Virus record (IMG/VR): IMGVR_UViG_3300027972_000013
Location: 1 to 56,304 of that record
Source: a virus
Length of the DNA stretch: 56,304 nucleotides
Direction: 5' to 3' (one strand)
This document shows, piece by piece, positions 1 to 56,304 of this stretch; the stretch's first letter is position 1; each line of letters begins with the position of its first letter. The notes beneath the pieces were generated by a model that saw nothing but the letters and a program-made list of their open reading frames with translations, did no database searches and was not told where the DNA came from. A program made the position numbers and the translations under genes.

Positions 1-295
1 TGTACGTCACCGTGATGTCGCCGCCCGCCCCGCTGAAGTCAGCATAGAGCCCCGTATCGCACTGCGCGTCGAAGATGAGCGTCGTGCTCATCACGTTCAC
101 GACAGCCGTGGGCGTGAGGTCAATGATTGCGATCACGTTTCCCGCCGCTGCCGGGTTGTCGTACACGGTCACGACGCACGCTCCGGTATCGAGGCGGTTG
201 ATGGTGATCGTGTGCAACACGCACGGCCCGGCTGACACCTGCGTACTGTCAGCGCAGTGCTTGTATCTCCAAGGGAAGTCCATTACAGACTGCAT
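1..295 (-). CDS. Partial structural-region protein, C-terminus beyond window
   Basis: The ATG at 295 overlaps the stop of the MuF gene (TAATG). Ninety-eight codons are visible before the window edge and no stop is reached. The peptide begins MQSVMDFPWRYKHCADSTQV and is rich in Thr, Val and Ala, with an alternating beta-type pattern resembling small virion proteins. It follows portal and MuF in the B module, where decoration or capsid-stabilising proteins are usual. I do not recognise a family; the structural role is inferred from position only. Confidence 0.7.
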   Translation of the reverse strand, partial: MQSVMDFPWRYKHCADSTQVSAGPCVLHTITINRLDTGACVVTVYDNPAAAGNVIAIIDLTPTAVVNVMSTTLIFDAQCDTGLYADFSGAGGDITVTY

Positions 296-1113
296 TACTC
301 CTCCTCTTTGACGCGGTAGATCGTGGCGTGTCGGCAACCGACGTGAAGCGGGGCCGTCTGCTCGCCGCCTGGGAACTCCTCATCCGTGTCAATCCAGCCC
401 ATGTCCATGGCGTCGCGGCAGATGTCCGAGGTGAGATCGTCGTCCGGGCCGGTGATCGCTTTCTCCATGGTGATGCCCGCTTTCTCGATCTCGCCAACGA
501 GGCGCGACTGGCCCTCTTCGTAGGCCATGGCGTTCTCTTGGACGGCGACAAGCTCGGCCCGCTGCGTCGTGAACCCGTCGAACGTGTCGCGGATCTCACG
601 GGCGATGGAGCCGTAGTCGCGCCCCTCGTCAATCCCCCGTGTGATGAGGCCACGCATCTCTATCTGTGTCGCCTCGTTGATCTTCGTGACTTCCTTTGCG
701 GCGTTGTCGCGTGCCCACTTCGTAGCCTGCTCGGGCTTCAACTTGAACGACGTCTCTAGGCCGAAGTCGGATGCGAGGCCCTGATATCCGCCCGTGATCC
801 CGTCGAACATGGACTCAAACAGCGCCTTCTCTGCCTGCTTGCGTGTCGTCGAGAACACGTCAGCGAAGGCGTCTGCGAGGTCGCCGTCGTATGCCGCCTC
901 GGTGACTTCGTTCGAGACGAATAGCTTGGCAATCTTCGGTAGGCGTGCGAGGTATGCGCGTCCCTGCTTAGCGAAGATGCTAGCAAACGCTTTCCGCGTG
1001 CGCTCGGTGGCGGCGTTGCGTGCGCGGTTACGTTCCGCCCGTGAGAGCTTCGTCGCCTCGCGGAAGACGGCTAGCGCGGAGTCACGAAGTAGAGACGAAG
1101 ACGCCACGGACAT
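295..1113 (-). CDS. MuF-like minor head protein (phage B)
   Basis: This is a 272-residue protein. The N-terminal half is a charged helical region. The C-terminal third carries the Mu gpF signature: an R-A-E-L-V-A-V-Q-E-N helix (about residue 195), an acidic DDDLTSDICRDA stretch and a closing HVGCRH motif. MuF proteins are minor capsid components placed next to the portal and are often injected or used in head assembly. The start is ATG 1113, because AGGAGG sits six bases upstream; an in-frame ATG at 1140 has no such site. It lies downstream of portal and DUF5662 and is a separate gene here, whereas phage A fuses the same domain to its portal. Confidence 0.85.
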   Translation of the reverse strand: MSVASSSLLRDSALAVFREATKLSRAERNRARNAATERTRKAFASIFAKQGRAYLARLPKIAKLFVSNEVTEAAYDGDLADAFADVFSTTRKQAEKALFESMFDGITGGYQGLASDFGLETSFKLKPEQATKWARDNAAKEVTKINEATQIEMRGLITRGIDEGRDYGSIAREIRDTFDGFTTQRAELVAVQENAMAYEEGQSRLVGEIEKAGITMEKAITGPDDDLTSDICRDAMDMGWIDTDEEFPGGEQTAPLHVGCRHATIYRVKEEE

Positions 1114-1261
1114 CCTTGCCCTCCTGATGCAGCGCCGCACTCAGCGCGTAGTTGACGACAGCGATCCCGACGACAAGAGCAAGCACCTTCGTGCCGACCT
1201 GGCAGTCACGCGAGCCTTGGTCGCTCTGCGTCGTGAGGAAGATGCGCAGGCTATTCCGCAA
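1082..1261 (-). CDS. Small membrane protein with TTG start
   Basis: This 59-codon frame starts at TTG 1261, five bases after a GGGAGG ribosome site inside the end of the DUF5662 gene, and overlaps the MuF start. It contains one clear hydrophobic segment (VLALVVGIAVVNYALSAAL, about residues 26-44) with a polar N-terminus. The tight overlap on both sides and the ribosome site favour a real gene. The function is unknown; a single-span membrane peptide beside head genes is unusual. Confidence 0.45.
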   Translation of the reverse strand: MRNSLRIFLTTQSDQGSRDCQVGTKVLALVVGIAVVNYALSAALHQEGKDVRGVFVSTS

Positions 1262-1724
1262 CGTGGCCTCCCTCTACCCATTCGACAACCTGCAAGATGA
1301 GCCACCGTTGCTCGCCTGTGAATCCGTGGCGGGAGAATTGGTATTCAAGGCCGTCTCGCAGCGTAGTGTTGCCGTACACATCGGATGCGGCCTTCCAGTC
1401 TAACACCATCTCGATAATGTCGAGCCATCCCATGCGCTCTGTCTTACCGTGGTGCTCAGGGTGGTGACTGTTCTCCGCGAAATGATGCGCGATGCACGGA
1501 GCGGTACGCATTGCGGCCTCATAGTCCGGGGATCCGATAGGATTCTCCCTAGCCACGTGATGAATCTCTACGAACCCACTGAATTCATCTACGCCGAGTT
1601 TCGATTGATCGTGGAAGCGGGCACGCATCGCAAGTTCTCCGATGAGACGTTCAATGTTACCTTCAACGTGTTTCTGGTGTCTCAGCAAAGAAGCAAGCAC
1701 GATAGCTCCCTCATCAGTCCGCAA
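1251..1724 (-). CDS. DUF5662 family protein (phage B copy)
   Basis: This 157-residue protein has the His-rich layout of DUF5662: RHQKHVEGN near the start, RFHDQSKL, then HHFAENSHHPEHH and a C-terminal WLDIIEMVLDW. The ordered His/Asp residues suggest a helical metal-binding fold like HD or dNTP-related enzymes, but no activity is established. The TTG start at 1724 is supported by AGGAGG six bases upstream, inside the last codons of the portal. A second copy, roughly 70% identical by eye, lies at 24595-25059 in phage A, so both phages keep the gene but at different places in the genome. Confidence 0.85.
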   Translation of the reverse strand: MRTDEGAIVLASLLRHQKHVEGNIERLIGELAMRARFHDQSKLGVDEFSGFVEIHHVARENPIGSPDYEAAMRTAPCIAHHFAENSHHPEHHGKTERMGWLDIIEMVLDWKAASDVYGNTTLRDGLEYQFSRHGFTGEQRWLILQVVEWVEGGHVAE

Positions 1725-3318
1725 CGCGCGCCTCCTGTAGCAGCGTCAAGAATGACTTCATCTCGCGCCGCAGGGCCTCCGTCTGTTGAACCGCCTCGGG
1801 CGGCACCTCTTCCTCGGGCGGGAACAGATCGGCCATGACTTCCTCCACCGAGTGCTCGCCGAGCGCGACAAGCAGTTGCCGTGTCGTGTACTCTGGATCG
1901 AGCGTCCCGGCGAATGTGCCAAGCCCGCCCATCGTTGCGGCCTTCACGATCGCGTCGACCGCTTCGGTGACGTCGCGCTCTACGATCCCAGGGAACGTGA
2001 TCGAGACGTGCGTGTCGAGTGGCTCGCCGGTCTCGGGATCGTCCGAGTAGACCCACTTCAGTTCGTCCCAATCGTCAAGGATCTCCTCGCCGCCGATGCC
2101 GTCCACCGTGCCCGCCCGCGCCTTCTGCTCGATCACGTAGGTGCAGACGTTCTCGAGGATCTCAGCCCATAGTCGCTGCCTGCCAAGCATCGCAAGCTCA
2201 GTCGGACGGTCCAGGCTCTTGGCCGTTGCGAGCGTCCCGACCTCGGCGTCCCCGAAGAACGTCTCAGGGAATCCCATCGCGGCGCAGACCATGAGCAGTA
2301 GCCGCCTGCCATCCTGCGGGGAAGTCGTCGCGCCTGACGTGCGGATAGGCTGTAGGTCCGCCGCGCCCGCTGTCTCGATGTGGACGCTACCAGCAGACGG
2401 CGCGGGGGTGTAGGTATCGCCGCCGGCCATGATGCCTGAGTCCAGCTTGCCCTTGACGAGCGCCCGCTGATCCGCGCCGCCCTTCGTGACGATCTTCCAG
2501 GCGAACCGTGCCAAGCTGCGGGTGATGGTTGCCCAGTTGGCCAGGAACTCGTTATAGGCACGTGCCCAGTCCTGCGCCGCGTAGACTTCCGAGAGGCCGA
2601 ATCGCTGGCCCGAGAGACGGTTGACGGCCACGTGGTAGACCGGGTGATCCCAGTCGATTGGCATGCCCTTGTAGCTCGGCGGGCGATTCCGTGGCGTGTA
2701 CTGCCAGTCGGGGTAGAGCTTGTCGGCCTCTGCGGCAGCGATCTCGCCAAGCAGTGACGAGCGGGGGATTCGCCGCCGCAGGTAGTACCACGGTTCCTTC
2801 GCGTCCTCGGGATTCGAGATCACGTCTTGGATCTCGTCGAAGGGGATAGCGCGGACACGGAGGTCGCCGACGCCGTTACGGAAGAAACACAAGAACAGGT
2901 TGCCGTCGATCTTGAGGTCGGCATTCTGGGAGGTCATGGCGCGGGGGGTAGTCAGCTCGCCACGGTTCAACTCGTCGCCGACGAATGCTTGCACGATCGC
3001 GTCGACCGTCTCTTGCTCCGCCTGGATCGTCACGCCCTGACCGAAGACATAGGCATTCTCTAGGTCGACGGCCCGCTTGACGATGGGGTTCTTCATGTAG
3101 AACAGGCGCGACTCTCGGGCAATGCGGCGCAAGGCGTCACGCGAGAACTCAAGATCCTGTGAGCCGTACAGCCGATCCCAGCCGCGCTCCTCTAGCTCGT
3201 ACTCAAGCTCGGTGATCTTCTCTTGGAAGTTGGCCTCGGTGATGGCGAGACTCTGCTCGGTGCGTTGCAGGCGTTCGGAAAGCTCAGACACGGACAACTC
3301 AAGTAAACGCTCGGTCAC
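1714..3318 (-). CDS. Portal protein (phage B)
   Basis: This 534-residue protein has a coiled N-terminus (residues 10-45), then ARESRLFYMKNPIVKRAVDL, ADLKIDGNLFLCFF and a DPETGEPLD/SITFP region, the pattern of dodecameric phage portal proteins through which DNA is packaged. Context agrees: it sits between the terminase genes and MuF. The GTG start at 3318 follows GGGAGGG. It has no close similarity to the phage A portal at 50466-52391, so it is a second, independent portal type in the same window. The Pro/Glu-rich C-terminal tail (about 490-505) resembles portal tails that contact scaffold or MuF. Confidence 0.85.
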   Translation of the reverse strand: MTERLLELSVSELSERLQRTEQSLAITEANFQEKITELEYELEERGWDRLYGSQDLEFSRDALRRIARESRLFYMKNPIVKRAVDLENAYVFGQGVTIQAEQETVDAIVQAFVGDELNRGELTTPRAMTSQNADLKIDGNLFLCFFRNGVGDLRVRAIPFDEIQDVISNPEDAKEPWYYLRRRIPRSSLLGEIAAAEADKLYPDWQYTPRNRPPSYKGMPIDWDHPVYHVAVNRLSGQRFGLSEVYAAQDWARAYNEFLANWATITRSLARFAWKIVTKGGADQRALVKGKLDSGIMAGGDTYTPAPSAGSVHIETAGAADLQPIRTSGATTSPQDGRRLLLMVCAAMGFPETFFGDAEVGTLATAKSLDRPTELAMLGRQRLWAEILENVCTYVIEQKARAGTVDGIGGEEILDDWDELKWVYSDDPETGEPLDTHVSITFPGIVERDVTEAVDAIVKAATMGGLGTFAGTLDPEYTTRQLLVALGEHSVEEVMADLFPPEEEVPPEAVQQTEALRREMKSFLTLLQEARVAD

Positions 3319-3414
3319 AGCACCCTCCCCCTATGATGGGCCAGACCATGCCACGACTTGCCTAGCCCCGCCCTGCCAAGTCGGGTGACGCTAGGTAGAT
3401 TGGACTACAAGGAC

Positions 3415-3453
3415 TGCAAAAGAGCAAGGCCGCAGGTTGCTAGTCTGCGGCCC
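3415..3453 (-). terminator. Intrinsic terminator ahead of portal B
   Basis: On the minus strand GGCCGCAG and CTGCGGCC form a perfect 8-bp stem around a 9-base loop, followed by TTGCTCTTTT. It closes the small-gene operon 3517-6522 just before the portal gene. The about 100 bases between it and the portal start at 3318 should hold a portal promoter, but I see no convincing -35/-10 pair. Confidence 0.8.
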
Positions 3454-3516
3454 GTGCTGCGGTGTGCGTAGCGTGGAGGTTAGGCCACGACTGCTAAGGC
3501 GGAGGTGATGGTTGTC

Positions 3517-3630
3517 TTACCATCCCTTGAACAGCGCCGTCAGGAACATCCGTGCGGCTATGTAGATCGCCAGTGCGCCCACGATCACGACTCCGACTAC
3601 CGTCAGAAGGAGCACGAGATACCAGGGCAT
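3517..3630 (-). CDS. Small single-span membrane protein
   Basis: This is a 37-residue peptide, MPWYLVLLLTVVGVV onward, with one hydrophobic span (residues 4-24) and a basic, aromatic C-terminal tail. The ATG overlaps the stop of 3630-4034 as TGATG, with GGGAGGAG just upstream. The location after a run of small genes and before a terminator suggests an expressed accessory peptide. A holin-like role is possible but not shown. Confidence 0.65.
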   Translation of the reverse strand: MPWYLVLLLTVVGVVIVGALAIYIAARMFLTALFKGW

Positions 3631-4034
3631 CACTCCTCCCTGTAGACGTGGATGACGACGCGCTCGCCCGGCTGAATGCTTGCCGGCGACGGTATGTGGA
3701 CGGTGCGCATCGTGTCAGTCAGCTCGTTCTCGACGCGGCGCAGGTGGAAGGTGACGAGCGGCGTCGGCGCGTGAATGTTCACGATGCGATCTTCCGTGAG
3801 GACGACCGTCGGGAGCGTCCCCGTGCTCGTCTGCGGCACGTCCGAGGCGGGCACGTGAACCACGTCACGCGCCGTCGTTGTCATCACGGAGCTCGTCGGC
3901 TCGCCGGTAAGCGTCTTGCCGTCGGCCTCTGCCGTCTCCATGAGATCCCGCAACTGCTCATCCTCGCTCGCTCGCTGCCGGATAGTCGGCGGCGTCGTCT
4001 TGACCTTCGATCTATCGTAGACTCCCTTGGGCAT
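3630..4034 (-). CDS. Hypothetical phage protein, MPKGVY N-terminus
   Basis: A 134-residue protein that starts MPKGVYDRSKVK, a basic head often seen on phage DNA-binding or HNH-linked proteins. The middle is Thr/Pro-rich and low complexity (residues 45-75), and the last 50 residues look like a small beta domain ending IHVYREE. The start has AGGAGG eight bases upstream. No family is recognised with confidence. Confidence 0.6.
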   Translation of the reverse strand: MPKGVYDRSKVKTTPPTIRQRASEDEQLRDLMETAEADGKTLTGEPTSSVMTTTARDVVHVPASDVPQTSTGTLPTVVLTEDRIVNIHAPTPLVTFHLRRVENELTDTMRTVHIPSPASIQPGERVVIHVYREE

Positions 4035-4042
4035 CAGACCTC

Positions 4043-4306
4043 CTATCTAACCCACATTCCCGTTTCGCGGTACAGCACGTGCGCCTTGTGCGCGGCCTTC
4101 CCGTGTGCCTTCTTCCGACTGCCGAGATAGCTCAGGTTCATCCGTCCGAGCTTCCGTTGGCGTAGTGCCTGTCTGTATCGAGGATCGTCACTGCCCCCCT
4201 GTTCCGCATCAAACGGATCGGGCACGAACGCCACTTCCCCAGCGATCACCCTGTCTAGCTCGTGGCGCAGGTCGACCGGCGCAGGCTCGTACTCGTGGTG
4301 CTTCAT
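4043..4306 (-). CDS. Hypothetical protein
   Basis: An 87-residue charged protein with His/Tyr-rich N-terminus (MKHHEYEPAPVD) and a basic C-terminal half (RQRKLGRMNLSYLGSRKKAH), which could bind nucleic acid. The ATG at 4306 overlaps the upstream stop as ATGA. An upstream in-frame GTG at 4321 is possible but lacks the overlap. It sits in the run of small genes after TerL B. Confidence 0.6.
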   Translation of the reverse strand: MKHHEYEPAPVDLRHELDRVIAGEVAFVPDPFDAEQGGSDDPRYRQALRQRKLGRMNLSYLGSRKKAHGKAAHKAHVLYRETGMWVR

Positions 4307-4572
4307 AGCTTCCGCCCGCACCGGGGACAGAATTCCGGCTCCTGGTGCATAAGGACAGTCCCCCCCGCCTGAAACCTAGAAGCCTCGTCAATCGTATAGA
4401 TGCTCTTCCCCCGCCACTTCTCGCAGCACTCGGAGACTTCCTCTTCCACCGTCACGCGGATGTGCTTGCCTTCACACCCATCAGGGAGCGTCAGATGCAT
4501 CCAATTCCCTTCCGGTGTGGATGAACGGGTGAATATAACGGGGTTCTCTTTTACACGTATCGTCTTCCACAT
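4303..4572 (-). CDS. Hypothetical protein with C-terminal zinc ribbon
   Basis: This 89-residue protein has paired cysteines: ECCEKW near residue 48 and CPRCGRKL at the end, a likely single zinc site. The N-terminal half is beta-like. I place the start at ATG 4572 (MWKTIRV), five bases after GGAGG, rather than at the longer frame start 4599. Small zinc-ribbon proteins recur through this window; the role is unknown. Confidence 0.6.
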   Translation of the reverse strand: MWKTIRVKENPVIFTRSSTPEGNWMHLTLPDGCEGKHIRVTVEEEVSECCEKWRGKSIYTIDEASRFQAGGTVLMHQEPEFCPRCGRKL

Positions 4573-4635
4573 CTCAACCTCCATGGCGGGGCAGGGCACA
4601 GCAGCTTCCTACCCCGCCAGTACCCCGGAGAGGGG

Positions 4636-4791
4636 CTACCTTTTCTCACGCTCTAGGTACTGCTCGATCGCCTCGATCACGACGTAGGACAGCGAGCGGT
4701 CGCGTTTCTTGGCGAGAGCCTGCATCTTCTCAATGAGCTTCTCTTCCGTCTTCGCGCGGGGGACGTAGATCGTGAAGTTACTTGGGTTCAA
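4636..4791 (-). CDS. Ribbon-helix-helix (CopG-like) DNA-binding protein
   Basis: A 51-residue protein with a short beta strand (FTIYVPRA) followed by two helices (EKLIEKMQALAKKRDRS, then LSYVVIEAIEQYLEREK), the standard RHH layout and length. RHH dimers bind operators, so it may regulate this module. The TTG start at 4791 follows AGGGGG five bases upstream and overlaps the end of 4778-5251; the longer frame reaching 4866 would add an unlikely 25-residue leader. Confidence 0.7.
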   Translation of the reverse strand: MNPSNFTIYVPRAKTEEKLIEKMQALAKKRDRSLSYVVIEAIEQYLEREKR

Positions 4792-5251
4792 CGCGGCCCC
4801 CTTTGCGGATAGCACGGATAGCGAAGGCCAAGATGAACAAGCCAACCCAGGCCCCGACGATACCAATCCACATCGCCCATGGTAGCCCTGTAGAATCCTT
4901 GCGCGACATGGTCAGTGCGTCATTCAGCGCCTTATCCTGCTCATCCACGTACACGCGGAGCGCCTTCGCGTTCTCGCTGATCCCCGCCTGCTTGCCCGTG
5001 ATCTCGTCCATGCGCTTCGACAGCGCAGCTACCGCGTCCTCGTTCCGGTTGACGCTCACGGCGAGCGCATCGGCCTGCGTAGTGACCCGCTGCACAACAG
5101 ACACGTCAAAGGGCTGCGATGGCACCGAGACCGGCTGTACGACCGTCTCATACGTCGTCGGGTAGACGTTCAGATCAGACGCCGGGTAGAGCACCGAGAC
5201 GAGCCCGATCACAGCGAGCCCGCCTAGCCAGATGAGCACGAATGCTTTCAT
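4778..5251 (-). CDS. Two-span membrane protein with central coiled coil
   Basis: A 157-residue protein: N-terminal membrane segment (AFVLIWLGGLAVIGLVSVLY, residues 3-22), a soluble helical middle with heptad-like spacing (residues 55-115) and a second span (MWIGIVGAWVGLFILAFAIR, about 127-146) followed by a basic tail. The layout resembles phage lysis accessories or membrane-anchored coil proteins, but no family motif is visible. The ATG overlaps the upstream stop as ATGA. Confidence 0.6.
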   Translation of the reverse strand: MKAFVLIWLGGLAVIGLVSVLYPASDLNVYPTTYETVVQPVSVPSQPFDVSVVQRVTTQADALAVSVNRNEDAVAALSKRMDEITGKQAGISENAKALRVYVDEQDKALNDALTMSRKDSTGLPWAMWIGIVGAWVGLFILAFAIRAIRKGGRVEPK

Positions 5252-5451
5252 CGAACCTCCTTGAAATCGTCACATGAGTTTTCGTTCTCCACGAACGTCC
5301 CTGGCCGTAATGCGCAACATCTGTACATACCTGTGCGGAAGAAGACCCGTGCTCTCTGCCATTGCTGGTGGACGCAGAATTGACACATCCTCGGAGTACA
5401 TCCTTCCCTGCGCAGGAATTGGATCATCGCCTCGCGCACGGGATTGCTCAT
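5248..5451 (-). CDS. Small cysteine-rich protein
   Basis: A 67-residue protein with CTPRMCQFCVHQQW near residue 18 and YRCCAL plus SCDDF near the end, so six cysteines and one histidine that could bind zinc. The start has GGAGG four bases upstream, and both ends overlap neighbours by four bases. Function unknown. Confidence 0.6.
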   Translation of the reverse strand: MSNPVREAMIQFLRREGCTPRMCQFCVHQQWQRARVFFRTGMYRCCALRPGTFVENENSCDDFKEVR

Positions 5452-5618
5452 CTCGCCTCCTTGTCCTTCTCTTCACAGTATCGTTTCGTATCCTCGCTGC
5501 CAATAGGGCGCCGCTTCCGCTCACGGATGGAGAACCGTAGACGCTCGCTCTGTTGCAGAGTGTCGTCGTCCTTGCCTTGGTAGCGGCCCTTGTCGCCCCA
5601 CGTCGCCATGCCGTTCAT
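5448..5618 (-). CDS. Small hypothetical charged protein
   Basis: This 56-residue frame ([20 protein letters not shown] onward) is strongly charged and ends EEKDKEAR. It has AAGGAGG seven bases before ATG 5618 and ATGA overlaps at both ends with 5615-5857 and 5248-5451. The perfect fit between two other genes is the main support. No family is recognised. Confidence 0.6.
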   Translation of the reverse strand: MNGMATWGDKGRYQGKDDDTLQQSERLRFSIRERKRRPIGSEDTKRYCEEKDKEAR

Positions 5619-5857
5619 AGACGCCCCTCCTTCCGCCTCGTGGCCGCGATGTGTGACCCTTCCGGTATCCGCGCCCGGACGAGCCGCCGAATGATGGCCC
5701 GCTCGATCTTGCGTGCGATCCTCTTCATAGCCTTGTAGTCCTTGCTGTAGACCACATCACAGACACAGTACGTGATGTCGTTTCTGGATGGGCGTTCGGG
5801 CCACAGGTTCACGAAGTTCATTGCGACGTTCTCTGCGGTTTGGCGTGGTATCTTCAT
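5615..5857 (-). CDS. Hypothetical basic protein
   Basis: An 80-residue protein starting [20 protein letters not shown] with a Cys-Val-Cys pair near residue 31 and a basic helical C-terminal half ([19 protein letters not shown]). It may bind nucleic acid. The ATG at 5857 overlaps the SEC-C gene stop (ATGA); the longer frame to 5911 would run deep into that gene. Confidence 0.55.
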
Positions 5858-6075
5858 TCTGCCGCCTTTCCGTGACAGTTCTTGAACTTCTTCCCTGACC
5901 CGCAAATGCAAGGGTCATTGCGTCCCGGCTTCTTGATGTGGACCGGTTCCTTGCCGCTCGGACGCCACAGCGTGCGCTTGCCGACTTCGCTTTCGAGGTA
6001 GCGTTTCAGCCGCTTGTGCGTCTTCGTCCGTGTCCGTGTCGCGTCGCCGCGTTGGTTGGAGCGTTCGCCGCTCAT
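5854..6075 (-). CDS. SEC-C motif protein
   Basis: A 73-residue protein. The C-terminal [19 protein letters not shown] is a textbook SEC-C zinc-binding motif (CxCxSGxxxxxCH), known from SecA and many small proteins, where it binds zinc and protein partners. The N-terminal half is strongly basic. I chose the second of two adjacent ATGs (6075) because AGGAGG then sits five bases away. Confidence 0.8.
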
Positions 6076-6099
6076 CATCTCCTCCTGTCGGTGATCCAG

Positions 6100-6522
6100 C
6101 TAGTGCGCTTCATTCGACATCGCGAGGACGAAGGCACGGGTCAGTTCACGCGGTGAGATGCGATTGAACAGTACTTCCTTCAACTCCCACGATGGATCGT
6201 CCGCCCATTCGTCTGCGCTGGATTGACGGGAGAACCATTCTGCGATGGCAAGCGTTCGTCCAGCCCACGTTGCATCGTCTAGTTTCTTGGCGTACAGGAC
6301 CAACTCCCACGCCGCCGCGATGTCGCGCGGGTAGTCGGGGACAAGGCGCAGCGCGTCCAGGGCCACGGCGACTGTGCTCTCTGCCGCGATACATCCGCCC
6401 TCATCCGGCATGCCCATGAACCGACGACCGTTTGCATTTTTGAACCATCTGAATCCCAGGATCTCCGCCGCCTTGACGCGCAGCTCATCGTCCGACAGCT
6501 TCATCACTTCGTCACGTGTCAT
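6100..6522 (-). CDS. Phage ABA sandwich domain protein
   Basis: This 140-residue protein fits the phage ABA-sandwich family: a short N-terminal helix, ILGFRWFKNANGRRFM, then VPDYPRDIAAAWELVLYAK (the family PDYS-TDIAAAW signature) and an AEWFSRQ helix. Members are widespread in phage accessory regions and have no known activity. It is the first gene after the promoter at 6539-6567, with GGAGG six bases before the ATG. Confidence 0.75.
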   Translation of the reverse strand: MTRDEVMKLSDDELRVKAAEILGFRWFKNANGRRFMGMPDEGGCIAAESTVAVALDALRLVPDYPRDIAAAWELVLYAKKLDDATWAGRTLAIAEWFSRQSSADEWADDPSWELKEVLFNRISPRELTRAFVLAMSNEAH

Positions 6523-6538
6523 CGCTCACCTCCGCCTG

Positions 6539-6567
6539 ACTCTACTCCTTTCCTGTACGATAGTCAA
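6539..6567 (-). promoter_or_regulatory. Sigma70-like promoter for small-gene operon B
   Basis: On the minus strand TTGACT (6567-6562) is followed after 17 bases by TAGAGT (6544-6539). The start site would fall in the ribosome-site region just ahead of ATG 6522. It lies in the only gap between TerL B and the small-gene operon, which supports it. Confidence 0.6.
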
Positions 6568-6626
6568 CCGTATGCGGGACGAACCTTGAATAACGCTCGG
6601 CTCTGTTCAACTTTCAGCCTCATCTC

Positions 6627-7919
6627 TTAGTACGGCGTGATGGCTTCATAGCCGTCATAGCTTGCATACTGCGGCTCGGTCGGCAATTCCAGCAGTAGCT
6701 CGGTCGCTGCCCACACTAGCGCGTCGAGTCTATCCGGCGAGTCGTCGTCCCCGGGCACCCATCCCGTGAGCTGATCCTCTAGCTCGGGGAACTCTCCGCA
6801 GTGGATGCCTAGCCCTTGCTCGTACAGCGCGGACACTGGCTCGGCGCGGACGGCCTTCCCTCTCGATGCGTGAACGTCCTTGTAGCTGACAAGGCGATCG
6901 TGCTGCCGGATGTTGGTCGCAACGAGGTCGCCGCCATTGTTCACTTCCCCGATGATCCGATCAGCGCCCCATCGTCGGTAGGCGTCGACCGCTGCCCATC
7001 CCCACTCGTGCGGCGTGTAGCGCCCCGACACGTCCTCGAGCACATAGAGCCGGTTGCCGAGCTTACCCGCGACCACGATCCCTGTCTCGTCTGACTTCTT
7101 CGACTTCGTCACGGCGGGGTCGACGGCGACCACGATGCGCTCCAGGTCAGGCGGCGCTTCCCCGCGCCTGATCCAGTCAGCCTTCCACAGCGCCCCTTCC
7201 GTGTCCGTGCCCCACAATCCAAGCAGGAACCGATCACGCTTGCGCTTCGATAGGCGACCGAGCACCGTCTCGATGTAGCCAGGCGGAAGGTTCGCCCTGT
7301 TGTCTTCGGGGTTCATCAGTAGGCTGGCGTAGTCGGACGGATCGGCAAGCGGCCCGCCGTCGTCTGGGCTGACGTGGTCGATCCACAGCTTGTGTGTCCA
7401 GTGTTTCGCGCGTGGCGGGTTCTCATCATAGTACGCTTTGAGTGTTAGCCCGGAATTCTCGGCAAGGCGCGTCCGTGCTGTCTCGACGGCGTCGTATGTG
7501 AGCTGGCTGCACTCGTTGAAGAAGATCGTCGAGTACTCGTGACCAAGGATCTTCTCGACGCGCTCCTTGTCGTCCAGCCCACCGATCCAAATCTCCGAGC
7601 CGTTGTGCGGGAACTCAAGCACGTAGTCGGTCTTATTCCAGTTGACCTCAAGGTCAGGCGCGACAAGCTCCAACACCTTCGGAAGCGTGTCCATCCAGAT
7701 CGAGGTCTTGACGTGGTTGAAGTGCAACCGCAGGATGAGGTGCCGCGACTTTCGATCAATCGCCCGGCACAGTAAAGCGTAGAGGGCGATAACGGTCTTC
7801 CCTGACCTAGACCCCCCATAGAGAAGGACTTGGGACGCCGAGCCGCCTAACAGGGCAATGGCTTCACGCTGGCGGGTAGTCTTAGAGAAGGCTCTTGTCT
7901 TCTTGGTCGAAGTGGACAT
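6627..7919 (-). CDS. terL: Terminase large subunit (phage B)
   Basis: The DNA-packaging motor, 430 residues from ATG 7919. The ATPase has Walker A YGGSRSGKT (about residue 34) and Walker B TIFFNECSQ (about 133). The RNase H-like nuclease begins VVAVDPAVTKSKKSDETG (about 262), with later acidic residues in GEVNNGGDLV and SPDRLDALVW. The start overlaps TerS and has no clear ribosome site, so translational coupling is likely. The nuclease half is strikingly like phage A TerL (SGRYTP, VRAEP, YEQG, FPELEDQL all shared), while the ATPase halves belong to different lineages. Confidence 0.92.
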   Translation of the reverse strand: MSTSTKKTRAFSKTTRQREAIALLGGSASQVLLYGGSRSGKTVIALYALLCRAIDRKSRHLILRLHFNHVKTSIWMDTLPKVLELVAPDLEVNWNKTDYVLEFPHNGSEIWIGGLDDKERVEKILGHEYSTIFFNECSQLTYDAVETARTRLAENSGLTLKAYYDENPPRAKHWTHKLWIDHVSPDDGGPLADPSDYASLLMNPEDNRANLPPGYIETVLGRLSKRKRDRFLLGLWGTDTEGALWKADWIRRGEAPPDLERIVVAVDPAVTKSKKSDETGIVVAGKLGNRLYVLEDVSGRYTPHEWGWAAVDAYRRWGADRIIGEVNNGGDLVATNIRQHDRLVSYKDVHASRGKAVRAEPVSALYEQGLGIHCGEFPELEDQLTGWVPGDDDSPDRLDALVWAATELLLELPTEPQYASYDGYEAITPY

Positions 7920-8310
7920 GGACGGAGCCGGAGTGCTCGATCTGCTGTTGGTCCTTCCAGCCATGATTGTTCTTGAGATCGAAGATGTAACCTGGCCCGT
8001 AGCCGTCTCCATCTAGCATGTGTTGGACCTTATTGGCCTCGCACCGTTGCTTGGCTGTCTTTACAGTTACAGAAAACTCAGGCTTGGCCTGATATTCCGA
8101 TAGGCCCTCCATGGTAAGATTGAGAGCCACAGCGAGTCCCTGGATCGTGTACGGCGCAGGGAAGCGAACGGTTACGACGCCTTCCTTTGTAACGATCTGC
8201 TTGACCCGAGAATCGCAGGCGGAGAAATAGGCGTCGATCTTGACCTGCATGTCGTCTGGAGTCTCGTACTTCACAGGTCTACCGCCTGGGTGTTTCTTAG
8301 GTTCGGGCAT
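7882..8310 (-). CDS. terS: Terminase small subunit, gp3-like (phage B)
   Basis: A 142-residue DNA-recognition subunit. PGGRPVKYETPDDMQVKIDAYF, APYTIQGLAVALNLTMEGL, EFSVTVKTAKQRCE and IFDLKNNHGWKDQ follow the order of the P22 gp3-like terminase small-subunit family (GRPxKY... and FxLKNNxGWKD). It lies directly before TerL with an overlap of 38 bases. It shares no motif with the phage A small subunit at 11103-11561. Confidence 0.88.
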   Translation of the reverse strand: MPEPKKHPGGRPVKYETPDDMQVKIDAYFSACDSRVKQIVTKEGVVTVRFPAPYTIQGLAVALNLTMEGLSEYQAKPEFSVTVKTAKQRCEANKVQHMLDGDGYGPGYIFDLKNNHGWKDQQQIEHSGSVHVHFDQEDKSLL

Positions 8311-8317
8311 ATTTCAC

Positions 8318-9013
8318 CTATCCGATTGTATCACGTGTGAGAGGTTCCGTCTCCGCGATGGCGGCGGCGAGCCAGCAGTCGGGCATGTGGTCGAAGCTCT
8401 GATACCGCAGGCAGACGGGGCACGATAACGGCTCGTCGCCGTTATGGCTCTCAAGCCACTCGATCTCTCTGAGCCTTTCCAGCGGGACGAGGCGCATGGA
8501 CGAGGGCGCGATTCCAAGGTTGGCCCTGATCTCGTCAAGTGCGCCCTCCGACAATGGCGGCGGGACAACGTAGTCATTCCTGCCGGTGACGGGATCTTTT
8601 TGCAGCGAGGGCATGGACGAGGGTGAGCCGTCGCGTAACCGCCTTGCGTGCTTGACGTAGTCGGCTACGAACTGGACGAATGCCCTGAGCGCGGCGATCT
8701 GCCGGGCCTGGGCCGCGTTCTCGGCTTCGGCTGCCCGCCGCCCCTTCACGGCCTGGATGAGTGCCTTGTGTTCACCGTCGCGCATCTCGCGGACGAAGTT
8801 GACGCACCTCTCGGGGTTCATGTGAAACTCTGAGCCGAGTGGCGTCAGGCTGACGAGCGCGCGATTGAGAGTGTCGATAGTCGCATCCTTCTTTGCGTTC
8901 TCGGCGCGGAGGGCGGCGAGTTCGGCTGCCGCTGACGCCTTCACGGCGTGGTTGTCAATGTCGCGGTGATCCACTAGAGCGATGGCCTTCTCGATCCAGC
9001 CGGTATCGGTCAC
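8318..9013 (-). CDS. Coiled-coil phage protein with zinc-binding C-terminus
   Basis: A 231-residue protein: helical coils (residues 25-75 and 95-140), then a Pro-rich linker encoded by the 130-bp block also present at 53221-53350, and a C-terminal CPVCLRYQSFDHMPDCWL zinc-finger-like end. The GTG at 9013 is chosen because it overlaps the Lar gene stop (GTGA) after AAGGAGG. A homologue in phage A (52976-53746) has the same coil and linker but a MazG-like C-terminus, so the last domain has been exchanged. Confidence 0.65.
   Translation of the reverse strand: MTDTGWIEKAIALVDHRDIDNHAVKASAAAELAALRAENAKKDATIDTLNRALVSLTPLGSEFHMNPERCVNFVREMRDGEHKALIQAVKGRRAAEAENAAQARQIAALRAFVQFVADYVKHARRLRDGSPSSMPSLQKDPVTGRNDYVVPPPLSEGALDEIRANLGIAPSSMRLVPLERLREIEWLESHNGDEPLSCPVCLRYQSFDHMPDCWLAAAIAETEPLTRDTIG
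8494..8623. repeat. 130-bp block shared with 53221-53350
   Basis: This block matches 53221-53350 with only two mismatches, while the flanking coding sequence is much more diverged. Each copy begins and ends with the 13-base direct repeat GCATGGACGAGGG. It encodes a linker running from PSSM through DYVVPPPLSEGALDEI to PSSMR. Confidence 0.85.
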
Positions 9014-9306
9014 GTCTCCTCCTTCAGGGCTGCGTCTATGCGGGCCGCCAGATCCGCGCTTATCGTGCAGGCCATGGCTTCTCCGAGCAGACAAGCGAGC
9101 CGGTCCTCGCGCGGGCGGCGGTTCCACAGGCCAACTGCCTGGCGTATTGCTTCCTCCATCTTGCCAGCGACCACACGGACTTCGGGGCCGTACATTCTGC
9201 AACCATTGGCGCATTTGACGACGGCGAAGGCGGCTCCATCACGCTGCCAGCGGATTGCCTCTCCAGCGCCATCGCATAGCGGACACGGCTTGATCTTCTC
9301 ACTCAC
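9010..9306 (-). CDS. Lar-like restriction alleviation family protein
   Basis: A 98-residue protein with the Lar arrangement: KPCPLCDG at residues 6-13, VVKCANGC near 30-37 and GLWNRRPRED near 62-71. Lar proteins of Rac-type prophages relieve type I restriction; many phage relatives share only the zinc ribbon and WNRR box, so this activity is not certain. The GTG start overlaps the upstream stop. A relative lies at 53743-54105 in phage A and a more distant zinc-ribbon protein at 54859. Confidence 0.7.
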   Translation of the reverse strand: MSEKIKPCPLCDGAGEAIRWQRDGAAFAVVKCANGCRMYGPEVRVVAGKMEEAIRQAVGLWNRRPREDRLACLLGEAMACTISADLAARIDAALKEET

Positions 9307-9844
9307 GGGCTTCCTCCTTCGCGGCACGGATCGCCCTTGCGCAACAACCAGCATCCTCTCCTGATGCGCGTTCATATAGGCGCGTGTCTGCCGCATCTTC
9401 CGCGCAGACTCTATGAACGATCAGATCGCAGATCCTCGCAGCCTCTTCGAGCGCGTCGCGGCGGGCGTCGCCGTACTCGCGCTTGAGGATCGCGGCGATG
9501 TCGTCAAGCTGCGCATCGGTCATGGCGAATCCGCATAGCGGCCCGACTCTGAGTTGTGCGACTACTTCCTCATGCTTGTCAGGCATCGGGGGCCTCCTTC
9601 GGCCTCTTCGCTCGCAGGCGTTCCAGCAGGCGACAAGATGCTCGGCGTTCGCCCATGCCTCTTGCTGACCATCCGCGCAACGCGAACGGGCATCGTTCTC
9701 TTTTCCGAACCCGGCAAGGACGTTGTCGCGCGCGTCCACACCCGCAACAATCGCGCCATCTCCGCCCAATATCGTGAACTGACAGCGTCCATCGAGTAGC
9801 CGATCCTTGATCGCCAATCGTCCCGGCGTGTGCTTTGTGGTCAT
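9299..9844 (-). CDS. Junction reading frame: HTPG protein N-terminus plus MPD gene
   Basis: One open frame holds two genes. From ATG 9844, MTTKHTPGRLAIKDRLL to HLVACWNACE is the N-terminal part of a common phage protein (HTPG start, NAEHLVACWNACEGI later); its natural continuation is at 56040-56304. At 9610 the sequence switches and continues as a leader into MPDKHEEVVAQL, which has its own ATG at 9586 and AAGGAGG. That second gene (95 residues, ending AAKEEARE) matches the C-terminal half of 54098-54595. I read the fused frame as a recombination or assembly joint, not a designed fusion. Confidence 0.6.
   Translation of the reverse strand: MTTKHTPGRLAIKDRLLDGRCQFTILGGDGAIVAGVDARDNVLAGFGKENDARSRCADGQQEAWANAEHLVACWNACERRGRRRPPMPDKHEEVVAQLRVGPLCGFAMTDAQLDDIAAILKREYGDARRDALEEAARICDLIVHRVCAEDAADTRLYERASGEDAGCCARAIRAAKEEARE
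9611..9737. repeat. 127-bp exact repeat, internal copy
   Basis: Identical to the last 127 bases of the window (56178-56304). The base to the left differs (g here, c at 56177), so identity stops exactly where the two sequences branch. See the repeat entry at the right end. Confidence 0.95.
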
Positions 9845-9892
9845 GCTCTCCACCTCCGCACCATCATACCATGCAAGCCCGGCCAATACAAG

Positions 9893-11203
9893 TCACAGCG
9901 ACACCGAGCCCACGCTGATCGTTCGATCGTGCAGCATCAGTTCGCTTAGGCCATGCACCATCGCGTCTAGCCTGTCCGGGCTCCAGTCTGTGTCGCCGTC
10001 CCAGTTGCAGAGCTGGTCCTCGAGCTCGGGGAAGATGCCAACATGATGGATGCGCCCTTGTTCGTAGAGGCTGGCGATCGGCTCGGCGCGCACCACCTTG
10101 CCACGCATGGCAGACACCGCCCGATACGAGACGGACGGATCGAGCGTTCGTAGGTTCGCCTCAACGAGGTCGCCGCCCTGGTTGACTTCGGCGATCACCG
10201 CATCCGCCTTCCATCGGTAGTAGGCCTCGATCGCCTTGCGCCCCCACTGCTGCGGCGTGTAGCGCCCCGATAGATCCTCGAGCACGTAGCCTTCCTCGCC
10301 GAGACAGCCAGCCACGATGATCCCCGTCTCGTCACTCGTCTTCTGCGCCGTCACCGCGGGGTCGATCGCTACCACCACACGCTTGAGGTCGGGGGCTGTC
10401 CGTATACGCACCTTCTCGATTAGCTCCCGCGTCCACAGCGCGCCCGGCACCTCCTCGAGCATGTCTCCGTAGAGCTCCTGTTGCCCAAGCGTCGTGCCCT
10501 CGTACTTCTTCACGATCTGCTCGTAGAACGCACCGGCAAGGTTCGGTCGGTTCTCGTAGGTGGACCCACGGATGACCGCCGTGGTCGGAGAGGAGATAAG
10601 GTCGCGGATGAGCGTCTTGGGCTTCGGTGTGGTCGTCACTACGCAGCGCGGATTGTCACCCAGGCGCAGCCCGAACATCAGCATGTCCCACGCCTCGGCG
10701 TAGCGCCAACTCGCTACCTCATCGCACCACGCGCCGTCATGCTGCGGGCCTCTCAGTCGCTCGGGCTCGTCGGCTGAGTAGGTCGTCGCCATCGCGCCAT
10801 TCTTCCAGGTGATCCGGCGCTTGCTTGGCTCGTACAGCGGCTTGTCCCAACTCGGGCAACACGATAGGACACCCGACTCTCCTTCGATCATCACGTCTCT
10901 AGCGTCTGCCGCAGTCGGGGCAACGATCGCCATGCGCTTGCACGCCCCGCCCTCTACTTGCGCCCGCACCCACTCAGCGCCCGCGCGAGTCTTTCCGAAC
11001 CCGCGCCCGGTGAGGAGCAACCACACGCGCCAGTCACCCGGAGGCGGAAGTTGCTTGGGCCGCGCTATCGCTTCCCAGCAGTACGCTCCCCGCTCTATCT
11101 CGTTAGGGTGCTGCGCTAGGTGAGCCTGAATCCTCGCCGCCGCTTGCGAGTCTAGCGAGTCGATCCAAGAACGCTCTTCCTCGGTCGCTGATTTCAAGCC
11201 CAA
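9893..11203 (-). CDS. terL: Terminase large subunit (phage A)
   Basis: A 436-residue packaging ATPase-nuclease. Walker A is LTGRGFGKTRAG (about residue 64), Walker B HDGAWCDEVASW (about 157), coupling motif CVVTTTPKPK (about 188). The nuclease starts VVVAIDPAVTAQKTSDETG (about 279) and keeps AEVNQGGDLV and SPDRLDAMVHGL. The first codon is TTG 11203 or TTG 11197; GGAGG spacing favours the latter. The ATPase is of the RGFGKT type, unlike phage B, but the nuclease is clearly homologous. It carries the first CGTATACG site of the window (10401). Confidence 0.93.
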   Translation of the reverse strand: MGLKSATEEERSWIDSLDSQAAARIQAHLAQHPNEIERGAYCWEAIARPKQLPPPGDWRVWLLLTGRGFGKTRAGAEWVRAQVEGGACKRMAIVAPTAADARDVMIEGESGVLSCCPSWDKPLYEPSKRRITWKNGAMATTYSADEPERLRGPQHDGAWCDEVASWRYAEAWDMLMFGLRLGDNPRCVVTTTPKPKTLIRDLISSPTTAVIRGSTYENRPNLAGAFYEQIVKKYEGTTLGQQELYGDMLEEVPGALWTRELIEKVRIRTAPDLKRVVVAIDPAVTAQKTSDETGIIVAGCLGEEGYVLEDLSGRYTPQQWGRKAIEAYYRWKADAVIAEVNQGGDLVEANLRTLDPSVSYRAVSAMRGKVVRAEPIASLYEQGRIHHVGIFPELEDQLCNWDGDTDWSPDRLDAMVHGLSELMLHDRTISVGSVSL

Positions 11204-11561
11204 CGCCTCCGCTCAACTCCATCTTCTCGGGAAGGCTCACGCCCGACATCTCAATGATCGCCTTCGCCGCGTTCACCTTCGCCGCAGCCGGGGACTTCTC
11301 GTCGCCAAGGACGTCGAGCAGCGCCTCGATTCCCTTGTCCGCCCCGCCAAGCAGCTTGTCTCGACTCGCCGTGCGGATTAGGTCGCGGATCGCATCAAGC
11401 TCGGCCACCACCACGGCAGAGCCAAGGAAGTTCTCGTAGGCGTTCTTCGCAGTAGATTCAGCCGCGCCCGCCTTCAACGCTGCGTCCTTAGCATTCTTGA
11501 AGCCGTTCGCCACGTACTCCTCGACGAACTTCCTCTGGAGCGTGGTCAGATCGTCAGCCAT
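11103..11561 (-). CDS. terS: Terminase small subunit (phage A)
   Basis: A 152-residue DNA-recognition subunit of the Terminase_2/XtmA type: LTTLQRKFVEEYVANGFKNA, then KDAALKAGAAESTAKNAYENFL is the N-terminal helix-turn-helix, followed by an oligomerisation helix region (EALLDVLGDEKSPAAAKVNAAKAII). The ATG at 11561 has GGAGAG upstream and sits 17 bases after the previous gene; a CGTATACG site fills that gap. It overlaps TerL by about 100 bases. Confidence 0.88.
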   Translation of the reverse strand: MADDLTTLQRKFVEEYVANGFKNAKDAALKAGAAESTAKNAYENFLGSAVVVAELDAIRDLIRTASRDKLLGGADKGIEALLDVLGDEKSPAAAKVNAAKAIIEMSGVSLPEKMELSGGVGLEISDRGRAFLDRLARLASGGEDSGSPSAAP

Positions 11562-11578
11562 GTCTCTCCGTATACGCA

Positions 11579-11821
11579 TCAGCCATGGTCGGGCCTCTTC
11601 TCTCTGTGCCAACCAGATCGCGTCAACACCGGCTCCCACCACTCGCCGTCAATGGACGCCCCGAGGATGTCGTCCGGCTCCACATAGGCAACAAGAATGT
11701 CGTCACGCATCACCGGAATCAGCATCTCTGCCCCATCGCGCACTTCCCTCCGCGCGCCGAATCGTTGAAGAATCGGCAAGGCCGCCAACTGCGCTTCCGT
11801 CTTGATATGCTCTTGGCTCAC
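11579..11821 (-). CDS. Hypothetical protein
   Basis: An 80-residue protein with alternating strands (EMLIPVMRDDILVAYVEPDDIL) and a Trp-rich end (WWEPVLTRSGWHREKR). The GTG start overlaps the hexapeptide transferase stop (GTGA) behind GGGGGAG. It is translated between the acyltransferase and TerS. No family is recognised. Confidence 0.6.
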   Translation of the reverse strand: MSQEHIKTEAQLAALPILQRFGARREVRDGAEMLIPVMRDDILVAYVEPDDILGASIDGEWWEPVLTRSGWHREKRPDHG

Positions 11822-12246
11822 AGCAACTCCCCCGCCTCTCTCCGCGCGATGTAGTCAGTCAGCTCATACGGATCGCGGTCGCGTATACGTCGCGCCGGAT
11901 TGCCCGCCACGATCATCTCGGGCGGCACGTTCTCGGTAACAACCGCCCCCGCCCCGACGATTGACCCCGCGCCAACTGTTACGCCCGGAAGGATGATCGC
12001 CCCGTAGCCGATGTAGCAGTTGTCCCCGATCACGCACCGCTCTCCCTCTAGCTGAAATGGCCCATGCGACAACAGCGCCGCCTCTCCGGCAATCACGCAG
12101 TTGCGCCCGATCCTCACCTTCTCGGGGAAGACGAGATCAACGCAGCCCCACACCTGGCAGTTCTCGCCAACCTCAACACCGCGGCGACGCAACTCCTCGA
12201 TGTCGCAGCGTATACGCTCTCTTAGCTGCGCCTCTTGACTCGTCAT
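11818..12246 (-). CDS. Hexapeptide-repeat acyltransferase-like protein
   Basis: A 142-residue left-handed beta-helix protein. The repeats VGENCQVWG, VRIGRNCVIAGEA, CVIGDNCYIGYGA, IILPGVTVGAGSIVGAGAVV fit the [LIV]-G-x-x-x-x hexapeptide code, ending with the maltose O-acetyltransferase-like MIVAGNPARRI. Such enzymes transfer acetyl or other acyl groups to sugars or amino sugars. A His in LLSHGPF could be catalytic. A second relative lies at 12857-13231. Sugar acylation enzymes in phages are known for altering host O-antigen, but these lack membrane segments. Confidence 0.8.
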   Translation of the reverse strand: MTSQEAQLRERIRCDIEELRRRGVEVGENCQVWGCVDLVFPEKVRIGRNCVIAGEAALLSHGPFQLEGERCVIGDNCYIGYGAIILPGVTVGAGSIVGAGAVVTENVPPEMIVAGNPARRIRDRDPYELTDYIARREAGELL

Positions 12247-12323
12247 CCGTCACCGCCAAGAACTAGAGGGGGTGGGGTCAAATGAAAGCCGTCAGCGGCG
12301 AGAAGGGGGTAGGTCTTTTTCAT
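12243..12323 (-). CDS. 26-residue microprotein
   Basis: MKKTYPLLAADGFHLTPPPL onward. The ATG at 12323 overlaps the Hjc-like gene stop (TGATG) behind AGGGGG at six bases, and its stop overlaps the acyltransferase start (ATGA). The exact fit between two coupled genes is the evidence. It could be a coupling peptide or a small functional protein. Confidence 0.5.
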   Translation of the reverse strand: MKKTYPLLAADGFHLTPPPLVLGGDG

Positions 12324-12628
12324 CACCAACCCCCTACCGCCAACTTCCCAAGCAGGTCGCCCCATCTCATCAACACCAGCGTCTCGCCGCGATCCTGGCG
12401 AAACACCACCCCGTCCGCGCCGTCCGGTATCGCTAGGTACTCGGCCACTCTCGCCCGCCGCTTGGCCTGGAGGCGGCAACCTTGGACAAGCAGATCAACC
12501 GCTTCGCCCTCGCCAAGCGCCCGCCCGTTCGACCCCCACGCCCGCTCTGCCTCAAGCCCGTGCGCGACGGCCTCGTTGACCAATTCTCGCTCAAAGCCAG
12601 ATCCCTTCCGCTTGCTACCCGCGCCCAA
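12323..12628 (-). CDS. Holliday-junction resolvase-like (Hjc/PD-(D/E)XK) nuclease
   Basis: About 101 residues. GSKRKGSGFERELVNEAVAHG, RAWGSNG, EAVDLLVQGCRLQAKRRARV is the Hjc pattern: early Glu (FERE), Asp (VDLL) and the E/QxK motif (QAKRR) of the PD-(D/E)XK fold. In phages such small resolvases clear branched DNA before packaging, and it does lie just upstream of TerS/TerL. The start is TTG 12628 (GGGGGAG at seven bases) or TTG 12634. Confidence 0.75.
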   Translation of the reverse strand: MGAGSKRKGSGFERELVNEAVAHGLEAERAWGSNGRALGEGEAVDLLVQGCRLQAKRRARVAEYLAIPDGADGVVFRQDRGETLVLMRWGDLLGKLAVGGW

Positions 12629-12860
12629 GGTCAATCTCCCCCAGAGACCTCTCGCCCCTTACGTCCTTCACCACAACTTCCATCACGCCGCGCCCCTTGT
12701 CGTACAGACACTCCACCCGCGCAACGTCCTTCTCCCCTCGAGAGAACGTCCAGGTCGGCGCGTCTCCGTCCTCGATGTTGTAGCCCTCTCGCCCCATCCC
12801 AAACACCTCGCCAACAGCTAACCCGATAGCCCAGCGAGCGGACAAGGAAGATCCGCTCAC
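12615..12860 (-). CDS. Hypothetical protein
   Basis: An 81-residue protein (MSGSSLSARWAIGLAVGEVF onward) with a short hydrophobic start, an acidic centre and a beta-rich second half (VARVECLYDKGRGVMEVVVKD). The GTG at 12860 overlaps the upstream stop (GTGA) behind GAGGGTGG, which is better than the ATG at 12881. Function unknown. Confidence 0.6.
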   Translation of the reverse strand: MSGSSLSARWAIGLAVGEVFGMGREGYNIEDGDAPTWTFSRGEKDVARVECLYDKGRGVMEVVVKDVRGERSLGEIDLGRG

Positions 12861-13231
12861 GGAGCCACCCTCGCCGGACATCCGTATACGGTCGCGCCCG
12901 CCGGAACGTCACGGTTCACAAACGAGCACGCCCCGACGGTCGCCAAATCCCCAATCGTCACGCCGGGCATCACAACGGAGTTCGCGCCAACGCCCGCCCC
13001 GCGCCCTATCGTCACCTTGCCCCGCTTGCCGTCAATCGTCGAGACAGAGTAGACAGCGCAATGCGCCCCAAGCTGAGCCCCGTAACCGATCTCGACGCCC
13101 TCTTCGGCCTGGATGTAGGTGAATGCCCCGATGTCGGTATGCTCCCCCAACTCGAGACGCTCGGGGCAGCGCACGATCCATCCCCACTTCGTCGGCACTC
13201 CATCCTCGATGACGGGGCGCTCCCAGGTCAT
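12857..13231 (-). CDS. Second hexapeptide-repeat acyltransferase-like protein
   Basis: A 124-residue beta-helix protein: LGEHTDIGAFTYIQAEEG, VEIGYGAQLGAHCAVYSVST, VTIGRGAGVGANSVVMPGVT, IGDLATVGACSFV, ending TVYGCPARVAP. The GAHCAVYS loop places a His where LbetaH transferases keep their catalytic base, and the layout resembles the sugar O- or N-acyltransferases of nucleotide-sugar loci. ATG 13231 follows AGGGAAG and overlaps the zinc protein stop. With 11818-12246 it forms a two-enzyme set around the Hjc-like gene. Confidence 0.78.
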   Translation of the reverse strand: MTWERPVIEDGVPTKWGWIVRCPERLELGEHTDIGAFTYIQAEEGVEIGYGAQLGAHCAVYSVSTIDGKRGKVTIGRGAGVGANSVVMPGVTIGDLATVGACSFVNRDVPAGATVYGCPARVAP

Positions 13232-13404
13232 TTCTTCCCTCGCGATGGATGGAATTGGACCGCTGTCTTGGGAGGCATCCGCACCATCGCCCCAGTCGCC
13301 CCACACGCGGTACAGGCCATCCGCTTGTCGGCATCCTCGGGGCGATCAACTAAGACAAAGTCCTGCTCGCCGCAGACTTCGCACTCAAAGGTGTATCGAA
13401 TCAT
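13228..13404 (-). CDS. FmdB-like small zinc-ribbon protein
   Basis: A 58-residue protein starting MIRYTFECEVCGEQDFVLVD with a second pair CTACGATGAMVRMP, the two CxxC knuckles of FmdB-type zinc ribbons. The stop overlaps the acyltransferase start as ATGA. It may bind DNA or regulate; phage copies are common and uncharacterised. Confidence 0.7.
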   Translation of the reverse strand: MIRYTFECEVCGEQDFVLVDRPEDADKRMACTACGATGAMVRMPPKTAVQFHPSRGKK

Positions 13405-13473
13405 GTTGCCAAGATTGGCGCTGGGTTGTATACGAATCGCGGCTGCAACCGCTGCGTCACTTGTCCCTCACCC

Positions 13474-13743
13474 CTAGTTCTCTTTCATTGTACCACTCTG
13501 TACCCCGGAAACCAAGCGATCTAGCTGGCGTCCGGGCATTTCGTAGTCGATCTTCGTCACCGATCCATCATGGACATTGACGTGGCATTGCATGTCGGCA
13601 TGGAGTAGAGCGTACCGCGAGAATCTCGCCATCTCCTCTACGTTCCTCTTTGACAGCGCCGCCGCGCTTAGTATCGCCATCACGTCCTGAGCATTGAGAG
13701 CAAAGTGTTCGCCAACCACTTCCATCGCCGACTCCCAGGGCAT
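13474..13743 (-). CDS. Hypothetical protein after a nine-G tract
   Basis: An 89-residue protein from ATG 13743 or, with a better ribosome site (GGGAG at six bases), ATG 13725 (MEVVGEHFALNAQDVMAIL). It has a helical middle (KRNVEEMARFSRYALLHADM) and a beta end. A run of nine G residues (13744-13752 on the complementary strand) lies directly before the first ATG. Promoter 13835-13862 is upstream. Confidence 0.55.
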   Translation of the reverse strand: MPWESAMEVVGEHFALNAQDVMAILSAAALSKRNVEEMARFSRYALLHADMQCHVNVHDGSVTKIDYEMPGRQLDRLVSGVQSGTMKEN

Positions 13744-13834
13744 CCCCCCCCCTCATAGCCCTGATTGGGTCCAGAATGTGGGGACTTGCGTTACTCGTCT
13801 CCGCATTCGCAGCAGCGAGCATCGTCCTAGCTAT

Positions 13835-13862
13835 ATCATACACGAATCGCTTGCTTTGTCTA
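13835..13862 (-). promoter_or_regulatory. Sigma70-like promoter
   Basis: TAGACA (13862-13857), 16 bases, then TATGAT (13840-13835), each one mismatch from consensus. It overlaps the stop of the HNH gene and would serve 13474-13743 and possibly the acyltransferase-terminase genes downstream. Confidence 0.6.
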
Positions 13863-14714
13863 GCTTGCTGTGATTGGTACAGACTCCGCCTCACTGTCTG
13901 TTGTGATCGCTTGAAACCACTCAATCACAGGGACATCATCACCCCCCGGCCTAATCAGCTTGCCCCCTTCTGCTCTCATCCCGTAGACCGTCTTCCCGAT
14001 CTTCACGAGGACGTCGCCAGGCTGCATCTCATCCCTGAGCCCGTCTTCGTTCGCTGTCCGATAGTAGGTCGGTCCCTCTCCGCACAGGCGCAGATAGAAG
14101 AACGCCCGATCTTCCTTGTCACCACCCGCCTCTCTCAGCCGCTTCGCGTACTCGGCCTCCGTCTCATCGGGCAGCCAGTCGAGTTGGATCATCCTCCCTT
14201 CTCCGTACCGCTTCGCTAACCTAGTGGCCTTCGTCCCATCCCATCCCCGCGCCGCGCAATACTCCTTCCAGCTACGCGAATCCTGGTCGAGCGACTTCCA
14301 GGCATCGTCAGCCCACAGCCGCCACACGTCCTTCGCTACGTCCCCGTCGATTCTGTGGAGGCCCTGTATGCGCGCCTCGACCGGCTCTAGCTCCTCGGCC
14401 AGTTTGCGACGGTGGAACCACAAGCGAGAGTGGGGGATCTTGCGATGCTCGATGTCCATGACCTCGAGCGCGCCACCGCCCCACCTAGCGATGATGAGGC
14501 TGCCCGCAGTGACTTTGGCATGGTCGTCTAGGCAGAGCGTGATGCAGTTCTCTACCGTGTCGAGTTCGTCCGAGCCTCCCATTCCGAGCGGGTTGACATG
14601 ATGCACTTGGAGGCAGCCGCGCTGATCGAGGTCGCGGCCATCTCTTCCACACACTTGACAGCGGAACCCGTCGCGCTCGAGAGCCGCCGCCCTCACCGCT
14701 TCGCTCCGACTCAC
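13860..14714 (-). CDS. HNH endonuclease
   Basis: A 284-residue protein. The N-terminal 60 residues hold the HNH nuclease: FRCQVCGRDG, LQVHHVNPLGMGG and ENCITLCLDDHAKV, with paired cysteines for zinc and the HH catalytic pair. The remaining 200 residues are a separate helical and beta region (WKEYCAARGWDG; LVKIGKTVYGMRAEGG) that could direct DNA binding. It overlaps the replication gene by four bases. It may be a homing enzyme or act in packaging or recombination. Confidence 0.82.
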   Translation of the reverse strand: MSRSEAVRAAALERDGFRCQVCGRDGRDLDQRGCLQVHHVNPLGMGGSDELDTVENCITLCLDDHAKVTAGSLIIARWGGGALEVMDIEHRKIPHSRLWFHRRKLAEELEPVEARIQGLHRIDGDVAKDVWRLWADDAWKSLDQDSRSWKEYCAARGWDGTKATRLAKRYGEGRMIQLDWLPDETEAEYAKRLREAGGDKEDRAFFYLRLCGEGPTYYRTANEDGLRDEMQPGDVLVKIGKTVYGMRAEGGKLIRPGGDDVPVIEWFQAITTDSEAESVPITAS

Positions 14715-15703
14715 CTCACACGCTCCTTCTCGTCTACGACTACTCCCCGCGCCTCAAGCCGCGCCTTGATGTCTGCCGCCCGCTCCTCGTGCCGCTGTTG
14801 CGCGGCCTGGAGGCCAGCGATCTTCTGCCTGTCCTCCGGCGTGAGAACGTCACGCTGCCGCTCTAGTCCGATTTCGGTTGCCGCAGAACGCGCCGCAGAT
14901 AGACACCGCTTGTACTGTGCCAGCATCTCATCCCCCGCCTCGTCTGTAGACGCTTTGTCTCCGTTTGCAGACTTTCTGTCTACGGGCTTCGGCGGTTGCT
15001 GGTAGTCCTTCCATCTCTCCTGGCCCAACCAGGTCGCCGCGTGCGCGATGAACCGTTCTTCAGTTGCCTCCAGCCGACACGCCTGTGAGTAGTGGCGCTT
15101 GCCGATCGCCAGCTCTTCCTTCGTCGCACCGTTCTTCCGCGCCGCAACGTACTTCTCCTCGGACTTCTTTCGGTTGACGCGACGTGGGTAGCCTGGTTCG
15201 CCATCCTCACCAGACCACCAGGCGGAGAACTCAGAGGCGATGACTTCCTTCTGAGAACGCTCCCTCGGCTTGGCCGAGGAAGAATACTCTTCTCTAATAC
15301 TCTCTCTACTACTAACACTAGAGCTTCCCGACTCGGGTAGGGATGATGCCCTACTCGGGCAGGGATGAGACCCTACCGGGGCAGGGATGGGAAGTCCCTT
15401 CCCGATCTGGGTAGGGATGGGAACAAGGCGGCGATCTCGCTTGCCGCTCGGCCCATAGGTGCGGGTCAAGTAGCCTCTGTTGACAAGGGAAGAAACGTAT
15501 GCCTCGACGGTTCGCTCGGCGTATCCGAGTTGATCTCCGAGCCATTCATTCGACGCGAAGCACTCGCCCGTCTTCGTCGAGAGTCCATTGATCCTGCCCC
15601 ACAAAACCTTCTCCCCCATGCATAGCTCAGAGGATGCCAGGATGTGTGGCGGGATGAGAACCCAACCGACGTCAGACTCTGCGTCGTGCGCTACTTGTCC
15701 CAT
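14711..15703 (-). CDS. Winged-helix replication initiator-like protein
   Basis: A 330-residue protein. Residues 10-85 form a winged helix (VGWVLIPPHILASSELCMGE, FASNEWLGDQLGYAERTVEA, SSLVNRGYLTRTYG) typical of phage replication initiators of the DnaD/O type. A Pro/Ser-rich linker follows (about 95-130), encoded by iteron-like repeats, then a helical domain (about 150-220) and a charged C-terminal coil. With no phage polymerase or helicase visible, it likely loads host replication proteins. ATG 15703 follows GAGGGAGAGC; an upstream GTG at 15715 is possible. Confidence 0.75.
   Translation of the reverse strand: MGQVAHDAESDVGWVLIPPHILASSELCMGEKVLWGRINGLSTKTGECFASNEWLGDQLGYAERTVEAYVSSLVNRGYLTRTYGPSGKRDRRLVPIPTQIGKGLPIPAPVGSHPCPSRASSLPESGSSSVSSRESIREEYSSSAKPRERSQKEVIASEFSAWWSGEDGEPGYPRRVNRKKSEEKYVAARKNGATKEELAIGKRHYSQACRLEATEERFIAHAATWLGQERWKDYQQPPKPVDRKSANGDKASTDEAGDEMLAQYKRCLSAARSAATEIGLERQRDVLTPEDRQKIAGLQAAQQRHEERAADIKARLEARGVVVDEKERVR
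15275..15419. repeat. Iterons and AT-rich stretch inside replication gene; candidate origin
   Basis: Four direct copies of GGGYAGGGATG start at 15335, 15357, 15379 and 15409, spaced 22, 22 and 30 bases, so nearly on one face of the helix. The first two lie in a longer 22-base unit ending CCCTA. Directly beside them, 15285-15330 is unusually AT-rich with pyrimidine runs. Iterons plus an AT-rich element inside an initiator gene is the architecture of the lambda origin within gene O. Confidence 0.65.
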
Positions 15704-15740
15704 GCTCTCCCTCACTAGCTGACTGCAATCAGCCGATCAC

Positions 15741-15766
15741 ATTGTAGCACATCTCGAGCCTCGAGA
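15741..15766 (-). promoter_or_regulatory. Promoter with palindromic operator upstream of replication gene
   Basis: TACAAT (15746-15741) is a good -10 box, but no clear -35 box is present. Instead the 15-base inverted repeat TCTCGAG-N-CTCGAGA (15752-15766) fills the spacer and -35 region, where a dimeric regulator would block or activate RNA polymerase. The start site would be about 30 bases ahead of ATG 15703. Confidence 0.55.
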
Positions 15767-15767
15767 C

Positions 15768-16220
15768 CTATCCAAACCGCAATTCCAGCGACAGGAAGTG
15801 GAACTCTCGCAACCATGCCGGAGGGAGCCACATGTTCTCGTCGTTCTGCTCCGGCCTGTTCCACTCGACCACGTCATTCGACGGCCACCACTCCATCTCG
15901 AGGCCCCAGTAGTCCGCTGGGTAGTACATCCAGCCGAGCGCCTGGAATTGACGGACGTGGTTGAGCTCGTGGCGCAGGATGTACTCCTCCTTCTCCGTCC
16001 CGCGCAGCCGCTCGTTCAAGACAACCGTGTTGAAGAACGTGAACGCCGACCCCGGCGTCTCATCCGCGTAGACGAGAAACACTGGATCGACATGCACCGC
16101 CGCGCTGTAGAAGTTCACATCCACCGACACCTTCCACTCGTACACGCTGATCTTGTCCAGCCCGCCAGCGTTCGAGATGGCAATCAGGAACGCCGCGATG
16201 GCCGCGATACCGTTGAGCAC
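15768..16220 (-). CDS. Membrane-anchored HExxH protein
   Basis: A 150-residue protein with an N-terminal hydrophobic segment (GIAAIAAFLIAIS, residues 4-16) and LRHELNHVRQFQALGW (about residue 84), an HExxH zinc-peptidase motif, followed by a Trp-rich region. The compact size and the motif followed by RQF resemble the DUF4157-like/plasmid zincins. GTG 16220 has AGGAGGAGGC upstream and overlaps the recombinase C-terminus. It may act at the envelope, for example in lysis or entry; this is inference. Confidence 0.65.
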   Translation of the reverse strand: MLNGIAAIAAFLIAISNAGGLDKISVYEWKVSVDVNFYSAAVHVDPVFLVYADETPGSAFTFFNTVVLNERLRGTEKEEYILRHELNHVRQFQALGWMYYPADYWGLEMEWWPSNDVVEWNRPEQNDENMWLPPAWLREFHFLSLELRFG

Positions 16221-17719
16221 GCCTCCTCCTCTACTTGGAGGCTGGAGGAGAGGAGAACGACAGTTTGAAGTACGTCCACCACCCCTAACCAGTCTCCCTC
16301 AGACACCGATTTCGCCACCCTGTCGAATGGCTTTCTGTAGTCCACAACGATGTTTTCAGCCGTGACGACGCAGTTTGAAGCTACGCCTTTCAGCAATGCG
16401 GCCCTTGTTTCGTCCGAATAGAGATCGTAGAGACTGGCAGCGCCGCGCAGGAGTTTGAAGGATGATTCGAGCCCGCGGCCAGATCCGAGCTTCTGAGCGG
16501 TCAGCCGCTGCATCTCCTCCTCCACCATCAGTGCGCGCTCGGCCAGACGTCGATCAGCCCTCGCCCACATCTCGGCGTCAATCACGTCGTTCAGGCGATC
16601 CTCGTATGCCGAGTCGCGGTTCTCCTTGATCCGTTGGAGCTCGCCTTGCAGGGCAAGAACACGACCACGCCGCTCCCGCTCCCGCGCCGTCTCGTCTTCC
16701 GTCCACTCTTCGAGCGCCTTGTCCAGCACCGTCTCGGGAACGTATAGGCCCTCGATGACGGTCCTCAACCTTTCCGACATCACCTCCTGCCTGTAGAACG
16801 GCTGCTTGCACTTGCCCTTTGACCGCGTGCAGTGGTAGTAAACGTACTTGCCTTTAGAAAGGGATGCCGTCATGTGGCAGCCGCAATAGCCGCAGGTGAG
16901 TAGTCCACGAAAGACGAAGGAGTGATCGTGCATCCGCGGCCCGGTCTTGCCCGTCAGCCTGTCTTGCACGCGGTCATAGAGATCCTTGTCGATCAGCGGC
17001 TCGTGTTCTCCTGGGTAGACCGTACCGCGCCAAGGGACCACGCCGTAGTAGAACGGATTCTTGAGGATCTTGTGGATGGCTGACCGCGCCAGCGCGTTCC
17101 CATAGCGCGACCAGAGGCCCCGCTTCGGTGCCCACTCAGTCAACTCCGATAGCCCGATCTCCTCGTGGGCGTACTTCTCGAACATCTCGCGCACCATGGG
17201 GGCGTATACGGGATCGACCTCCAGGCCCTTGTAGACGTTCTTGTATCCACAAGGCGCTAGAGACGGCCATCCGCCCTTCCTGGCCTTGGTTTCTAGGCCC
17301 AGCGCGACTCGCTCGCTCAGTTGCTCGGAGAAGTAGCGCCCAAAAGCGGCCTGGACGTTTCCCATGAGCCGTCCCGCTGCGTTGTTAGGCAGTTGCTCGG
17401 TCGCGGAGATGATCTCGATGCCTAGTTGTTCGACGATCCGGGCAAAGTCACCAAGGTTACGGGCAAGGCGGTCGATCTTATAGCAGAGGACGGCGCTCAC
17501 ATCGCACGATTTCTTCAATTCTTGTGACATGGCCCCAAACTGTTCCCGCCCTGGTTTGTAGGCCGACTCGTGCTCTACGAACTCGCGCACGATCTCCAGC
17601 TCGTGGCCGGCAGCGTAGTCGCGGAGAATCCGCTGTTGGGATTCGATTGAGTAGCCGTGCTCGGCTTGCTCCTTGGTCGAGACACGGATGTACGCGAAGA
17701 CCTTCTGCATGGTCACCAC
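16184..17719 (-). CDS. int: Large serine recombinase (phage integrase)
   Basis: A protein of about 511 residues with an N-terminal resolvase domain (VFAYIRVSTKEQAEHGYS with the nucleophilic Ser, later YKIDRLARNLGDF), a recombinase domain (GWPSLAPCGYKN; AIHKILKNPFYYG), a zinc ribbon (LLTCGYCGCHMT... YYHCTR...CKQP) and a long coiled coil (about 340-400). This is the full phiC31/Bxb1-type layout, so it should integrate phage A at an attB without needing a phage integration host factor. Start alternatives are GTG 17719 or 17716 and ATG 17710. Its attP is not identified. Confidence 0.92.
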   Translation of the reverse strand: MVTMQKVFAYIRVSTKEQAEHGYSIESQQRILRDYAAGHELEIVREFVEHESAYKPGREQFGAMSQELKKSCDVSAVLCYKIDRLARNLGDFARIVEQLGIEIISATEQLPNNAAGRLMGNVQAAFGRYFSEQLSERVALGLETKARKGGWPSLAPCGYKNVYKGLEVDPVYAPMVREMFEKYAHEEIGLSELTEWAPKRGLWSRYGNALARSAIHKILKNPFYYGVVPWRGTVYPGEHEPLIDKDLYDRVQDRLTGKTGPRMHDHSFVFRGLLTCGYCGCHMTASLSKGKYVYYHCTRSKGKCKQPFYRQEVMSERLRTVIEGLYVPETVLDKALEEWTEDETARERERRGRVLALQGELQRIKENRDSAYEDRLNDVIDAEMWARADRRLAERALMVEEEMQRLTAQKLGSGRGLESSFKLLRGAASLYDLYSDETRAALLKGVASNCVVTAENIVVDYRKPFDRVAKSVSEGDWLGVVDVLQTVVLLSSSLQVEEEACSTVSRPSRRS

Positions 17720-17838
17720 TTTACCCCAACCTTGGCTGCGAAGTCGGGATCTTCCTCCACGGCCTGACAGTACATCCTATCGAGGAGCGACAGAACTTCG
17801 AGCAGGGTCCGCGTCTCCTCACTAACGTTCGGCCACAT
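17713..17838 (-). CDS. Small hypothetical protein upstream of integrase
   Basis: A 41-residue frame (MWPNVSEETRTLLEVLSLLD onward) beginning inside the HNH gene end and stopping at the integrase start. It forms one amphipathic helix with an acidic end. There is no clear ribosome site before ATG 17838; coupling to the HNH gene is possible. Weak support. Confidence 0.4.
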   Translation of the reverse strand: MWPNVSEETRTLLEVLSLLDRMYCQAVEEDPDFAAKVGVKW

Positions 17839-18232
17839 GCGCACCAAGCAGCGAAACGATCTGTCGGAGCTCGCCGAGGAATCCGCCATTGAGGAACCAT
17901 CGCCAATACTCATCCCCGATCAGCAACTCAGATCCGACGTGACAGGGCCAACAGAGCAAGTGGATGTTCTCAACGTCATTGTCCCCGCCCTCAACTGAGG
18001 CGCGAATGTGTGCTCGGATGATGCCGAGCGGTATCTCCGTCCCACACGCAAAACAAGTATCTGGACCAAGGGCGCGCTCGATCGTTGCGAACTTCCCTGC
18101 CACAACGAGACGGGCGGCCCAATTGCGCTTGACCTGTTCCTTGCTCGGCATTCCGCGATGGCGCTCTTTGCTGTCGCGCCACTCGGTTTCTAGGGTCACC
18201 GCAAAGTTGGCCCGCGCATCGTCGCTCACCAT
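17822..18232 (-). CDS. HNH endonuclease family protein
   Basis: A 136-residue protein: CFACGTEIPLGIIRAHIRA then GGDNDVENIHLLCWPCHVGSE gives the CxxC...H...N...CxxCH layout of HNH domains with RAHI as the first His. The N-terminal 55 residues are helical and basic. It sits between the integrase and a winged-helix gene. A second, different HNH gene is at 13860. Confidence 0.78.
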   Translation of the reverse strand: MVSDDARANFAVTLETEWRDSKERHRGMPSKEQVKRNWAARLVVAGKFATIERALGPDTCFACGTEIPLGIIRAHIRASVEGGDNDVENIHLLCWPCHVGSELLIGDEYWRWFLNGGFLGELRQIVSLLGAHVAER

Positions 18233-18489
18233 AGCGACCTCTCGATTGGCTCCAACTCAATCGCGTAGTAGAATCCTTTGCCGACTCGCTCGGTTAGCAG
18301 GATCTCGCCCTTCGGCAACTGCGCACGCACTTCGGCGGCGCACGTCGAGAGCGCGGTCAGCGGCCAACGCGGGTCAGCCGCCGCGGCCTTGGCGAGTTCG
18401 GGGCCAGGGAATCTCTGTCCGGGATTCTGGCGCAGGACTCGGTACATCCGGGACGCGGCGTTGTCTTTGTCTAGGCGTCGGTAGTGCAT
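18226..18489 (-). CDS. Winged-helix-like small DNA-binding protein
   Basis: An 87-residue protein: RMYRVLRQNPGQRFPGPELA, then AALSTCAAEVRAQLPKGEI with LLTERVGKGFYYAIEL, a helix-helix-wing pattern. Near a serine integrase such a protein could be a recombination directionality factor or a local repressor; neither is shown. ATG 18489 overlaps the upstream gene end by 19 bases. Confidence 0.6.
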   Translation of the reverse strand: MHYRRLDKDNAASRMYRVLRQNPGQRFPGPELAKAAAADPRWPLTALSTCAAEVRAQLPKGEILLTERVGKGFYYAIELEPIERSLW

Positions 18490-18749
18490 CGGGGCTCCTT
18501 CTTGCGCTCGCGTCTCAAGACGCCCTCGATTACCGTGGACAACATTCGCACAACGGCCCTTCTGTGTCCCTCTGCCTCCTGCTCCGTATCGAAGATCCCA
18601 ACATCAACATTCCGTATGGTCTCCTCGTTCCATTCGGCGTCATGAATAGCGACGATCCACTTGCCAATGTTGCCAACCGTTCCGCCGCTGATCTTCGCCA
18701 CGTATACGGCACGCGAAGCCGTACCATCAGCTACAGCCAGAGCGTCCAT
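18471..18749 (-). CDS. Hypothetical protein
   Basis: A 92-residue protein from ATG 18749 (AGGAGGGAGAAG upstream): MDALAVADGTASRAVYVAKI, GKWIVAIHDAEWNEETIR, then a helix (EAEGHRRAVVRMLSTVIEGV). The longer frame to 18974 is not used, as it would read through the structured non-coding stretch. It carries a CGTATACG site (18701) encoding Val-Tyr. No family known. Confidence 0.6.
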   Translation of the reverse strand: MDALAVADGTASRAVYVAKISGGTVGNIGKWIVAIHDAEWNEETIRNVDVGIFDTEQEAEGHRRAVVRMLSTVIEGVLRRERKKEPRCTTDA

Positions 18750-19184
18750 CTTCTCCCTCCTCTCTAGGTCGCGGCGCGGCCCGGCATCCGCGACGTGACT
18801 CAGGGTTCGCACAGCTCCCGATTGGGAGGAATCACTCTCCTTGCTTGTAGTGTCCGGGCCGCTTTCGCGGTGGCGGGAATCGAACCCGCCGCAGGCTGAC
18901 ATCGGTAGAAGCCCGCCATCCTTGACCGCAGTTGAGGTGCGCGGCTGGTCGGTTCCCACTATCCCGCCGAGCATGGCTTCGATGGCATCCCTCCGGTTTC
19001 CCGGAGATGGCCTTCGCGTGAAGGACCGTTCTCAGCGCAAAGATACCACCCGCCATTCGTACCGCGTGTACGCCGCAGCCGCGCACCATCGCATATAGGC
19101 GGGGGCGGCTCTCGTTCCGCCCCCGAGTCCCGGCACAGCCGCGCTTAGGAGGTATGTGCGCTGTTGGCTGTCCGAGCATGGTCC
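18750..19184 (-). ncRNA. Structured non-coding region with tRNA T-arm-like element
   Basis: This is the only gene-free stretch above 300 bases. On the minus strand it holds: a perfect 8-bp hairpin GGGGGCGG/CCGCCCCC (19124-19101); CTCCGG-GAAA-CCGGAG (19006-18991); a tRNA T-arm match GCGGGTTCGATTCCCGC (18889-18873); CCGC-GAAA-GCGG (18870-18859); and CTCCC-AATC-GGGAG farther down. I cannot fold a complete tRNA: no matching 5-prime acceptor is found and no CCA follows. It may be a degenerate tRNA, an attP copied from a tRNA end, or a new structured RNA. Confidence 0.4.
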
Positions 19185-19607
19185 TCACTTCACTAGCTCC
19201 GCTGCCGCCGCCGCGTGACGCCGGATCGCCGCCAAGTGCTCGGCGAGGGCGCTGGCTTTGTCGGGCTTGACCTTCGCCACGATTGGTGGCTGCTCTACCG
19301 CCTCCGCCTCGGGCATCACCATCGTCAGCGTCGACGGCCATCTCTCGCCCGTCTCTTTCCCGTCCTTGTCATGCTTCGGGCCGCCCGCCTTCGCCTCGAA
19401 CACGACGCGCTCGCCCTCTAGCCCGTGGACGTCGCATATAGGCTCGTTGCCCTCGCCATCCTGTAGGCCAGCGAAGAGCTTGTCCCACAGCGTGAAGTTG
19501 ACCTCGCCGCGGTCGTCGGTGTCGATGACGACGCGCCAGTAGTGCTTGCTTGGGTCGGCCTTGGCGACGTTGTCGTATACGTGCAGGAGCGTTCCCTTGT
19601 AGCTCAC
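19185..19607 (-). CDS. Hypothetical protein of recombination operon
   Basis: A 140-residue protein: beta-rich start (GTLLHVYDNVAKADPSKHYW; RGEVNFTLWDKLFAGL), a Lys/Glu middle and an Ala-rich helical tail (SALAEHLAAIRRHAAAAAEL). The beta-rich N-terminal part could be an OB-like fold, and its place behind a ssDNA-annealing-like gene would fit an accessory single-strand binder. This is inference; no family motif is clear. Confidence 0.6.
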   Translation of the reverse strand: MSYKGTLLHVYDNVAKADPSKHYWRVVIDTDDRGEVNFTLWDKLFAGLQDGEGNEPICDVHGLEGERVVFEAKAGGPKHDKDGKETGERWPSTLTMVMPEAEAVEQPPIVAKVKPDKASALAEHLAAIRRHAAAAAELVK

Positions 19608-19825
19608 TGTTTCACCTCCGCCTCTATCGTCCGCGCATAGAGGACTCCGACGTTCTTGTTGTGGCGCACCATCTCAAGCAGGCAATCCACATGGACTGGT
19701 GTCGCTTGTTCGTTCATCCCATCCTCCGTCCCATCAATCCCAGCCAGGACGCACTCGGAATCGGTGTTCATGCCGCAGAGCGGGCAGAGCAACTCGGGAG
19801 GGAAGCTCTTGAATGCGCGCCTCAC
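19604..19825 (-). CDS. Small zinc-binding protein
   Basis: A 73-residue protein (MRRAFKSFPPELLCPLCGMN onward) with CPLC and a downstream HVDCLLE, a probable single zinc site. GTG 19825 overlaps the upstream stop (GTGA) behind GGGAGGTG; the long frame to 20005 is a shadow of the neighbour. Function unknown. Confidence 0.6.
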   Translation of the reverse strand: MRRAFKSFPPELLCPLCGMNTDSECVLAGIDGTEDGMNEQATPVHVDCLLEMVRHNKNVGVLYARTIEAEVKQ

Positions 19826-20520
19826 GCCTTCACCTCCCGGAGCAGATGGGCGTTCAGCGTGATCGCGTCGCCCGACTTCGCCCCGTTCGCTAGGTCCACG
19901 CCCTTCGTCAGCGCCCACGCAATCAGCCGGTCCTCGTCCCAGCCCATCCCAAACGCGCGGTGGAATAGGTCGCGCCACTCGTTCACGCCCTTCTTGCCCT
20001 TCCACGCGGTGAGGAACTTGTGGACGCGGGGGCGGTCGTCGAACTCGGATAGGTCGAGGTCAGCCGCGCCGAACGGGTTCTCGGGCGGGAGCTTCTTCAA
20101 CTCGCCCTCGGCTTCCTTCGCCTTCAGGATCTCCTCGCGCGAGCACTTCCCGCCCCCGTGCAATCCGGCATTGTCGAGGCAGCGCCCGATGGCCGACTCT
20201 TCGCAGTTCTCCGTCCAGCTCGTCTGTGACGCCCCAGCCATCCACTTGGCCTCGTAAGCCGTCCCCAGCGAGTCGGGGGCCATGAGGAGCAGCGCCACCT
20301 CGGGACTAACTGCCGCCCCGCCCTCAATCGCCCGCGCCAGGCGGTCGGCCCCGAGTTCCATCTTCTCTCGCTCGCGCCACATGCCGACCGTGAAACACGC
20401 CTCGTCGCTCGATACTTGGCGGGGGACCGCGAGGATGACGTGCTTCGGATACTCGGTCATCAGCCGGTCCTTCCGCTGCTTCACCGTCTCGTACTGCGAT
20501 GGATCAAACCGTCCAGCCAT
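19822..20520 (-). CDS. Putative ssDNA-annealing/recombination protein
   Basis: A 232-residue protein. The key feature is SLGTAYEAKWMAGASQTSWT followed by ENCEESAIGRCLDNAG, the ETSAIGRALA-type helix seen in phage ERF/Rad52-like single-strand annealing and related proteins, with an early beta half (YPKHVILAVPRQVSSDEACF). A Hjc-like resolvase elsewhere would complete a simple recombination set. ATG 20520 has AGGAGG upstream and overlaps the previous stop (TGATG). Assignment is by motif only. Confidence 0.55.
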   Translation of the reverse strand: MAGRFDPSQYETVKQRKDRLMTEYPKHVILAVPRQVSSDEACFTVGMWREREKMELGADRLARAIEGGAAVSPEVALLLMAPDSLGTAYEAKWMAGASQTSWTENCEESAIGRCLDNAGLHGGGKCSREEILKAKEAEGELKKLPPENPFGAADLDLSEFDDRPRVHKFLTAWKGKKGVNEWRDLFHRAFGMGWDEDRLIAWALTKGVDLANGAKSGDAITLNAHLLREVKA

Positions 20521-20708
20521 CACACAACCTCCTGCGGGCGCAGCTTCGTCCCGTCAGGACGGGTGAAGCCAACGCCATCGCACTCGCTACAAACGCACTC
20601 CACGTCGGCCAGCGCACAGCAGCGATCGTTGAAGCCGTCGCCGCCCATTTGGCGCTCGACCGTCCCCGTGCCGCGGCAGGCATCGCACTCGATGATGTCA
20701 AGCGTCAC
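20520..20708 (-). CDS. DnaJ-like zinc-ribbon protein
   Basis: A 62-residue protein with CDACRGTG and CSECDGVGF, two CxxCxGxG-like knuckles as in the DnaJ central domain. Phage versions are common near recombination genes and uncharacterised. The GTG start overlaps the upstream stop. Confidence 0.65.
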   Translation of the reverse strand: MTLDIIECDACRGTGTVERQMGGDGFNDRCCALADVECVCSECDGVGFTRPDGTKLRPQEVV

Positions 20709-21046
20709 GCTGACACCTCCGCAAACTCAGAGGCCGGGTAGAACCAGTCGTCCTTGACGATGTGGCCGATTCCATCGATGTGCACCATGCCGCCGCGTAC
20801 GCGGACAGTCTTGCCAACCAACTTGCTCCACTCCGTAACCCCGGCCACTTCCATCACTCGCCAGATGAAGTGACCGGCGACAGACTTCAATTCGTGGTGC
20901 GTAAAGGACTTGGGTAGGTAGAGGGCATAGCCTCCGAATCCCTGCCCGCTGCCCCCGTAGTCAAACATCAGCCACGCCGAGAGGCAGCCGTGATCGTCAC
21001 TCGTAATCTCAGCTGATGTGATAATCGCGTTCTTCTCTTCTATCAC
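20705..21046 (-). CDS. Conserved phage/prophage protein (SDDHGCLSAWL type)
   Basis: A 113-residue protein: MIEEKNAIITSAEITSDDHG, then CLSAWLMFDYGGSGQGFGGY, ALYLP and a C-terminal KTVRVRGGMVHIDGIGHIVK. This arrangement is familiar from many prophages as a protein of unknown function. GTG 21046 overlaps the upstream stop; the longer frame to 21196 is an artefact. Confidence 0.7.
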   Translation of the reverse strand: MIEEKNAIITSAEITSDDHGCLSAWLMFDYGGSGQGFGGYALYLPKSFTHHELKSVAGHFIWRVMEVAGVTEWSKLVGKTVRVRGGMVHIDGIGHIVKDDWFYPASEFAEVSA

Positions 21047-21231
21047 GCCGACACCTCCTGCCGCTTCTCCTCGCGCTCGACCATCGTCAGCCGCCCCTCG
21101 ACGGATGACCACGCCGCGTACACGCGCTCGGTTAGGGGATCGAGATAGCCGTACAACTCGCCTAGCTGGTGATGCGCTTCGGCCAGCTTGGAGCAAGCGA
21201 CTGTGAGCGGGAAGATCTTGTCACTTGCCAT
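21043..21231 (-). CDS. Hypothetical protein
   Basis: A 62-residue mostly helical protein (MASDKIFPLTVACSKLAEAH onward) ending with a charged EREEKRQEVSA tail. The ATG overlaps the previous stop as TAATG. No family is recognised. Confidence 0.6.
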   Translation of the reverse strand: MASDKIFPLTVACSKLAEAHHQLGELYGYLDPLTERVYAAWSSVEGRLTMVEREEKRQEVSA

Positions 21232-21476
21232 TAGGAGATCACCTCGCCGCGCGCTTTGGCGAGGGCGGAACGCAACGTGTCGAGGTGATGACGACCAACG
21301 CGCAACTCTTGAAGGCCGGGGGCCGCCTCCCCGTTCTCATATCCTGCGCTCTTCAACACCCACTCAGCGGCCACGATGATCTCGGGGACGGCCCTCGGGT
21401 TGATGCCACAGCAGGCACTTACACAGGCCAGGGCGCGCTCGTAATCATCGCCATCCATCCTCTTGAGACCGTTCAC
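21231..21476 (-). CDS. Paralogue of the HTPG protein C-terminal domain
   Basis: An 81-residue protein containing ALACVSACCGINPRAVPEII and LRSALAKARGE. The same pieces (NACEGINPEAVPEII; AAALAKARGEA) occur at 56040-56304, so phage A has two relatives. The family is common in phages as NARRIVACVNACAGI proteins. The GTG at 21476 is tentative; ATG 21458 is an alternative. Confidence 0.6.
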   Translation of the reverse strand: MNGLKRMDGDDYERALACVSACCGINPRAVPEIIVAAEWVLKSAGYENGEAAPGLQELRVGRHHLDTLRSALAKARGEVIS

Positions 21477-21478
21477 GG

Positions 21479-21814
21479 CTACCAGAGCTCCGTGTTCGCA
21501 GCCGCCACGCCAGCGTCCTTCTCCAGCCGACACTGCTCGGCGAAGCGGGCGTCGTCGTCGGAGAGCAATCGCTCGATCTCGACGACTTCAGCGGAGGTGG
21601 GGAAACGCAGGACGTCGCCGTCAACCTCGATGGCGAGGCCCAACAGGGGATGCTCGTATACGGAGCGACCGCGCACGCGGAGATGTAGGTGCTTGTATCC
21701 GCTCGAGTGCGGTGCTACACTTCTGGTTGCGTTACTTGTCGAGGTCGCCTGCAAGCGGCCTTCACGCCGCCCCTCATCCTCCTGGATGGGGGGCGCGCTT
21801 TCTAGTGCCTTCAT
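21479..21814 (-). CDS. Hypothetical protein
   Basis: A 111-residue protein with a low-complexity N-terminus (residues 1-38), a beta middle (KHLHLRVRGRSVYEHPLLGL) and a helical end rich in Asp/Ala. ATG 21814 has GGAGG six bases upstream. It overlaps the XRE gene end by about 40 bases. It contains CGTATACG at 21655. Confidence 0.6.
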   Translation of the reverse strand: MKALESAPPIQEDEGRREGRLQATSTSNATRSVAPHSSGYKHLHLRVRGRSVYEHPLLGLAIEVDGDVLRFPTSAEVVEIERLLSDDDARFAEQCRLEKDAGVAAANTELW

Positions 21815-22001
21815 CCTTTGCCTCCTTCGGAAGTAGGCGAATGTTCAAGATGCGCTCGATACGCTTCCTGTAGACAGCCAGGGGCCAGCTCTCACCTCCC
21901 TCTAGTCGCATGATCGTTCGCACTCCGCATCCTACCTTTCGGGCAAGCTCGAGTTGCGTGAGGCCCTTGTCCAGCCTTGCCTCTCTCGTCATCTCGCCCA
22001 T
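21774..22001 (-). CDS. XRE-type helix-turn-helix regulator
   Basis: A 75-residue protein from ATG 22001: TREARLDKGLTQLELARKVG, CGVRTIMRLEGGESWP is a standard Cro/CI-type HTH, followed by a short helix and a basic Pro/Gly tail. A consensus promoter lies immediately upstream and would start transcription within a few bases of ATG 22016, so either a leaderless start there (80 residues) or the GGAGAGG-led ATG 22001 is used. It is the best candidate for the lysogeny regulator. Confidence 0.78.
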   Translation of the reverse strand: MGEMTREARLDKGLTQLELARKVGCGVRTIMRLEGGESWPLAVYRKRIERILNIRLLPKEAKDEGTRKRAPHPGG

Positions 22002-22023
22002 CCTTTTCCTCTCCATCGGCGAG

Positions 22024-22052
22024 ACTATAGCACGCCGGGTGTCACGTGTCAA
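22024..22052 (-). promoter_or_regulatory. Strong promoter of XRE regulator
   Basis: TTGACA (22052-22047), exactly 17 bases, then TATAGT (22029-22024): a near-perfect sigma70 site. A direct repeat TGACAC-G-TGACAC starts in the -35 box and contains CACGTG, a possible operator for autoregulation. Confidence 0.8.
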
Positions 22053-22060
22053 GTGGCGCG

Positions 22061-22396
22061 TCATTCTTGCCAACTCGTCAGCCTTCCCGCATCGAAGTAG
22101 AGGTACATCGTCGCCCTGTACTCGCCGCGATAGATCCACTGCTCATGAACTCCGCCCGCCGTTACGGTCTTGTTCACCTTCGCTGGCCTGCCCTGGCTTT
22201 CGAGCGCCTGCCCTTCCGTCATGCCGATCCACAGTCGGTTAGCCGCTACCGCCTGGCACTCCTCGAGAGTCCACGCCGGATACTCCCTTTGCAGTCCCTC
22301 CACGCTGTTGATCGGCGGACCATTGATGATCGCCACAACGAAGAGGCCACCGATGACCAGCGCCAACCCGAGGATGATCTGTAGCGCGTCCTTCAT
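22061..22396 (-). CDS. Membrane-anchored SmpA/BamE-like domain protein
   Basis: A 111-residue protein with an N-terminal span (ALQIILGLALVIGGLFVVAI, residues 4-23), then LWIGMTEGQALESQGRPAKV, GVHEQWIYRGE, ATMYLYFDAGRLTSWQ. The GMTEGQALESQGRP / EQWIY / LYFDAGRLT order is the SmpA/OmlA (BamE-like) fold, normally an outer-membrane assembly lipoprotein; no lipobox Cys is seen. AGGAGGAG precedes the ATG. A phage copy could modify the envelope of the lysogen. Confidence 0.65.
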   Translation of the reverse strand: MKDALQIILGLALVIGGLFVVAIINGPPINSVEGLQREYPAWTLEECQAVAANRLWIGMTEGQALESQGRPAKVNKTVTAGGVHEQWIYRGEYRATMYLYFDAGRLTSWQE

Positions 22397-22441
22397 CGCT
22401 CCTCCTACGCGCGTGGATCATAGGCTCCTCTATCGAAGCGG

Positions 22442-22816
22442 TCAACCGCTGTAGTTTGGATCGACGCCGCTCCCGCCGCATAGCTGACAGAAGCTCATCG
22501 TGCAGACGCGCATCGTCTTCGGATCGTCGCCCTCGAAGTCGGGCAGCGGGTCGGTGTGCCCAGTCCCTCGGCATGCTGGACACGGGGCGACCGCACGCAG
22601 CGCAGCCCTCGCCAACCGGCGGTAGAAGTCAGGCGGGACGAGCGTCGTCCGGTCCATGCGCAGCGACGGCGCGACCTCGAAGTCTGTCCACTCGTTGCAG
22701 AGGCGCCCACGGTCAGCAGAAAACTCCTCGGCCATCTCCTCGACGGCGCTGGAGATAGATGCCTCTACCTGGGACAGAATGTCGGCACTTGTCGACAACT
22801 GTCTACGTTTCGTCAT
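22442..22816 (-). CDS. Hypothetical protein with zinc knuckles
   Basis: A 124-residue protein (MTKRRQLSTSADILSQVEAS onward): helical N-terminus, then CPACRGTGH and MSFCQLCGGSGVD, paired CxxC motifs of DnaJ type. GGAGGCGAG precedes ATG 22816. The frame stays open to 22942 in a GTG/TTG-poor region, so a longer form cannot be excluded. Function unknown. Confidence 0.6.
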   Translation of the reverse strand: MTKRRQLSTSADILSQVEASISSAVEEMAEEFSADRGRLCNEWTDFEVAPSLRMDRTTLVPPDFYRRLARAALRAVAPCPACRGTGHTDPLPDFEGDDPKTMRVCTMSFCQLCGGSGVDPNYSG

Positions 22817-22948
22817 CTCGCCTCCACCTTGCGAAGCGACACCGCCCGTCGTATCGGCGGCCAGCATCGGTTCACCGACGCACACCCCCCGCAACGACTC
22901 GATCGGTTCCCCGCAGACTACCCTGAGATATCCGCACAACACACCCCC

Positions 22949-23314
22949 TCACCTAGTTTCCTCGACATCCGCTTTTGCAATGCCTGTGTCATCATCCACG
23001 GTCGCTTGAAGGTGATGCCCGTCCTGAAGCCAGAGGATGAAGCAGTACGTTGCGATCTTTATCAGGTCGCGCTCGCGATGGAATGTCTTGTAGCGACCCA
23101 CGTACTTGAGCATCGTCCCAAGTACCCAATGCTCGTCGAACTGGCGGATGATGTCCGTCCACTCGGCATCCTCCGAGAACGCATACTTGTCTCCGCCGTG
23201 CTCGAACTGCCTCCGCAGGATCGCCTCAAACTTCGGCCAGAACTCGGCCTTGGTTGCGATCGTCGTCGGCACGTGTCCCAGCCTCATCTCCCTTACGTCC
23301 TTCACCGCTCCCAC
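22949..23314 (-). CDS. DUF3310/MazG-like phage protein
   Basis: A 121-residue helical protein: FEHGGDKYAFSEDAEWTDII, HWVLGTMLKYVGRYKTFHRE, RDLIKIATYCFILWLQDG. The KYVGRYK...DLIKIA pattern resembles DUF3310 and other all-alpha NTP-pyrophosphatase relatives of phages, which act on nucleotide pools. The start is GTG 23314 (GGGGAGG ten bases upstream) or GTG 23305. Confidence 0.6.
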   Translation of the reverse strand: MGAVKDVREMRLGHVPTTIATKAEFWPKFEAILRRQFEHGGDKYAFSEDAEWTDIIRQFDEHWVLGTMLKYVGRYKTFHRERDLIKIATYCFILWLQDGHHLQATVDDDTGIAKADVEETR

Positions 23315-23361
23315 TTGTCAACGACCTCCCCTGTCTGATTCGTTACAACCACCGCGCCCCC

Positions 23362-23577
23362 CTAGTCGAACAGCGCCAGCCCGCGCTCGTCGAGAATCCG
23401 ATGCAGCTCCTCACGAAGGAGTGCTGCTTGCCTCCTAACCGCTACCGCATCGGTATCTCCGCGCTGCTTCAGGTGCTCGTCTAGCTCCTGCATCGCGTAA
23501 CGCCAGTCGCCGCCATGAACGGCGTTGTCGAACTCCTCGCGCTCCTGGGGCAGACGGAAGGTTAGGACGGCTCGCAT
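23362..23577 (-). CDS. Conserved phage protein (FRLPQEREEF type)
   Basis: A 71-residue protein: MRAVLTFRLPQEREEFDNAV, then HGGDWRYAMQELDEHLKQR and a helical end. This LPEE-EF-A-G...L-ELD-LR pattern is frequent among phages of many hosts and its function is not known. The ATG overlaps the neighbour gene by 16 bases. Confidence 0.7.
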   Translation of the reverse strand: MRAVLTFRLPQEREEFDNAVHGGDWRYAMQELDEHLKQRGDTDAVAVRRQAALLREELHRILDERGLALFD

Positions 23578-23822
23578 GGCTTCTCGTCTGTGTGGGCGAG
23601 CATCGCGGCGATAACGTCGCGCAATGGGTCAAGGTCTTCCTTGTCTATGGCCCAGCGATCGGTCTCCAGAACTGCGTATGCTCCACCGCCGGCATTCTCT
23701 GCGCGGATGTGCAACTCTTGGGGCTCATTCGGGCCGCATGAGTCTGGCTCCTGTACCAGGCTCACGCTTAGCTCGAATACGGATATGCCCTTCGGCAACT
23801 TCCTGAGCGCGTCGTCAAGCAT
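23562..23822 (-). CDS. Hypothetical protein
   Basis: An 86-residue protein (MLDDALRKLPKGISVFELSV onward) with a beta-rich core (AYAVLETDRWAID) and acidic end. AGGAGG lies five bases before ATG 23822. The last residues EKPCEPS overlap the next gene. No family is recognised. Confidence 0.6.
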   Translation of the reverse strand: MLDDALRKLPKGISVFELSVSLVQEPDSCGPNEPQELHIRAENAGGGAYAVLETDRWAIDKEDLDPLRDVIAAMLAHTDEKPCEPS

Positions 23823-23982
23823 GGCCCCCTCCTGTCTCGCTTGTGAACCTTCCGGGATCTCCAGAGAGTTCGCATCCGCCCTTGTTCGCGGGACGCGAAC
23901 AACGCCAATCCGCGAACAAGAACAGCCCCACCACGAGCGCCCACCCCGCGTAGATCGGCCAGGCAAACTCCCAGTAGGTCAT
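23815..23982 (-). CDS. Small single-span membrane protein
   Basis: A 55-residue protein starting MTYWEFAWPIYAGWALVVGL with one span (residues 7-26), then a Cys- and Gly-containing polar tail. The ATG overlaps the HEGTH gene stop (ATGA). It is short but well placed between two genes. Confidence 0.6.
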   Translation of the reverse strand: MTYWEFAWPIYAGWALVVGLFLFADWRCSRPANKGGCELSGDPGRFTSETGGGHA

Positions 23983-24362
23983 CGCTTGCCCTTCAACTCC
24001 ACTCCCGCGACGGTGAAGTCCTCGGGGTGCAGGAACCCCGACTGGACCAACAGCGACAGAATCCCAAACGACAGCGACTCGACCTCTGTCTCCTTCAAGT
24101 CCATGCCGAGCGATACGTCCAGGATGTGCGTCCCTTCGTGGATCAGCGATTGCAGCGCCGTATACGGATCGCTTAGGCAGACGGGGTCAAGGACGATCTC
24201 GCGGCGCAGGAAGTCGATACCCGCCGAGGCGGTAGTCGTCGCGCCGTCCTCGTCCTCTTCGTCTTCGAGGTTGCGCCGGATCTCCTCGACGCGCTCGGCG
24301 TCCCAGCGAATCGGGAACACGCTCGCGCCAAAGGTCAACGCTGCGATGTCGCGCTTCTTCAC
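23979..24362 (-). CDS. Zincin-like HEGTH protein
   Basis: A 127-residue protein with ALQSLIHEGTHILDVSLGM (about residue 69): an HExxH motif in a helix, followed by ETEVESLSFGILSLL, where the conserved Glu could be the third zinc ligand. The layout is like ImmA/IrrE-type or phage-encoded minimal metallopeptidases. ImmA homologues cleave repressors; whether this does so for the XRE regulator is open. The N-terminus contains a long acidic run (residues 33-39). Confidence 0.6.
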   Translation of the reverse strand: MKKRDIAALTFGASVFPIRWDAERVEEIRRNLEDEEDEDGATTTASAGIDFLRREIVLDPVCLSDPYTALQSLIHEGTHILDVSLGMDLKETEVESLSFGILSLLVQSGFLHPEDFTVAGVELKGKR

Positions 24363-24598
24363 AGTTCCCCCCTCTGCCGCAGGATGTAGGCGCGGCGAAT
24401 GACCGTCTGCGGCGACCGCTCGACGCGGAACGTGGCGTTGATGTAGTCAGCGACGATCGCCGGCGTAACGTGTCCCTTCCCGTAGTAGCGCCGCAGGATG
24501 TCGTCTTGCTCTTTGGTCCAGTCGGCGAGGCGGGTTGGCTCGGCGGCGAGGGCGTCGAGGTCGGGGACGGTTAGGGTGTCAGGCTTGCGGCCTTTCAT
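24359..24598 (-). CDS. SANT/GcrA-like helix-turn-helix protein
   Basis: A 79-residue protein: basic head MKGRKPDTLTVPDLDALAAE, then WTKEQDDILRRYYGKGHVTP, IVADYINATFRVERSPQTVI and RRAYILRQRGEL. The W-T-x-E-x-x-x-L opening and two helices resemble Myb/SANT-type and GcrA-type DNA-binding domains. The ATG overlaps the DUF5662 stop as ATGA. Confidence 0.65.
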   Translation of the reverse strand: MKGRKPDTLTVPDLDALAAEPTRLADWTKEQDDILRRYYGKGHVTPAIVADYINATFRVERSPQTVIRRAYILRQRGEL

Positions 24599-25059
24599 TG
24601 CGCCCCTCCGTCTGTCCAGTCTAGGACTTGACAGATTAGCCAACGCTGTTCTGCCGTGAACCCATGCCTATTGAACTGGTACTCAAGAGACTCGCGGGCT
24701 GTCGTCATTCCGTAGGTGTCGGCAGCCGCCTTCCAATCGAGGACCATCTCCACGATGTCTAGCCATCCCATCTGTTCAACCGACGCATGGTGCTCTGGAT
24801 GGTGCGAGTTCTCCGCAAAGTGATGGTGAATGCATGGCGCATCCCTAAGCGCCATCTCGTAGGCATCAGATCCAATCGGATTCTCTCTAGCAATATGATG
24901 GATCTTCACGAAACCGGGAAACTCGTCTGGCCCTAGTTTGGATTGATCGTGCATTTGAGCACGTTGCGCGAGATCACCAATTAGCCGCTCGACGTTGGCT
25001 GCTAAGTGCTTCTGATGCCTGATTAGGGCGGCAAGAACGATTGACGATTCCTCGCTCAC
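24595..25059 (-). CDS. DUF5662 family protein (phage A copy)
   Basis: A 154-residue protein with the same His framework as 1251-1724: LIRHQKHLAAN, QMHDQSKLGPDEFPGF, HHHFAENSHHPEHHA, WLDIVEMVLDW, FTAEQRWLI. GTG 25059 overlaps the metallophosphoesterase stop (GTGA) and is preferred to the longer frame. Here it sits among accessory genes, not next to the portal as in phage B. Confidence 0.85.
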   Translation of the reverse strand: MSEESSIVLAALIRHQKHLAANVERLIGDLAQRAQMHDQSKLGPDEFPGFVKIHHIARENPIGSDAYEMALRDAPCIHHHFAENSHHPEHHASVEQMGWLDIVEMVLDWKAAADTYGMTTARESLEYQFNRHGFTAEQRWLICQVLDWTDGGAQ

Positions 25060-25817
25060 AGCGCAATCACCCCCGCTGCCTGCTCCACCACACACGTCTC
25101 CGCGTGCCAGTCATACGCCCCGTCCTCTACGTCAAACCACACCACGCCCCAGTCAACGTCGTCGTCCACTTCCTCGGCCCCAAACTCACTCGCACCCTGG
25201 AGCGCCGGTAGGCTCATCGCCAACCACGAAGCGTTGCCGACGTAGGAGTAGTAGTGCGTGTGCGCGAATAGGTGGACCTGTGCGCCGACGTCCTTCCCGC
25301 GTGCCGCCCGGAGCTCGTTCCACATCGCGGCCTTAGCCAGCGCCGTGCCCCGCCCGTGCGGAATACCCGAGCGCCCGATCTTGTGCCGCAGCTTGAACGT
25401 CACGCCTTCAATCTGCACGAACTCTCGCGAGGCGATGTCGGCCCCTAGATCACGGGCTATCTGCGACTCCCACTTCTCTAGCTTGCCCGAGTGCCGCGGC
25501 GTCCCGTAGACCATCACGATTCGGGGCGCTTTCCAGATGCGTATACACTCCTTCGCAATCTCGCACTGGTCCTCGCGGTCCTCGCTGACGAGGTGCCGCC
25601 CGGTCTCCCGCCCGTCGATGCAGTCGCCGAGCCCGAACAAGAAGTCCACTGGGCCAATCTTCTTGACGATCTGGGTGTACTTCTTCCACGATGCCGCCTG
25701 GTATCGCGCCAAGGCATCGCGTTCGGGGCTAGTGCCTAGTCGGAATTGCCAGGCGGGAGGCGTCAAGCCGGTCGGGTGACCAGAGTGGAGGTCAGCGATT
25801 GCCGCTCCCCGTTTCAG
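25056..25817 (-). CDS. Calcineurin-like metallophosphoesterase with CTG start
   Basis: A 253-residue enzyme. The metal-site motifs are IADLHSGH (D-x-H, residues 8-15), GLGDCIDG (GD), YGTPRHSG (GNH-like) and LFAHTHYYS (GHTH-like). From the first standard start, TTG 25766, the D-x-H motif would be lost; the frame is open upstream with no ATG, GTG or TTG, but CTG 25817 has AGGGAG five bases away and overlaps the previous stop as CTGA, exactly like the ATGA/GTGA pairs nearby. I therefore call CTG. It could act on nucleic acid or nucleotide phosphoesters. Confidence 0.75.
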   Translation of the reverse strand: MKRGAAIADLHSGHPTGLTPPAWQFRLGTSPERDALARYQAASWKKYTQIVKKIGPVDFLFGLGDCIDGRETGRHLVSEDREDQCEIAKECIRIWKAPRIVMVYGTPRHSGKLEKWESQIARDLGADIASREFVQIEGVTFKLRHKIGRSGIPHGRGTALAKAAMWNELRAARGKDVGAQVHLFAHTHYYSYVGNASWLAMSLPALQGASEFGAEEVDDDVDWGVVWFDVEDGAYDWHAETCVVEQAAGVIAL

Positions 25818-25999
25818 GATTGCTCCCTGGCAATGTCGCGCTCGAACGCCTCCCGCGCGGCCCGCTCGTCTTCTCCTTCCTCAAGCAGCGCATCGAGAAC
25901 GTCGGCAACTAGATCCCTCGCCAGGCAATGCCCGGTCGGCCCCTTGTACCCGCCCGCGCGCAACTCCTCGCGGATCTCGCGCACCCGCTGTCTGTTCAT
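25814..25999 (-). CDS. Small helical protein
   Basis: A 61-residue charged helical protein (MNRQRVREIREELRAGGYKG onward) ending FERDIAREQS. The ATG overlaps the upstream stop (ATGA), and its own stop overlaps the CTG start of the metallophosphoesterase. Unknown function. Confidence 0.6.
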   Translation of the reverse strand: MNRQRVREIREELRAGGYKGPTGHCLARDLVADVLDALLEEGEDERAAREAFERDIAREQS

Positions 26000-26382
26000 T
26001 TCCCACCTCGAGCCTTCCGCAACTCGCCAGTCCGCAGATTGAGGTCGAACACAACAAGCTCCGGCTGGTCTGTTCGGAAGTGATAGCGGCCACGCGCATA
26101 CCCCATCTCGCGTAGCCGCCGCATGATCGCACCGCAGGATATGAACGCCGCCTTGCCGCTTGCTCCGATGACGAACTCTCCCGCACCGTTACCGTGGAAC
26201 TGGATACCGAGCTTCGCTGGCTCGGTATCCGTATCAAGCAAGATGTCCACCGACTTGTACTTCGACACGCACAGCTTGCCGCGCGCGGCTACGCCAATCG
26301 AGATTCCCGCTTGTGTGAAGCTCATGGCGTCCGCCGGGCATAACTGGTGCTTCCAGCTATTCTCTTGCTTCTTCCACGCCAT
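25996..26382 (-). CDS. Hypothetical protein
   Basis: A 128-residue protein: MAWKKQENSWKHQLCPADAM, GISIGVAARGKLCVSKYKSV, FVIGASGKAAFISCGAIMRR and a basic C-terminus. Alternating beta strands suggest a small beta sandwich or barrel, and the last part could bind nucleic acid. It lies between the putative lysis block and accessory genes. No family is recognised. Confidence 0.55.
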   Translation of the reverse strand: MAWKKQENSWKHQLCPADAMSFTQAGISIGVAARGKLCVSKYKSVDILLDTDTEPAKLGIQFHGNGAGEFVIGASGKAAFISCGAIMRRLREMGYARGRYHFRTDQPELVVFDLNLRTGELRKARGGK

Positions 26383-26390
26383 CTACGCCC

Positions 26391-27068
26391 TCACGAGCAG
26401 CTTCGCGTCTCGACGATGATGTCAAACTCGTGCGTGTCGCCAATGACTCCGTCAGCGTTCTTGACCATGAGCTCGATGCGAACGACCGTCGTCGGCTTCG
26501 TCGGGTAGGTGACAGTCGAACCACCGTCGCCGTTTCCGCCACAGCCACACGCCTTGGCCTTCTTGGCCTTCGCGCTCTTGGTCGCGTTGTACTCGTCGAG
26601 CGGAATGAACTCGTTGCAGTTCGACGCCACGCCAAGCGTGTACGGACACCGGCCCAGCAAGTAGACCTTGAACGCCCCGCTTGGCATCCACTTGCCCGAG
26701 CACTCCTGATAGGCGACGTGGTCGCTGGCCGTTGTGTATACGGGCATCTCTGCCCCCGTATCCTTGACGTAGGCGCGCAACCGAACCAAGTACGGCCCGC
26801 TACCGTTGTCCTCAATGCCCGTCTTGACCGTCGGCGCGCCCGAACCCGCATCGCACCCATGCACCTCTTCGCGCGTGTTGAGGAACAACTGCTCGCCAAA
26901 CCCATACCACTGCTTCGTGAGCAGGAACCCTCGGAACTTCGGCGCGGGGCGCAATGCCGGCGCAACTGGAGTCGTCGGCGTAACCGGCGTCGGCTTCGTC
27001 TTCCTGTTGCCAAACACGATGAGCGCGATCACTCCGATCGCGGCTAGAGCAAACCAACCCCAACCCAT
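26391..27068 (-). CDS. Membrane-anchored extracytoplasmic protein
   Basis: A 225-residue protein with an N-terminal span (WFALAAIGVIALIVFGN, residues 4-20), a Pro/Thr linker (residues 24-40), a Cys-containing beta domain (VYLLGRCPYTLGVASNCNEF), a Lys/Ala-Cys-Gly stretch (KAKKAKACGCGGNGDGGS) and a final beta segment ending ETRSCS. AGGAGGGTTC precedes ATG 27068. It follows the holin-like genes, so a lysis or envelope role is possible, but no catalytic motif is seen. Confidence 0.6.
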   Translation of the reverse strand: MGWGWFALAAIGVIALIVFGNRKTKPTPVTPTTPVAPALRPAPKFRGFLLTKQWYGFGEQLFLNTREEVHGCDAGSGAPTVKTGIEDNGSGPYLVRLRAYVKDTGAEMPVYTTASDHVAYQECSGKWMPSGAFKVYLLGRCPYTLGVASNCNEFIPLDEYNATKSAKAKKAKACGCGGNGDGGSTVTYPTKPTTVVRIELMVKNADGVIGDTHEFDIIVETRSCS

Positions 27069-27076
27069 GAACCCTC

Positions 27077-27586
27077 CTATTTCACCCAGAGCTTGTAAGC
27101 CAGTTGGGCAAGCGTGAACGCCACGCCCCCGCCTGCCGCGATATTCCACGGATTGCTCACGATGGCCGATACGGACCCGTCCTTGAACAGGGCCGTCGTG
27201 CCCGCGCCAAGTACGGCGCACAGGATCGCAACGAGCGACAGCGCCTTCTTGCCCGTCCACGCGAACTTGGCCTTGAGCCACTGGAACGCGAACGCGGCAA
27301 GGATTCCAGACAGGGCATAGACCAAGTAGCGGAAGAGCGGAGCCTTCGTCACCTTGGCCCACCACTTCGAGAATGCTGACGGCTTCTTGGCCGTACCAGA
27401 ATTGGGAACGGTCGTACCCGCACAGGGAACGATCACCTTCACGTCCCCCGACGCGATGATCTCTAGGTCTCCAACCTTGACGGTCGTCGTCTTGGCGTTC
27501 GCCTCAAACGAGAACCAGACGAGGACAGAGACCGCGACACCAACGACGAAGATAGCCGCTGCAACGGCCAGCGTTACTTTCCTCAC
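27077..27586 (-). CDS. Multi-span membrane protein (holin-like candidate)
   Basis: A 169-residue protein: N-terminal signal/anchor (VTLAVAAAIFVVGVAVSVLV, residues 4-23), a short extracytoplasmic loop with one Cys, then three further spans (LFRYLVYALSGILAAFAF; LSLVAILCAVLGAGTTAL; IAAGGGVAFTLAQLAYKL). The stop of the upstream gene overlaps its start. Several spans beside other small membrane genes suggest the lysis block. Confidence 0.55.
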   Translation of the reverse strand: MRKVTLAVAAAIFVVGVAVSVLVWFSFEANAKTTTVKVGDLEIIASGDVKVIVPCAGTTVPNSGTAKKPSAFSKWWAKVTKAPLFRYLVYALSGILAAFAFQWLKAKFAWTGKKALSLVAILCAVLGAGTTALFKDGSVSAIVSNPWNIAAGGGVAFTLAQLAYKLWVK

Positions 27587-27864
27587 GCCGCCCCTTCTGA
27601 ATGCGTGAACTCGCCCACCAGGTTCTTGAAATTGACGAAGGCGTCGATCACGCCGCCGATCCCGTCAACGATAGCCGTGACGATCGACTCTCGCACTCCT
27701 AGACCGCTCATGATGCTTCTAAGCGATGCTAGGACACCCGCCTTCTTCTCCGCCCCCCATCCGGGCTGCTCGAACTGCTTGATGAGCTCGATGACTGCCG
27801 GGATGGCGATTAGAAGAGCCTTCACGTACTCCGGGATGTACGTCACCCACTCTGGTAGCTTCAC
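27583..27864 (-). CDS. Holin-associated small protein
   Basis: A 93-residue protein: MKLPEWVTYIPEYVKALLIA, IPAVIELIKQFEQPGWGAEK, KAGVLASLRSIMSGLGVRES, then FVNFKNLVGEF. The G-x-E-K-K-x-x-V-L segment after a hydrophobic start is typical of phage holin III/LL-H type proteins. Only one weak span is visible, so it may be a holin partner. Confidence 0.55.
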   Translation of the reverse strand: MKLPEWVTYIPEYVKALLIAIPAVIELIKQFEQPGWGAEKKAGVLASLRSIMSGLGVRESIVTAIVDGIGGVIDAFVNFKNLVGEFTHSEGAA

Positions 27865-28232
27865 TCTTTCACCCCTCTTGTCTTGATGCAGTCGACTAGT
27901 TCTACGAACGCCTTCGTGTGTGCTTCTCGATCCTCTGCGTCGTGAGCGAAGTGGTTCTCGATCACGGTTGCATTCCTGTCCACGGACTTCTGTAGGCCGG
28001 CCACGGCAACGTTCATCCCCTCGACCGACTCCTTCATGGAATCGCGTAGCGGCACAACGATCGTCTCGGATACAACTTTGATGGTGTCGAGTGTTGATTT
28101 CTTGTCGTGCCGCTGCGCGTATACGAACAGGGCAACCACCGCAACAAGGAGCAGCCCGATCGCCACAAGCGGAGTTAGTTGAGACAGCGCCTCAATCCAC
28201 TTGGGCCCGTTTGTCACTACCGCTTCGCCCAC
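27861..28232 (-). CDS. Single-span membrane protein with coiled coil
   Basis: A 123-residue protein from GTG 28232 (GGGGGTAAC upstream): a span (LTPLVAIGLLLVAVVALFVY, about residues 20-39) and a long helical tail with heptad character (about 50-110). It is the first gene after the terminator at 28241-28277, so it heads the putative lysis block. It resembles membrane-anchored coil proteins next to phage holins. A CGTATACG site lies at 28118. Confidence 0.6.
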   Translation of the reverse strand: MGEAVVTNGPKWIEALSQLTPLVAIGLLLVAVVALFVYAQRHDKKSTLDTIKVVSETIVVPLRDSMKESVEGMNVAVAGLQKSVDRNATVIENHFAHDAEDREAHTKAFVELVDCIKTRGVKE

Positions 28233-28240
28233 GTTACCCC

Positions 28241-28277
28241 CAAAAGCAAAAGACGCCCCGGTTTCCCGGAGGCGTCT
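28241..28277 (-). terminator. Intrinsic terminator of tail operon
   Basis: Minus strand: AGACGCC, a bulged T, CCGG-GAAA-CCGG, GGCGTCT, then TTTTGCTTTT. An 11-bp GC-rich stem with a GAAA loop and U-tract, between the last tail gene and the lysis block. A second small hairpin (CCCCGC/GCGGGG) lies just upstream at about 28283-28298. Confidence 0.9.
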
Positions 28278-28328
28278 GGTCTCCCCGCCCATGCGGGGAC
28301 CGACTGCCTTGTCGGATACGTTACTACC

Positions 28329-28595
28329 CTACGCCTTTTCAGGCCCCTTGTCAAGTTCGCGGTGATAGACAGCGCCCGCAAACGTGACTGGATCTACGTT
28401 AGAGAAATCCATTTCGCCAAGCGGGGGTAGGTTCTCGATCCGCTTCCCCGCCTGGCTCCAAACGCGCCTCTGTTCTAGTGCGTGTCGCTCTTTCTCGATA
28501 GATGCCCGCGCCTCGATCGCCATGATGGCATTCTGGTGCGCCATGAGTTCCACGATCTCGCTGCGTTCGAGCGCGATCTCCGTCCTCTTGTCCAT
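28329..28595 (-). CDS. Hypothetical helical protein at end of tail operon
   Basis: An 88-residue protein: MDKRTEIALERSEIVELMAH, helical with heptads to about residue 50, then PPLGEMDFSNVDPVTF. GGGGGGACG precedes ATG 28595. It may be a chaperone or a small tail component; the last-position gene of tail operons is often accessory. Confidence 0.55.
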   Translation of the reverse strand: MDKRTEIALERSEIVELMAHQNAIMAIEARASIEKERHALEQRRVWSQAGKRIENLPPLGEMDFSNVDPVTFAGAVYHRELDKGPEKA

Positions 28596-28603
28596 CGTCC
28601 CCC

Positions 28604-30556
28604 CTATGCCGAAGACCTCAAGCGGATGTAGCGGACATCCGAACCGACAACAAGCGTGATGTATCCCTCGTAAGTCCCTCCGGTAGACACCCAACCGGAC
28701 ACCTGCATCGTGCTCGCCCCGCCGACGTTGAGGAAGATGTCGTCGTATGCCGTCAGCGTGAGGTCGCCACGCTGCGCATTCAGCGTCAGGTTAGTGTAAC
28801 CGCCAAGCGTTGGGCTTTGAGACATGCTTAGATAGCTAGAATTGGCGACCGTCCCATCCGTCGAGTAGCCCAGCCACTGCCCGCTCACGATGCTCAGACA
28901 GTTCGGGTAGGCCGCGCTTACGCTACGCACATCGCCGACGTTGTAGAGCGTGTGGGTCGCCAGGTCGAGGTCTGCTGAGAGCGTCCCGGTGATCGAGCCC
29001 ACTACGATCAGCTCCGTCCCCGTCCACTTCATGTAGTTCGTCGCGTTGCCGATGGAGAACATGGAGGCGCTGGCCGCATAGCCCAGCCAGAATCCGGGGT
29101 CGGTGTCAGTCGGGCTCGACTTGCCTTGACAGATAGCGCTCCCCGTCGTCGTCGCCAGCGTGATCGTCTGCGCGTCAATCGTCCCCGCCGTGAGCTTCGA
29201 GACGGAGAGCGTTGCGATCTTCCCGTCCGTCACCGCGAGGTCGACGATCTGGTTGGTGTTCACAACGTTCGTCGTCGCCGAGATGTCGATGGCCGAGACC
29301 TTGATCGACAGCGTCCCCGCGAGCGGGTTGAAGCGGAAGTAGTAGGAGCTTCCCTCTGCGTACAGCCGCCCGGCTGAGTCTAGGTACGTCGCCCACGTCG
29401 AGCCGTCCCAGTAGCCCAGATAGTCTGTCGTGACGTAGAGCCCGGCGTCGCCCGGAGCGGAAGGCAGCCCGCCCGCCACCCCGCCCGGAATGTTGGAAAT
29501 CTTGACCGCGCTTAGGTCGTTCGCCTGGACGTAGGTCTTCAAGTCGAACTCTCGCGTCTTGTTCCCAAGCTCGATCGAGATCGCGCCGGGACTCCCCGTG
29601 ACATCCGACTTCGACACCGACACGATGCGAACGCTGGCGGTTACGTCTAGCGCGGGATCATCAATGCGGAGCAGCTTCCCCAGCGTGAAAGCGTCAATGG
29701 ACTCCCCAGTGATCGCCGTGAGGTCCGCCGCGCTCACGCGGTAGGTTAGCTTCGGGGTGGAGAGTTCCGCCGCGTAGTCCACCGCCGCCGTATACAGTTC
29801 CGCGACGGTCGTGTAGTCCTGGTCGACCCAGTACTTCTCGATGACGCCGTAGGTGCCAGTGTTGGTATCGATGTACTTGAGGCCCGTTGGGTTCACCGAG
29901 GAGATGTCGACCTGCTCCGTCCCTGCCCCTGCCCCAAACGCCCACAAGCGCGTCACGAGCTCCGTGACGTCCTCTTCCTTCTCGATTGTCTGAAGGTTGC
30001 GCCCGTAGTCGATGTAGGCGCTGACTTGCGTCTCATCGTCTACAAGGTTCAGCGTCCACGGGTAGGCGTTGGTGTTGACCGTCCACAGATACCCCGACTG
30101 GAGGCGCCCTACGATGTCGCACAGGCACGCCCACAAGGAAGCGCCCCGCGCCCACTCGTAGAGGAATTGGGCGTTGAAGTCGCACGTCCCCAGCGCCCAA
30201 TTCGATTGGAGCGCAAGAACGTCGGCGATTGATACGGCAGTCCCCGGCCCCGAGTAGGTGATCGCCGCCACCTTCGCGTCGATCAGCGTAGCGAGGACGT
30301 GTTCGCAGTCCACCCTAATCTCGGTCGCCTCGCCGTCCGAGTAGGTGATCTTCTTGATGCGGAAGAGTTCTACCCGTTCGTCGTCGTCGTAGATTTCGGC
30401 GTAGCGCAGGACGGCGATCTCGGCGGCGTGTGGATCGTCGGCAGCGATCGTGAACCCCGCCGTCCAAATCTCGTTCTCTCGCATCTCGTAGTTGATCGCG
30501 TAGGCGTCTGCGATGTCAGCGACTAGCTCCCGCGAGGTGTTGTAGACCTTGACCAT
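28604..30556 (-). CDS. Tail-tip/Gp37-like phage tail protein
   Basis: A 650-residue protein starting MVKVYNTSRELVADIADAYA at ATG 30556 (TAATG overlap). Residues 1-360 match the layout of siphovirus tail-hub proteins (ReqiPepy6 Gp37/Prophage_tail type): FTIAADDPHAAEI, YSDGEATEIRVDCEHVLATL, DYGRNLQTIEKEEDVTELVT, LGNKTREFDL. The rest is a fibre-like beta region (SAGRLYAEGSSYYFRF; ITGTLSADLDLATHTLYNVG) ending in a small beta domain. It probably forms the hub under the Dit ring. No peptidoglycan hydrolase motif is visible. Confidence 0.78.
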   Translation of the reverse strand: MVKVYNTSRELVADIADAYAINYEMRENEIWTAGFTIAADDPHAAEIAVLRYAEIYDDDERVELFRIKKITYSDGEATEIRVDCEHVLATLIDAKVAAITYSGPGTAVSIADVLALQSNWALGTCDFNAQFLYEWARGASLWACLCDIVGRLQSGYLWTVNTNAYPWTLNLVDDETQVSAYIDYGRNLQTIEKEEDVTELVTRLWAFGAGAGTEQVDISSVNPTGLKYIDTNTGTYGVIEKYWVDQDYTTVAELYTAAVDYAAELSTPKLTYRVSAADLTAITGESIDAFTLGKLLRIDDPALDVTASVRIVSVSKSDVTGSPGAISIELGNKTREFDLKTYVQANDLSAVKISNIPGGVAGGLPSAPGDAGLYVTTDYLGYWDGSTWATYLDSAGRLYAEGSSYYFRFNPLAGTLSIKVSAIDISATTNVVNTNQIVDLAVTDGKIATLSVSKLTAGTIDAQTITLATTTGSAICQGKSSPTDTDPGFWLGYAASASMFSIGNATNYMKWTGTELIVVGSITGTLSADLDLATHTLYNVGDVRSVSAAYPNCLSIVSGQWLGYSTDGTVANSSYLSMSQSPTLGGYTNLTLNAQRGDLTLTAYDDIFLNVGGASTMQVSGWVSTGGTYEGYITLVVGSDVRYIRLRSSA

Positions 30557-31536
30557 TACACCCACCGATCCTTGTAGACCACCGTCACGCCGAGTGTCCG
30601 TGAAACCTCTGAGTCCGTGAACGTAACTTCGTTCACGCCAGGCCCGAGAGAGATCCACTCCCCGTCCATGTTCTTCATGTCGTTCACGCCGTTCACCGTG
30701 AGGAGTTGCTGGTCGCAGTCGATGACGAGAACCGCGCCGGGTGTGAGGCTGCCAAGGTACTCAAATAGCGTGCCGCTCCACACAGCACCATCTATCAAGA
30801 GCGACACCCCGCCGACGATGCTCACCGCCGCTTCGAGTAGGTGGATCGCGGTCGAGATGGACACATACATGCGCGGCGCGATCGCGGCTGTCGCAGAGAA
30901 GACCTGATTGGCAGACGCCGACACGCTCTGCGCGGCAGTAATCGCCGCCGAGGCTTCCGTGACTTCCGTCCATGTGACGGACAGATACGGTTCGTGCCCG
31001 GCGTCGTTGTAGAATGTCGCTCCCTCGCCAACCGCAACGGGGGCCGTGGCGGAGATGTCTTTGCTGGTGCGAAGGATGAGCTTCGTTGTCCCGCCACATT
31101 GGACCCATCCCATGCCGGTTGAGTTCATCGTTATGTAGCTCCAGATGCCGGAAGAGAACGACGTTGCCGCCTTTGATCCACCGTCCCCGCTGTACTTGGA
31201 ATAGTCGTAGTCACCCAAGACGACGGGATCATGCGGGTAGTCTGGTTGGCCGTTCTGAAGCACGATGTCACACGCGGTGACGTATACGGTCTTCGGATAC
31301 AGGTACAGCTTGCAGGACGTCACCACCGACCCAGCTGGGATGGTGCTTGTGTCGAATAGGAGTGGCCCGCGCAGGACGGAGTACACGCCGGTATCGAGGC
31401 CCTGCCAGGCGGATACGGTTGTGTCGCTGTAGCTCACAGCCGCCGCGGCGTTCCTGCACGTAGTGTAGTTAGCGTCGATCTTCCAGAGCTGGACATGCAG
31501 CCCCGACCTTGCCGCAATGTTCGCTGAGTGCGCCAC
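30556..31536 (-). CDS. DNRLRE-type tail protein with Dit-like C-terminal domain
   Basis: A 326-residue protein from GTG 31536 (TAGTG overlap; GTG 31545 is an alternative). Residues 30-190 fit a DNRLRE carbohydrate-binding-like beta sandwich: LLFDTSTIPAGSVVTSCKLY, TKLILRTSKDIS, PYLSVTW. Then three weak Ala/Val repeats (about 195-255) and a C-terminal domain (LTPGAVLVIDCDQQLLTVNG, LGPGVNEVTF) homologous to the C-terminal half of distal tail proteins and to the end of 31536-35411. It is likely a receptor-binding accessory. Confidence 0.72.
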   Translation of the reverse strand: MAHSANIAARSGLHVQLWKIDANYTTCRNAAAAVSYSDTTVSAWQGLDTGVYSVLRGPLLFDTSTIPAGSVVTSCKLYLYPKTVYVTACDIVLQNGQPDYPHDPVVLGDYDYSKYSGDGGSKAATSFSSGIWSYITMNSTGMGWVQCGGTTKLILRTSKDISATAPVAVGEGATFYNDAGHEPYLSVTWTEVTEASAAITAAQSVSASANQVFSATAAIAPRMYVSISTAIHLLEAAVSIVGGVSLLIDGAVWSGTLFEYLGSLTPGAVLVIDCDQQLLTVNGVNDMKNMDGEWISLGPGVNEVTFTDSEVSRTLGVTVVYKDRWV

Positions 31537-34500
31537 TACGACCACCTCGGCTCATGATCGACGTCCATGTCAACCGTTCGGCTTACTGCGGCGTCGCTGT
31601 ACTCGACGACGTTTGCACCAGGGGCTAGCTTCCAGAACACGCCCGTCATGTCGTAGCGCACGTCCGTACCGTTCTTCTTCACGGTCATGCGGTCGGTGTC
31701 GATTTCGAGGATGTCGCCCGCCGCGAGGCTGCCTGAGTAGCCAATCAACTGGACGATGTACTTGATGGCGACGATCTGGAGCGAGGTCGTTGCTGTAATC
31801 GCCACTACGCCACCGCGCACGATCATGCCAAGCGCGGCGACAGAGACCGCGACGGAGATCGCCGACGCCAGCGTGAACAAGAGCCCACCACGCGGGATGA
31901 TCTCGGCGCTGGCAGTGATCGCCGCAACTGCATCGGCTAAGAGACTCGCCGCCGCCGCCAACTCCGCTACGGCCTGAGCGTCCACCACCCCGTCAAGCGT
32001 CATCGTCCCCACGGCTACTTGTGAGGCGACGACGTTGATCCCCGCCGACGCGCGGCGAATGGGTGAGCCCAGGCTGACGAGGACTGCCGTAACGTGCTCG
32101 ATGCTGACCTTGCCGTCAGCGAGGAGGTTGCCTGCCGCGACGACTTCCGCCGCCGCCGTGATGAGATCCTGGGCCGAGGCCAAGAGCGCGGCCTGTGCTT
32201 CGATAGACGCCGCGGCAGAGATGGCGGTATTGCCTCCGCGGATGAGGCCGGCGACTGCTTGCATGGACGCGGCAATCGCCACGGCGCACACCCCGACCTT
32301 GACCATGGTGTCGGGGACAATACTGAGAGAGGCGCTCGCGTCAATGTCTACAACTCCGTCCGCAATCAGGCTGGCCGCGGCGACGATGGATGCGACCGCG
32401 TCAACGTCGACAACGCCGTCCGCCGTTAGGCTGCCAGCCGCGATGAGGTCGGCGACCGCGGCGATGTCCGCCTTGCCGTCTGTCGTCAAGTTCGCCCCCG
32501 CCACCAATGCTGCGAGCGCCGCTATCGCACACGCGGCAGCCTTGACCATGCCGTCTGGGACAATGCCGAGGAAAGCGCTCGCGGTGACGCCCGCCGTGCC
32601 GTCTACGATGAGGTTCGCCGCCGCGACAAGCCCCGCAGCTGCACCAACATCGACAGCCCCGTCCGCAAGGAGGATTCCCGCCACGACAAGATCAGTGACG
32701 GCGGAGATGTCGACAACGCCGTCCGCAATCGTAGACGCGAGAGCGGACAATGAGGCCGCAGCTTGTACGTCTACCGCGGCAACCTTGAAGACGGCTCCCG
32801 CGGGATCGACTGACACGACCGCCTGGATGTCCACTGCGCCCAGCTTGACGAGCGCCTGGAGAATCAAGAGCGCCGCCGCAGCATTCGCGTCTACCTTGCC
32901 GTCTGCGATGAGGGAGCCAAGGACGACAAGTGATGCCGCTACGTTAGCGTTCACCTTCCCGCCGAGGGTGAGCTCGCACACCGCCGACAATGATGCTGCC
33001 GCGTTCGCGTTCACAACACCAAGCCGAACGAGCGTCGCAACATCCGCAAGGTTGGCTGCCGCAGATATGGCAACCACGCCGGATTCAAGTTGCGACGCCC
33101 CGCCCGCCTTCCAGAAGCAGCCAGCTTCCCCGACGAGCGGCTTGGCCTGCGAGTTGTAGAGCGTCGTGACCCATGTCGAGGCTTTCTCTGCGTTTAGTAG
33201 GCGGTACTCGTCTCCGATACCCGCGAAGAAGTTGGCCTCATTGTGCGACCCAATGAGGAGCGCCCGCGCCACATTCTCCATCGCGGTGTAAGTGCCTGAT
33301 GTATCGTCCGTGTCGTCTATCTGGACGCCGTCACGGTAAATCTTGAATCCAGAGCAGGCTTCGTTCCCCGAGTATGTTCCGACGAAGTGATGCCAAGCGT
33401 TGTCGTTCGCTAGAGCGGTGTTGTAGTGCCGCCCACGGAAAGCCCCGGTTGAGTTGTCCCACGCATCGAAGTAGATCTTGCTTCCCGACGAGACGTAGAG
33501 AAGCCACTCTCTCAAGTCGGCTGGTCCGCCGCCTGCCGCTGTCGTGTAGATTCCGATGAGGGAGCGCGAGGCCACCTTATCAGTGTCGAACTTGACCCAC
33601 AGCGCGATCGTGAAGGGCGAGTCCGTAGACCCATCCCCGAATGAGAAGTGGGCATCATCCCCCATCGAGATGTAGTCAGCGGTCCCGTCGAAGTCTTGTG
33701 CGCTACCCACGACTCCGCTTGTCGTCACCGCAGGATGAGCCGCCGCTTGCTTCGTTCCGTTGTGGGCCAACGTTCCGTAGTCGTCAACGCAGGACGTGCT
33801 CGTGGTACGTGCCTGTGCCGCGACTGATCCAAAGTAGCGGATGTCTGCCGCTCGGTCGTACCCGTCCGCGCCGAGGAACCAGACGAGCCGGAACGACGGA
33901 AGCGCATTGAGTGGGTAGTACGGCATCGAGTTGTGCGTCGACGATCCCGTTGTGATGTCCCGCGCCTTGGCCCAGGAGATGGCGCTGATTGGCGTCGAGT
34001 ATTCCTGCACCTCGTCCTTGGCCGACACGGCGACAGTGAACGCGGCATAGAGCGTCGTACCGAAGATGTAGAGCGATCCGTCGCAAATGCTCGTGTCTGC
34101 ATCGTATGGCGTCCCAATCGCATCGCTCTCTAGGACCGTGGTCTCATTCCACGCCCCGCCCGAGTAGTCGAAGCAGAGCAGCTTGTCCGTCGCAACGGAA
34201 TCCGTGACCTTGTAGAGGATGAACGGCCTGTTCGTTGAGTCTGCGACGATTGCTCCGACGTACCCAGTATCCCATGATGCGTCGGAGTTGAAGACGAGAT
34301 AGCCAGCGCCCTCGGCCATCGGCAAGGTGATCGCTCCGCCGTCCGCTTCCTTCCATGCCGGTGTCGCTGCCGTCGCGTTGTCCGTGTAGGCATAGTAGAG
34401 ATCGTGGTTGAGGTTCCCCGCCGAGTAGTCTCGGTAGTGGTAGGCGAGGTGAACACGATCCGAGGCCCCAATGCAGACGGAGTAGTATTGGGTATCGAGG

Positions 34501-35411
34501 TCCGCTACGCCCTCAACCACCGTCTGACTGTTGCCCCAGGTCGCGCCCGAGTCGGACGACAGGATGCGGTAGATTCCGTAGTACGTCGTCCCGCCGTCCG
34601 CTCTGGTTCCTCGGTAGAAGAGCGCGAACTTACCGTCCGACAGGATCAGGCATTGGGGATAGGCACAGTTCATGTCAGAGTTGACGGCGTTGACGACCGA
34701 ACCCCACGCCGAGATATCCTCGACGTTCGTCGACTTCTTCATGAACAGCTTGCCTGTCGCCCCAGAATACCCGCCATAGAAGACGTAGATGTAGCCGTCT
34801 GCGTCGATTGCCAGCGTTGGGGCGTTGTGTGCCGAGTCCGCTTCGGCGTCGTCTACCTTGACCGGCGTCGCCCAACGCAGGGTATCGAGGTCGAAGTAGG
34901 TGATGTAGATATCGCACCCCGTCTGCCACTTGAGGTATCCGAGGTAGATCCTTTGGTACGTGCCGGAGAAGTAGATCGCCCGCCGCTTGTTGAGCCACAG
35001 CGAAGTAGCGTCCGCCGCCGTCTGGATCGTCCCATCGCCCATCCCGAGCGCGAAGACGTACTCCGACGGGAACACATTCGCCGCGTCTTCCTGTCCGATG
35101 CACGTTGAACAGCCACAGTAGATGTAGAAGTCAGCGTCAGCGTCTACGTCGTGCGTACACTTGACCCAGGCGATCAGCGTTGTGCCATCGAACGAGACGA
35201 TGCGATGGGGGATCTTGGTCGTACCGTTTGTGTTTGTGAAGACGATGTCCCCGCCGCCTGGCTGCGCGTTGGCTAGTTCGGGCCACTCAGTCGTCGTGAT
35301 CTTTAGCGGAGTCGGGAAGTCGGCGACGTCTGCGCCGACCTTCGTATGGTCGACCGTCGCCTTGTAACGATACGTCCAGACATCCGATCCCGACGTGTAC
35401 CAAGTCGCCAT
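31536..35411 (-). CDS. Giant multidomain tail fibre: DUF2341, BNR-like propeller, LamG, repeats, Dit-like end
   Basis: A 1291-residue protein. Residues 1-110 look like DUF2341 (DFPTPLKITTTEWPELANAQ; FYIYCGCS). Residues 115-560 look like a BNR-type sialidase/polysaccharide-lyase propeller (APTLAIDADGYIYVFYGGYS; CLILSDGKFALFYRG; LSSDSGATWG). Residues 575-745 are a LamG/concanavalin domain (FTIALWVKFDTD; GFKIYRDGVQIDD; FFAGIGDEYRL). Residues 775-1215 are about 22 Ala/Val-rich units of 20 residues. Residues 1218-1291 repeat the Dit C-terminal fold (LAAGDILEIDTDRMTVKKNG; LAPGANVVEYSD). It likely binds or trims surface glycans. ATG 35411 follows GGGGG. Confidence 0.8.
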   Translation of the reverse strand: MATWYTSGSDVWTYRYKATVDHTKVGADVADFPTPLKITTTEWPELANAQPGGGDIVFTNTNGTTKIPHRIVSFDGTTLIAWVKCTHDVDADADFYIYCGCSTCIGQEDAANVFPSEYVFALGMGDGTIQTAADATSLWLNKRRAIYFSGTYQRIYLGYLKWQTGCDIYITYFDLDTLRWATPVKVDDAEADSAHNAPTLAIDADGYIYVFYGGYSGATGKLFMKKSTNVEDISAWGSVVNAVNSDMNCAYPQCLILSDGKFALFYRGTRADGGTTYYGIYRILSSDSGATWGNSQTVVEGVADLDTQYYSVCIGASDRVHLAYHYRDYSAGNLNHDLYYAYTDNATAATPAWKEADGGAITLPMAEGAGYLVFNSDASWDTGYVGAIVADSTNRPFILYKVTDSVATDKLLCFDYSGGAWNETTVLESDAIGTPYDADTSICDGSLYIFGTTLYAAFTVAVSAKDEVQEYSTPISAISWAKARDITTGSSTHNSMPYYPLNALPSFRLVWFLGADGYDRAADIRYFGSVAAQARTTSTSCVDDYGTLAHNGTKQAAAHPAVTTSGVVGSAQDFDGTADYISMGDDAHFSFGDGSTDSPFTIALWVKFDTDKVASRSLIGIYTTAAGGGPADLREWLLYVSSGSKIYFDAWDNSTGAFRGRHYNTALANDNAWHHFVGTYSGNEACSGFKIYRDGVQIDDTDDTSGTYTAMENVARALLIGSHNEANFFAGIGDEYRLLNAEKASTWVTTLYNSQAKPLVGEAGCFWKAGGASQLESGVVAISAAANLADVATLVRLGVVNANAAASLSAVCELTLGGKVNANVAASLVVLGSLIADGKVDANAAAALLILQALVKLGAVDIQAVVSVDPAGAVFKVAAVDVQAAASLSALASTIADGVVDISAVTDLVVAGILLADGAVDVGAAAGLVAAANLIVDGTAGVTASAFLGIVPDGMVKAAACAIAALAALVAGANLTTDGKADIAAVADLIAAGSLTADGVVDVDAVASIVAAASLIADGVVDIDASASLSIVPDTMVKVGVCAVAIAASMQAVAGLIRGGNTAISAAASIEAQAALLASAQDLITAAAEVVAAGNLLADGKVSIEHVTAVLVSLGSPIRRASAGINVVASQVAVGTMTLDGVVDAQAVAELAAAASLLADAVAAITASAEIIPRGGLLFTLASAISVAVSVAALGMIVRGGVVAITATTSLQIVAIKYIVQLIGYSGSLAAGDILEIDTDRMTVKKNGTDVRYDMTGVFWKLAPGANVVEYSDAAVSRTVDMDVDHEPRWS
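31766..33086 (-). repeat. About 22 tandem 60-base units coding Ala/Val-rich repeats
   Basis: The coding repeats follow x-DG-x-VDI-x-A-x-A-S-L-x-A-x-A-x-L-I with a period near 20 residues. Units are diverged, but neighbours such as TADGVVDVDAVASIVAAASL and ADGVVDIDASASLSIVPDTM are close, indicating expansion by duplication. Two longer super-units end IVPDGM and IVPDTM. Confidence 0.75.
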
Positions 35412-36122
35412 CTAGGCCCCCATCTTCACGAGTTCGCCCACGATCTCCGCGTCCGTCATCGTCTCGCGTAGCCCCTTGACCTTGTCAGCTACCCAGGCCA
35501 CCGTCTCCGTCCTCGCGCCTGCCATGAGGTCGTTCACCTCGAGAAGGTCGATCGACTTGTAGTGATGCAGCCGCACGTCGAAGTCCATCCAAATCTCGAA
35601 CCCTCTCTCTCTGGCTGCGTCCCAGAACGCAAACCCCGGCGAGCCCCATTCCGTCCCGTCCTCGTTCAGCTTGGGGTGGCGATACGTCCCCACGGGGATC
35701 GCCTCGAGCACCTTCCGCTTGGCGAGGACGCCCGACATCGAGACGCGGTCGATCTTCTCTAGCCCCGATCCGTATACGTAGGTGTACTTCTGTGCCGCTT
35801 CATTCCACCTAAGAGAGACGGGGCACGGGCCCTTGCCCGACACCCAATGCCAGCACACCCCGGAGCAGACGTCCTTGTCATGCTCGGCAAGTCGCTCGAT
35901 CGCATCGTCAGGCGGGCACTCGTCATCATTCAGGATGAAGGCGTAGTCGCAATCCGAGTCAAGGAACTTCTTATGGAGTCGGTTGAAAGCCCCCTCTACT
36001 GGAGCAACCCCGTAGGCTTTCATGTCGACGACCTCATAGCCCCGCATCGCGCTACGGACTATCCAGTCATGCAGCACCGCCTCCATGCGGCCCATTGTCG
36101 GGAGTAGGATCGCTACCTTCAT
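35412..36122 (-). CDS. Glycosyltransferase family 2-like protein in tail operon
   Basis: A 236-residue protein: KVAILLPTMGRMEAVLHDWI, a GAFNRLHKKFLDSDCDYAFI segment, LNDDECPPDDAIERL (DxD-like acidic motif binding the nucleotide sugar), then RVSMSGVLAKRKVLEAIPVG and SPGFAFWDAARERGFEIWMD. This is the GT-A layout of family 2-like enzymes. AGGGGG precedes the ATG. Its place between the Dit-like and giant fibre genes suggests it glycosylates a tail protein or the host receptor; this is inference. Confidence 0.75.
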   Translation of the reverse strand: MKVAILLPTMGRMEAVLHDWIVRSAMRGYEVVDMKAYGVAPVEGAFNRLHKKFLDSDCDYAFILNDDECPPDDAIERLAEHDKDVCSGVCWHWVSGKGPCPVSLRWNEAAQKYTYVYGSGLEKIDRVSMSGVLAKRKVLEAIPVGTYRHPKLNEDGTEWGSPGFAFWDAARERGFEIWMDFDVRLHHYKSIDLLEVNDLMAGARTETVAWVADKVKGLRETMTDAEIVGELVKMGA

Positions 36123-36372
36123 TCAACCCCCTCAACTGCTTCACGAGCCCTTCCACGTCGGCGTTTGGGTCTTTCAGCGCCGTGAGTAGCGCGAATAGCA
36201 TCGCCGCGTTCTCGCCCTTCACGATCAGGCGGATTTCCTTCCCGCCAAGCGCCGCGGGCGAGACTGGTAACTCGGCCTTGAGCTCCAGCCTCGCCTGGGC
36301 GTCCACTACTCGAGTCGGCTTCGCGCCGATGTTGGGGGCGAGAACCATGTGACACTGAGCCTCATGGATCAT
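36067..36372 (-). CDS. Hypothetical tail-region protein
   Basis: A 101-residue protein: MIHEAQCHMVLAPNIGAKPT, KAELPVSPAALGGKEIRLIV, ENAAMLFALLTALKDPNADV and a Gly/Pro tail. The start overlaps the stop of 36372-36770 as TAATG, and its end overlaps the glycosyltransferase by 56 bases. No family is recognised. Confidence 0.6.
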   Translation of the reverse strand: MIHEAQCHMVLAPNIGAKPTRVVDAQARLELKAELPVSPAALGGKEIRLIVKGENAAMLFALLTALKDPNADVEGLVKQLRGLNEGSDPTPDNGPHGGGAA

Positions 36373-36770
36373 TACGCCCCCGCTGCGATCGTGATGTCGA
36401 TGTTCCCCGCAGAGAACTTGATCTGGTCACCGTCCCCGACCGTCTTCGGAGTGGTCAGCGACCCATAGGCCGTGTCAAGGGCGCACGTCGCCGTCGAGCA
36501 CGAGCTGATTCCTAGATGCGTGATCGTGCCCCACGCCCCGCCCGTCGCTACCTCGAACGTCAAGTCCGCCGAGTTGTCCATCGTCCGCGAGGCCGCATCG
36601 TCGCCGAACGTGATTGCCTTGCGCGTGTAGCAATAGCACGCAGGCACCTCACACGACGCGGAGCCCGTATCGGTCGGGTCCGCTAGATGCAGCGACCCGT
36701 AGACCTGTGTCGTCTTGAACGCCGCCGTTAGGATGGCGTTCGCCTTGTCCGTCACGAATGAACTCGCCAT
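36372..36770 (-). CDS. Phage tail fibre-like small structural protein
   Basis: A 132-residue beta protein: LHLADPTDTGSASCEVPACY, RKAITFGDDAASRTMDNSAD, WGTITHLGISSC, LTTPKTVGDGDQIKFSAGNI. The RKAITFG / N-SADLTF / WGTITHLGI / GDQIKFSAG order is that of a widespread small siphovirus tail protein annotated as tail fibre-like. It carries an unusual Cys cluster (CEVPACYCY; SSCSTATC). Confidence 0.65.
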   Translation of the reverse strand: MASSFVTDKANAILTAAFKTTQVYGSLHLADPTDTGSASCEVPACYCYTRKAITFGDDAASRTMDNSADLTFEVATGGAWGTITHLGISSCSTATCALDTAYGSLTTPKTVGDGDQIKFSAGNIDITIAAGA

Positions 36771-36774
36771 GCTC

Positions 36775-37347
36775 TCACCCCACTACCTTTTGAGCTACTT
36801 TGATCCCCGTCACGGCCCCAACCCCGTTGTTCGTGATCGTGATGACCACCGGAGTCGATACCGTGCCGTCGTTGGTGATTGACAGCGCCGTTGGAGACGC
36901 TGTCACCGTCGCCGTTTCCGTCTCTTCCGCTCCGTATGCGTAAGGGTCGGAGGCCACAAGAGGGAGCGTGAAGTACCCAATCGTGCTGCCGACCAATCGC
37001 TGCACTGAGATGTTCCCGTTGTAGCGAACCGTATACGTCTTGTCGGACTCCTTCAGGAATACGAGGGCGACGTCCTTGGGCTTTCCATCGGCATCTAGTA
37101 ACGCCGCAGCTACCGATCTCGCCGCCGTCGCCAGCGCCGCCATCGTCGAGCCAACCACCGCACACGGGAGGCTGAACTCTCGAGGACCGAGATCCCCGTC
37201 GAACTCCCACCGCCCAGCCCGGCCAGGGATCTCGACGTACCGCTCGCGCACCGATGGGGCCAGCGGCTCGTCTGAGCCCTGCATCAACTCGATCCCAAGT
37301 GAGATGTCCGTCACTCCGTCAAGCGTGAATCGACTCACTAGGCTCAT
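36775..37347 (-). CDS. Distal tail protein (Dit)-like, ending early
   Basis: A 190-residue protein with the Dit N-terminal domain: MSLVSRFTLDGVTDISLGIE, RYVEIPGRAGRWEFDGDLGP, REFSLPCAVV, IGYFTLPLVASDPYAYG, SITNDGTVSTPVVITITNNG, GAVTGIKV. Normal Dit proteins continue here into a second beta domain (GD-x-L-x-ID...TV-x-NG...L-PG-N). This gene stops at VAQKVVG instead; that second domain appears on the two fibre proteins 30556-31536 and 31536-35411. It overlaps the tape measure stop (ATGA). Confidence 0.78.
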   Translation of the reverse strand: MSLVSRFTLDGVTDISLGIELMQGSDEPLAPSVRERYVEIPGRAGRWEFDGDLGPREFSLPCAVVGSTMAALATAARSVAAALLDADGKPKDVALVFLKESDKTYTVRYNGNISVQRLVGSTIGYFTLPLVASDPYAYGAEETETATVTASPTALSITNDGTVSTPVVITITNNGVGAVTGIKVAQKVVG

Positions 37348-40124
37348 ATCGTCGCCCCCGCACTCCGTAGCCGCGTGGCGTAGAGGTTGTACGTCTCGCG
37401 GGCAATCTTCTTGATGTCAAGGTCGTCACGGACGTTGATCGTCGCGCCGTCGTAGAGGCCGCGCATGTCAACCTGAATCCCGCTCGCTGGCTGGGCAGAC
37501 ATCGCCGTCACAATCCCCGAGCCGATCTTGGAGAAGACACCTTCGTTGAGCGGCAGGAATGCCTCGGGGCCGGATTCGGCGACCGCATGGGCTGGGAGAA
37601 TCGTTGGGGAGGTAAAGACGCCGCCTTTGTCAAACCCCGCGATAGCAAGCCCGGTCGCCGCACCCGTATACGCTGCGGCCTCGGCCACCTTCGCGCCGAC
37701 TGCCGGCCACAGAAGCGGGTCGAATATCGCTGCAAATCCAAGCGCCAACGCCTCGCCTGCCGCCGCCGCTGCTTTCAGGAAGAGGGATTCGCGCAGCGAT
37801 GTGAGGACGTCCTTCGCCATCTGCTTCAGGACTTCCCAGATCGACTTGCGCGTCTCCTTGTAGGCAGTCTCCTCATCCTTCAAGGCTTGCGAGGCGGTGT
37901 CGTGCGCCGTCGTCTCCGCTGTCGTATACGCATCGAGGATGGCCTGGTGTTGGGTGTTGTACTCTTCCTCGGAGATGAGCTTCTCGTCTAGCTGCTTCTG
38001 GAGCGCGGCCAGCTCTTCGTCGCGTTGCTTCGCCGCTTCGTCAACGGCTGTCTGCTCCTCTTCCTTGATCTGATCGAGCGCAGCCTGGTACTCATCGGCC
38101 TGGTTGAGGTACTCGTTGATCGCCCCACCAACGATGTCCCCGAATGTGTCGGCGACGATCTGCCCGGTCTCGCCAAGCTCGATCATCTCTTCGCCAGCTT
38201 CGTTCGTCTTTCTGACGACGAGGCCCAACTTCTCCGCAAACTTGGCCCATGACCGCGTTGCCTTCTCTACGACTGGCGTAGACTCATCAATCATCCCAGA
38301 CACGCCGGGGATTACTTCGTCGTAGGCCGCGACGATCTGGCCCGCCATCTCATTGAATGCGGCCAGCCCGCTTCCCTCTGGAGATGTAAGAGCCGCCGTC
38401 GCCGCGCCCTGCAAATCGGCTATGAGCGCCGCCGTGGCTCCCGCGCTAAGTCCGAGTTGCCTCGCCTTGCCAGCGAGTTCCGTCATTCGATCTGCTACTG
38501 CCGCCGTATCGGCGTTCGCTTTCGTGTAGTCGATGTATCTGTAGTCCGTAGAGAACATCTCGCCATAGGTCGCGCCAGCTACGTCCTGAACTTCATGCTC
38601 AGAGATGATCTGGGCTGTCTGCTGGCGAATTGGGGCGAGGTCGGCAGTTTGGCTGGTTATCCACTCTCGATACTGCGCTTCTTTCTGGGCCTGTTCTGCC
38701 GCCTCTCGTTCCGCTTCGGCGATGGCCTCCATGTGCTGTCGGAGCCTCGCCGCTTCCTGATTCGATTGGATGATGCGCGTTACGAACAACCCAATACCGG
38801 CACCAATCGCCAGCGTAGCCAACTTGATCGGGTCAAACGCCGCGGCGATCTTCCCGAGGTTGGAGATCACTCCCTCCAACTTCATCGCCGCGAACGCCGC
38901 AACAATGGCGACAATACCCATGATGACGGCGTCCTTGTTCTCGATGATCCAGACGAACGAGTTGGCGAGGCCGGTCGCCATCGACGTGAAGAAGTCCTCG
39001 ATGCCCTGCTTGTTCTCTGTGAAGACGTCGACCAGCTTTTGCATCGAGGGAACAAGGTTCTCTCCAACAGCCGTCTTCATGTCCTCGACGTTGTTCTGGA
39101 GGATCTTGACGCCCGAACCGAACGTCGTGACCTTGATGTTGAAATCCTCTTGCAGATCACGCGCCGTCTCGTACTCGACGTTCGCTAGGTGTACGGACGA
39201 TTCGACGTCGCCCCAGTTCTGCCCGAGGATCTCCACCTTGTTGGCCGACTCGCCAAGCAGATCCTTCAACGTGTCAGCGTTCGCGCTTCCGTCCCCGAGC
39301 TTCGTGGCGATCTGTCCAAGCAGGCCGACGAAGTCGTTGTCGCGCATCGTCTCGAACTGCTCCGTGGTCAGCCCGAGCGCCTCCGCGAAGTCCTCGATCT
39401 TCGTCGGATCGCGCATCGCGTCGACGACGCCCTGCAACTGGGAAGCCGCCTCGCGGGCCGTTCCGCTGATCTCGGTGAACGACGCGACGAGGGCAGCGAT
39501 CTCCGGTGCCGTGGTCGCCATGCCGGTGAAGTTGTCGGCAACCTTCTTCGTGTTGGAGACGAGATCCTCGAAGTTGATGTTGTGGGTGTCAGTGAGCGCC
39601 GAGATCGCTGACCCAAACCCCTCGAAGTCGAGTTCCGAATCCCCGAGGATCTTCTTGATTTTGGCGAAGTCCTGGCCGACCTGCTCGGGCAATGCGCCCG
39701 TGGCGATACTGATCTTGGCAACGCTCGTCACGAACTTCTCAATCTCGGGAGCGGTGTCCATCCCCATCTGCGCCGCAGCATTGGCGACCTTCATCAAGTC
39801 TCCGGTTGTGATGGGGACTTGCAGCGACAGCTTGCGCATCGCCTCGCCAACGCCGCCCGCCTGGTCGGGGTCAATCTTCGTTGCCAGCTCTGCTACGGAG
39901 TCACCGTACTCCGACGCCGCCTGGACTGCTTCTTTGAGGAAGCCCTTGAACTCGGAAACGATCTTGCCAATGGTGAACGCGCCGATAATGACGGAGCCGA
40001 CCTTCTTGAAGGTCGATTCAATCGTGCCGCTATGTGTCTGCGCGGTCGCGGTAACTGCCTTGATGTCAGCTTCGGCAGCAGTACGGTTGATGGAGATGGT
40101 CCCGAACAGCGTGAAAATGTTTAT
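37344..40124 (-). CDS. Tape measure protein, start codon irregular
   Basis: About 926 residues: a head region (INIFTLFGTISINRTAAEAD, QTHSGTIESTFKKVGSVIIG), a tail tape-measure core (SEYGDSVAELATKIDPDQAG; TALTDTHNINFEDLVSNTKK), hydrophobic spans (DAVIMGIVAIVAAFAAMKL; LATLAIGAGIGLFVTRII), coiled coil (about 660-720) and a hydrophobic C-terminal block. The first ATG in frame is 39839, which would cut 95 residues of clearly matching sequence. Upstream the frame has no ATG, GTG or TTG before a TGA; the candidates are ATA 40124, overlapping the chaperone stop as ATAA, or ATGGCC if one G of ATGGGCC is an error. Confidence 0.82.
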   Translation of the reverse strand: MNIFTLFGTISINRTAAEADIKAVTATAQTHSGTIESTFKKVGSVIIGAFTIGKIVSEFKGFLKEAVQAASEYGDSVAELATKIDPDQAGGVGEAMRKLSLQVPITTGDLMKVANAAAQMGMDTAPEIEKFVTSVAKISIATGALPEQVGQDFAKIKKILGDSELDFEGFGSAISALTDTHNINFEDLVSNTKKVADNFTGMATTAPEIAALVASFTEISGTAREAASQLQGVVDAMRDPTKIEDFAEALGLTTEQFETMRDNDFVGLLGQIATKLGDGSANADTLKDLLGESANKVEILGQNWGDVESSVHLANVEYETARDLQEDFNIKVTTFGSGVKILQNNVEDMKTAVGENLVPSMQKLVDVFTENKQGIEDFFTSMATGLANSFVWIIENKDAVIMGIVAIVAAFAAMKLEGVISNLGKIAAAFDPIKLATLAIGAGIGLFVTRIIQSNQEAARLRQHMEAIAEAEREAAEQAQKEAQYREWITSQTADLAPIRQQTAQIISEHEVQDVAGATYGEMFSTDYRYIDYTKANADTAAVADRMTELAGKARQLGLSAGATAALIADLQGAATAALTSPEGSGLAAFNEMAGQIVAAYDEVIPGVSGMIDESTPVVEKATRSWAKFAEKLGLVVRKTNEAGEEMIELGETGQIVADTFGDIVGGAINEYLNQADEYQAALDQIKEEEQTAVDEAAKQRDEELAALQKQLDEKLISEEEYNTQHQAILDAYTTAETTAHDTASQALKDEETAYKETRKSIWEVLKQMAKDVLTSLRESLFLKAAAAAGEALALGFAAIFDPLLWPAVGAKVAEAAAYTGAATGLAIAGFDKGGVFTSPTILPAHAVAESGPEAFLPLNEGVFSKIGSGIVTAMSAQPASGIQVDMRGLYDGATINVRDDLDIKKIARETYNLYATRLRSAGATI

Positions 40125-40513
40125 GGCCCATCACCCCCCGGCGGAATCCACCCCATCCGCCCAGCCTTCATCAGCCGCTCAATCTCTTCGTCCGTGATCT
40201 CGGGGGCCTCTGCCGCTTTCGGCTCCCCCAACCCCAACTGCCCCAGGAACACGTCAAACGGAATGACGCTCGCCCACTCTCCCGTCCCCGTCATCGGCGC
40301 GTTCTCTCGATAGCTCCACAGCGCCTCCCACCACCGATCCCGCTTCACGCCATCCCGCGTCACGCGGAAGAGTTGAATCAGCCGCGCATACGGGATCGCT
40401 AGGACTTCTTCGTCCGTCCAGCCGTAGCGTGCTTGGATTCTGTCGATGGCTTCTTCAACCGCTCGAGCAGCGTCTTCACCCCCGCGCTCTCTTTCATCGC
40501 CCGGAAGCTCTCG
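40121..40513 (-). CDS. Tail assembly chaperone T part, reached by -1 frameshift
   Basis: This frame has no start of its own with a ribosome site. Continuous coding runs back to the slippery site: RELPGDERERGGEDAARAVE, then EAIDRIQARYGWTDEEVLAI, PYARLIQLFRVTRDGVKRDR, EALWSYRENAP and ITDEEIERLMKAG. The RYGWTDEE...ARL...LFR pattern is typical of the T domain of gpG-gpT proteins. The fusion from 40965 would be about 281 residues. In lambda-type phages the G and GT forms together guide tail-tube assembly on the tape measure. Confidence 0.78.
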   Translation of the reverse strand, partial: RELPGDERERGGEDAARAVEEAIDRIQARYGWTDEEVLAIPYARLIQLFRVTRDGVKRDRWWEALWSYRENAPMTGTGEWASVIPFDVFLGQLGLGEPKAAEAPEITDEEIERLMKAGRMGWIPPGGDGP

Positions 40514-40965
40514 AAAAAAGCGACCACGTCTTGGTGCTCGACCAAGGCTTGGATGACCTTCATTTCAGAACCCAGCGGGAAGACGTCGGGGTCGCGGATC
40601 GTCCCCTTGTTGGGGTCACGAATCTCCGCCCGCCCCGCCTCTCGCTGCTGGCGCATCGACTCTTGGCGCTTCTCTTCCGAGACACCCGGATCGAGCCCGA
40701 TCACGCTCGCCAATAGCTCGATGACGTGATCCAGCGCGTGCGCCATCGCATCGACGATGAACGTCCCAATGACCGTCGCGTCAGCGTTCTTCCCCGCAAC
40801 AAGCGTCGCCCGCTGCATCTGCTCGCCCGCTACTGCCCAAATCCGGGCAATGATGCTGATCTGCGGCAGGCCCAATCGCTGGACCTTGTACGTCGTGCCC
40901 TCGATAACAATGGAGGGCGGCTCCCACATCATCGGAGCCGCTCCCCGCCCCTCACCATCACTCAT
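40399..40965 (-). CDS. Tail assembly chaperone G (gpG-like)
   Basis: A 188-residue protein: MSDGEGRGAAPMMWEPPSIV, IEGTTYKVQRLGLPQISIIA, a helical middle (ATVIGTFIVDAMAHALDHVI) and a charged end. It lies between the tube protein and tape measure, the fixed place for gpG. Codons 150-151 are TTT TTC within T-TTT-TTC, where part of the ribosomes should shift -1 to give the GT form. GGGGGGACG precedes ATG 40965. Confidence 0.82.
   Translation of the reverse strand: MSDGEGRGAAPMMWEPPSIVIEGTTYKVQRLGLPQISIIARIWAVAGEQMQRATLVAGKNADATVIGTFIVDAMAHALDHVIELLASVIGLDPGVSEEKRQESMRQQREAGRAEIRDPNKGTIRDPDVFPLGSEMKVIQALVEHQDVVAFFESFRAMKESAGVKTLLERLKKPSTESKHATAGRTKKS
40513..40519 (-). promoter_or_regulatory. Programmed -1 frameshift slippery site
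   Basis: Minus strand T TTT TTC in the zero frame of 40399-40965 (codons GCT TTT TTC), a classic X-XXY-YYZ heptamer. Re-reading one base back opens a stop-free frame of 130 codons to 40121. Known from lambda and many siphoviruses at exactly this gene position. Confidence 0.82.
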
Positions 40966-40975
40966 CGTCCCCCCT

Positions 40976-41824
40976 CTACGCTGCTCCCAACCAGAACTCC
41001 CACGGGCTATTCGCTAGCGTCAGCCCAACGTCGGCGTCGAAGAAGCCCTTGAACTTGCACTTGATGATCGCTTCCTCTAGCGCGCCGGCTGGAATCGACA
41101 CAGGAGACGGCTCCGCGAGGACGTTCTTCAGCACGAACACGCAGTACGGGTTCGTATACGACTGGTTCGACAGCTCGCACACAAGCGCGACGTTCGTCCA
41201 GTGGTCGCCCGCGGCGATCTGGCCTGACGTTACGATCGTGTAGGCGTCGCCCGACGCGGTCGTGTCGTACTCGTAGACCGCCGTCACTTCGTCGGTGTCG
41301 GCGATTGATCCGCCCTGCGCCACGGTCTTGGCCGTAACGACGCCCGTGCCGGTGGCTACCGTGTAGTCAGTCGTGATCGTGCATTTCGAAGTCGCGCCGC
41401 TCACGGTGCCATGCCAAATCTCGAGTGTCGAGAAGTCAACCTTGTCCGTGCCGACGAGGGCAACCCCGCCCTGCACGGTCGTCCCAACGCCGAGGTACTC
41501 GACCTGCTTGGTCGGCGTCTCGTCCGCCGAGTTCGCGCCGGGGATGTACCCCAGCCAGTTGTCTGTCGTGTGCTCAAGCAGGTTGACCGTTAGGCTCGGC
41601 ACGCACTTCGCAACGAACCGATGCGACTTGAGGAGCCCCATCGCTCCATCTGGTTCCGTGTCGTGATACTCGAGCCCAGGATCGAACTCGCTTCCGCCCT
41701 TCGTCTCCCCAAGCAACGTGCCCGGAGCCACGATGCTCGTGAAGTTCTTGTAGACCTTCCCCGGCCCGCGGAGGTATCTTTGAACCGCCGCGGTGGAGAT
41801 CCCCGTCTGTAGTGCGCTCGCCAT
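40976..41824 (-). CDS. Major tail (tube) protein-like
   Basis: A 282-residue beta-rich protein: MASALQTGISTAAVQRYLRG, FEPGLEYHDTEPDGAMG-like segment, KSHRFVAKCVPSLTVNLLEH, TLEIWHGTVSGATSKCTITT, and a closing EEAIIKCKFKGFFDADV. The order tail terminator, tube, chaperone, tape measure supports the call. GGGGTGAGGGATC precedes ATG 41824. An inserted beta segment (about 120-200) may be a surface Ig-like domain. Confidence 0.75.
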   Translation of the reverse strand: MASALQTGISTAAVQRYLRGPGKVYKNFTSIVAPGTLLGETKGGSEFDPGLEYHDTEPDGAMGLLKSHRFVAKCVPSLTVNLLEHTTDNWLGYIPGANSADETPTKQVEYLGVGTTVQGGVALVGTDKVDFSTLEIWHGTVSGATSKCTITTDYTVATGTGVVTAKTVAQGGSIADTDEVTAVYEYDTTASGDAYTIVTSGQIAAGDHWTNVALVCELSNQSYTNPYCVFVLKNVLAEPSPVSIPAGALEEAIIKCKFKGFFDADVGLTLANSPWEFWLGAA

Positions 41825-41838
41825 GATCCCTCACCCCT

Positions 41839-42273
41839 TTACGTCACTATCGCCGTGATGTCTCTCGCCGCGACGATCCGCACATACCACATGCTTGAGT
41901 AGTGCCAGACCTTCTCCGCGTCCGTTGGTATGTATCCGCATCCACCAGGGAACCTCTCGATGAGGCCACTGGCTTCGTTAGCCGCTGTCGCAAATCTCCA
42001 CTCGTGTAGAAGCGCCGTTGCTCGATCCACCGCTAGGTCCAGGCGCTCGGGCGTCTCGTTGTAGTCCCACCAATCGAGGAAGTAGGTATGCGTGCCGTGG
42101 AAGACGTTGTCGCCCATGATGAGACGATGGACTCCGTAGGGCATCGTCGGATCTTGCGGAGCCATCACGCGGTAGAGGTCAACGGTCCCGCCAAGCGCCG
42201 ACATGAGCGTGGCGTCGGTAGTCAGCCGCGTCCACAGCGCGCTCGTCACCGCTTGCCCGGTCTCGACGGCCAC
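41839..42273 (-). CDS. Tail terminator-like protein (DUF3168-type)
   Basis: A 144-residue protein: MAVETGQAVTSALWTRLTTD, GTVDLYRVMAPQDPTMPYGV, HRLIMG, DLAVDRATALLHEWRF, WHYSSMWYVRIVA. The ALWTRL...V-x-P-x-x-P-YGV...F-D...V-x-R-A-x-A-L pattern matches the tail completion/terminator family capping the tube. The GTG at 42273 overlaps the gp10 stop as TAGTG behind AGAGG. Confidence 0.7.
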   Translation of the reverse strand: MAVETGQAVTSALWTRLTTDATLMSALGGTVDLYRVMAPQDPTMPYGVHRLIMGDNVFHGTHTYFLDWWDYNETPERLDLAVDRATALLHEWRFATAANEASGLIERFPGGCGYIPTDAEKVWHYSSMWYVRIVAARDITAIVT

Positions 42274-42662
42274 TAGAACCACCTCTTGTTGAGCTCGGCG
42301 ATGATCTCTGGCTTGGCTTGTTCGAGTGACGGCCTAAGCCATTCGCGCCCGCCATGCTGCGGATCTCTCTTCTCTAGGTAGAGCCCGTAATCGAGCGACG
42401 TGCCGACGTAGCCGATCTCTCCCTCAATCAATACCTTCACGTCGCCACGCAATCGACCCGTTGCTACGGCGGGATACTCGCCCGGAGCGGAGGCCGTATA
42501 CGTTGTCTGCGTCCCAGGAACGAGATACGTCCGCCCGCTCCTCGTCCCTGAGATGTTCTGGACAACCTGATTCCGGCCAACGTTGCACGCGGCAAGGAGC
42601 GCCTTCACCGCGCCCTCATTCATCGCCCTTGTGCATTCGGCCACGTTGCTCTGGAATCCCAT
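42273..42662 (-). CDS. HK97 gp10-like head-tail protein
   Basis: A 129-residue protein: MGFQSNVAECTRAMNEGAVK, GRTYLVPGTQTTYTASAPGE, YPAVATGRLRGDVKV, GTSLDYGLYLEKRDPQHGGR, EWLRPSLEQAKPEI. The G-x-Y...P-G-x-x-x-G-x-L and Y-x-x-Y-LE-x-G...R-PWLRP motifs define HK97 gp10-like proteins at the head-tail interface. Start ATG 42662, TGATG overlap. A CGTATACG site (42495) codes Thr-Tyr-Thr. Confidence 0.85.
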   Translation of the reverse strand: MGFQSNVAECTRAMNEGAVKALLAACNVGRNQVVQNISGTRSGRTYLVPGTQTTYTASAPGEYPAVATGRLRGDVKVLIEGEIGYVGTSLDYGLYLEKRDPQHGGREWLRPSLEQAKPEIIAELNKRWF

Positions 42663-43075
42663 CACGTCACCGCCCCAACAGCCGTCACGCCAGCCCTTGC
42701 CGTGATCGCCGTTACCGCGCTCCAGATCACTACCGCATCCCCCGTCTCGCCCTGCGCCTCACGTACAAGCACGATCATCTTTCGCCGCTGCCCGGCTACC
42801 TTCGTCGGCGGCTTCACGGGATAGAAGACCTTGAGCGCGTTCGGGTGCCCGTTCGTCATCCACACAAAGCGCGAGTTCGCCATCGTCACCGTCGGCCAGT
42901 CGTGGAAGTGGAACTCGTAGTCAACCTTCCCATCGACTGACTGGTATCTCTCGGCGCGTTCGGTCGGAACAGGGATCGCTTCTGCCCAACGCAGATTGGT
43001 GAGGGTCGTCGTCCACTTCGTGCCCCCAGCGGCCTGAGTCGCCTTCGTCCCCGTCTCGATCCGTATACGCTCCAT
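42662..43075 (-). CDS. Head closure/head-tail adaptor protein
   Basis: A 137-residue protein: MERIRIETGTKATQAAGGTK, WTTTLTNLRWAEAIPVPTER, EFHFHDWPTVTMANSRFVWM, ALKVFYPVKPP, KMIVLVREAQ. The beta-barrel order and position between connector and gp10 fit SPP1 gp16-like head-tail joining proteins. The ATG overlaps the connector stop (TGATG). The second to fourth codons make CGTATACG (43062). Confidence 0.75.
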   Translation of the reverse strand: MERIRIETGTKATQAAGGTKWTTTLTNLRWAEAIPVPTERAERYQSVDGKVDYEFHFHDWPTVTMANSRFVWMTNGHPNALKVFYPVKPPTKVAGQRRKMIVLVREAQGETGDAVVIWSAVTAITARAGVTAVGAVT

Positions 43076-43758
43076 CAGAAGCCCACCGGAATCCTGTACT
43101 TGGAGATCAAACTCCAGTTCTCTCCCATGGCCGTCCAGTTCCCGCCGCCCCACGTCGTGCTATTCGTCCCCGTGATGCTCTCTTGGATCACTGCGCCAGG
43201 GTTGCGGAAGTGGCGGAAGGCGTACTCGTAGATCCACTGGACGACCTCTTGCGGCACCGAACCCGCCGTCCGCACTTGCCGCACCATCATCGTGTCGTCG
43301 TCTGCCGACTCGACGTCGATCGCCCGCGTGTCGGGATAGGGATAACGCCTAGTTAGGGCGATCGTGCCCGCCGTGTTCGTTGCCGTGATCCCTGGAACAC
43401 CAATAGAGCCGTAGGAGCCGCCGAGCGTCGTGGAGTTGATGAGCAAGCACAGATTGTCAGCGGTAAGCGAATCGGTAGCCCCTACGGCGAACTCGAGATC
43501 CTCTTCGTCGCCCACGGTCGCAGCCGTATACGTCTGCCCGTTGATCGTGACCCAGTCGTCCGCTGCGACCCCCGTCAGCGTGATGGTCGGGTTGTAGACC
43601 TCGAATGGGTTGTTGAGAAACGTGTCCGCCTTGGCTTTCGCTGCGTTGAACAGCCTCTCGAGGATGGTGTCGTAAGTCGTGCCGTCTACTTGGCAGTAGG
43701 ACTTGAGCTCATCCTTGTACGTCGCCCAAACGAGCGCAGCAACCGGACCAGTCGCCAT
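43075..43758 (-). CDS. Head-tail connector (gp6-like) with inserted Ig-like domain
   Basis: A 227-residue protein. The N-terminal helices (ATYKDELKSYCQVDGTTYDT, ILERLFNAAKAKADTFLNNP) and C-terminal IYEYAFRHFRNPG/SLISKYRIPVGF form a gp6-type connector. Between them (about 58-165) lies a beta domain, DDWVTINGQTYTAATVGDEE, LTADNLCLLINSTT, GTIALTRRYP, similar to part of 47051-47812. The ring stacks under the portal. ATG 43758 follows AGGAG. Confidence 0.8.
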   Translation of the reverse strand: MATGPVAALVWATYKDELKSYCQVDGTTYDTILERLFNAAKAKADTFLNNPFEVYNPTITLTGVAADDWVTINGQTYTAATVGDEEDLEFAVGATDSLTADNLCLLINSTTLGGSYGSIGVPGITATNTAGTIALTRRYPYPDTRAIDVESADDDTMMVRQVRTAGSVPQEVVQWIYEYAFRHFRNPGAVIQESITGTNSTTWGGGNWTAMGENWSLISKYRIPVGF

Positions 43759-43760
43759 CG

Positions 43761-43964
43761 CTACCACTCCTGATGGTCACAGAACCGCCGGACACCCCGA
43801 TTGCTCGGGGTGCCGACGATTCGGTTCTCTACCTCTTCAATCACGCGGGTTGCCACACCGGCCTCGATGAGGTGTTCGCCTTCGTCCTTGCGGACGTTGA
43901 TGACGTCTCCGGCCTTGTGCTGCTCGCCGCGGATCTCCTTTCGCTTCTTCAGTTGGACTCTCAT
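43761..43964 (-). CDS. Small hypothetical head-region protein
   Basis: A 67-residue basic protein: MRVQLKKRKEIRGEQHKAGD, VINVRKDEGEHLIEAGVATR. The K-AGDVINV-x-x-D-E-x-HLIEAGVA pattern is a small beta-hairpin-helix protein often found near phage connectors. GAGGACTAGCC precedes ATG 43964. Confidence 0.65.
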   Translation of the reverse strand: MRVQLKKRKEIRGEQHKAGDVINVRKDEGEHLIEAGVATRVIEEVENRIVGTPSNRGVRRFCDHQEW

Positions 43965-43966
43965 GG

Positions 43967-46612
43967 CTAGTCCTCGTATGTGACCTCGAACTCGACCGCC
44001 CAAATCGGGTTGACCGTCGAGCCGGTGTCGTTCGTGATGAGGATTCCGATCAGGTCGCCCGGATCAGCAGCGATAGCCGTCCCCAGTGTGAACTTGTCGT
44101 TCAACTGGGAGGCCGTCCAGGTCTGCGCCGCCGAGAAGACCATGTCCGTGAAGTTCCCGACGATGAACACGATGGCCTGGTCGTGAACCGTGAGGCCCAT
44201 GTTCGTCACGCGCACCTTCGTAATCTCCAACTTGAACGGAGCCGAGAAGGTGTCGGCGTTCGGAATAGCGACGAACGGCTCGTCATGGTTCGTCCCGTCA
44301 ATCAGCGGAGTCTGAGTCAACTGCGCCGCCGTGATGACGTACTGGACCCAATAAGCAGCCTGCCCATCGTAGGTTGCCGCAACCCAATCGGCGGGCGGAA
44401 CGAACGTAATCGCCCCGGTGCGCTGCAAGCTACGCAGTCCGTCATAGGCCGTCAAGTCGGTGTTGTCGAAGACGGTCAGGTCGGACCACGTACCGGCACC
44501 AGTGCTATACTGCCACTTTCCGCCGTTTCCCCCCCAAGTCGCCAACGCACCCGCCGCCGTCGCAAGGTCATCAAACACGACCTCACAGAACTTCGTCGCC
44601 ATTCCAACCGCGAAGGCGTCGCCAGCCTCTTCGGCGTCGGCGTCCGGCAGCAACTGCCAGTTGGCCGCCCAGTCCGCCCCAGCTGTCAGCAACGCCGACG
44701 TAGCGAGAGCGTCCCAAGTCGTTGTGCCGAAATCGTAGACCAGTACGAATACGTCATCCGTGGCGTTCGTGTAGGTGTGCGTCGTGATGTCAGGCGCACC
44801 GCCAACCAGCCCGCCGCCGTTCGTCCCCGCGCCGTCCGTATCCTCACCACGTAGCCCGCCCGCAAACGGGAGAGTCGTGGTAAAGGTGTTCGTCACAAGG
44901 AAGTCAGCCGTGGCGTCTACGAAGTCTGGGATATTGATCGTTGGAAGAGCAGCCGTCTGGTTGTCAGAATCGACGATTACGTCTGAGTTTCCGTCGTCAA
45001 TCGTGAGCGAGTTCGTCTTGGCCGCGCCCTCAAGGACGATGCTCGTGTCCGTGATGGTCGTTACTCCCGCGGTGTTCACGATCGTTCCGCCATGGTGAAG
45101 GACGATGTCGTTCGTGAGCGTCGCCCCGCTTAGGTCGATACCGTCCGTCGCTACGCCGACCATTGCGATCCCGTCAGCGACAACCGCTCCGGTGTCAACG
45201 GCAATCCGCAGCCCGGCGTCCATGTCCGTAACGTCCGGGTAGACCTCGATCATCACGCCGTCAAACATCGTGCTCGTGACCGTCGCAGCGCCCTCAATGT
45301 GGAAGTGCCCTGCGTTGATCGTGGTCGCCGTGAAGTTGTCCGCCGACACATCGAGCTTGGCCGACAGAGCCGACATCGCCGTAATGGCCCCGGTGCCTTC
45401 GTGCTTCGCCCATGGTTGGCTGGCATACGCCTGGCTCGCTACGGAGTTGTTCGATCCGCCCGTGAGTCCGACGTAAGCGCGAGAAGCATCCGCGACAGCC
45501 GTAACCGTCGCATCGCCAGCGCCAATGATGTCGATCTTGTTGTAGAAGCCAACGTAGTCGTCAAGATCGCCAGCGCCCGTCGACTGCTGAACGTTGAGCA
45601 CCATCGGGATGACCGTCGCCGTCGGGTTCGCGTTGAGAATCTGAGGAACAGCAACGCTTCCGATATTGAACGTGCCGATACCGAAGGTCGTCTCGTCGAA
45701 CTCAGCCGTGATCTTGGTCGCCGCCGTCGCCGTCGTCGTTCCTAGCGTCAACGCCTGATCGTCCTTCATGCCAATCGTGCCGGTCAGCGCGTATGAACCT
45801 GTCTGAGAAAGAGCGCCAGTAACGTAGACAGCGCCGGTTAGACCGATCTTGTCCTCGGTGACAGTTAGGCGATCCGCTGCGGATGTGTTGTCGAGCGTCG
45901 CGCCGCTGTCCATCGTCAGGATCGCGCTGTTGAGCAGCAGGCTCCCGAAGTCGAACGTAGCCGCGCCAGTCGTTGTCCACGAAAGGTTCTTCGTCGACCC
46001 AGCCTGCGTGATCGCTACGTTGCCGGTTGTGTCGCTAACCGCCCACGTCACAGCCGCGCCCGAGTCATACCCAAGCACCCAGCTCGGCGTGTAGGTCGTG
46101 AACGATGTAGCCGCCGTCACTGTGGTTGTCGGCCACGTCAACGACGTCGCGCCCGCCGTGACCCAGCTAATGTCCTTCGTGGACCCCGTGTGAGAAAACG
46201 CCACGTTTCCCGTCGTGTCGGAAACGGCAATCGTCATCGAGGCCCCGGCGTCGTACCCAAGCACCCAACTCGGCGTGTAGACCGTATGCGACGTCGCGTT
46301 CGTCATGCCGAACGTCGTCACGGTCCAGTCAACAGCCGTGGCGTTGCCGCCATGCGTAATCGTCACGCCGCCGGTTGTGTCCGCAACAGCGAACTTGATG
46401 TACGACCCCGCGTCGTATCCGATACGGAAGTCCGGCGTGTTGGCAATGAATGACGTGCTCGGAGAGAACGCCAGCGTCGTCCCAGAGAACGCCATCGTGC
46501 CGGTGAACGACACCGCGCCCGATGCCGTGATCCCGTCGAAGTAGTCCGTCTTCGCCCAAGCCACCGCCCCCGCGAGGAGAACGGCGAGCATAACTACAAG
46601 TGCCTTCTTCAT
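43967..46612 (-). CDS. Large Thr/Ala-rich protein with signal peptide inside head operon
   Basis: An 881-residue protein. Residues 1-20 (KKALVVMLAVLLAGAVAWA) form a Sec signal peptide with an A-W-A cleavage site. Residues 55-215 hold three repeats of about 55 residues (YTPSWVLGYDAGA; AVSDTTGNVAFSHTGSTK). The middle is beta-rich and lacks Cys. The C-terminal 250 residues (FKLEITKVRVTNMGLTVHDQ; AAQTWTASQLNDKFTLGTAI) form a jelly-roll-like region. An exported protein between capsid and connector genes is odd: it may coat the host cell, or the N-terminus may be a lysogenic conversion fusion. AGGAGGGCGAC precedes the ATG. Confidence 0.75.
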   Translation of the reverse strand: MKKALVVMLAVLLAGAVAWAKTDYFDGITASGAVSFTGTMAFSGTTLAFSPSTSFIANTPDFRIGYDAGSYIKFAVADTTGGVTITHGGNATAVDWTVTTFGMTNATSHTVYTPSWVLGYDAGASMTIAVSDTTGNVAFSHTGSTKDISWVTAGATSLTWPTTTVTAATSFTTYTPSWVLGYDSGAAVTWAVSDTTGNVAITQAGSTKNLSWTTTGAATFDFGSLLLNSAILTMDSGATLDNTSAADRLTVTEDKIGLTGAVYVTGALSQTGSYALTGTIGMKDDQALTLGTTTATAATKITAEFDETTFGIGTFNIGSVAVPQILNANPTATVIPMVLNVQQSTGAGDLDDYVGFYNKIDIIGAGDATVTAVADASRAYVGLTGGSNNSVASQAYASQPWAKHEGTGAITAMSALSAKLDVSADNFTATTINAGHFHIEGAATVTSTMFDGVMIEVYPDVTDMDAGLRIAVDTGAVVADGIAMVGVATDGIDLSGATLTNDIVLHHGGTIVNTAGVTTITDTSIVLEGAAKTNSLTIDDGNSDVIVDSDNQTAALPTINIPDFVDATADFLVTNTFTTTLPFAGGLRGEDTDGAGTNGGGLVGGAPDITTHTYTNATDDVFVLVYDFGTTTWDALATSALLTAGADWAANWQLLPDADAEEAGDAFAVGMATKFCEVVFDDLATAAGALATWGGNGGKWQYSTGAGTWSDLTVFDNTDLTAYDGLRSLQRTGAITFVPPADWVAATYDGQAAYWVQYVITAAQLTQTPLIDGTNHDEPFVAIPNADTFSAPFKLEITKVRVTNMGLTVHDQAIVFIVGNFTDMVFSAAQTWTASQLNDKFTLGTAIAADPGDLIGILITNDTGSTVNPIWAVEFEVTYED

Positions 46613-46621
46613 GTCGCCCTC

Positions 46622-47041
46622 CTAGAGAGGCTGCTCGAAGAACACGCTCACTTGCGCCTTGCCCGTCGTCGGGGCAGTGCTCGTGTGCGTGAACGTCGCA
46701 TAGACCTTCGTGGCGCTCGTCGGACACCAATCCAAGACGTTCGTCTCGGTGGTCTCTCCGTTAGCGACAGTCGGGTGCCCGTCTTCAATGAGGTAGTTGG
46801 TATCAGCGGCGGTCCCTACGATGAGCGCGTTATCCGCCCCGCCGTTGAACGCCGTTATAACCCACACCTCACACCCAGTCAGCCGCGCTCCCGCGGGGAC
46901 GGTCCCAATCTCGACTGTCCCCGTCAGAGCCGCTACATCCGTGTACTCGATCAGTTCCGTGATAACGCCCAGCGTGGCAGGAGCCCACGCACAAGCGCTA
47001 CCCGGAGACCGAACGTTATGCGGTCTCAGTCGATCAACCAT
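46622..47041 (-). CDS. Small virion/decoration-like protein
   Basis: A 139-residue beta protein: LIEYTDVAALTGTVEIGTVP, AGARLTGCEVWVITAFNGGA, LIVGTAADTNYLI, YATFTHTSTAPTTGKAQVSV. The P-A-GA-x-x...V-x-T-AFNG...GT-x-x-D-x-N-YL...T-x-A-PTTG-x-A pattern recurs in siphovirus head operons downstream of capsid genes. GGAGGCTGAG precedes the ATG. Confidence 0.7.
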   Translation of the reverse strand: MVDRLRPHNVRSPGSACAWAPATLGVITELIEYTDVAALTGTVEIGTVPAGARLTGCEVWVITAFNGGADNALIVGTAADTNYLIEDGHPTVANGETTETNVLDWCPTSATKVYATFTHTSTAPTTGKAQVSVFFEQPL

Positions 47042-47050
47042 CTCAGCCTC

Positions 47051-47812
47051 CTAGCTCGCGTCGTCGCTGTAGGCGACCGCCTGATTGACCGGCCCATACC
47101 CAGGCATCGCCCGGATGATGACCGCGGCAAACTCGGTCGTCGCATCCACACCGGAGACTCGCGCCCCAACGTGCGTGTAGTCGCTGTCGCGCGTGAGATC
47201 CTGAACGGCAACCTCAAACGCTGCCTGCTGCACGAGGTCCAGCACGACCGTCTTCGCCGTGTCACTCTCGGTGATCGTGAACAGGCACTCGCCCGGCTCA
47301 TCCGCGGTCAACGTGACAACCGCCGAAGAGGCCGACGCTAGAACTCCCGGCACGCCGTAGGTGGCGTCGTTGATGCAAGCAGCAAGGCTCGTCGCCTGCG
47401 CGGTAGTGCTGCCGCTCTGGTCATACTGCCGACTCGATAGCGACTCAGCCGCCTTGGCCGTGAACGTCAGGGCTGTCCCCGCCGTCAGCGTTCCGCCAAC
47501 GAACGAGTACGGCTGGATGATGATCGTGTCGTCAACATCCGGCGAGTTCATCGTGATGGAGGCTTCCGCCAGCTTGATTCCCTGCGCCATCGAGATCGTC
47601 GCACCAAGCTGAAGCGGCGTGCCACCAGCGGCGTTGAGCGCCTGATAGACCTTGAAGTCCAGCGACTCGCCATCCGTCTGCCCCTGAATCGTGAGCAGGA
47701 ACAGCGCCTTGGCGTACTTCGTCATCGAGAAGTACGGCCCCGTCAGCGAGGTCGCGTTCGTCGTCGCCTGCAAGGCGGTGTCGATCTTGGTCCCTTCCAT
47801 GATGTCGTGCAT
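47051..47812 (-). CDS. Structural protein downstream of capsid gene
   Basis: A 253-residue protein: MHDIMEGTKIDTALQATTNA, FSMTKYAKALFLLTIQGQTD, LTFTAKAAESLSSRQYDQSG, AACINDATYGVPGVLASASS, AVVTLTADEPGECLFTITES. The middle repeats the Ig-like domain inserted in the connector (43075-43758). A decoration or head-fibre role is likely from position. AAGGAGAACGAC precedes the ATG. Confidence 0.65.
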   Translation of the reverse strand: MHDIMEGTKIDTALQATTNATSLTGPYFSMTKYAKALFLLTIQGQTDGESLDFKVYQALNAAGGTPLQLGATISMAQGIKLAEASITMNSPDVDDTIIIQPYSFVGGTLTAGTALTFTAKAAESLSSRQYDQSGSTTAQATSLAACINDATYGVPGVLASASSAVVTLTADEPGECLFTITESDTAKTVVLDLVQQAAFEVAVQDLTRDSDYTHVGARVSGVDATTEFAAVIIRAMPGYGPVNQAVAYSDDAS

Positions 47813-47864
47813 GTCGTTCTCCTTTCGGGCTATGCCCGTCTCGGGGTTCGCCCGATAGACTTCG

Positions 47865-49217
47865 CTATGCCGCCAACGAGATGAAGGGGCTAACCGTGTT
47901 GGTCCCGTCTCGCAGCGTGATCGCCTGAGTCAGCCACGTCTTACCATCCTCGTAGTACGTGGCCTTGATCGTTTCCTTCCCCGCAAGGAAGTTCGCGTAG
48001 GTGTTGTCGCTCTTGAGCTGGACGCCCTGCCCCGACTTGATGAGGTAGTAGTCCAGGTTCACCAGACGGAGGTCGCCGGCAGCGCCAAGCGTCGGGCTGA
48101 TCTCGTTGAAGACAATCGGCACACCGCACAGTCGCGGAGCCGGAATGCCGTCTCGAGCGTTCTCCGACCAGATGAGCTGGCCGGCACCGTTCGTCATCGT
48201 CATCAACTGCGGGAGCATCTTGACGCGCTGGCACAGGAACACGTAGCTGCCACCCGCCAAGATCCGCGCCAGCATGTTGACGACGTCCATGTAGTTGACC
48301 TCGCCAGCCACTTGGCGCGCGATGCTGATCTCCGCGCCGCATCCAGCGAAGCCAAGGAACTCGCCAGCGCCCGTTCCAGTCTGCACCTTGTCGTCGCGGT
48401 AGGACGCAATCGCGCCCTGGACAAGCGGGCCCATGAGCGCGCCCATCTGCGGCGTATTGACCGCCGACTCCTCGGTGACAATCCAGTACGCCCCAACCTT
48501 CTCCGGCTTCAACGACACCTGGAGTAGCTTCGGCGTGGTGAGGTTCGTCACGTTCGCGGCTTCCTTCGCCGAGTAGACGGCGACGCCGCCGTATACGCCC
48601 TTCGATCCCGTCTGGTCGAATGCGTTGAACGTGATCTCCGCGTTCGGCGGATCGCCAGCCGGGATCTGTCGGCACAGGCCGGAGATGAACTGGCCGTTGT
48701 CGGGCACCCGCAAGAGATCGTTCGAGAACTGCGGAATCAGGAAGTAGCCGCCGTCGCCGCCCGAAAGCGTGGTCATGTCGCGCTTCTCCATCTCGCCCTT
48801 GTGCATCTTCACGAGACGCTCGGGGGCCGCACCGCCCGTCTGACCGGCAGCGCGCACCTCGGCGATGACGTCCGACAGGCCGTCCTTGCCGTAGCCGTAG
48901 AACTCGTCAGGCTCGGTCTTCCCTAGCGGAGGCTGATTCGCCGCACGCAGCCTCTCTTCCATCGACGCCTCGGCCTTCTTGACCTTGGCGTCCATCTCTT
49001 CCTGTGCGGCCTTCAAGTCCTTTCCATACTGTTCCTTGAGCCGCTTCTCCATCCCCTCGATGTTGTCGGCCAGGCCCTTGAGCGTGGTCGTCACCGTCTC
49101 AAGCGCGCGTTGATCCTTGTCCGGCGCAGGATCGCCGCCCTCTCCGGGCACCGTCAACCCACCAAAGACCGGGAACAGCAGCATGTTCACAAGCATCTGC
49201 CATAGTCGCTTCTTCAT
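47865..49217 (-). CDS. Major capsid protein, HK97 fold
   Basis: A 450-residue protein. Residues 35-105 are the coiled-coil delta/scaffold domain (TTTLKGLADNIEGMEKRLKE; KKAEASMEERLRAA), removed by the protease during maturation. The capsid fold follows: GGYFLIPQFSNDLLRVPDNG, VGAYWIVTEESAVNTPQMGA, AGEFLGFAGCG, YVFLCQRVKMLPQLMTM, LCGVPIVFNEIS, FLAGKETIKATYY. ATG 49217 has GAGGGG eight bases away; GTG 49226 is an alternative. The protease lies directly upstream. Confidence 0.92.
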   Translation of the reverse strand: MKKRLWQMLVNMLLFPVFGGLTVPGEGGDPAPDKDQRALETVTTTLKGLADNIEGMEKRLKEQYGKDLKAAQEEMDAKVKKAEASMEERLRAANQPPLGKTEPDEFYGYGKDGLSDVIAEVRAAGQTGGAAPERLVKMHKGEMEKRDMTTLSGGDGGYFLIPQFSNDLLRVPDNGQFISGLCRQIPAGDPPNAEITFNAFDQTGSKGVYGGVAVYSAKEAANVTNLTTPKLLQVSLKPEKVGAYWIVTEESAVNTPQMGALMGPLVQGAIASYRDDKVQTGTGAGEFLGFAGCGAEISIARQVAGEVNYMDVVNMLARILAGGSYVFLCQRVKMLPQLMTMTNGAGQLIWSENARDGIPAPRLCGVPIVFNEISPTLGAAGDLRLVNLDYYLIKSGQGVQLKSDNTYANFLAGKETIKATYYEDGKTWLTQAITLRDGTNTVSPFISLAA

Positions 49218-49218
49218 G

Positions 49219-49869
49219 TCACTCACCCCTCATGAGTCTTAGAACTCGCTCGCTCTCGCGCTGGAACGCCTGCAAGTGGTCACCCGGCTTGCCTCGCGGC
49301 TCCCTCTGAGTGCCAGTCGGCGGCTCTTTGAGGAGTGCTTCCAATCGTTCCATCTGCCCCTTCATCCCATCGGGAATCGTCCAGATCCTCGGCTCTTCTG
49401 GCGTTCGGACACTCGTGATCTCGGCCTCTTCGTTTGAGGCGAAGTTGGCCGTGACCGGCGAGATTTCGAACGACCGCACTTCCTTGTAGTGAAGGACTTC
49501 GTCCTCGCCGTCCTTCACCGTCGTATCTTTGATCGGCGCAAAGCTGTGGCTCATCTGCGTGATGTAGCCCTTCTTCATGCCGCTGTAGACTTCGGCCCCG
49601 CGCTGTACGTCGAGGTCGAGATGGCCTTCCTTGACCAGGAGGCCGGTCTCGTCTTCCTCAACGAGCGCCCTTCCAATCGGCTCGCTGGGGTCGTGCATCC
49701 ACACAAGCGGCAGCCAGCCCTTGTGGTCGCGCAGCGTCTTCTTGAACGCGCCCCTGTCGAACACCGTCCCGTAGGAGTCCTTCACCCCGAACACGGAGGC
49801 ATAGCCAGTGAAGACGCCCGCTTCGCTAATCTCGCGCAACTCGAACTCGCGTTGCAGCCTGGTCTTCAT
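49219..49869 (-). CDS. Prohead protease, HK97 family
   Basis: A 216-residue serine protease: EFELREISEAGVFTGYASVF, WLPLVWMHDPSEPIGRALVE (catalytic His in the MHD-P motif), YITQMSHSFAPIKD (catalytic Ser in MS-x-SF), VRSFEISPVTANFASNEEAE. These motifs define the HK97 prohead protease, which trims the capsid delta domain. Start ATG 49869 after GGAGGTGAGC. Confidence 0.93.
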   Translation of the reverse strand: MKTRLQREFELREISEAGVFTGYASVFGVKDSYGTVFDRGAFKKTLRDHKGWLPLVWMHDPSEPIGRALVEEDETGLLVKEGHLDLDVQRGAEVYSGMKKGYITQMSHSFAPIKDTTVKDGEDEVLHYKEVRSFEISPVTANFASNEEAEITSVRTPEEPRIWTIPDGMKGQMERLEALLKEPPTGTQREPRGKPGDHLQAFQRESERVLRLMRGE

Positions 49870-49871
49870 GC

Positions 49872-50312
49872 TCACCTCCGCTTCGACAGACGCAGATTCA
49901 GCGTCGTGTAGTTGTCATCCTTAACGGAGGTCGCAACGAGACGGTAGATCGTGCTGGGCTTCAACACGAACGGCGACGGGATTTGCTCCGGCCACGGAGT
50001 AGACCACGAGGCCATGCGTTGACGGATCAGCGTCCCGCCCGTATACGTCCCGCCGTACTCGACGAGAACGACGTGTGTCTCGTCCTCGAGCGCGTCCGTC
50101 CGAATCGCGCTCCTCCACACCATCGCCGTACCCGCCGCCCCGATCGTCGCGCCCTCATACCACTGCAACACCGCCGACTCGTAGGAGTTCAGTTCGCACC
50201 CGAGCTCGTAGCTGCCCGTAGCCGGAGTCGTGATCGCAATGTTGATTGGAGCCGCGATGTCGTGGTTGTTGTTGTAGTACGACACTTCCCAGATTTTCCT
50301 GTTATCATCCAT
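49872..50312 (-). CDS. Hypothetical structural protein between portal and protease
   Basis: A 146-residue beta protein: MDDNRKIWEVSYYNNNHDIA, PINIAITTPATGSYELGCEL, TAMVWRSAIRTDALEDETHV, IPSPFVLKPSTIYRLVATSV. It resembles a small jelly-roll or head-fibre domain. GTGAGGATT precedes ATG 50312. It contains CGTATACG at 50040 (Thr-Tyr-Thr). Confidence 0.65.
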   Translation of the reverse strand: MDDNRKIWEVSYYNNNHDIAAPINIAITTPATGSYELGCELNSYESAVLQWYEGATIGAAGTAMVWRSAIRTDALEDETHVVLVEYGGTYTGGTLIRQRMASWSTPWPEQIPSPFVLKPSTIYRLVATSVKDDNYTTLNLRLSKRR

Positions 50313-50334
50313 AATCCTCACCACCCCACCGCCC

Positions 50335-50514
50335 TCATCGTGAACGGAACATCTCCACGCATCGACAGTTGATGACGTGCTCTTCCGGCCCGTCCCCTGG
50401 GTGATCCATCTCCGTCCCGTCGGGCATCCGATACGGCTCGTCGAAGGGAATCCACTGCCCAGAGATCACCATGTGCTCTTCGCGCGCCCGCGGCGGGTCC
50501 ATGCTCGAGAGCAC
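50335..50514 (-). pseudogene. Frameshifted C-terminal end of MuF domain
   Basis: In the -1 frame relative to the portal fusion, 59 residues continue without a stop: VLSSMDPPRAREEHMVISGQ, EPYRMPDGTEMDHPGDGPEE, HVINCRCVEMFRSR. This is the standard MuF ending (HPxNCRC). The portal frame stops at 50466 instead. One extra G in GCGTGCTC (giving GCG TGG CTC) would join them. It is either a one-base sequence error, a real truncation, or an untested frameshift site. Confidence 0.8.
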
Positions 50515-52391
50515 GCCTTCTCCTCCACCACACCAGACTGCCGCGCCGCTTCGTGCATCCCGTAGCTAGACGCCGAGTGGACTTCCGTCCGAGCGATCCT
50601 CATGGAGCGATATGCGCCTGACCCACCCTCCCACTCCTTGAACTGGTCATCGACAGCCGCAGCAATGCGACGCATATCCCAGCCTTCGCCGAGACCAGAT
50701 AGCACCACTCGACGGATGCCCTGTTGGGTTGTCTTCTGGATCTCATCTACCGCCTCGGCGGTGTGGCGCCTCACCCAGTCTTGGACCGACTTGCTCCAGG
50801 CGTCGAAGTCTGAGCGCAGCGCCCGCCCTGGCTCGGCGATGTCCTTCGCTACCTCTCCGCCGAAGTCGGCAATGACGGCCCGCTCTACTCCCGTTAGGAG
50901 CTTCTCCCAGTCGGCGCGGAAGCTGGCAATGACGTCGTCTGTGTCGCGTGTGCCGTTCTCGACAGCCCTCACAACGGCCTTGCGCTGTGCGCCGAATTGG
51001 TCGGCGACCTTCACCGCGACACCGCGCTCCCAGCCCTGCTTGCGCCTGTCCGTCACGCGGTAGTGCGCCTGGAATTGATCCTCCGTCTCGAGGTTGACGG
51101 AACGTGGTGCCGAACGTCCGCCCGATGTGTCCCCATCCACGGACCACTGCGACGTCGTCCCCAGCGGGAGCATCAGCGCCGATATGTAGCCCACCTCGCC
51201 GCCCTTGATCGGAGGAGTCCCTACTCCAAACACATCCGCCGCGACGTTCCACGGCATACCGCACGCCCACACCTTCGTCGCGCGCTCAATCGCCTTCGAT
51301 AGCTTGTAGTCGGCAAGCGGGCTCCCGCTTAGGTCGTAGTCCATCCATAGATCGCCAACCCGCGCCACGCTTGGGTCGATCGTGCCAAATTGGATACGGA
51401 ACTTGTGATTGAGCGTCGACCGCATCTCGGACAGCCGAGACTGCACCGGCCCCTCCCACTTCGCGCGGATCGCCCACTCCTTGTTCTCGAACGTCGCACC
51501 CAGCGCACCAATCGCCTCGGGGTGGACGTGGAATACCTTGCACACGCCAACCTCGTAGGTGTTGAAGGAGTTGAGGAAGTCCATCTCGATCGGCGTCAGG
51601 CTGAGTTGCAGGATCTCAAACGGCTCCGACGGAATCAGCGTGCGCCGCGCGTTCTCTGGGCCGTCGACTTGCTTCTTGAGCAGTTCCAGCAGCGTCTCAT
51701 GCTGATCTGCGCTCAAGTGTTCTTTCGGGCTCATCACCATTTCAGGACGGGCACGGTTCTTCATCGAGTTCCTATTCCACAACAGCCCGTCGTTCGACGT
51801 ATCAACCAGCCGCGCCGCTGCCTGTAGCGGAGCCATCCCGTAGTAGTCGTCGCCAGGGTCGAAGAACTTGAAGTGGACGATCTGCTCTGGCTTATACCTC
51901 GTCGGCGTCACCTCTCCCGGCACGAGGTAGCTGTAGTGGTCGATGTGACCTAGCGCATCCGGCACGATGGAGACACGCTCCGGGCGCAGTAGCCACAAGT
52001 CCAAGTTGTCCTGGCCGACTGGGATCCATACGCCATACGCATTCCCAGCCAGCGACTTGTAGATGTCGACTGCCTCCATCAGCGAGCCCCACGTCCCTTC
52101 GGTGTTGGGCGAGCGGACGAGCTCGACGAGCGGATGGCTCTCGACAATGACGTCGCCGCCCTTCGTGCGCTGCTTCACTTGCCAAGGAACGGACCGTATA
52201 CACTCGGCTAGGTCGGAGGCAACGGCGTACAGGATGTAGCTAACCCGGTAGCCTTCCTTGATCGCCTTCTCTGTCGACCACTCCGGCCACATCGTCTGGC
52301 CGGCCATGAATGCTGTACCAACGCGGGGCTGGGCTACGCGCTTCGCAGCCCACTTGACAATCCCGTTCGCTACAGCATCCCTAAGTCCCAG
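50466..52391 (-). CDS. Portal protein fused to MuF domain, CTG start (phage A)
   Basis: A 641-residue HK97-type portal: KEGYRVSYILYAVASDLAEC, GTWGSLMEAVDIYKSLAGNA, KPEQIVHFKFFDPGDDYYGM, PLQAAARLVDTSNDGLLW. Residues from about 420 are a MuF domain (SFRADWEKLLTGVERAVIA; IARTEVHSASSYGMHEAARQ), cut by a frameshift near the end. The first ATG (52307) lacks a ribosome site, but the frame extends 28 residues (GLRDAVANGIVKWAAKRVAQ) to CTG 52391, four bases after AAGGAGG, with no ATG, GTG or TTG in frame. I call the CTG. Confidence 0.88.
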   Translation of the reverse strand: MGLRDAVANGIVKWAAKRVAQPRVGTAFMAGQTMWPEWSTEKAIKEGYRVSYILYAVASDLAECIRSVPWQVKQRTKGGDVIVESHPLVELVRSPNTEGTWGSLMEAVDIYKSLAGNAYGVWIPVGQDNLDLWLLRPERVSIVPDALGHIDHYSYLVPGEVTPTRYKPEQIVHFKFFDPGDDYYGMAPLQAAARLVDTSNDGLLWNRNSMKNRARPEMVMSPKEHLSADQHETLLELLKKQVDGPENARRTLIPSEPFEILQLSLTPIEMDFLNSFNTYEVGVCKVFHVHPEAIGALGATFENKEWAIRAKWEGPVQSRLSEMRSTLNHKFRIQFGTIDPSVARVGDLWMDYDLSGSPLADYKLSKAIERATKVWACGMPWNVAADVFGVGTPPIKGGEVGYISALMLPLGTTSQWSVDGDTSGGRSAPRSVNLETEDQFQAHYRVTDRRKQGWERGVAVKVADQFGAQRKAVVRAVENGTRDTDDVIASFRADWEKLLTGVERAVIADFGGEVAKDIAEPGRALRSDFDAWSKSVQDWVRRHTAEAVDEIQKTTQQGIRRVVLSGLGEGWDMRRIAAAVDDQFKEWEGGSGAYRSMRIARTEVHSASSYGMHEAARQSGVVEEKACSRAWTRRGRAKSTW

Positions 52392-52404
52392 TCTTCCTCC
52401 TTGC

Positions 52405-52466
52405 CAAAAGAGAAACGCCCCGAGTTGGTACTCGAGACGTTCAGTTCCCCGGCACGCGCCGGGACT
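52405..52466 (-). terminator. Terminator/attenuator in portal leader
   Basis: A 12-bp stem (52414-52425 with 52430-52441, loop of four) followed on the minus strand by TCTCTTTT, ending ten bases before the portal ribosome site. A second hairpin with a CCCGGC/GCCGGG core (52443-52466) lies just upstream. Both are downstream of the promoter at 52480-52509, so structural-gene transcription must pass them. Confidence 0.78.
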
Positions 52467-52479
52467 TCCATCTAGTGCT

Positions 52480-52509
52480 AGTCTACATCGTAGCCTCGCG
52501 GCACGTCAA
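52480..52509 (-). promoter_or_regulatory. Promoter ahead of structural operon
   Basis: TTGACG (52509-52504), 18 bases, TAGACT (52485-52480). It is the only promoter-like pair between the accessory genes (52564 and up) and the portal, and is followed by about 85 bases of structured leader. Confidence 0.55.
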
Positions 52510-52563
52510 GGGTTTCGGTGACAATCCGCGCCTCGGATAGCGTCTGGCGCTACTTGACGCGAA

Positions 52564-52785
52564 CTACTCACCGCCCTGAGCAGGATTACTCAGAGCTATG
52601 CTCGTCTCCTCGTCATAGCCCGGAACCGGGCCGTCCAGCACGTCTATCTCCGCCCACACACCAACATCGTCCTCTCCGGTTCGTAGCCCCGGCATAGGCG
52701 TAACCTTCGTCTCGCCGCGCACCGCAATGTCACCGGATGGTGTCGGAAGCCCCCACTTGATGATGTAGCCCCGCACGGTCTTCAT
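52564..52785 (-). CDS. Hypothetical protein
   Basis: A 73-residue protein (MKTVRGYIIKWGLPTPSGDI onward) with beta strands at the start and an acidic C-terminal half. The ATG overlaps the upstream stop (ATGA). It is the last gene of the accessory block before the structural promoter. Unknown function. Confidence 0.6.
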   Translation of the reverse strand: MKTVRGYIIKWGLPTPSGDIAVRGETKVTPMPGLRTGEDDVGVWAEIDVLDGPVPGYDEETSIALSNPAQGGE

Positions 52786-52979
52786 CGCCCCTCCCTCGCC
52801 CGCTCGACGATCGCCTTCTCCTCCGGCTCCAGCCTCTTCCCCAGCGCCAGCCGCACCGCCGCCCGGAACAGCGTAGCCTTGTTGTTTTTCCCGACAGACT
52901 CCAGTGCCGCGAGGATGTCGGCGTCCTTCTCTGCCCGTAGGCGGAACGGGCCGACGTTTGTGTAGACTGTAGGAGTCAT
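52782..52979 (-). CDS. Ribbon-helix-helix-like small protein
   Basis: A 65-residue protein: VYTNVGPFRLRAEKDADILA, ALESVGKNNKATLFRAAVRL, ALGKRLEPEEKAIVERAREG. A strand (PFRLRAEKD) then two helices with N-K-A-T-L-F-R-A-A fits an RHH fold. It may regulate the adjacent structural promoter. The start overlaps the upstream gene stop. Confidence 0.6.
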   Translation of the reverse strand: MTPTVYTNVGPFRLRAEKDADILAALESVGKNNKATLFRAAVRLALGKRLEPEEKAIVERAREGR

Positions 52980-53746
52980 TTCGTCTCCTTCCCCGCGAGG
53001 GCGGCGGCTCGCCTCCGCAGCCAGTTCAGAGCGATCGACGCGATCTCGCGCAGTTCAAGGTCAATCGGATCGCTGCCTCGCCCACAGATGGCGCTTGCCA
53101 GTTCTCCCGCTTCCTCTTGTAGTCGAGTGAGCCAGTACCACTCGTCCTCGTCTGCCCACGTCTGTCGATGCTTCTCGTAGAGGTCGATCACGGGGCCGAA
53201 TGGATCGACCGGGACGCAGCGCATGGACGAGGGCACGATTCCAAGGTTGGCCCTAATCTCGTCAAGTGCGCCCTCCGACAATGGCGGCGGGACAACGTAG
53301 TCATTCCTGCCGGTGACGGGATCTTTTTGCAGCGAGGGCATGGACGAGGGAGGAACGGAGGAGAGGGCTTCGTGTGCTACTCGTGCTCGCGAGTTTGCGA
53401 ATCCGCGCACGTCAGAGAAATCCTGAATGGCGGCATCGCGTGCCCCAGATCGGGCCAGCGTGTCCAAGGATGTGGCTGCTTCGTCGAGCGCCGCCCCGAG
53501 CGCGGCGATCTGCCGGGCCTGGGCAGCGACCATGTTGAGGAGATCGGTATAGGCTTCTTCTGTTCGGGTAAATGCCTGCTCCGGCATGTCGTTGCGTACT
53601 TCTTCAGCCGCTTCCACTCGGGCGCGGAGGGCGGCGAGTTCGGCGCGGGCGGCAGCGATGTGCTGTTCGTCTGAGCGTCCAATTCCAGACAGCGTCCGGT
53701 CAATGGCGGCATAGCCGTCGATGATCTTCTCAATCGCGTCGGTCAC
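52976..53746 (-). CDS. Coiled-coil protein with MazG-like C-terminus
   Basis: A 256-residue protein: helical coil (residues 1-130), the shared linker (SLQKDPVTGRNDYVVPPPLS, about 155-175) and a C-terminal domain YEKHRQTWADEDEWYWLTRL, QEEAGELASAICGRGSD, LELREIASIALNWLRRR, with the EExxEL...ExxD-like pattern of MazG-type NTP pyrophosphatases. GTG 53746 overlaps the Lar-like stop. Phage B has the same front half with a zinc-finger end instead (8318-9013). Confidence 0.7.
   Translation of the reverse strand: MTDAIEKIIDGYAAIDRTLSGIGRSDEQHIAAARAELAALRARVEAAEEVRNDMPEQAFTRTEEAYTDLLNMVAAQARQIAALGAALDEAATSLDTLARSGARDAAIQDFSDVRGFANSRARVAHEALSSVPPSSMPSLQKDPVTGRNDYVVPPPLSEGALDEIRANLGIVPSSMRCVPVDPFGPVIDLYEKHRQTWADEDEWYWLTRLQEEAGELASAICGRGSDPIDLELREIASIALNWLRRRAAALAGKETK
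53221..53350. repeat. 130-bp block shared with 8494-8623
   Basis: Two mismatches against 8494-8623; bounded at both ends by GCATGGACGAGGG direct repeats (53221-53233 and 53338-53350). Codes the PSSM...PSSMR linker of the coiled-coil protein. Confidence 0.85.
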
Positions 53747-54105
53747 GTCTCCTCCTTCAGGGCTGCGTCGATCGCGGCGAGCATGATCGCTTCGTCGCAC
53801 GTTACGCGCTCCTGGCAATTCCAACACTCAAGGCTGTCCATGACGGCGCAAAGCATGGACTTCTTCTCAACGCGCTTGCGGATGTCTCTGAGCAGCTTGA
53901 CGAGCCGCTCCTCGCGCGGGCGGCGGTTCCACATGCGGATAGCATCGTCCGTTGCGACTACGGCCCTGTCTGCCGTTGCTGGTGCGCCCTTTGTCCCGCA
54001 CCCCTCGCAGTTGATGATCGCACGGAACCTCCCGTCGAACCTTTCGCAGAACATCGTCGGCTCCGCCTCTCCGCAGAACGGGCACGCCTTGATCTTCTCA
54101 CTCAC
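53743..54105 (-). CDS. Lar-like zinc-ribbon protein (phage A)
   Basis: A 120-residue protein: KACPFCGEAEPTMFCERF, IINCEGCGTKG, DDAIRMWNRRPREERL, then a second Cys set CAVMDSLECWNCQERVTC. The first three elements are the Lar family; the added Cys-rich region distinguishes it from the phage B copy at 9010-9306. GTG 54105 overlaps the upstream stop. Confidence 0.7.
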   Translation of the reverse strand: MSEKIKACPFCGEAEPTMFCERFDGRFRAIINCEGCGTKGAPATADRAVVATDDAIRMWNRRPREERLVKLLRDIRKRVEKKSMLCAVMDSLECWNCQERVTCDEAIMLAAIDAALKEET

Positions 54106-54595
54106 GGGCTTCCTCCTTCAGCTTGCGTATCGCGGCGGCTAAGGCGCTCCATCTTTCGGGCCACGCATAGCGGCCATCCTCGGCATAGTCCAGAGCTGCT
54201 TTGTGTTCCTCAAGCACTCGCCCCATGAGTTTCTCGACCTCTTCGAGCGCGTCGCGGCGGACGTCGCCGTAGGAGCGGCGCAGGATTTCCGTAATGGCGT
54301 AGGCATGAATTCCCGGATCATCGCACGATGTTCCTTTCCAGGAGGCGACATAGGCGGCGATTTCCTTAGCTACCCGCTCGTGGTCAGGCATCGGGGCCTC
54401 CTTGACGACCTCGGCCTTGTTGCGCCGACACCACTCTACCCACGTCGAGATCCAGCAATTCTTCTCGTAGCGGCTGACCTGTTCCTCTACGTGATAGAAG
54501 ATGTTGCCACCGTTGCGTCGGCGGACAAGGCGCGTGTTACCGTTTGCCCTCACTCTGTCCCCCGGCTGCGGGTCGAGACGGGGATCACGCGGCAT
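54098..54595 (-). CDS. Hypothetical protein, probable two-gene fusion
   Basis: A 165-residue frame. The first 65 residues (PRDPRLDPQPGDRVRANGNT; CWISTWVEWCRRNKAEVV) match a common phage protein of about that size with a conserved CW-x-x-x-W. From MPDHERVAKEIAAYV (ATG 54391, AAGGAGG upstream) the rest matches the 9586-9299 gene of phage B: SYGDVRRDALEE and LKEEARE. It is either an in-frame fusion or two overlapping products. Confidence 0.6.
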   Translation of the reverse strand: MPRDPRLDPQPGDRVRANGNTRLVRRRNGGNIFYHVEEQVSRYEKNCWISTWVEWCRRNKAEVVKEAPMPDHERVAKEIAAYVASWKGTSCDDPGIHAYAITEILRRSYGDVRRDALEEVEKLMGRVLEEHKAALDYAEDGRYAWPERWSALAAAIRKLKEEARE

Positions 54596-54866
54596 GGTTC
54601 ACCATCCTGTCCACCACTCCATAGGCCCACTTCGCTCCGTAGTCGACAGACCCACAGGCATACTGCTCTGCGGCTACCACGTCGGCGAGCGTCGGTGCGC
54701 GGAGCCCCATCTGAGTCGCTGCGACGGTGGCCGCGTTCAGTACGGCCTGGCGCTCTGCTTCTTGCCACTCTTCGATGCTACGACCTTGACGCTTCTCTGC
54801 TTCGATCTGGAAGGCATCGTAGATCACCCTCGCTGGCGCAGTCCGCGGTCGGAAGACATCACGCAT
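54585..54866 (-). CDS. Conserved phage hypothetical protein
   Basis: A 93-residue protein: MRDVFRPRTAPARVIYDAFQ, EAEKRQGRSIEEWQEAERQA, VLNAATVAATQMGLRAPTLA. The ARV-IYDAFQ-EA-KR-GR-W-x-x-AERxAV pattern is widespread in siphoviruses with no function known. The stop of the upstream gene overlaps the start. Confidence 0.68.
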   Translation of the reverse strand: MRDVFRPRTAPARVIYDAFQIEAEKRQGRSIEEWQEAERQAVLNAATVAATQMGLRAPTLADVVAAEQYACGSVDYGAKWAYGVVDRMVNHAA

Positions 54867-55221
54867 GGCTCTCTCCTTCGATGCACTTCACCAGCGCGTT
54901 GTCATGGTCCTCCCCGAGCAAGGCGAGAGCTTCGTTGACCAGCTTGTAGAGCGGCGAGTACCTTGTGGCGTCTGGTGCCACGATCTCAAGATGCTTCTTC
55001 GCTGCGACGATCTTCTCTCTCGCCTTTGCTATGGCCTCGTGATCGGCGTCCCACGCGGCCCAGGCAGTTGCGTACATCTCCTCTGCATCATCCGGTGGAG
55101 GTAACGGCAACGAGACACGCGGCCCGCTCCGGCCACAGACGTCACACACAACGGCATAGCCAGCACCAGCTGGTTGCAAGGTCAAGGTGTTGCTTCCGCA
55201 CTTGCACGGCTTGTGATTCAC
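54859..55221 (-). CDS. Zinc-ribbon protein with helical tail
   Basis: A 120-residue protein: KPCKCGSNTLTLQPAGAGYA, VVCDVCGRSGPRVSLPL form one zinc ribbon like Lar; the rest is helical (AIAKAREKIVAAKKHLEIVA) with a phage-type ALALLGE segment. GTG 55221 start. Related to the Lar-like genes only in the ribbon. Confidence 0.62.
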   Translation of the reverse strand: MNHKPCKCGSNTLTLQPAGAGYAVVCDVCGRSGPRVSLPLPPPDDAEEMYATAWAAWDADHEAIAKAREKIVAAKKHLEIVAPDATRYSPLYKLVNEALALLGEDHDNALVKCIEGESHA

Positions 55222-55583
55222 GATGCGCCTCCCCGACAGGATTCACAACACGCCCAGGCGACGAGAGACGGGGCGGCGCAAAGCATGGCGATCTCGTATT
55301 CCCACGGCTCCGCATCGCATTTCCCGCGCCACACTTCTCCGCGCAGAAAGTCACTGAGACGGACAGCGCGTCCGCGTCTCTCGACCTCTTCGACCACCGT
55401 GGCTAGGTCATTGCGGTTTATGGTTGGCGACCACGCCGAGGCTAGAACAACATCCTCTGCCGGTGCCATCGACATCGTGTCCTTTACCCACCATCGTCCG
55501 CTCCGCTCCCACCGCATCACGATCTCGGCGCACTCGGCGTCGTTCACGCTCGCAGGACGGGCAGACCAATCAGCGTAGGTCAT
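55218..55583 (-). CDS. Hypothetical protein with Cys-rich C-terminus
   Basis: A 121-residue protein from ATG 55583 (AAGGAGG upstream): MTYADWSARPASVNDAECAE, MRWERSGRWWVKDTMSMAPA, then DLATVVEEVERRGRAV and WACCESCRGGAS. The final CCESC with the middle Cys may bind metal. No family is recognised; the longer frame to 55667 is a shadow of the next gene. Confidence 0.58.
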   Translation of the reverse strand: MTYADWSARPASVNDAECAEIVMRWERSGRWWVKDTMSMAPAEDVVLASAWSPTINRNDLATVVEEVERRGRAVRLSDFLRGEVWRGKCDAEPWEYEIAMLCAAPSLVAWACCESCRGGAS

Positions 55584-55687
55584 CGGCGGGCCTCCTTGGC
55601 GCAGTCGCACTTCTCGCCCGTAGCCGCCCCCGGAGCCACGAATCGCGTGCTCCCACACTTCGTACACGTCTCCCAGTAGACTGTCAT
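55580..55687 (-). CDS. 35-residue zinc-ribbon microprotein
   Basis: MTVYWETCTKCGSTRFVAPG, then EKCDCAKEARR. CxxC and CxC pairs make a minimal zinc ribbon. Its stop and start both overlap neighbours by four bases (ATGA). Confidence 0.6.
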   Translation of the reverse strand: MTVYWETCTKCGSTRFVAPGAATGEKCDCAKEARR

Positions 55688-55902
55688 CGGCGGGCCTCCA
55701 ACTGCGTCAGCTCCGCCTTGAGCGCCGCGGTCCTGGCAAGCCTCCACCCGTCGCCAAAGAGCGGCGCAATGTGCTTGAGCATCGTCGTTACAAATGTGCC
55801 ATCCGCCCCAACAAGCTCGATCCCGTCGTCCGACATGCCCCAGCCGTACTCATCCTGAAGCTCTTGTGCCGCTGCGATGATTGCCTTTGTCAGTTCGTCC
55901 AT
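55684..55902 (-). CDS. Conserved phage hypothetical protein
   Basis: A 72-residue protein: MDELTKAIIAAAQELQDEYG, DGTFVTTMLKHIAPLFGDGW. The AAAQ-L-DEYGW / MLKHI-x-P pattern is seen in small phage proteins of unknown role. The ATG lies three bases... directly before the stop codon of 55903-56043 ends, so the two are coupled. Confidence 0.58.
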   Translation of the reverse strand: MDELTKAIIAAAQELQDEYGWGMSDDGIELVGADGTFVTTMLKHIAPLFGDGWRLARTAALKAELTQLEARR

Positions 55903-56043
55903 CTACTCCACCTCCCACTTGAGCGCCGAGAGGCGCGCGATCTGCTTCTTCAGGCTGGCGATCTTCGCTGTCCGCATCTCCTCGGCACGGGCAACGGCGG
56001 AGGCGCAGTCCTCAATATCCGCTGCGGTCCACTTCGCGGTCAT
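55903..56043 (-). CDS. 46-residue helical protein
   Basis: MTAKWTAADIEDCASAVARA, EEMRTAKIASLKKQIARLSA. One long charged helix after a short head. ATG 56043 overlaps the HTPG-gene stop (ATGA). Confidence 0.58.
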   Translation of the reverse strand: MTAKWTAADIEDCASAVARAEEMRTAKIASLKKQIARLSALKWEVE

Positions 56044-56304
56044 GCTTCACCTCGCGCCTTGGCGAGAGCAGCGGCTAGTCTGTGAGCCCCTGTTACGTCG
56101 CTCCCATCACTTGACCAGCACTCAATGACCGTCTCCGCCGCCCTGATGATCTCCGGCACCGCCTCCGGGTTGATGCCCTCGCAGGCGTTCCAGCAGGCGA
56201 CAAGATGCTCGGCGTTCGCCCATGCCTCTTGCTGACCATCCGCGCAACGCGAACGGGCATCGTTCTCTTTTCCGAACCCGGCAAGGACGTTGTCGCGCGC
56301 GTCC
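56040..56304 (-). CDS. HTPG protein C-terminal part, N-terminus at 9844
   Basis: The frame enters at the window edge inside the 127-bp repeat and reads on through HLVACWNACEGINPEAVPEI, IRAAETVIECWSSDG to AAALAKARGEA. Joined to 9844-9738 across the repeat it gives one intact 123-residue protein in a single frame. This continuity is strong support for circular closure of phage A. Confidence 0.8.
   Translation of the reverse strand, partial: DARDNVLAGFGKENDARSRCADGQQEAWANAEHLVACWNACEGINPEAVPEIIRAAETVIECWSSDGSDVTGAHRLAAALAKARGEA
56178..56304. repeat. 127-bp exact repeat at window end
   Basis: Identical to 9611-9737. It ends at the last base of the window and diverges at 56177. Overlap by exactly 127 bases suggests a de Bruijn assembly node rather than a biological terminal repeat. 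Confidence 0.95.

Follow-up and report, generated by a model that had tools for sequence, protein, structure and literature searches.

A probable lambda-like replication origin inside the initiator gene of an uncultivated temperate phage

In phage lambda the origin of replication is located in the middle of gene O, where an A+T-rich tract comes after the iterons; according to DMS footprints, the G tracts of every iteron are contacted (PMC7466680). Phage SPP1 has its oriL in gene 38 (G38P), and the deletion of ORF20 from the staphylococcal phage 80alpha is not complementable in trans, which, according to the authors, suggests that the origin lies inside the gene (PMC5499656). ORF49 of the lactococcal phage BK5-T, one of the P335-type replication initiators, belongs to phrog_270 and contains an annotated repeat_region. 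On the plasmid side, initiators of the pSK41-type RepA_N group are composed of a winged-helix N-terminal domain, a linker whose code carries the origin with four Rep boxes, and an exchangeable C-terminal domain, and binding by pSK41 Rep is tenfold lower once the A+T tract is made G+C-rich (PMC5703833). In plasmid pPR9 a PF13730 N-terminal domain and a new origin are joined to the C-terminal domain of pSK41; pPR9 replicates and is compatible with pSK41 (PMC5703833).

Here we describe a locus in a virus record of 56,304 bases that is classed as linear; this whole stretch is referred to as the window. Positions 15280-15419 very likely constitute a theta-type, lambda-like replication origin of a temperate phage, located inside the phage's own initiator gene. 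The initial annotation had read the locus as an in-gene origin in the style of lambda O, and this reading gains support from the gene family, the position in the linker code, the A+T-rich flank and the iteron spacing of the closest relative. The best explanation is that the origin belongs to the known in-gene kind represented by lambda O, BK5-T and 80alpha and does not constitute a new kind.

The initiator gene and its iteron array

The initiator gene, identified by profile matches and an AlphaFold model, occupies positions 14711-15700 on the minus strand and codes for about 329 amino acids from the ATG at 15700, the likely start; an alternative GTG start at 15715 would yield 334 amino acids (ORF 15715-14711, minus strand). 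The protein matches phrog_270 (replication initiation protein) over residues 15-312 with an E value of 1.4e-32, which places it in this family. It also matches, more weakly, the O-like families phrog_391, phrog_678 and phrog_345, and lambda O matches the same three. Lambda's own O family, phrog_277, is not among its matches at E values up to 0.1 (lambda O itself: 1e-152), and the RepA_N domain PF06970 gives no match at E values up to 1. PF13730 (HTH_36) matches with an E value of 1.2e-4 and 22.3 bits, under the Pfam cut-off of 25.

The AlphaFold model, built from 46 relatives, comprises a winged helix (residues 18-94), a region with pLDDT values below 50 (residues 100-144) and helices from residue 150 on. 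This predicted order, i.e. winged helix, unstructured linker and helical C-terminal domain, fits HTH_36/phrog_270 initiators. The winged-helix DNA-binding domain, delimited by the DSSP elements of the model (about residues 18-94; 15416-15649, minus strand), is the presumed iteron binder, and the C-terminal helical domain, delimited by domain comparison (about residues 146-234; 14999-15265, minus strand), presumably contacts the helicase or primosome. Structures of staphylococcal plasmid initiators (4pql, 4pt7, 5kbj) are among the better fold matches to the model; winged-helix matches are unspecific, i.e. 4pql, 4pt7, 4pta and 5kbj reach Z scores of about 9.4-10.3 at an rmsd of 4.6-9.9, and unrelated winged helices score equally high. 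A sequence search of solved structures returned no homologue for the initiator of the window, and none for lambda O either.

The motif GGGYAGGGATG, previously noted as four repeats in this gene, is matched perfectly at just four places in the 56,304 bases of the window, all on the plus strand, at 15335, 15357, 15379 and 15409, i.e. 22, 22 and 30 bases apart with rising coordinates. In coding order (minus strand) the spacing is 30-22-22, and the motif is only a part of the full unit, an imperfect dyad of the form ATCCCT-N8-(A/C)GGG, the copies of which start at 15418, 15388, 15366 and 15344 on the coding strand. Iteron 1 (15401-15418, minus strand) is the imperfect dyad ATCCCTACCCAGATCGGG, with the plus-strand half GGGTAGGGATG at 15409-15419. 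It is followed after 30 bp by iteron 2, ATCCCTGCCCCGGTAGGG (15371-15388, minus strand), after a further 22 bp by iteron 3, ATCCCTGCCCGAGTAGGG (15349-15366, minus strand), and after another 22 bp by iteron 4, ATCCCTACCCGAGTCGGG (15327-15344, minus strand).

A scan of all 300-base tiles identified this array as the top local repeat of the window, with a score of 12 versus 7 for the next one. None of 3000 dinucleotide shuffles of the initiator gene reached this score (maximum 7), nor did any of 3000 synonymous-codon shuffles (maximum 9) or any of 3000 codon-order shuffles (maximum 9). The copies have the reading-frame phases 2, 2, 0 and 1, and as they are spread over three reading frames the array is a feature of the DNA; a repeat at the protein level does not account for this spread.

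Directly 3' of the last iteron on the coding strand follows an A+T-rich stretch that is purine-rich on this strand (15280-15326, minus strand; defined by base composition) and that we presume to be the duplex-unwinding element. The AT-rich pyrimidine stretch initially annotated at 15285-15330 is confirmed, with 59% A+T (top 0.15% of all 46-base windows) and 70% pyrimidine on the plus strand; moreover, the most A+T-rich 36-mer of the whole window is located at 15280-15315 (69% A+T). Both the iterons and the A+T-rich stretch code for the low-confidence linker (residues 100-144), in line with the disordered linker that had been proposed from the sequence. The locus thus has two features expected of an embedded origin, i.e. 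at least three iterons spaced by about two helical turns within linker-coding DNA, and adjoining A+T-rich DNA; in such an origin, the initiator would also bind the iterons, and the segment would confer replication in cis.

The similarity to ori-lambda is evident in the overall plan, with four dyad iterons in the central part of the initiator gene and an A+T-rich, purine-rich stretch on their 3' side. The lambda iterons, as read from the sequence record, are spaced by 20, 24 and 23 and have the outer arms ATCCC(C/T)...GGG, as in the window. As these arms are common to all four lambda iterons, the initial description of the repeat as unrelated to lambda is incorrect as far as the half-sites are concerned. 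Nevertheless, other relatives share exact words of equal or greater length with the lambda origin and, thus, we do not claim common descent of the half-sites of the window and lambda. The two systems differ in the distance between the arms (7 bases in lambda, 8 in the window) and in the centre of the dyad, which is AAAA in lambda, an A-tract also being present in many relatives, but G+C-rich in the window. Further differences from lambda are the one spacing of 30, an initiator outside phrog_277 and the lack of a recognised lambda P gene among the scanned ORFs.

BK5-T ORF49 resembles the window in having its iterons in the linker code, spaced 23-22-23 bp; the two proteins are only about 24% identical overall, and the BK5-T iterons are A+T-rich, CACARATGTAAA. 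80alpha ORF20 and SPP1 G38P are likened to our system via the published account, as in both the initiator gene bears the origin (PMC5499656). The RepA_N plasmids pSK41 and pPR9 have the same layout, and the N-terminal domain of pPR9 is of the PF13730 type like that of the window (PMC5703833); in contrast, theirs is a plasmid system, the window initiator does not match PF06970 and the winged-helix fold matches are unspecific. In view of the tenfold loss observed with pSK41, the G+C-rich dyad centre suggests, by analogy, that the initiator of this phage may read its site differently from A-tract systems.

Iteron arrays among relatives of the initiator

Scans of viral contigs and genome contigs with the single protein returned no close relatives of the initiator. 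An alignment-based scan yielded 80 relatives, 40 of which are non-redundant at 70% of the N-terminal part; the only ones in genomes are from a Daviesbacteria MAG and clostridial MAGs. Relatives picked by their terminase mostly had other initiators or none that was recognised. Gordonia phage Birdsong, which was matched via the C-terminal domain only, has no linker array.

Within the linker code of the 40 relatives, exact 8-mer self-matches peak at lags of 22, 23 and 24 (20, 9 and 14 genes, respectively, versus about 0.3 expected), with further peaks at lags of 44-46 and 69. Apart from these, peaks occur only at 12, 15 and 27; all three values are divisible by three, which fits A+T-rich codons repeated in frame. 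A significant array with a spacing of 20-25 bp is present in 25 of the 40 non-redundant relatives, as compared to 2 of 35 control ORFs from the same loci; each of the 25 arrays lies within the linker and has copies in at least two reading frames. Other spacing classes gave almost no significant arrays. The objection that relatives might have the gene without the repeats holds in part: 10 of the 40 lack a significant array, some of these being truncated (87, 140 and 178 amino acids) and some distant. Aligning 31 arrays, including those of lambda and the window, showed that A+T content is 0.09-0.18 higher in the 60 bases that directly follow the last iteron on its 3' side, the rise in the other bins being at most 0.05.

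The closest relative, L094, is 49% identical to the window initiator over residues 7-145. Conservation of the spacing had been suggested as a check, and L094 indeed has four iterons with exactly the same spacing, 30-22-22, and the two arrays align at the DNA level without gaps. The bases themselves differ, as L094 has CATTAC or CATAAC in place of CATCCC in the window, and right arms GCA, GCG, GTA and GTT in place of GGG. The same spacing with different bases implies that the sites have changed together under a preserved geometry.

The homology between the window and L094 ends at residue 145, which is the end of the linker, and the C-terminal domains have no detectable similarity; the one of the window resembles that of BK5-T (29%), whereas the one of L094 is 67% identical to that of a further relative, L095. 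From this break in the sequences, the DNA-binding domain and the origin appear to travel as a unit that is separable from the C-terminal domain. The chimera of pPR9 and pSK41 is split at the same module boundary as the window and L094 (PMC5703833).

Iteron similarity tracks the similarity of the DNA-binding domains (Mantel p 0.0005), and this correlation is nearly gone (0.09) among pairs with less than 50% identity. A code residing in the recognition helix was considered and rejected, the iterons following the rest of the DNA-binding domain more closely (partial r 0.42 versus 0.20). In view of these partial correlations and the low value for distant pairs, we do not claim a recognition code.

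Some individual arrays deserve mention. A very clean in-gene array is found in the initiator gene of L182 (about 2950-3701), with six copies or near copies of CAAAATTGTTA at intervals of exactly 23 bp (five intervals), passing through all three frames. In many relatives, among them L156, L173, L147 and L120, the iterons consist of inverted half-sites that flank an A-tract (CCGCAAAATGCGG in L156 and GTCAAAAATGAC in L173, for example), which corresponds to the lambda plan, from which the G+C-rich centre of the window departs. Two more distant initiators, L087 and L090, represent another spacing class, with in-gene repeats about 11 bp apart, i.e. one helical turn, in several frames.

Genomic context and alternative readings

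The last 127 bases of the window (56178-56304) are identical to 9611-9737, 127 being a common assembler k-mer size. This terminal identity means that the contig end rejoins at 9738, and the contig probably consists of a circular part of about 46,567 bp and a divergent branch of 9.7 kb. The left arm (298-9737) repeats, in diverged form, the packaging genes of 9896-11212 and 47868-54600: it contains a second gene for the terminase large subunit (6630-8012, 53% to 9896-11212), a second portal gene (1717-3330) and a head morphogenesis gene (298-1140), and 8483-8623 is 97% identical to 53210-53350. Such repetition points either to two related phages joined into a chimera during assembly or to a partial duplication. 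Two hexapeptide-repeat acyltransferase-like genes adjoin the phage terminase genes (11818-12246 and 12857-13306, minus strand; PF00132, E values 7e-15 and 1e-10) and are only distantly alike (29%). A small ORF between the initiator and integrase genes (15768-16220, minus strand) matches eCIS_core with an E value of 2.6e-6. The gene next downstream of the initiator codes for an HNH nuclease, not for a P-type loader, and among the scanned ORFs, which are a part of those in the window, no helicase or helicase-loader gene was recognised. GC skew, proposed initially as a check, lends no support: after detrending over the presumed 46.6-kb circle, its extremes are located at 28.7 and 48.8 kb, and there is no switch at 15.3 kb.

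Repeats bound by the initiator might also serve as an autoregulatory operator by which the protein represses or attenuates its own or downstream genes, with the origin located elsewhere. Plasmid iterons can act as both operator and origin, and the imperfect dyads of the window are operator-like. However, the sites are located some 300 bp within the gene, a promoter scan revealed no promoter-like sequence near them, and throughout the family the iterons are coupled to an A+T-rich stretch whose side is fixed. Moreover, comparable in-gene sites are origins in lambda and pSK41 and, according to genetic data, in 80alpha (PMC7466680, PMC5703833, PMC5499656), so that we regard an operator as improbable. 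The dyads could instead form hairpins in the early transcript, controlling translation, termination or mRNA stability, and RNA of the coding strand does fold better than shuffled sequences (z -3.1). Yet the repeated dyad arms account for this folding, hairpins need no direct repetition at 22-24 bp, a terminator scan found no terminator-like site, and many relatives have short-armed A-tract dyads in which the spacing alone is kept, rendering a role as RNA structure even less probable than an operator.

Lowest in probability, and about equally so, are two further readings. If selection acted on a proline-/serine-rich linker, the DNA repeat would be a by-product of a recent tandem duplication or of codon bias; the translated linker is partly repetitive (PIPT, PIPA), and in a few relatives (L089, L103) the repeats are in frame. 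The distribution of the copies over the reading frames already contradicts this view: neither 22 nor 23 is divisible by three, and the significant arrays of the relatives, 25 out of 25, occupy more than one frame. Further, synonymous-codon shuffles never reach the score of the array, and L094 preserves 30-22-22 with other bases. A packaging (pac/cos) or integrase attachment site would agree with the terminase genes about 4 kb away and with the serine integrase gene next but one, but a serine-integrase attP is a single short site and not a set of four helically spaced iterons, and across unrelated phages the array goes with the initiator gene rather than with terminase or integrase.

Proposed mechanism and implications

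For an origin inside the initiator gene, we infer the binding, melting and loading steps from the precedents, read onto the anatomy and conservation found here. The winged-helix domain, probably as one dimer per dyad, would bind the four iterons. Since these are about two helical turns apart, the bound dimers would be located on one face of the DNA, which may be wrapped into an O-some-like complex that melts the A+T-rich stretch. Finally, the C-terminal domain, tethered via the flexible linker, would bring in the replicative helicase or its loader. As the iterons lie between the codes of the two domains, the DNA-binding domain and its cognate origin would be inherited as one cassette.

We speculate, quite tentatively and with more doubt than confidence, that lambda O, the HTH_36/phrog_270 initiators and perhaps the RepA_N plasmids share one ancestral cassette, in which the 22-24 bp geometry is held while iterons and recognition surface drift together. 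If this was true, the dozens of initiator-iteron pairs could be taken as a recognition code of natural origin, and the ATCCCT...GGG arms that this phage has in common with lambda would be a retained or re-invented specificity.

A probable origin of an uncultivated phage can thus be placed from sequence alone, and the rule behind it, i.e. to seek 22-24 bp repeats that shift frame in the linker code of HTH_36-type initiators, is widely usable, as it gave arrays in most of the 40 non-redundant relatives. The DNA of the gene carries two messages under separate selection, with the spacing being kept and the sequence being free. The constant spacing throughout the family, combined with a drifting sequence, is the more interesting part as compared to the single origin, and with the collected initiator-iteron pairs it would become possible to test directly how winged-helix specificity and origin sequence co-evolve.

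Follow-up and report, generated by a model that had tools for sequence, protein, structure and literature searches.

A Signal Peptide on a Mosaic, Fiber-Like Protein Encoded in a Phage Head Operon

Virus heads assemble inside the cell, not outside, and the structural genes of tailed phages are by default read as encoding cytoplasmic proteins. Why, then, would a gene within a phage head operon encode a protein that starts with an apparent signal for export? This question is raised by a locus in IMG/VR virus record IMGVR_UViG_3300027972_000013, of which we analyzed positions 1 to 56,304 (the whole 56,304-nucleotide stretch is hereafter called the window). A sequence-only reading had described a secreted protein encoded among its head genes that might either be displayed by infected cells, e.g., for exclusion or adhesion, or be a virion fiber whose N-terminus acts otherwise.

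The gene and its place in the head operon

The open reading frame of 881 codons could be confirmed at 43967-46612 on the minus strand, with AGGAGG before its ATG. Its site had been placed correctly between capsid-associated and connector genes, with the group around the major capsid protein (MCP) on one side and a head-tail adaptor (phrog_442) on the other. Transcription runs from the portal through a 150-aa protein, the protease, the MCP, a 253-aa and a 139-aa protein to the target and the adaptor, followed by tail genes. The features are as follows, with the parts of the target listed in the order of the protein:

50466..52307 (-): portal protein with MuF-like C-terminus (PF04860 3.2e-42, phrog_2662)
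49872-50324: 150-aa protein between portal and protease, no signal peptide
49219..49875 (-): S78 prohead protease (PF04586 7.9e-23, phrog_80)
47865..49226 (-): MCP (PF05065 1e-16, phrog_10 3e-17)
47051..47812 (-): 253-aa protein between MCP and target, function unassigned
46622..47041 (-): 139-aa protein directly 5' of the target, function unassigned
46618..46623 (-): Shine-Dalgarno sequence AGGAGG in the upstream sequence, five bases 5' of the target ATG
43967..46612 (-): target gene P0001, 881 aa, signal-peptide-bearing mosaic protein (ORF, exact ends)
46553..46612 (-): predicted signal peptide, residues 1-20, MKKALVVMLAVLLAGAVAWA (-3,-1 rule, not SignalP)
46445..46552 (-): mature N-terminal segment, residues 21-56, tracks the capsid lineage
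46313..46444 (-): 44-aa repeat copy 1, residues 57-100
46151..46282 (-): 44-aa repeat copy 2, residues 111-154
45965..46096 (-): 44-aa repeat copy 3, residues 173-216
45173..45775 (-): middle domain, residues 280-480, also found in signal-peptide-less proteins
43970..45049 (-): C-terminal domain, residues 522-881, exchanged between capsid lineages
43075..43767 (-): head-tail adaptor directly 3' of the target (phrog_442 1.3e-5)

Head genes thus surround the target as they would a capsid decoration protein or head fiber. An identical protein is encoded on IMG/VR contig L003. The whole protein matched nothing in Pfam above the curated cut-off, nothing in PHROG and no sequence in the PDB, the known decoration and head-fiber families in these databases included, and tblastn (E 0.01) found no match among 50,697 phage records either. 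By these comparisons, the protein at full length matches no known family. A late foreign insertion (moron) is unlikely because related genes overlap or abut the portal stop codon in five relatives (L020, L024, L042, L038, and L028) and because the window and contig L027 are collinear at the family gene. The large terminase subunit (TerL) resembles those of phages of many hosts and indicates no single host.

Several further features of the window deserve mention. The portal/MuF frame (50466-52307) encodes 613 aa in the window vs 657 aa in contig L003, which is 99.99% identical with one mismatch and one gap across 18.6 kb, and given this gap the frame in the window may carry a frameshift. The window has two genes for the large terminase subunit (6627-8012 and 9893-11203), whose products share 53% identity across their C-terminal 208 aa. 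It also encodes two portals that are unlike each other (1714-3318, phrog_10963; 50466-52307, phrog_2662) and a separate MuF protein (295-1140), and a 141-base stretch near 8483-8623 recurs at 97% near 53.3 kb. The doubled terminase and portal could reflect two packaging modules in one phage, neighboring prophages, or an assembly join. Two adjacent proteins at 30556-35411 end in a Dit-like C-terminal domain (PF22768), and the longer one (1291 aa) additionally carries BNR and laminin-G-like domains as well as an extended tract of short repeats. A 157-aa protein (4778-5251) without PHROG match begins with a signal-peptide-like stretch and has another hydrophobic segment close to its C-terminal end; it is perhaps a lysis protein.

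A signal peptide kept across relatives

The N-terminus of the target, MKKALVVMLAVLLAGAVAWA^KTDYFDG, had been called a clear signal peptide, and both our own rule-based test and the relatives of the protein agree. It has the layout of substrates of Sec and signal peptidase I by this rule (a positively charged n-region and a hydrophobic core, followed by small residues at -3 and -1), with a KK n-region, an uncharged hydrophobic core and an A-X-A site, where the cleavage site was set by hand from the -3,-1 rule and the test is our own rather than SignalP. On the Kyte-Doolittle scale, the best 15-mer in the signal peptide reaches 2.83 vs 1.68 for the best 19-mer elsewhere in the protein.

The rule matched 21 of the 450 distinct called genes from all loci collected up to that test, i.e., 15 members of the target's family and six other genes. 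These 15 members are not the same set as the 15 distinct family proteins compared below since L057, with its start deep within the ORF, and the atypical L056 escaped the rule. In 11 control records, each of a named or a complete phage, three of 201 called genes passed the rule, none of them convincing on inspection. The relatives and the control genes rule out a chance hydrophobic start. An artifact from a misassigned start codon or a random hydrophobic segment is also contradicted by the AGGAGG at proper distance, by an SD-like motif preceding 14 of the 15 family genes matched by the rule, and by conservation across lineages, and we deem an artifact of this kind highly improbable.

Relatives were collected by scanning IMG/VR with different parts of the family as queries. 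We compared 15 distinct family proteins, which are always encoded within the head operon, at one of two positions. All 15 start with a hydrophobic N-terminus, and all except L056 are canonical, with Lys or Arg close to the start and Ala or Gly at position -1 of the hand-assigned site; that of L056 is hydrophobic yet uncharged and departs from the signal-peptide rule. These proteins come from phages of three mutually unrelated capsid lineages, and the conservation of signal peptide and cleavage motif across them favors real export. The mature N-terminal segment alone (scan A7) found 15 loci. A signal peptide is present at 14 of them, and at the other (L041) the gene is cut by the contig end, a result that speaks for tight linkage rather than 15 independent events because the loci include near-identical contigs (e.g., L038/L039/L040) and the query was built from signal-peptide members. 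The C-terminal domain (scan A9) found five loci that all have a hydrophobic N-terminus, four of them canonical and L056 atypical. Using the 44-aa repeats, we found 14 loci, of which 13 encode signal-peptide proteins (the query's own and near-identical contigs included) and L036 one without, and the repeats of the L004 protein found four loci, all with a signal peptide.

The target had also been described as free of cysteine, and this needs correction as there is one at residue 676. Across the family, signal-peptide members carry 4.4 Cys per 1000 residues (43 in 9779) vs 13.4 (54 in 4026) in the proteins without signal peptide, a depletion that is suggestive of export in a comparison of sets that differ in domain make-up. 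The target has no lipobox ([LVI][ASTVI][GAS]C) at its cleavage site, no LPxTG-like motif within its final 50 residues and no further strongly hydrophobic segment, and hence no obvious cell-surface anchor. We therefore rejected a lipoprotein, given that the sole Cys is residue 676, and a wall-anchored adhesin, which would carry a C-terminal LPxTG-type signal with a membrane segment. Taken together, the sequence makes Sec export of the target quite probable.

Two other N-termini were observed in this material. A second signal-peptide protein of 184 aa is encoded at L021 1027-1581, directly 5' of the signal-peptide fiber gene of this contig; it resembles the 150-aa protein at 49872-50324 of the window weakly (E 1e-4, two-sequence comparison), and as the latter has no signal peptide, export signals may reach more than one head-operon family. 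In Caulobacter phage TMCBR2 (L052 6566-7312), the gene after the MCP starts with MKSRYAHLAYAACAAAICMAPPTDAGSA, which is signal-peptide-like by eye and was missed by the rule.

Capsid lineages and exchanged modules

The MCPs of the family's phages form three clusters without any match between clusters at 1e-10: the window with L027; L004, L056, and L057; and L020, L021, L025, L028, L034, L038, and L042, joined by L024, L030, and L031 through a match to the MCP of L028. The family gene follows the MCP in the first two and lies between portal and protease in the third. Over the first 33 mature residues, family proteins resemble each other within MCP clusters (median z 9.3 over 49 pairs, lowest 1.2) and not between them (median z 0.7 over 56 pairs, highest 2.4). 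A longer stretch (residues 19-75) places all 15 proteins into one group, which by our reading arises through repeat-like sequence further in.

The C-terminal domain behaves differently in that it is common to the window, L004, L056, L057, and L020, i.e., to all three MCP clusters. Between the window and L004, it is 88% identical at the DNA level over 1035 bases up to the stop codon, and none of 17 other tested window genes matches any ORF of the 17-kb L004 locus, the stretch of this contig that the comparison covered. Eleven of the same 17 match L027, which has a different C-terminal domain and thus shares the operon, not this domain, with the window. Judged from these comparisons, the target is a mosaic in which the start of the mature protein goes with the capsid lineage and the repeats and C-terminal domain are swapped.

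The repeats that had been noted are real, with three 44-aa copies; relative to the middle copy, the outer ones show 39% and 70% identity. The one protein from the repeat scan that has no signal peptide, L036, matches head-decoration and virion-structural PHROGs with its N-terminal half, and its phrog_2647 match lies in a part other than the repeats. The middle domain is common to L005, L006, L010, L012, L013, L014, L015, and L018 (the sole MAG contig from the genome-contig scan); in this domain, the proteins of these loci are 59-69% identical to the window protein. Eight of the nine middle-domain proteins lack a signal peptide, L018 included, so the domain itself needs no export. All eight have an MCP gene nearby (supported by a PHROG match in L005, L006, L010, L012, and L014, judged by eye in L015 and L018, and a candidate without PHROG match in L013), and the L013 protein has, by eye, a repeat-like stretch too. 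C-terminal domains of other family members occur on small signal-peptide-less proteins in three viruses, directly after the MCP in Dunaliella viridis virus SI2 and also in Pseudomonas phage Rollin and MW202733.

Structure prediction with AlphaFold gave a mean pLDDT of 34.8 for residues 522-881 and 38.8 for the rest of the target. The C-terminal jelly-roll that had been proposed is not borne out by this model. The description as a beta protein finds an echo in the last ~90 residues, which are drawn as beta strands (block pLDDT 43-58) and are suggestive only; for the protein outside the C-terminal domain a purely beta character is only suggested.

Separately, the signal-peptide gene is followed in lineage A by a tiny ORF whose two CxxC pairs resemble a zinc ribbon, and in L038 the corresponding 35-aa ORF (4859-4966) has no Cys:

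L024 2495-2602: tiny two-CxxC ORF
L025 6700-6849: tiny two-CxxC ORF
L028 5282-5416: tiny two-CxxC ORF
L034 7479-7655: tiny two-CxxC ORF
L042 2936-3061: tiny two-CxxC ORF

Export, docking, and relation to known systems

The kept signal peptide and the sister modules that lack one and lie near capsid genes jointly support two properties that the sequence-only reading had set out as alternatives. Export is favored by the former, and membership in the head-fiber or decoration kind by the modules and the lineage-tied N-terminus; superinfection exclusion in particular is unsupported by the evidence. If the protein were instead a virion fiber assembled in the cytoplasm, its N-terminus would go unused by Sec or serve as a buried plug, a prohead membrane tether or a capsid-targeting tail. 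The position in the head operon, the occurrence of its modules in signal-peptide-less proteins near capsid genes and the uncharged N-terminus of L056 would fit this. However, 14 of 15 family proteins show the full three-part signal-peptide layout with small cleavage-site residues, and in lineage A (45 pairs) conservation of the pre-cleavage stretch falls below that of the first 35 mature residues (mean identity 0.39 vs 0.51), which is not expected of a docking part, with the reverse in lineages B and C, each represented by one pair (0.50 vs 0.37 and 0.70 vs 0.37). We consider a cytoplasmic fiber unlikely.

It is possible, if somewhat doubtful, that the protein is exported without ever becoming part of a virion, either secreted or coating the infected cell in adhesion, aggregation, phage exclusion or debris binding, and that it has modules in common with virion fibers because phages draw on one module pool. 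A canonical signal peptide in three capsid lineages agrees with such a role, as does the trading of the C-terminal domain between phages with unrelated capsids, which means that this domain at least needs no particular capsid. What speaks against it is that the gene always sits in the head operon, at two different places, that the mature N-terminus follows the capsid lineage, that the obvious cell-surface anchors are missing (lipobox judged by eye), and that the modules are those of head-decoration-kind proteins. The N-terminal link to the capsid lineage may, for its part, stem from the positions at which recombination is possible and not from docking.

On balance, we tentatively favor a Sec-exported mosaic protein of fiber or decoration type, encoded by an integral gene of the head operon, that would act outside the cytoplasm and possibly docks on progeny virions. 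Given export, the case for capsid docking of the mature protein appears about evenly balanced. The anatomy of signal peptide, capsid-lineage N-segment, repeat stalk, middle domain and swappable C-terminal domain is in line with this since a conserved capsid-tied N-terminal part, repeats and a traded C-terminal domain are the layout expected of fibers. The target would be made from the head operon and sent through Sec with removal of the 20-residue signal peptide, and the mature protein would then gather in the periplasm, on the infected cell or in its immediate surroundings. Once lysis frees the capsids of its own phage, the lineage-specific mature N-terminus could recognize them, and the C-terminal domain might bind a target on host cells or in the environment. 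The boldest version, in which virions are finished from outside by Sec-exported fiber subunits that are trimmed and folded there and dock on their own capsids only once lysis brings envelope and cytoplasm together, with the lineage-specific N-terminus as dock and the traded C-terminal domain as tip, strikes us as rather unlikely. We know of no tailed phage that assembles a capsid fiber after lysis; if true, docking from outside would be a second assembly compartment for these viruses. A signal peptide kept in the head operons of three unrelated capsid lineages would mean either that some virion parts come from outside or that the head operon also makes a secreted product, and either outcome would change the annotation of "structural" genes. 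The C-terminal domain presents itself as a ready-made exchange unit.

SAR and signal-peptide endolysins are phage products that use the host export machinery. The superinfection-exclusion lipoproteins of mEpimmI phages likewise depend on it, as described in PMC11893012, which also quotes the lipobox given above. These are lysis enzymes or lipoproteins, whereas the target is a large repeat protein of the head operon without a lipobox. The MCP-adjacent proteins of L005, L006, L010, L012-L015, and L018 share the middle domain with the target and differ in their other N- and C-terminal parts, more Cys and no signal peptide. The phrog_11997 proteins (Rollin 2123-2728; MW202733 44392-44985) consist of about 200 aa without signal peptide, and their domain is the C-terminal domain of L024 and differs from that of the window; family member L038 matches Rollin.

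In the searchable literature, which covers few subscription papers, we found no report of signal peptides on head-operon fiber proteins; the term signal peptide is absent from PMC12796354, and secret-, periplasm, and after lysis are absent from PMC7602432. Among the closest parallels are phage decoration proteins and head fibers such as Hoc of T4, pb10 of T5, gp17 of N4, gp8.5 of phi29, and those of 7-7-1, which keep the same company of head genes. For several decoration proteins, host adhesion is a stated role (PMC7602432), and for the capsid fibers of 7-7-1 a conserved N-terminus, repeats and an exchangeable C-terminus as in the target have been postulated, a layout proposed by analogy with adenovirus (PMC12796354). 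The target, known here from sequence alone, differs from all of them by its signal peptide.
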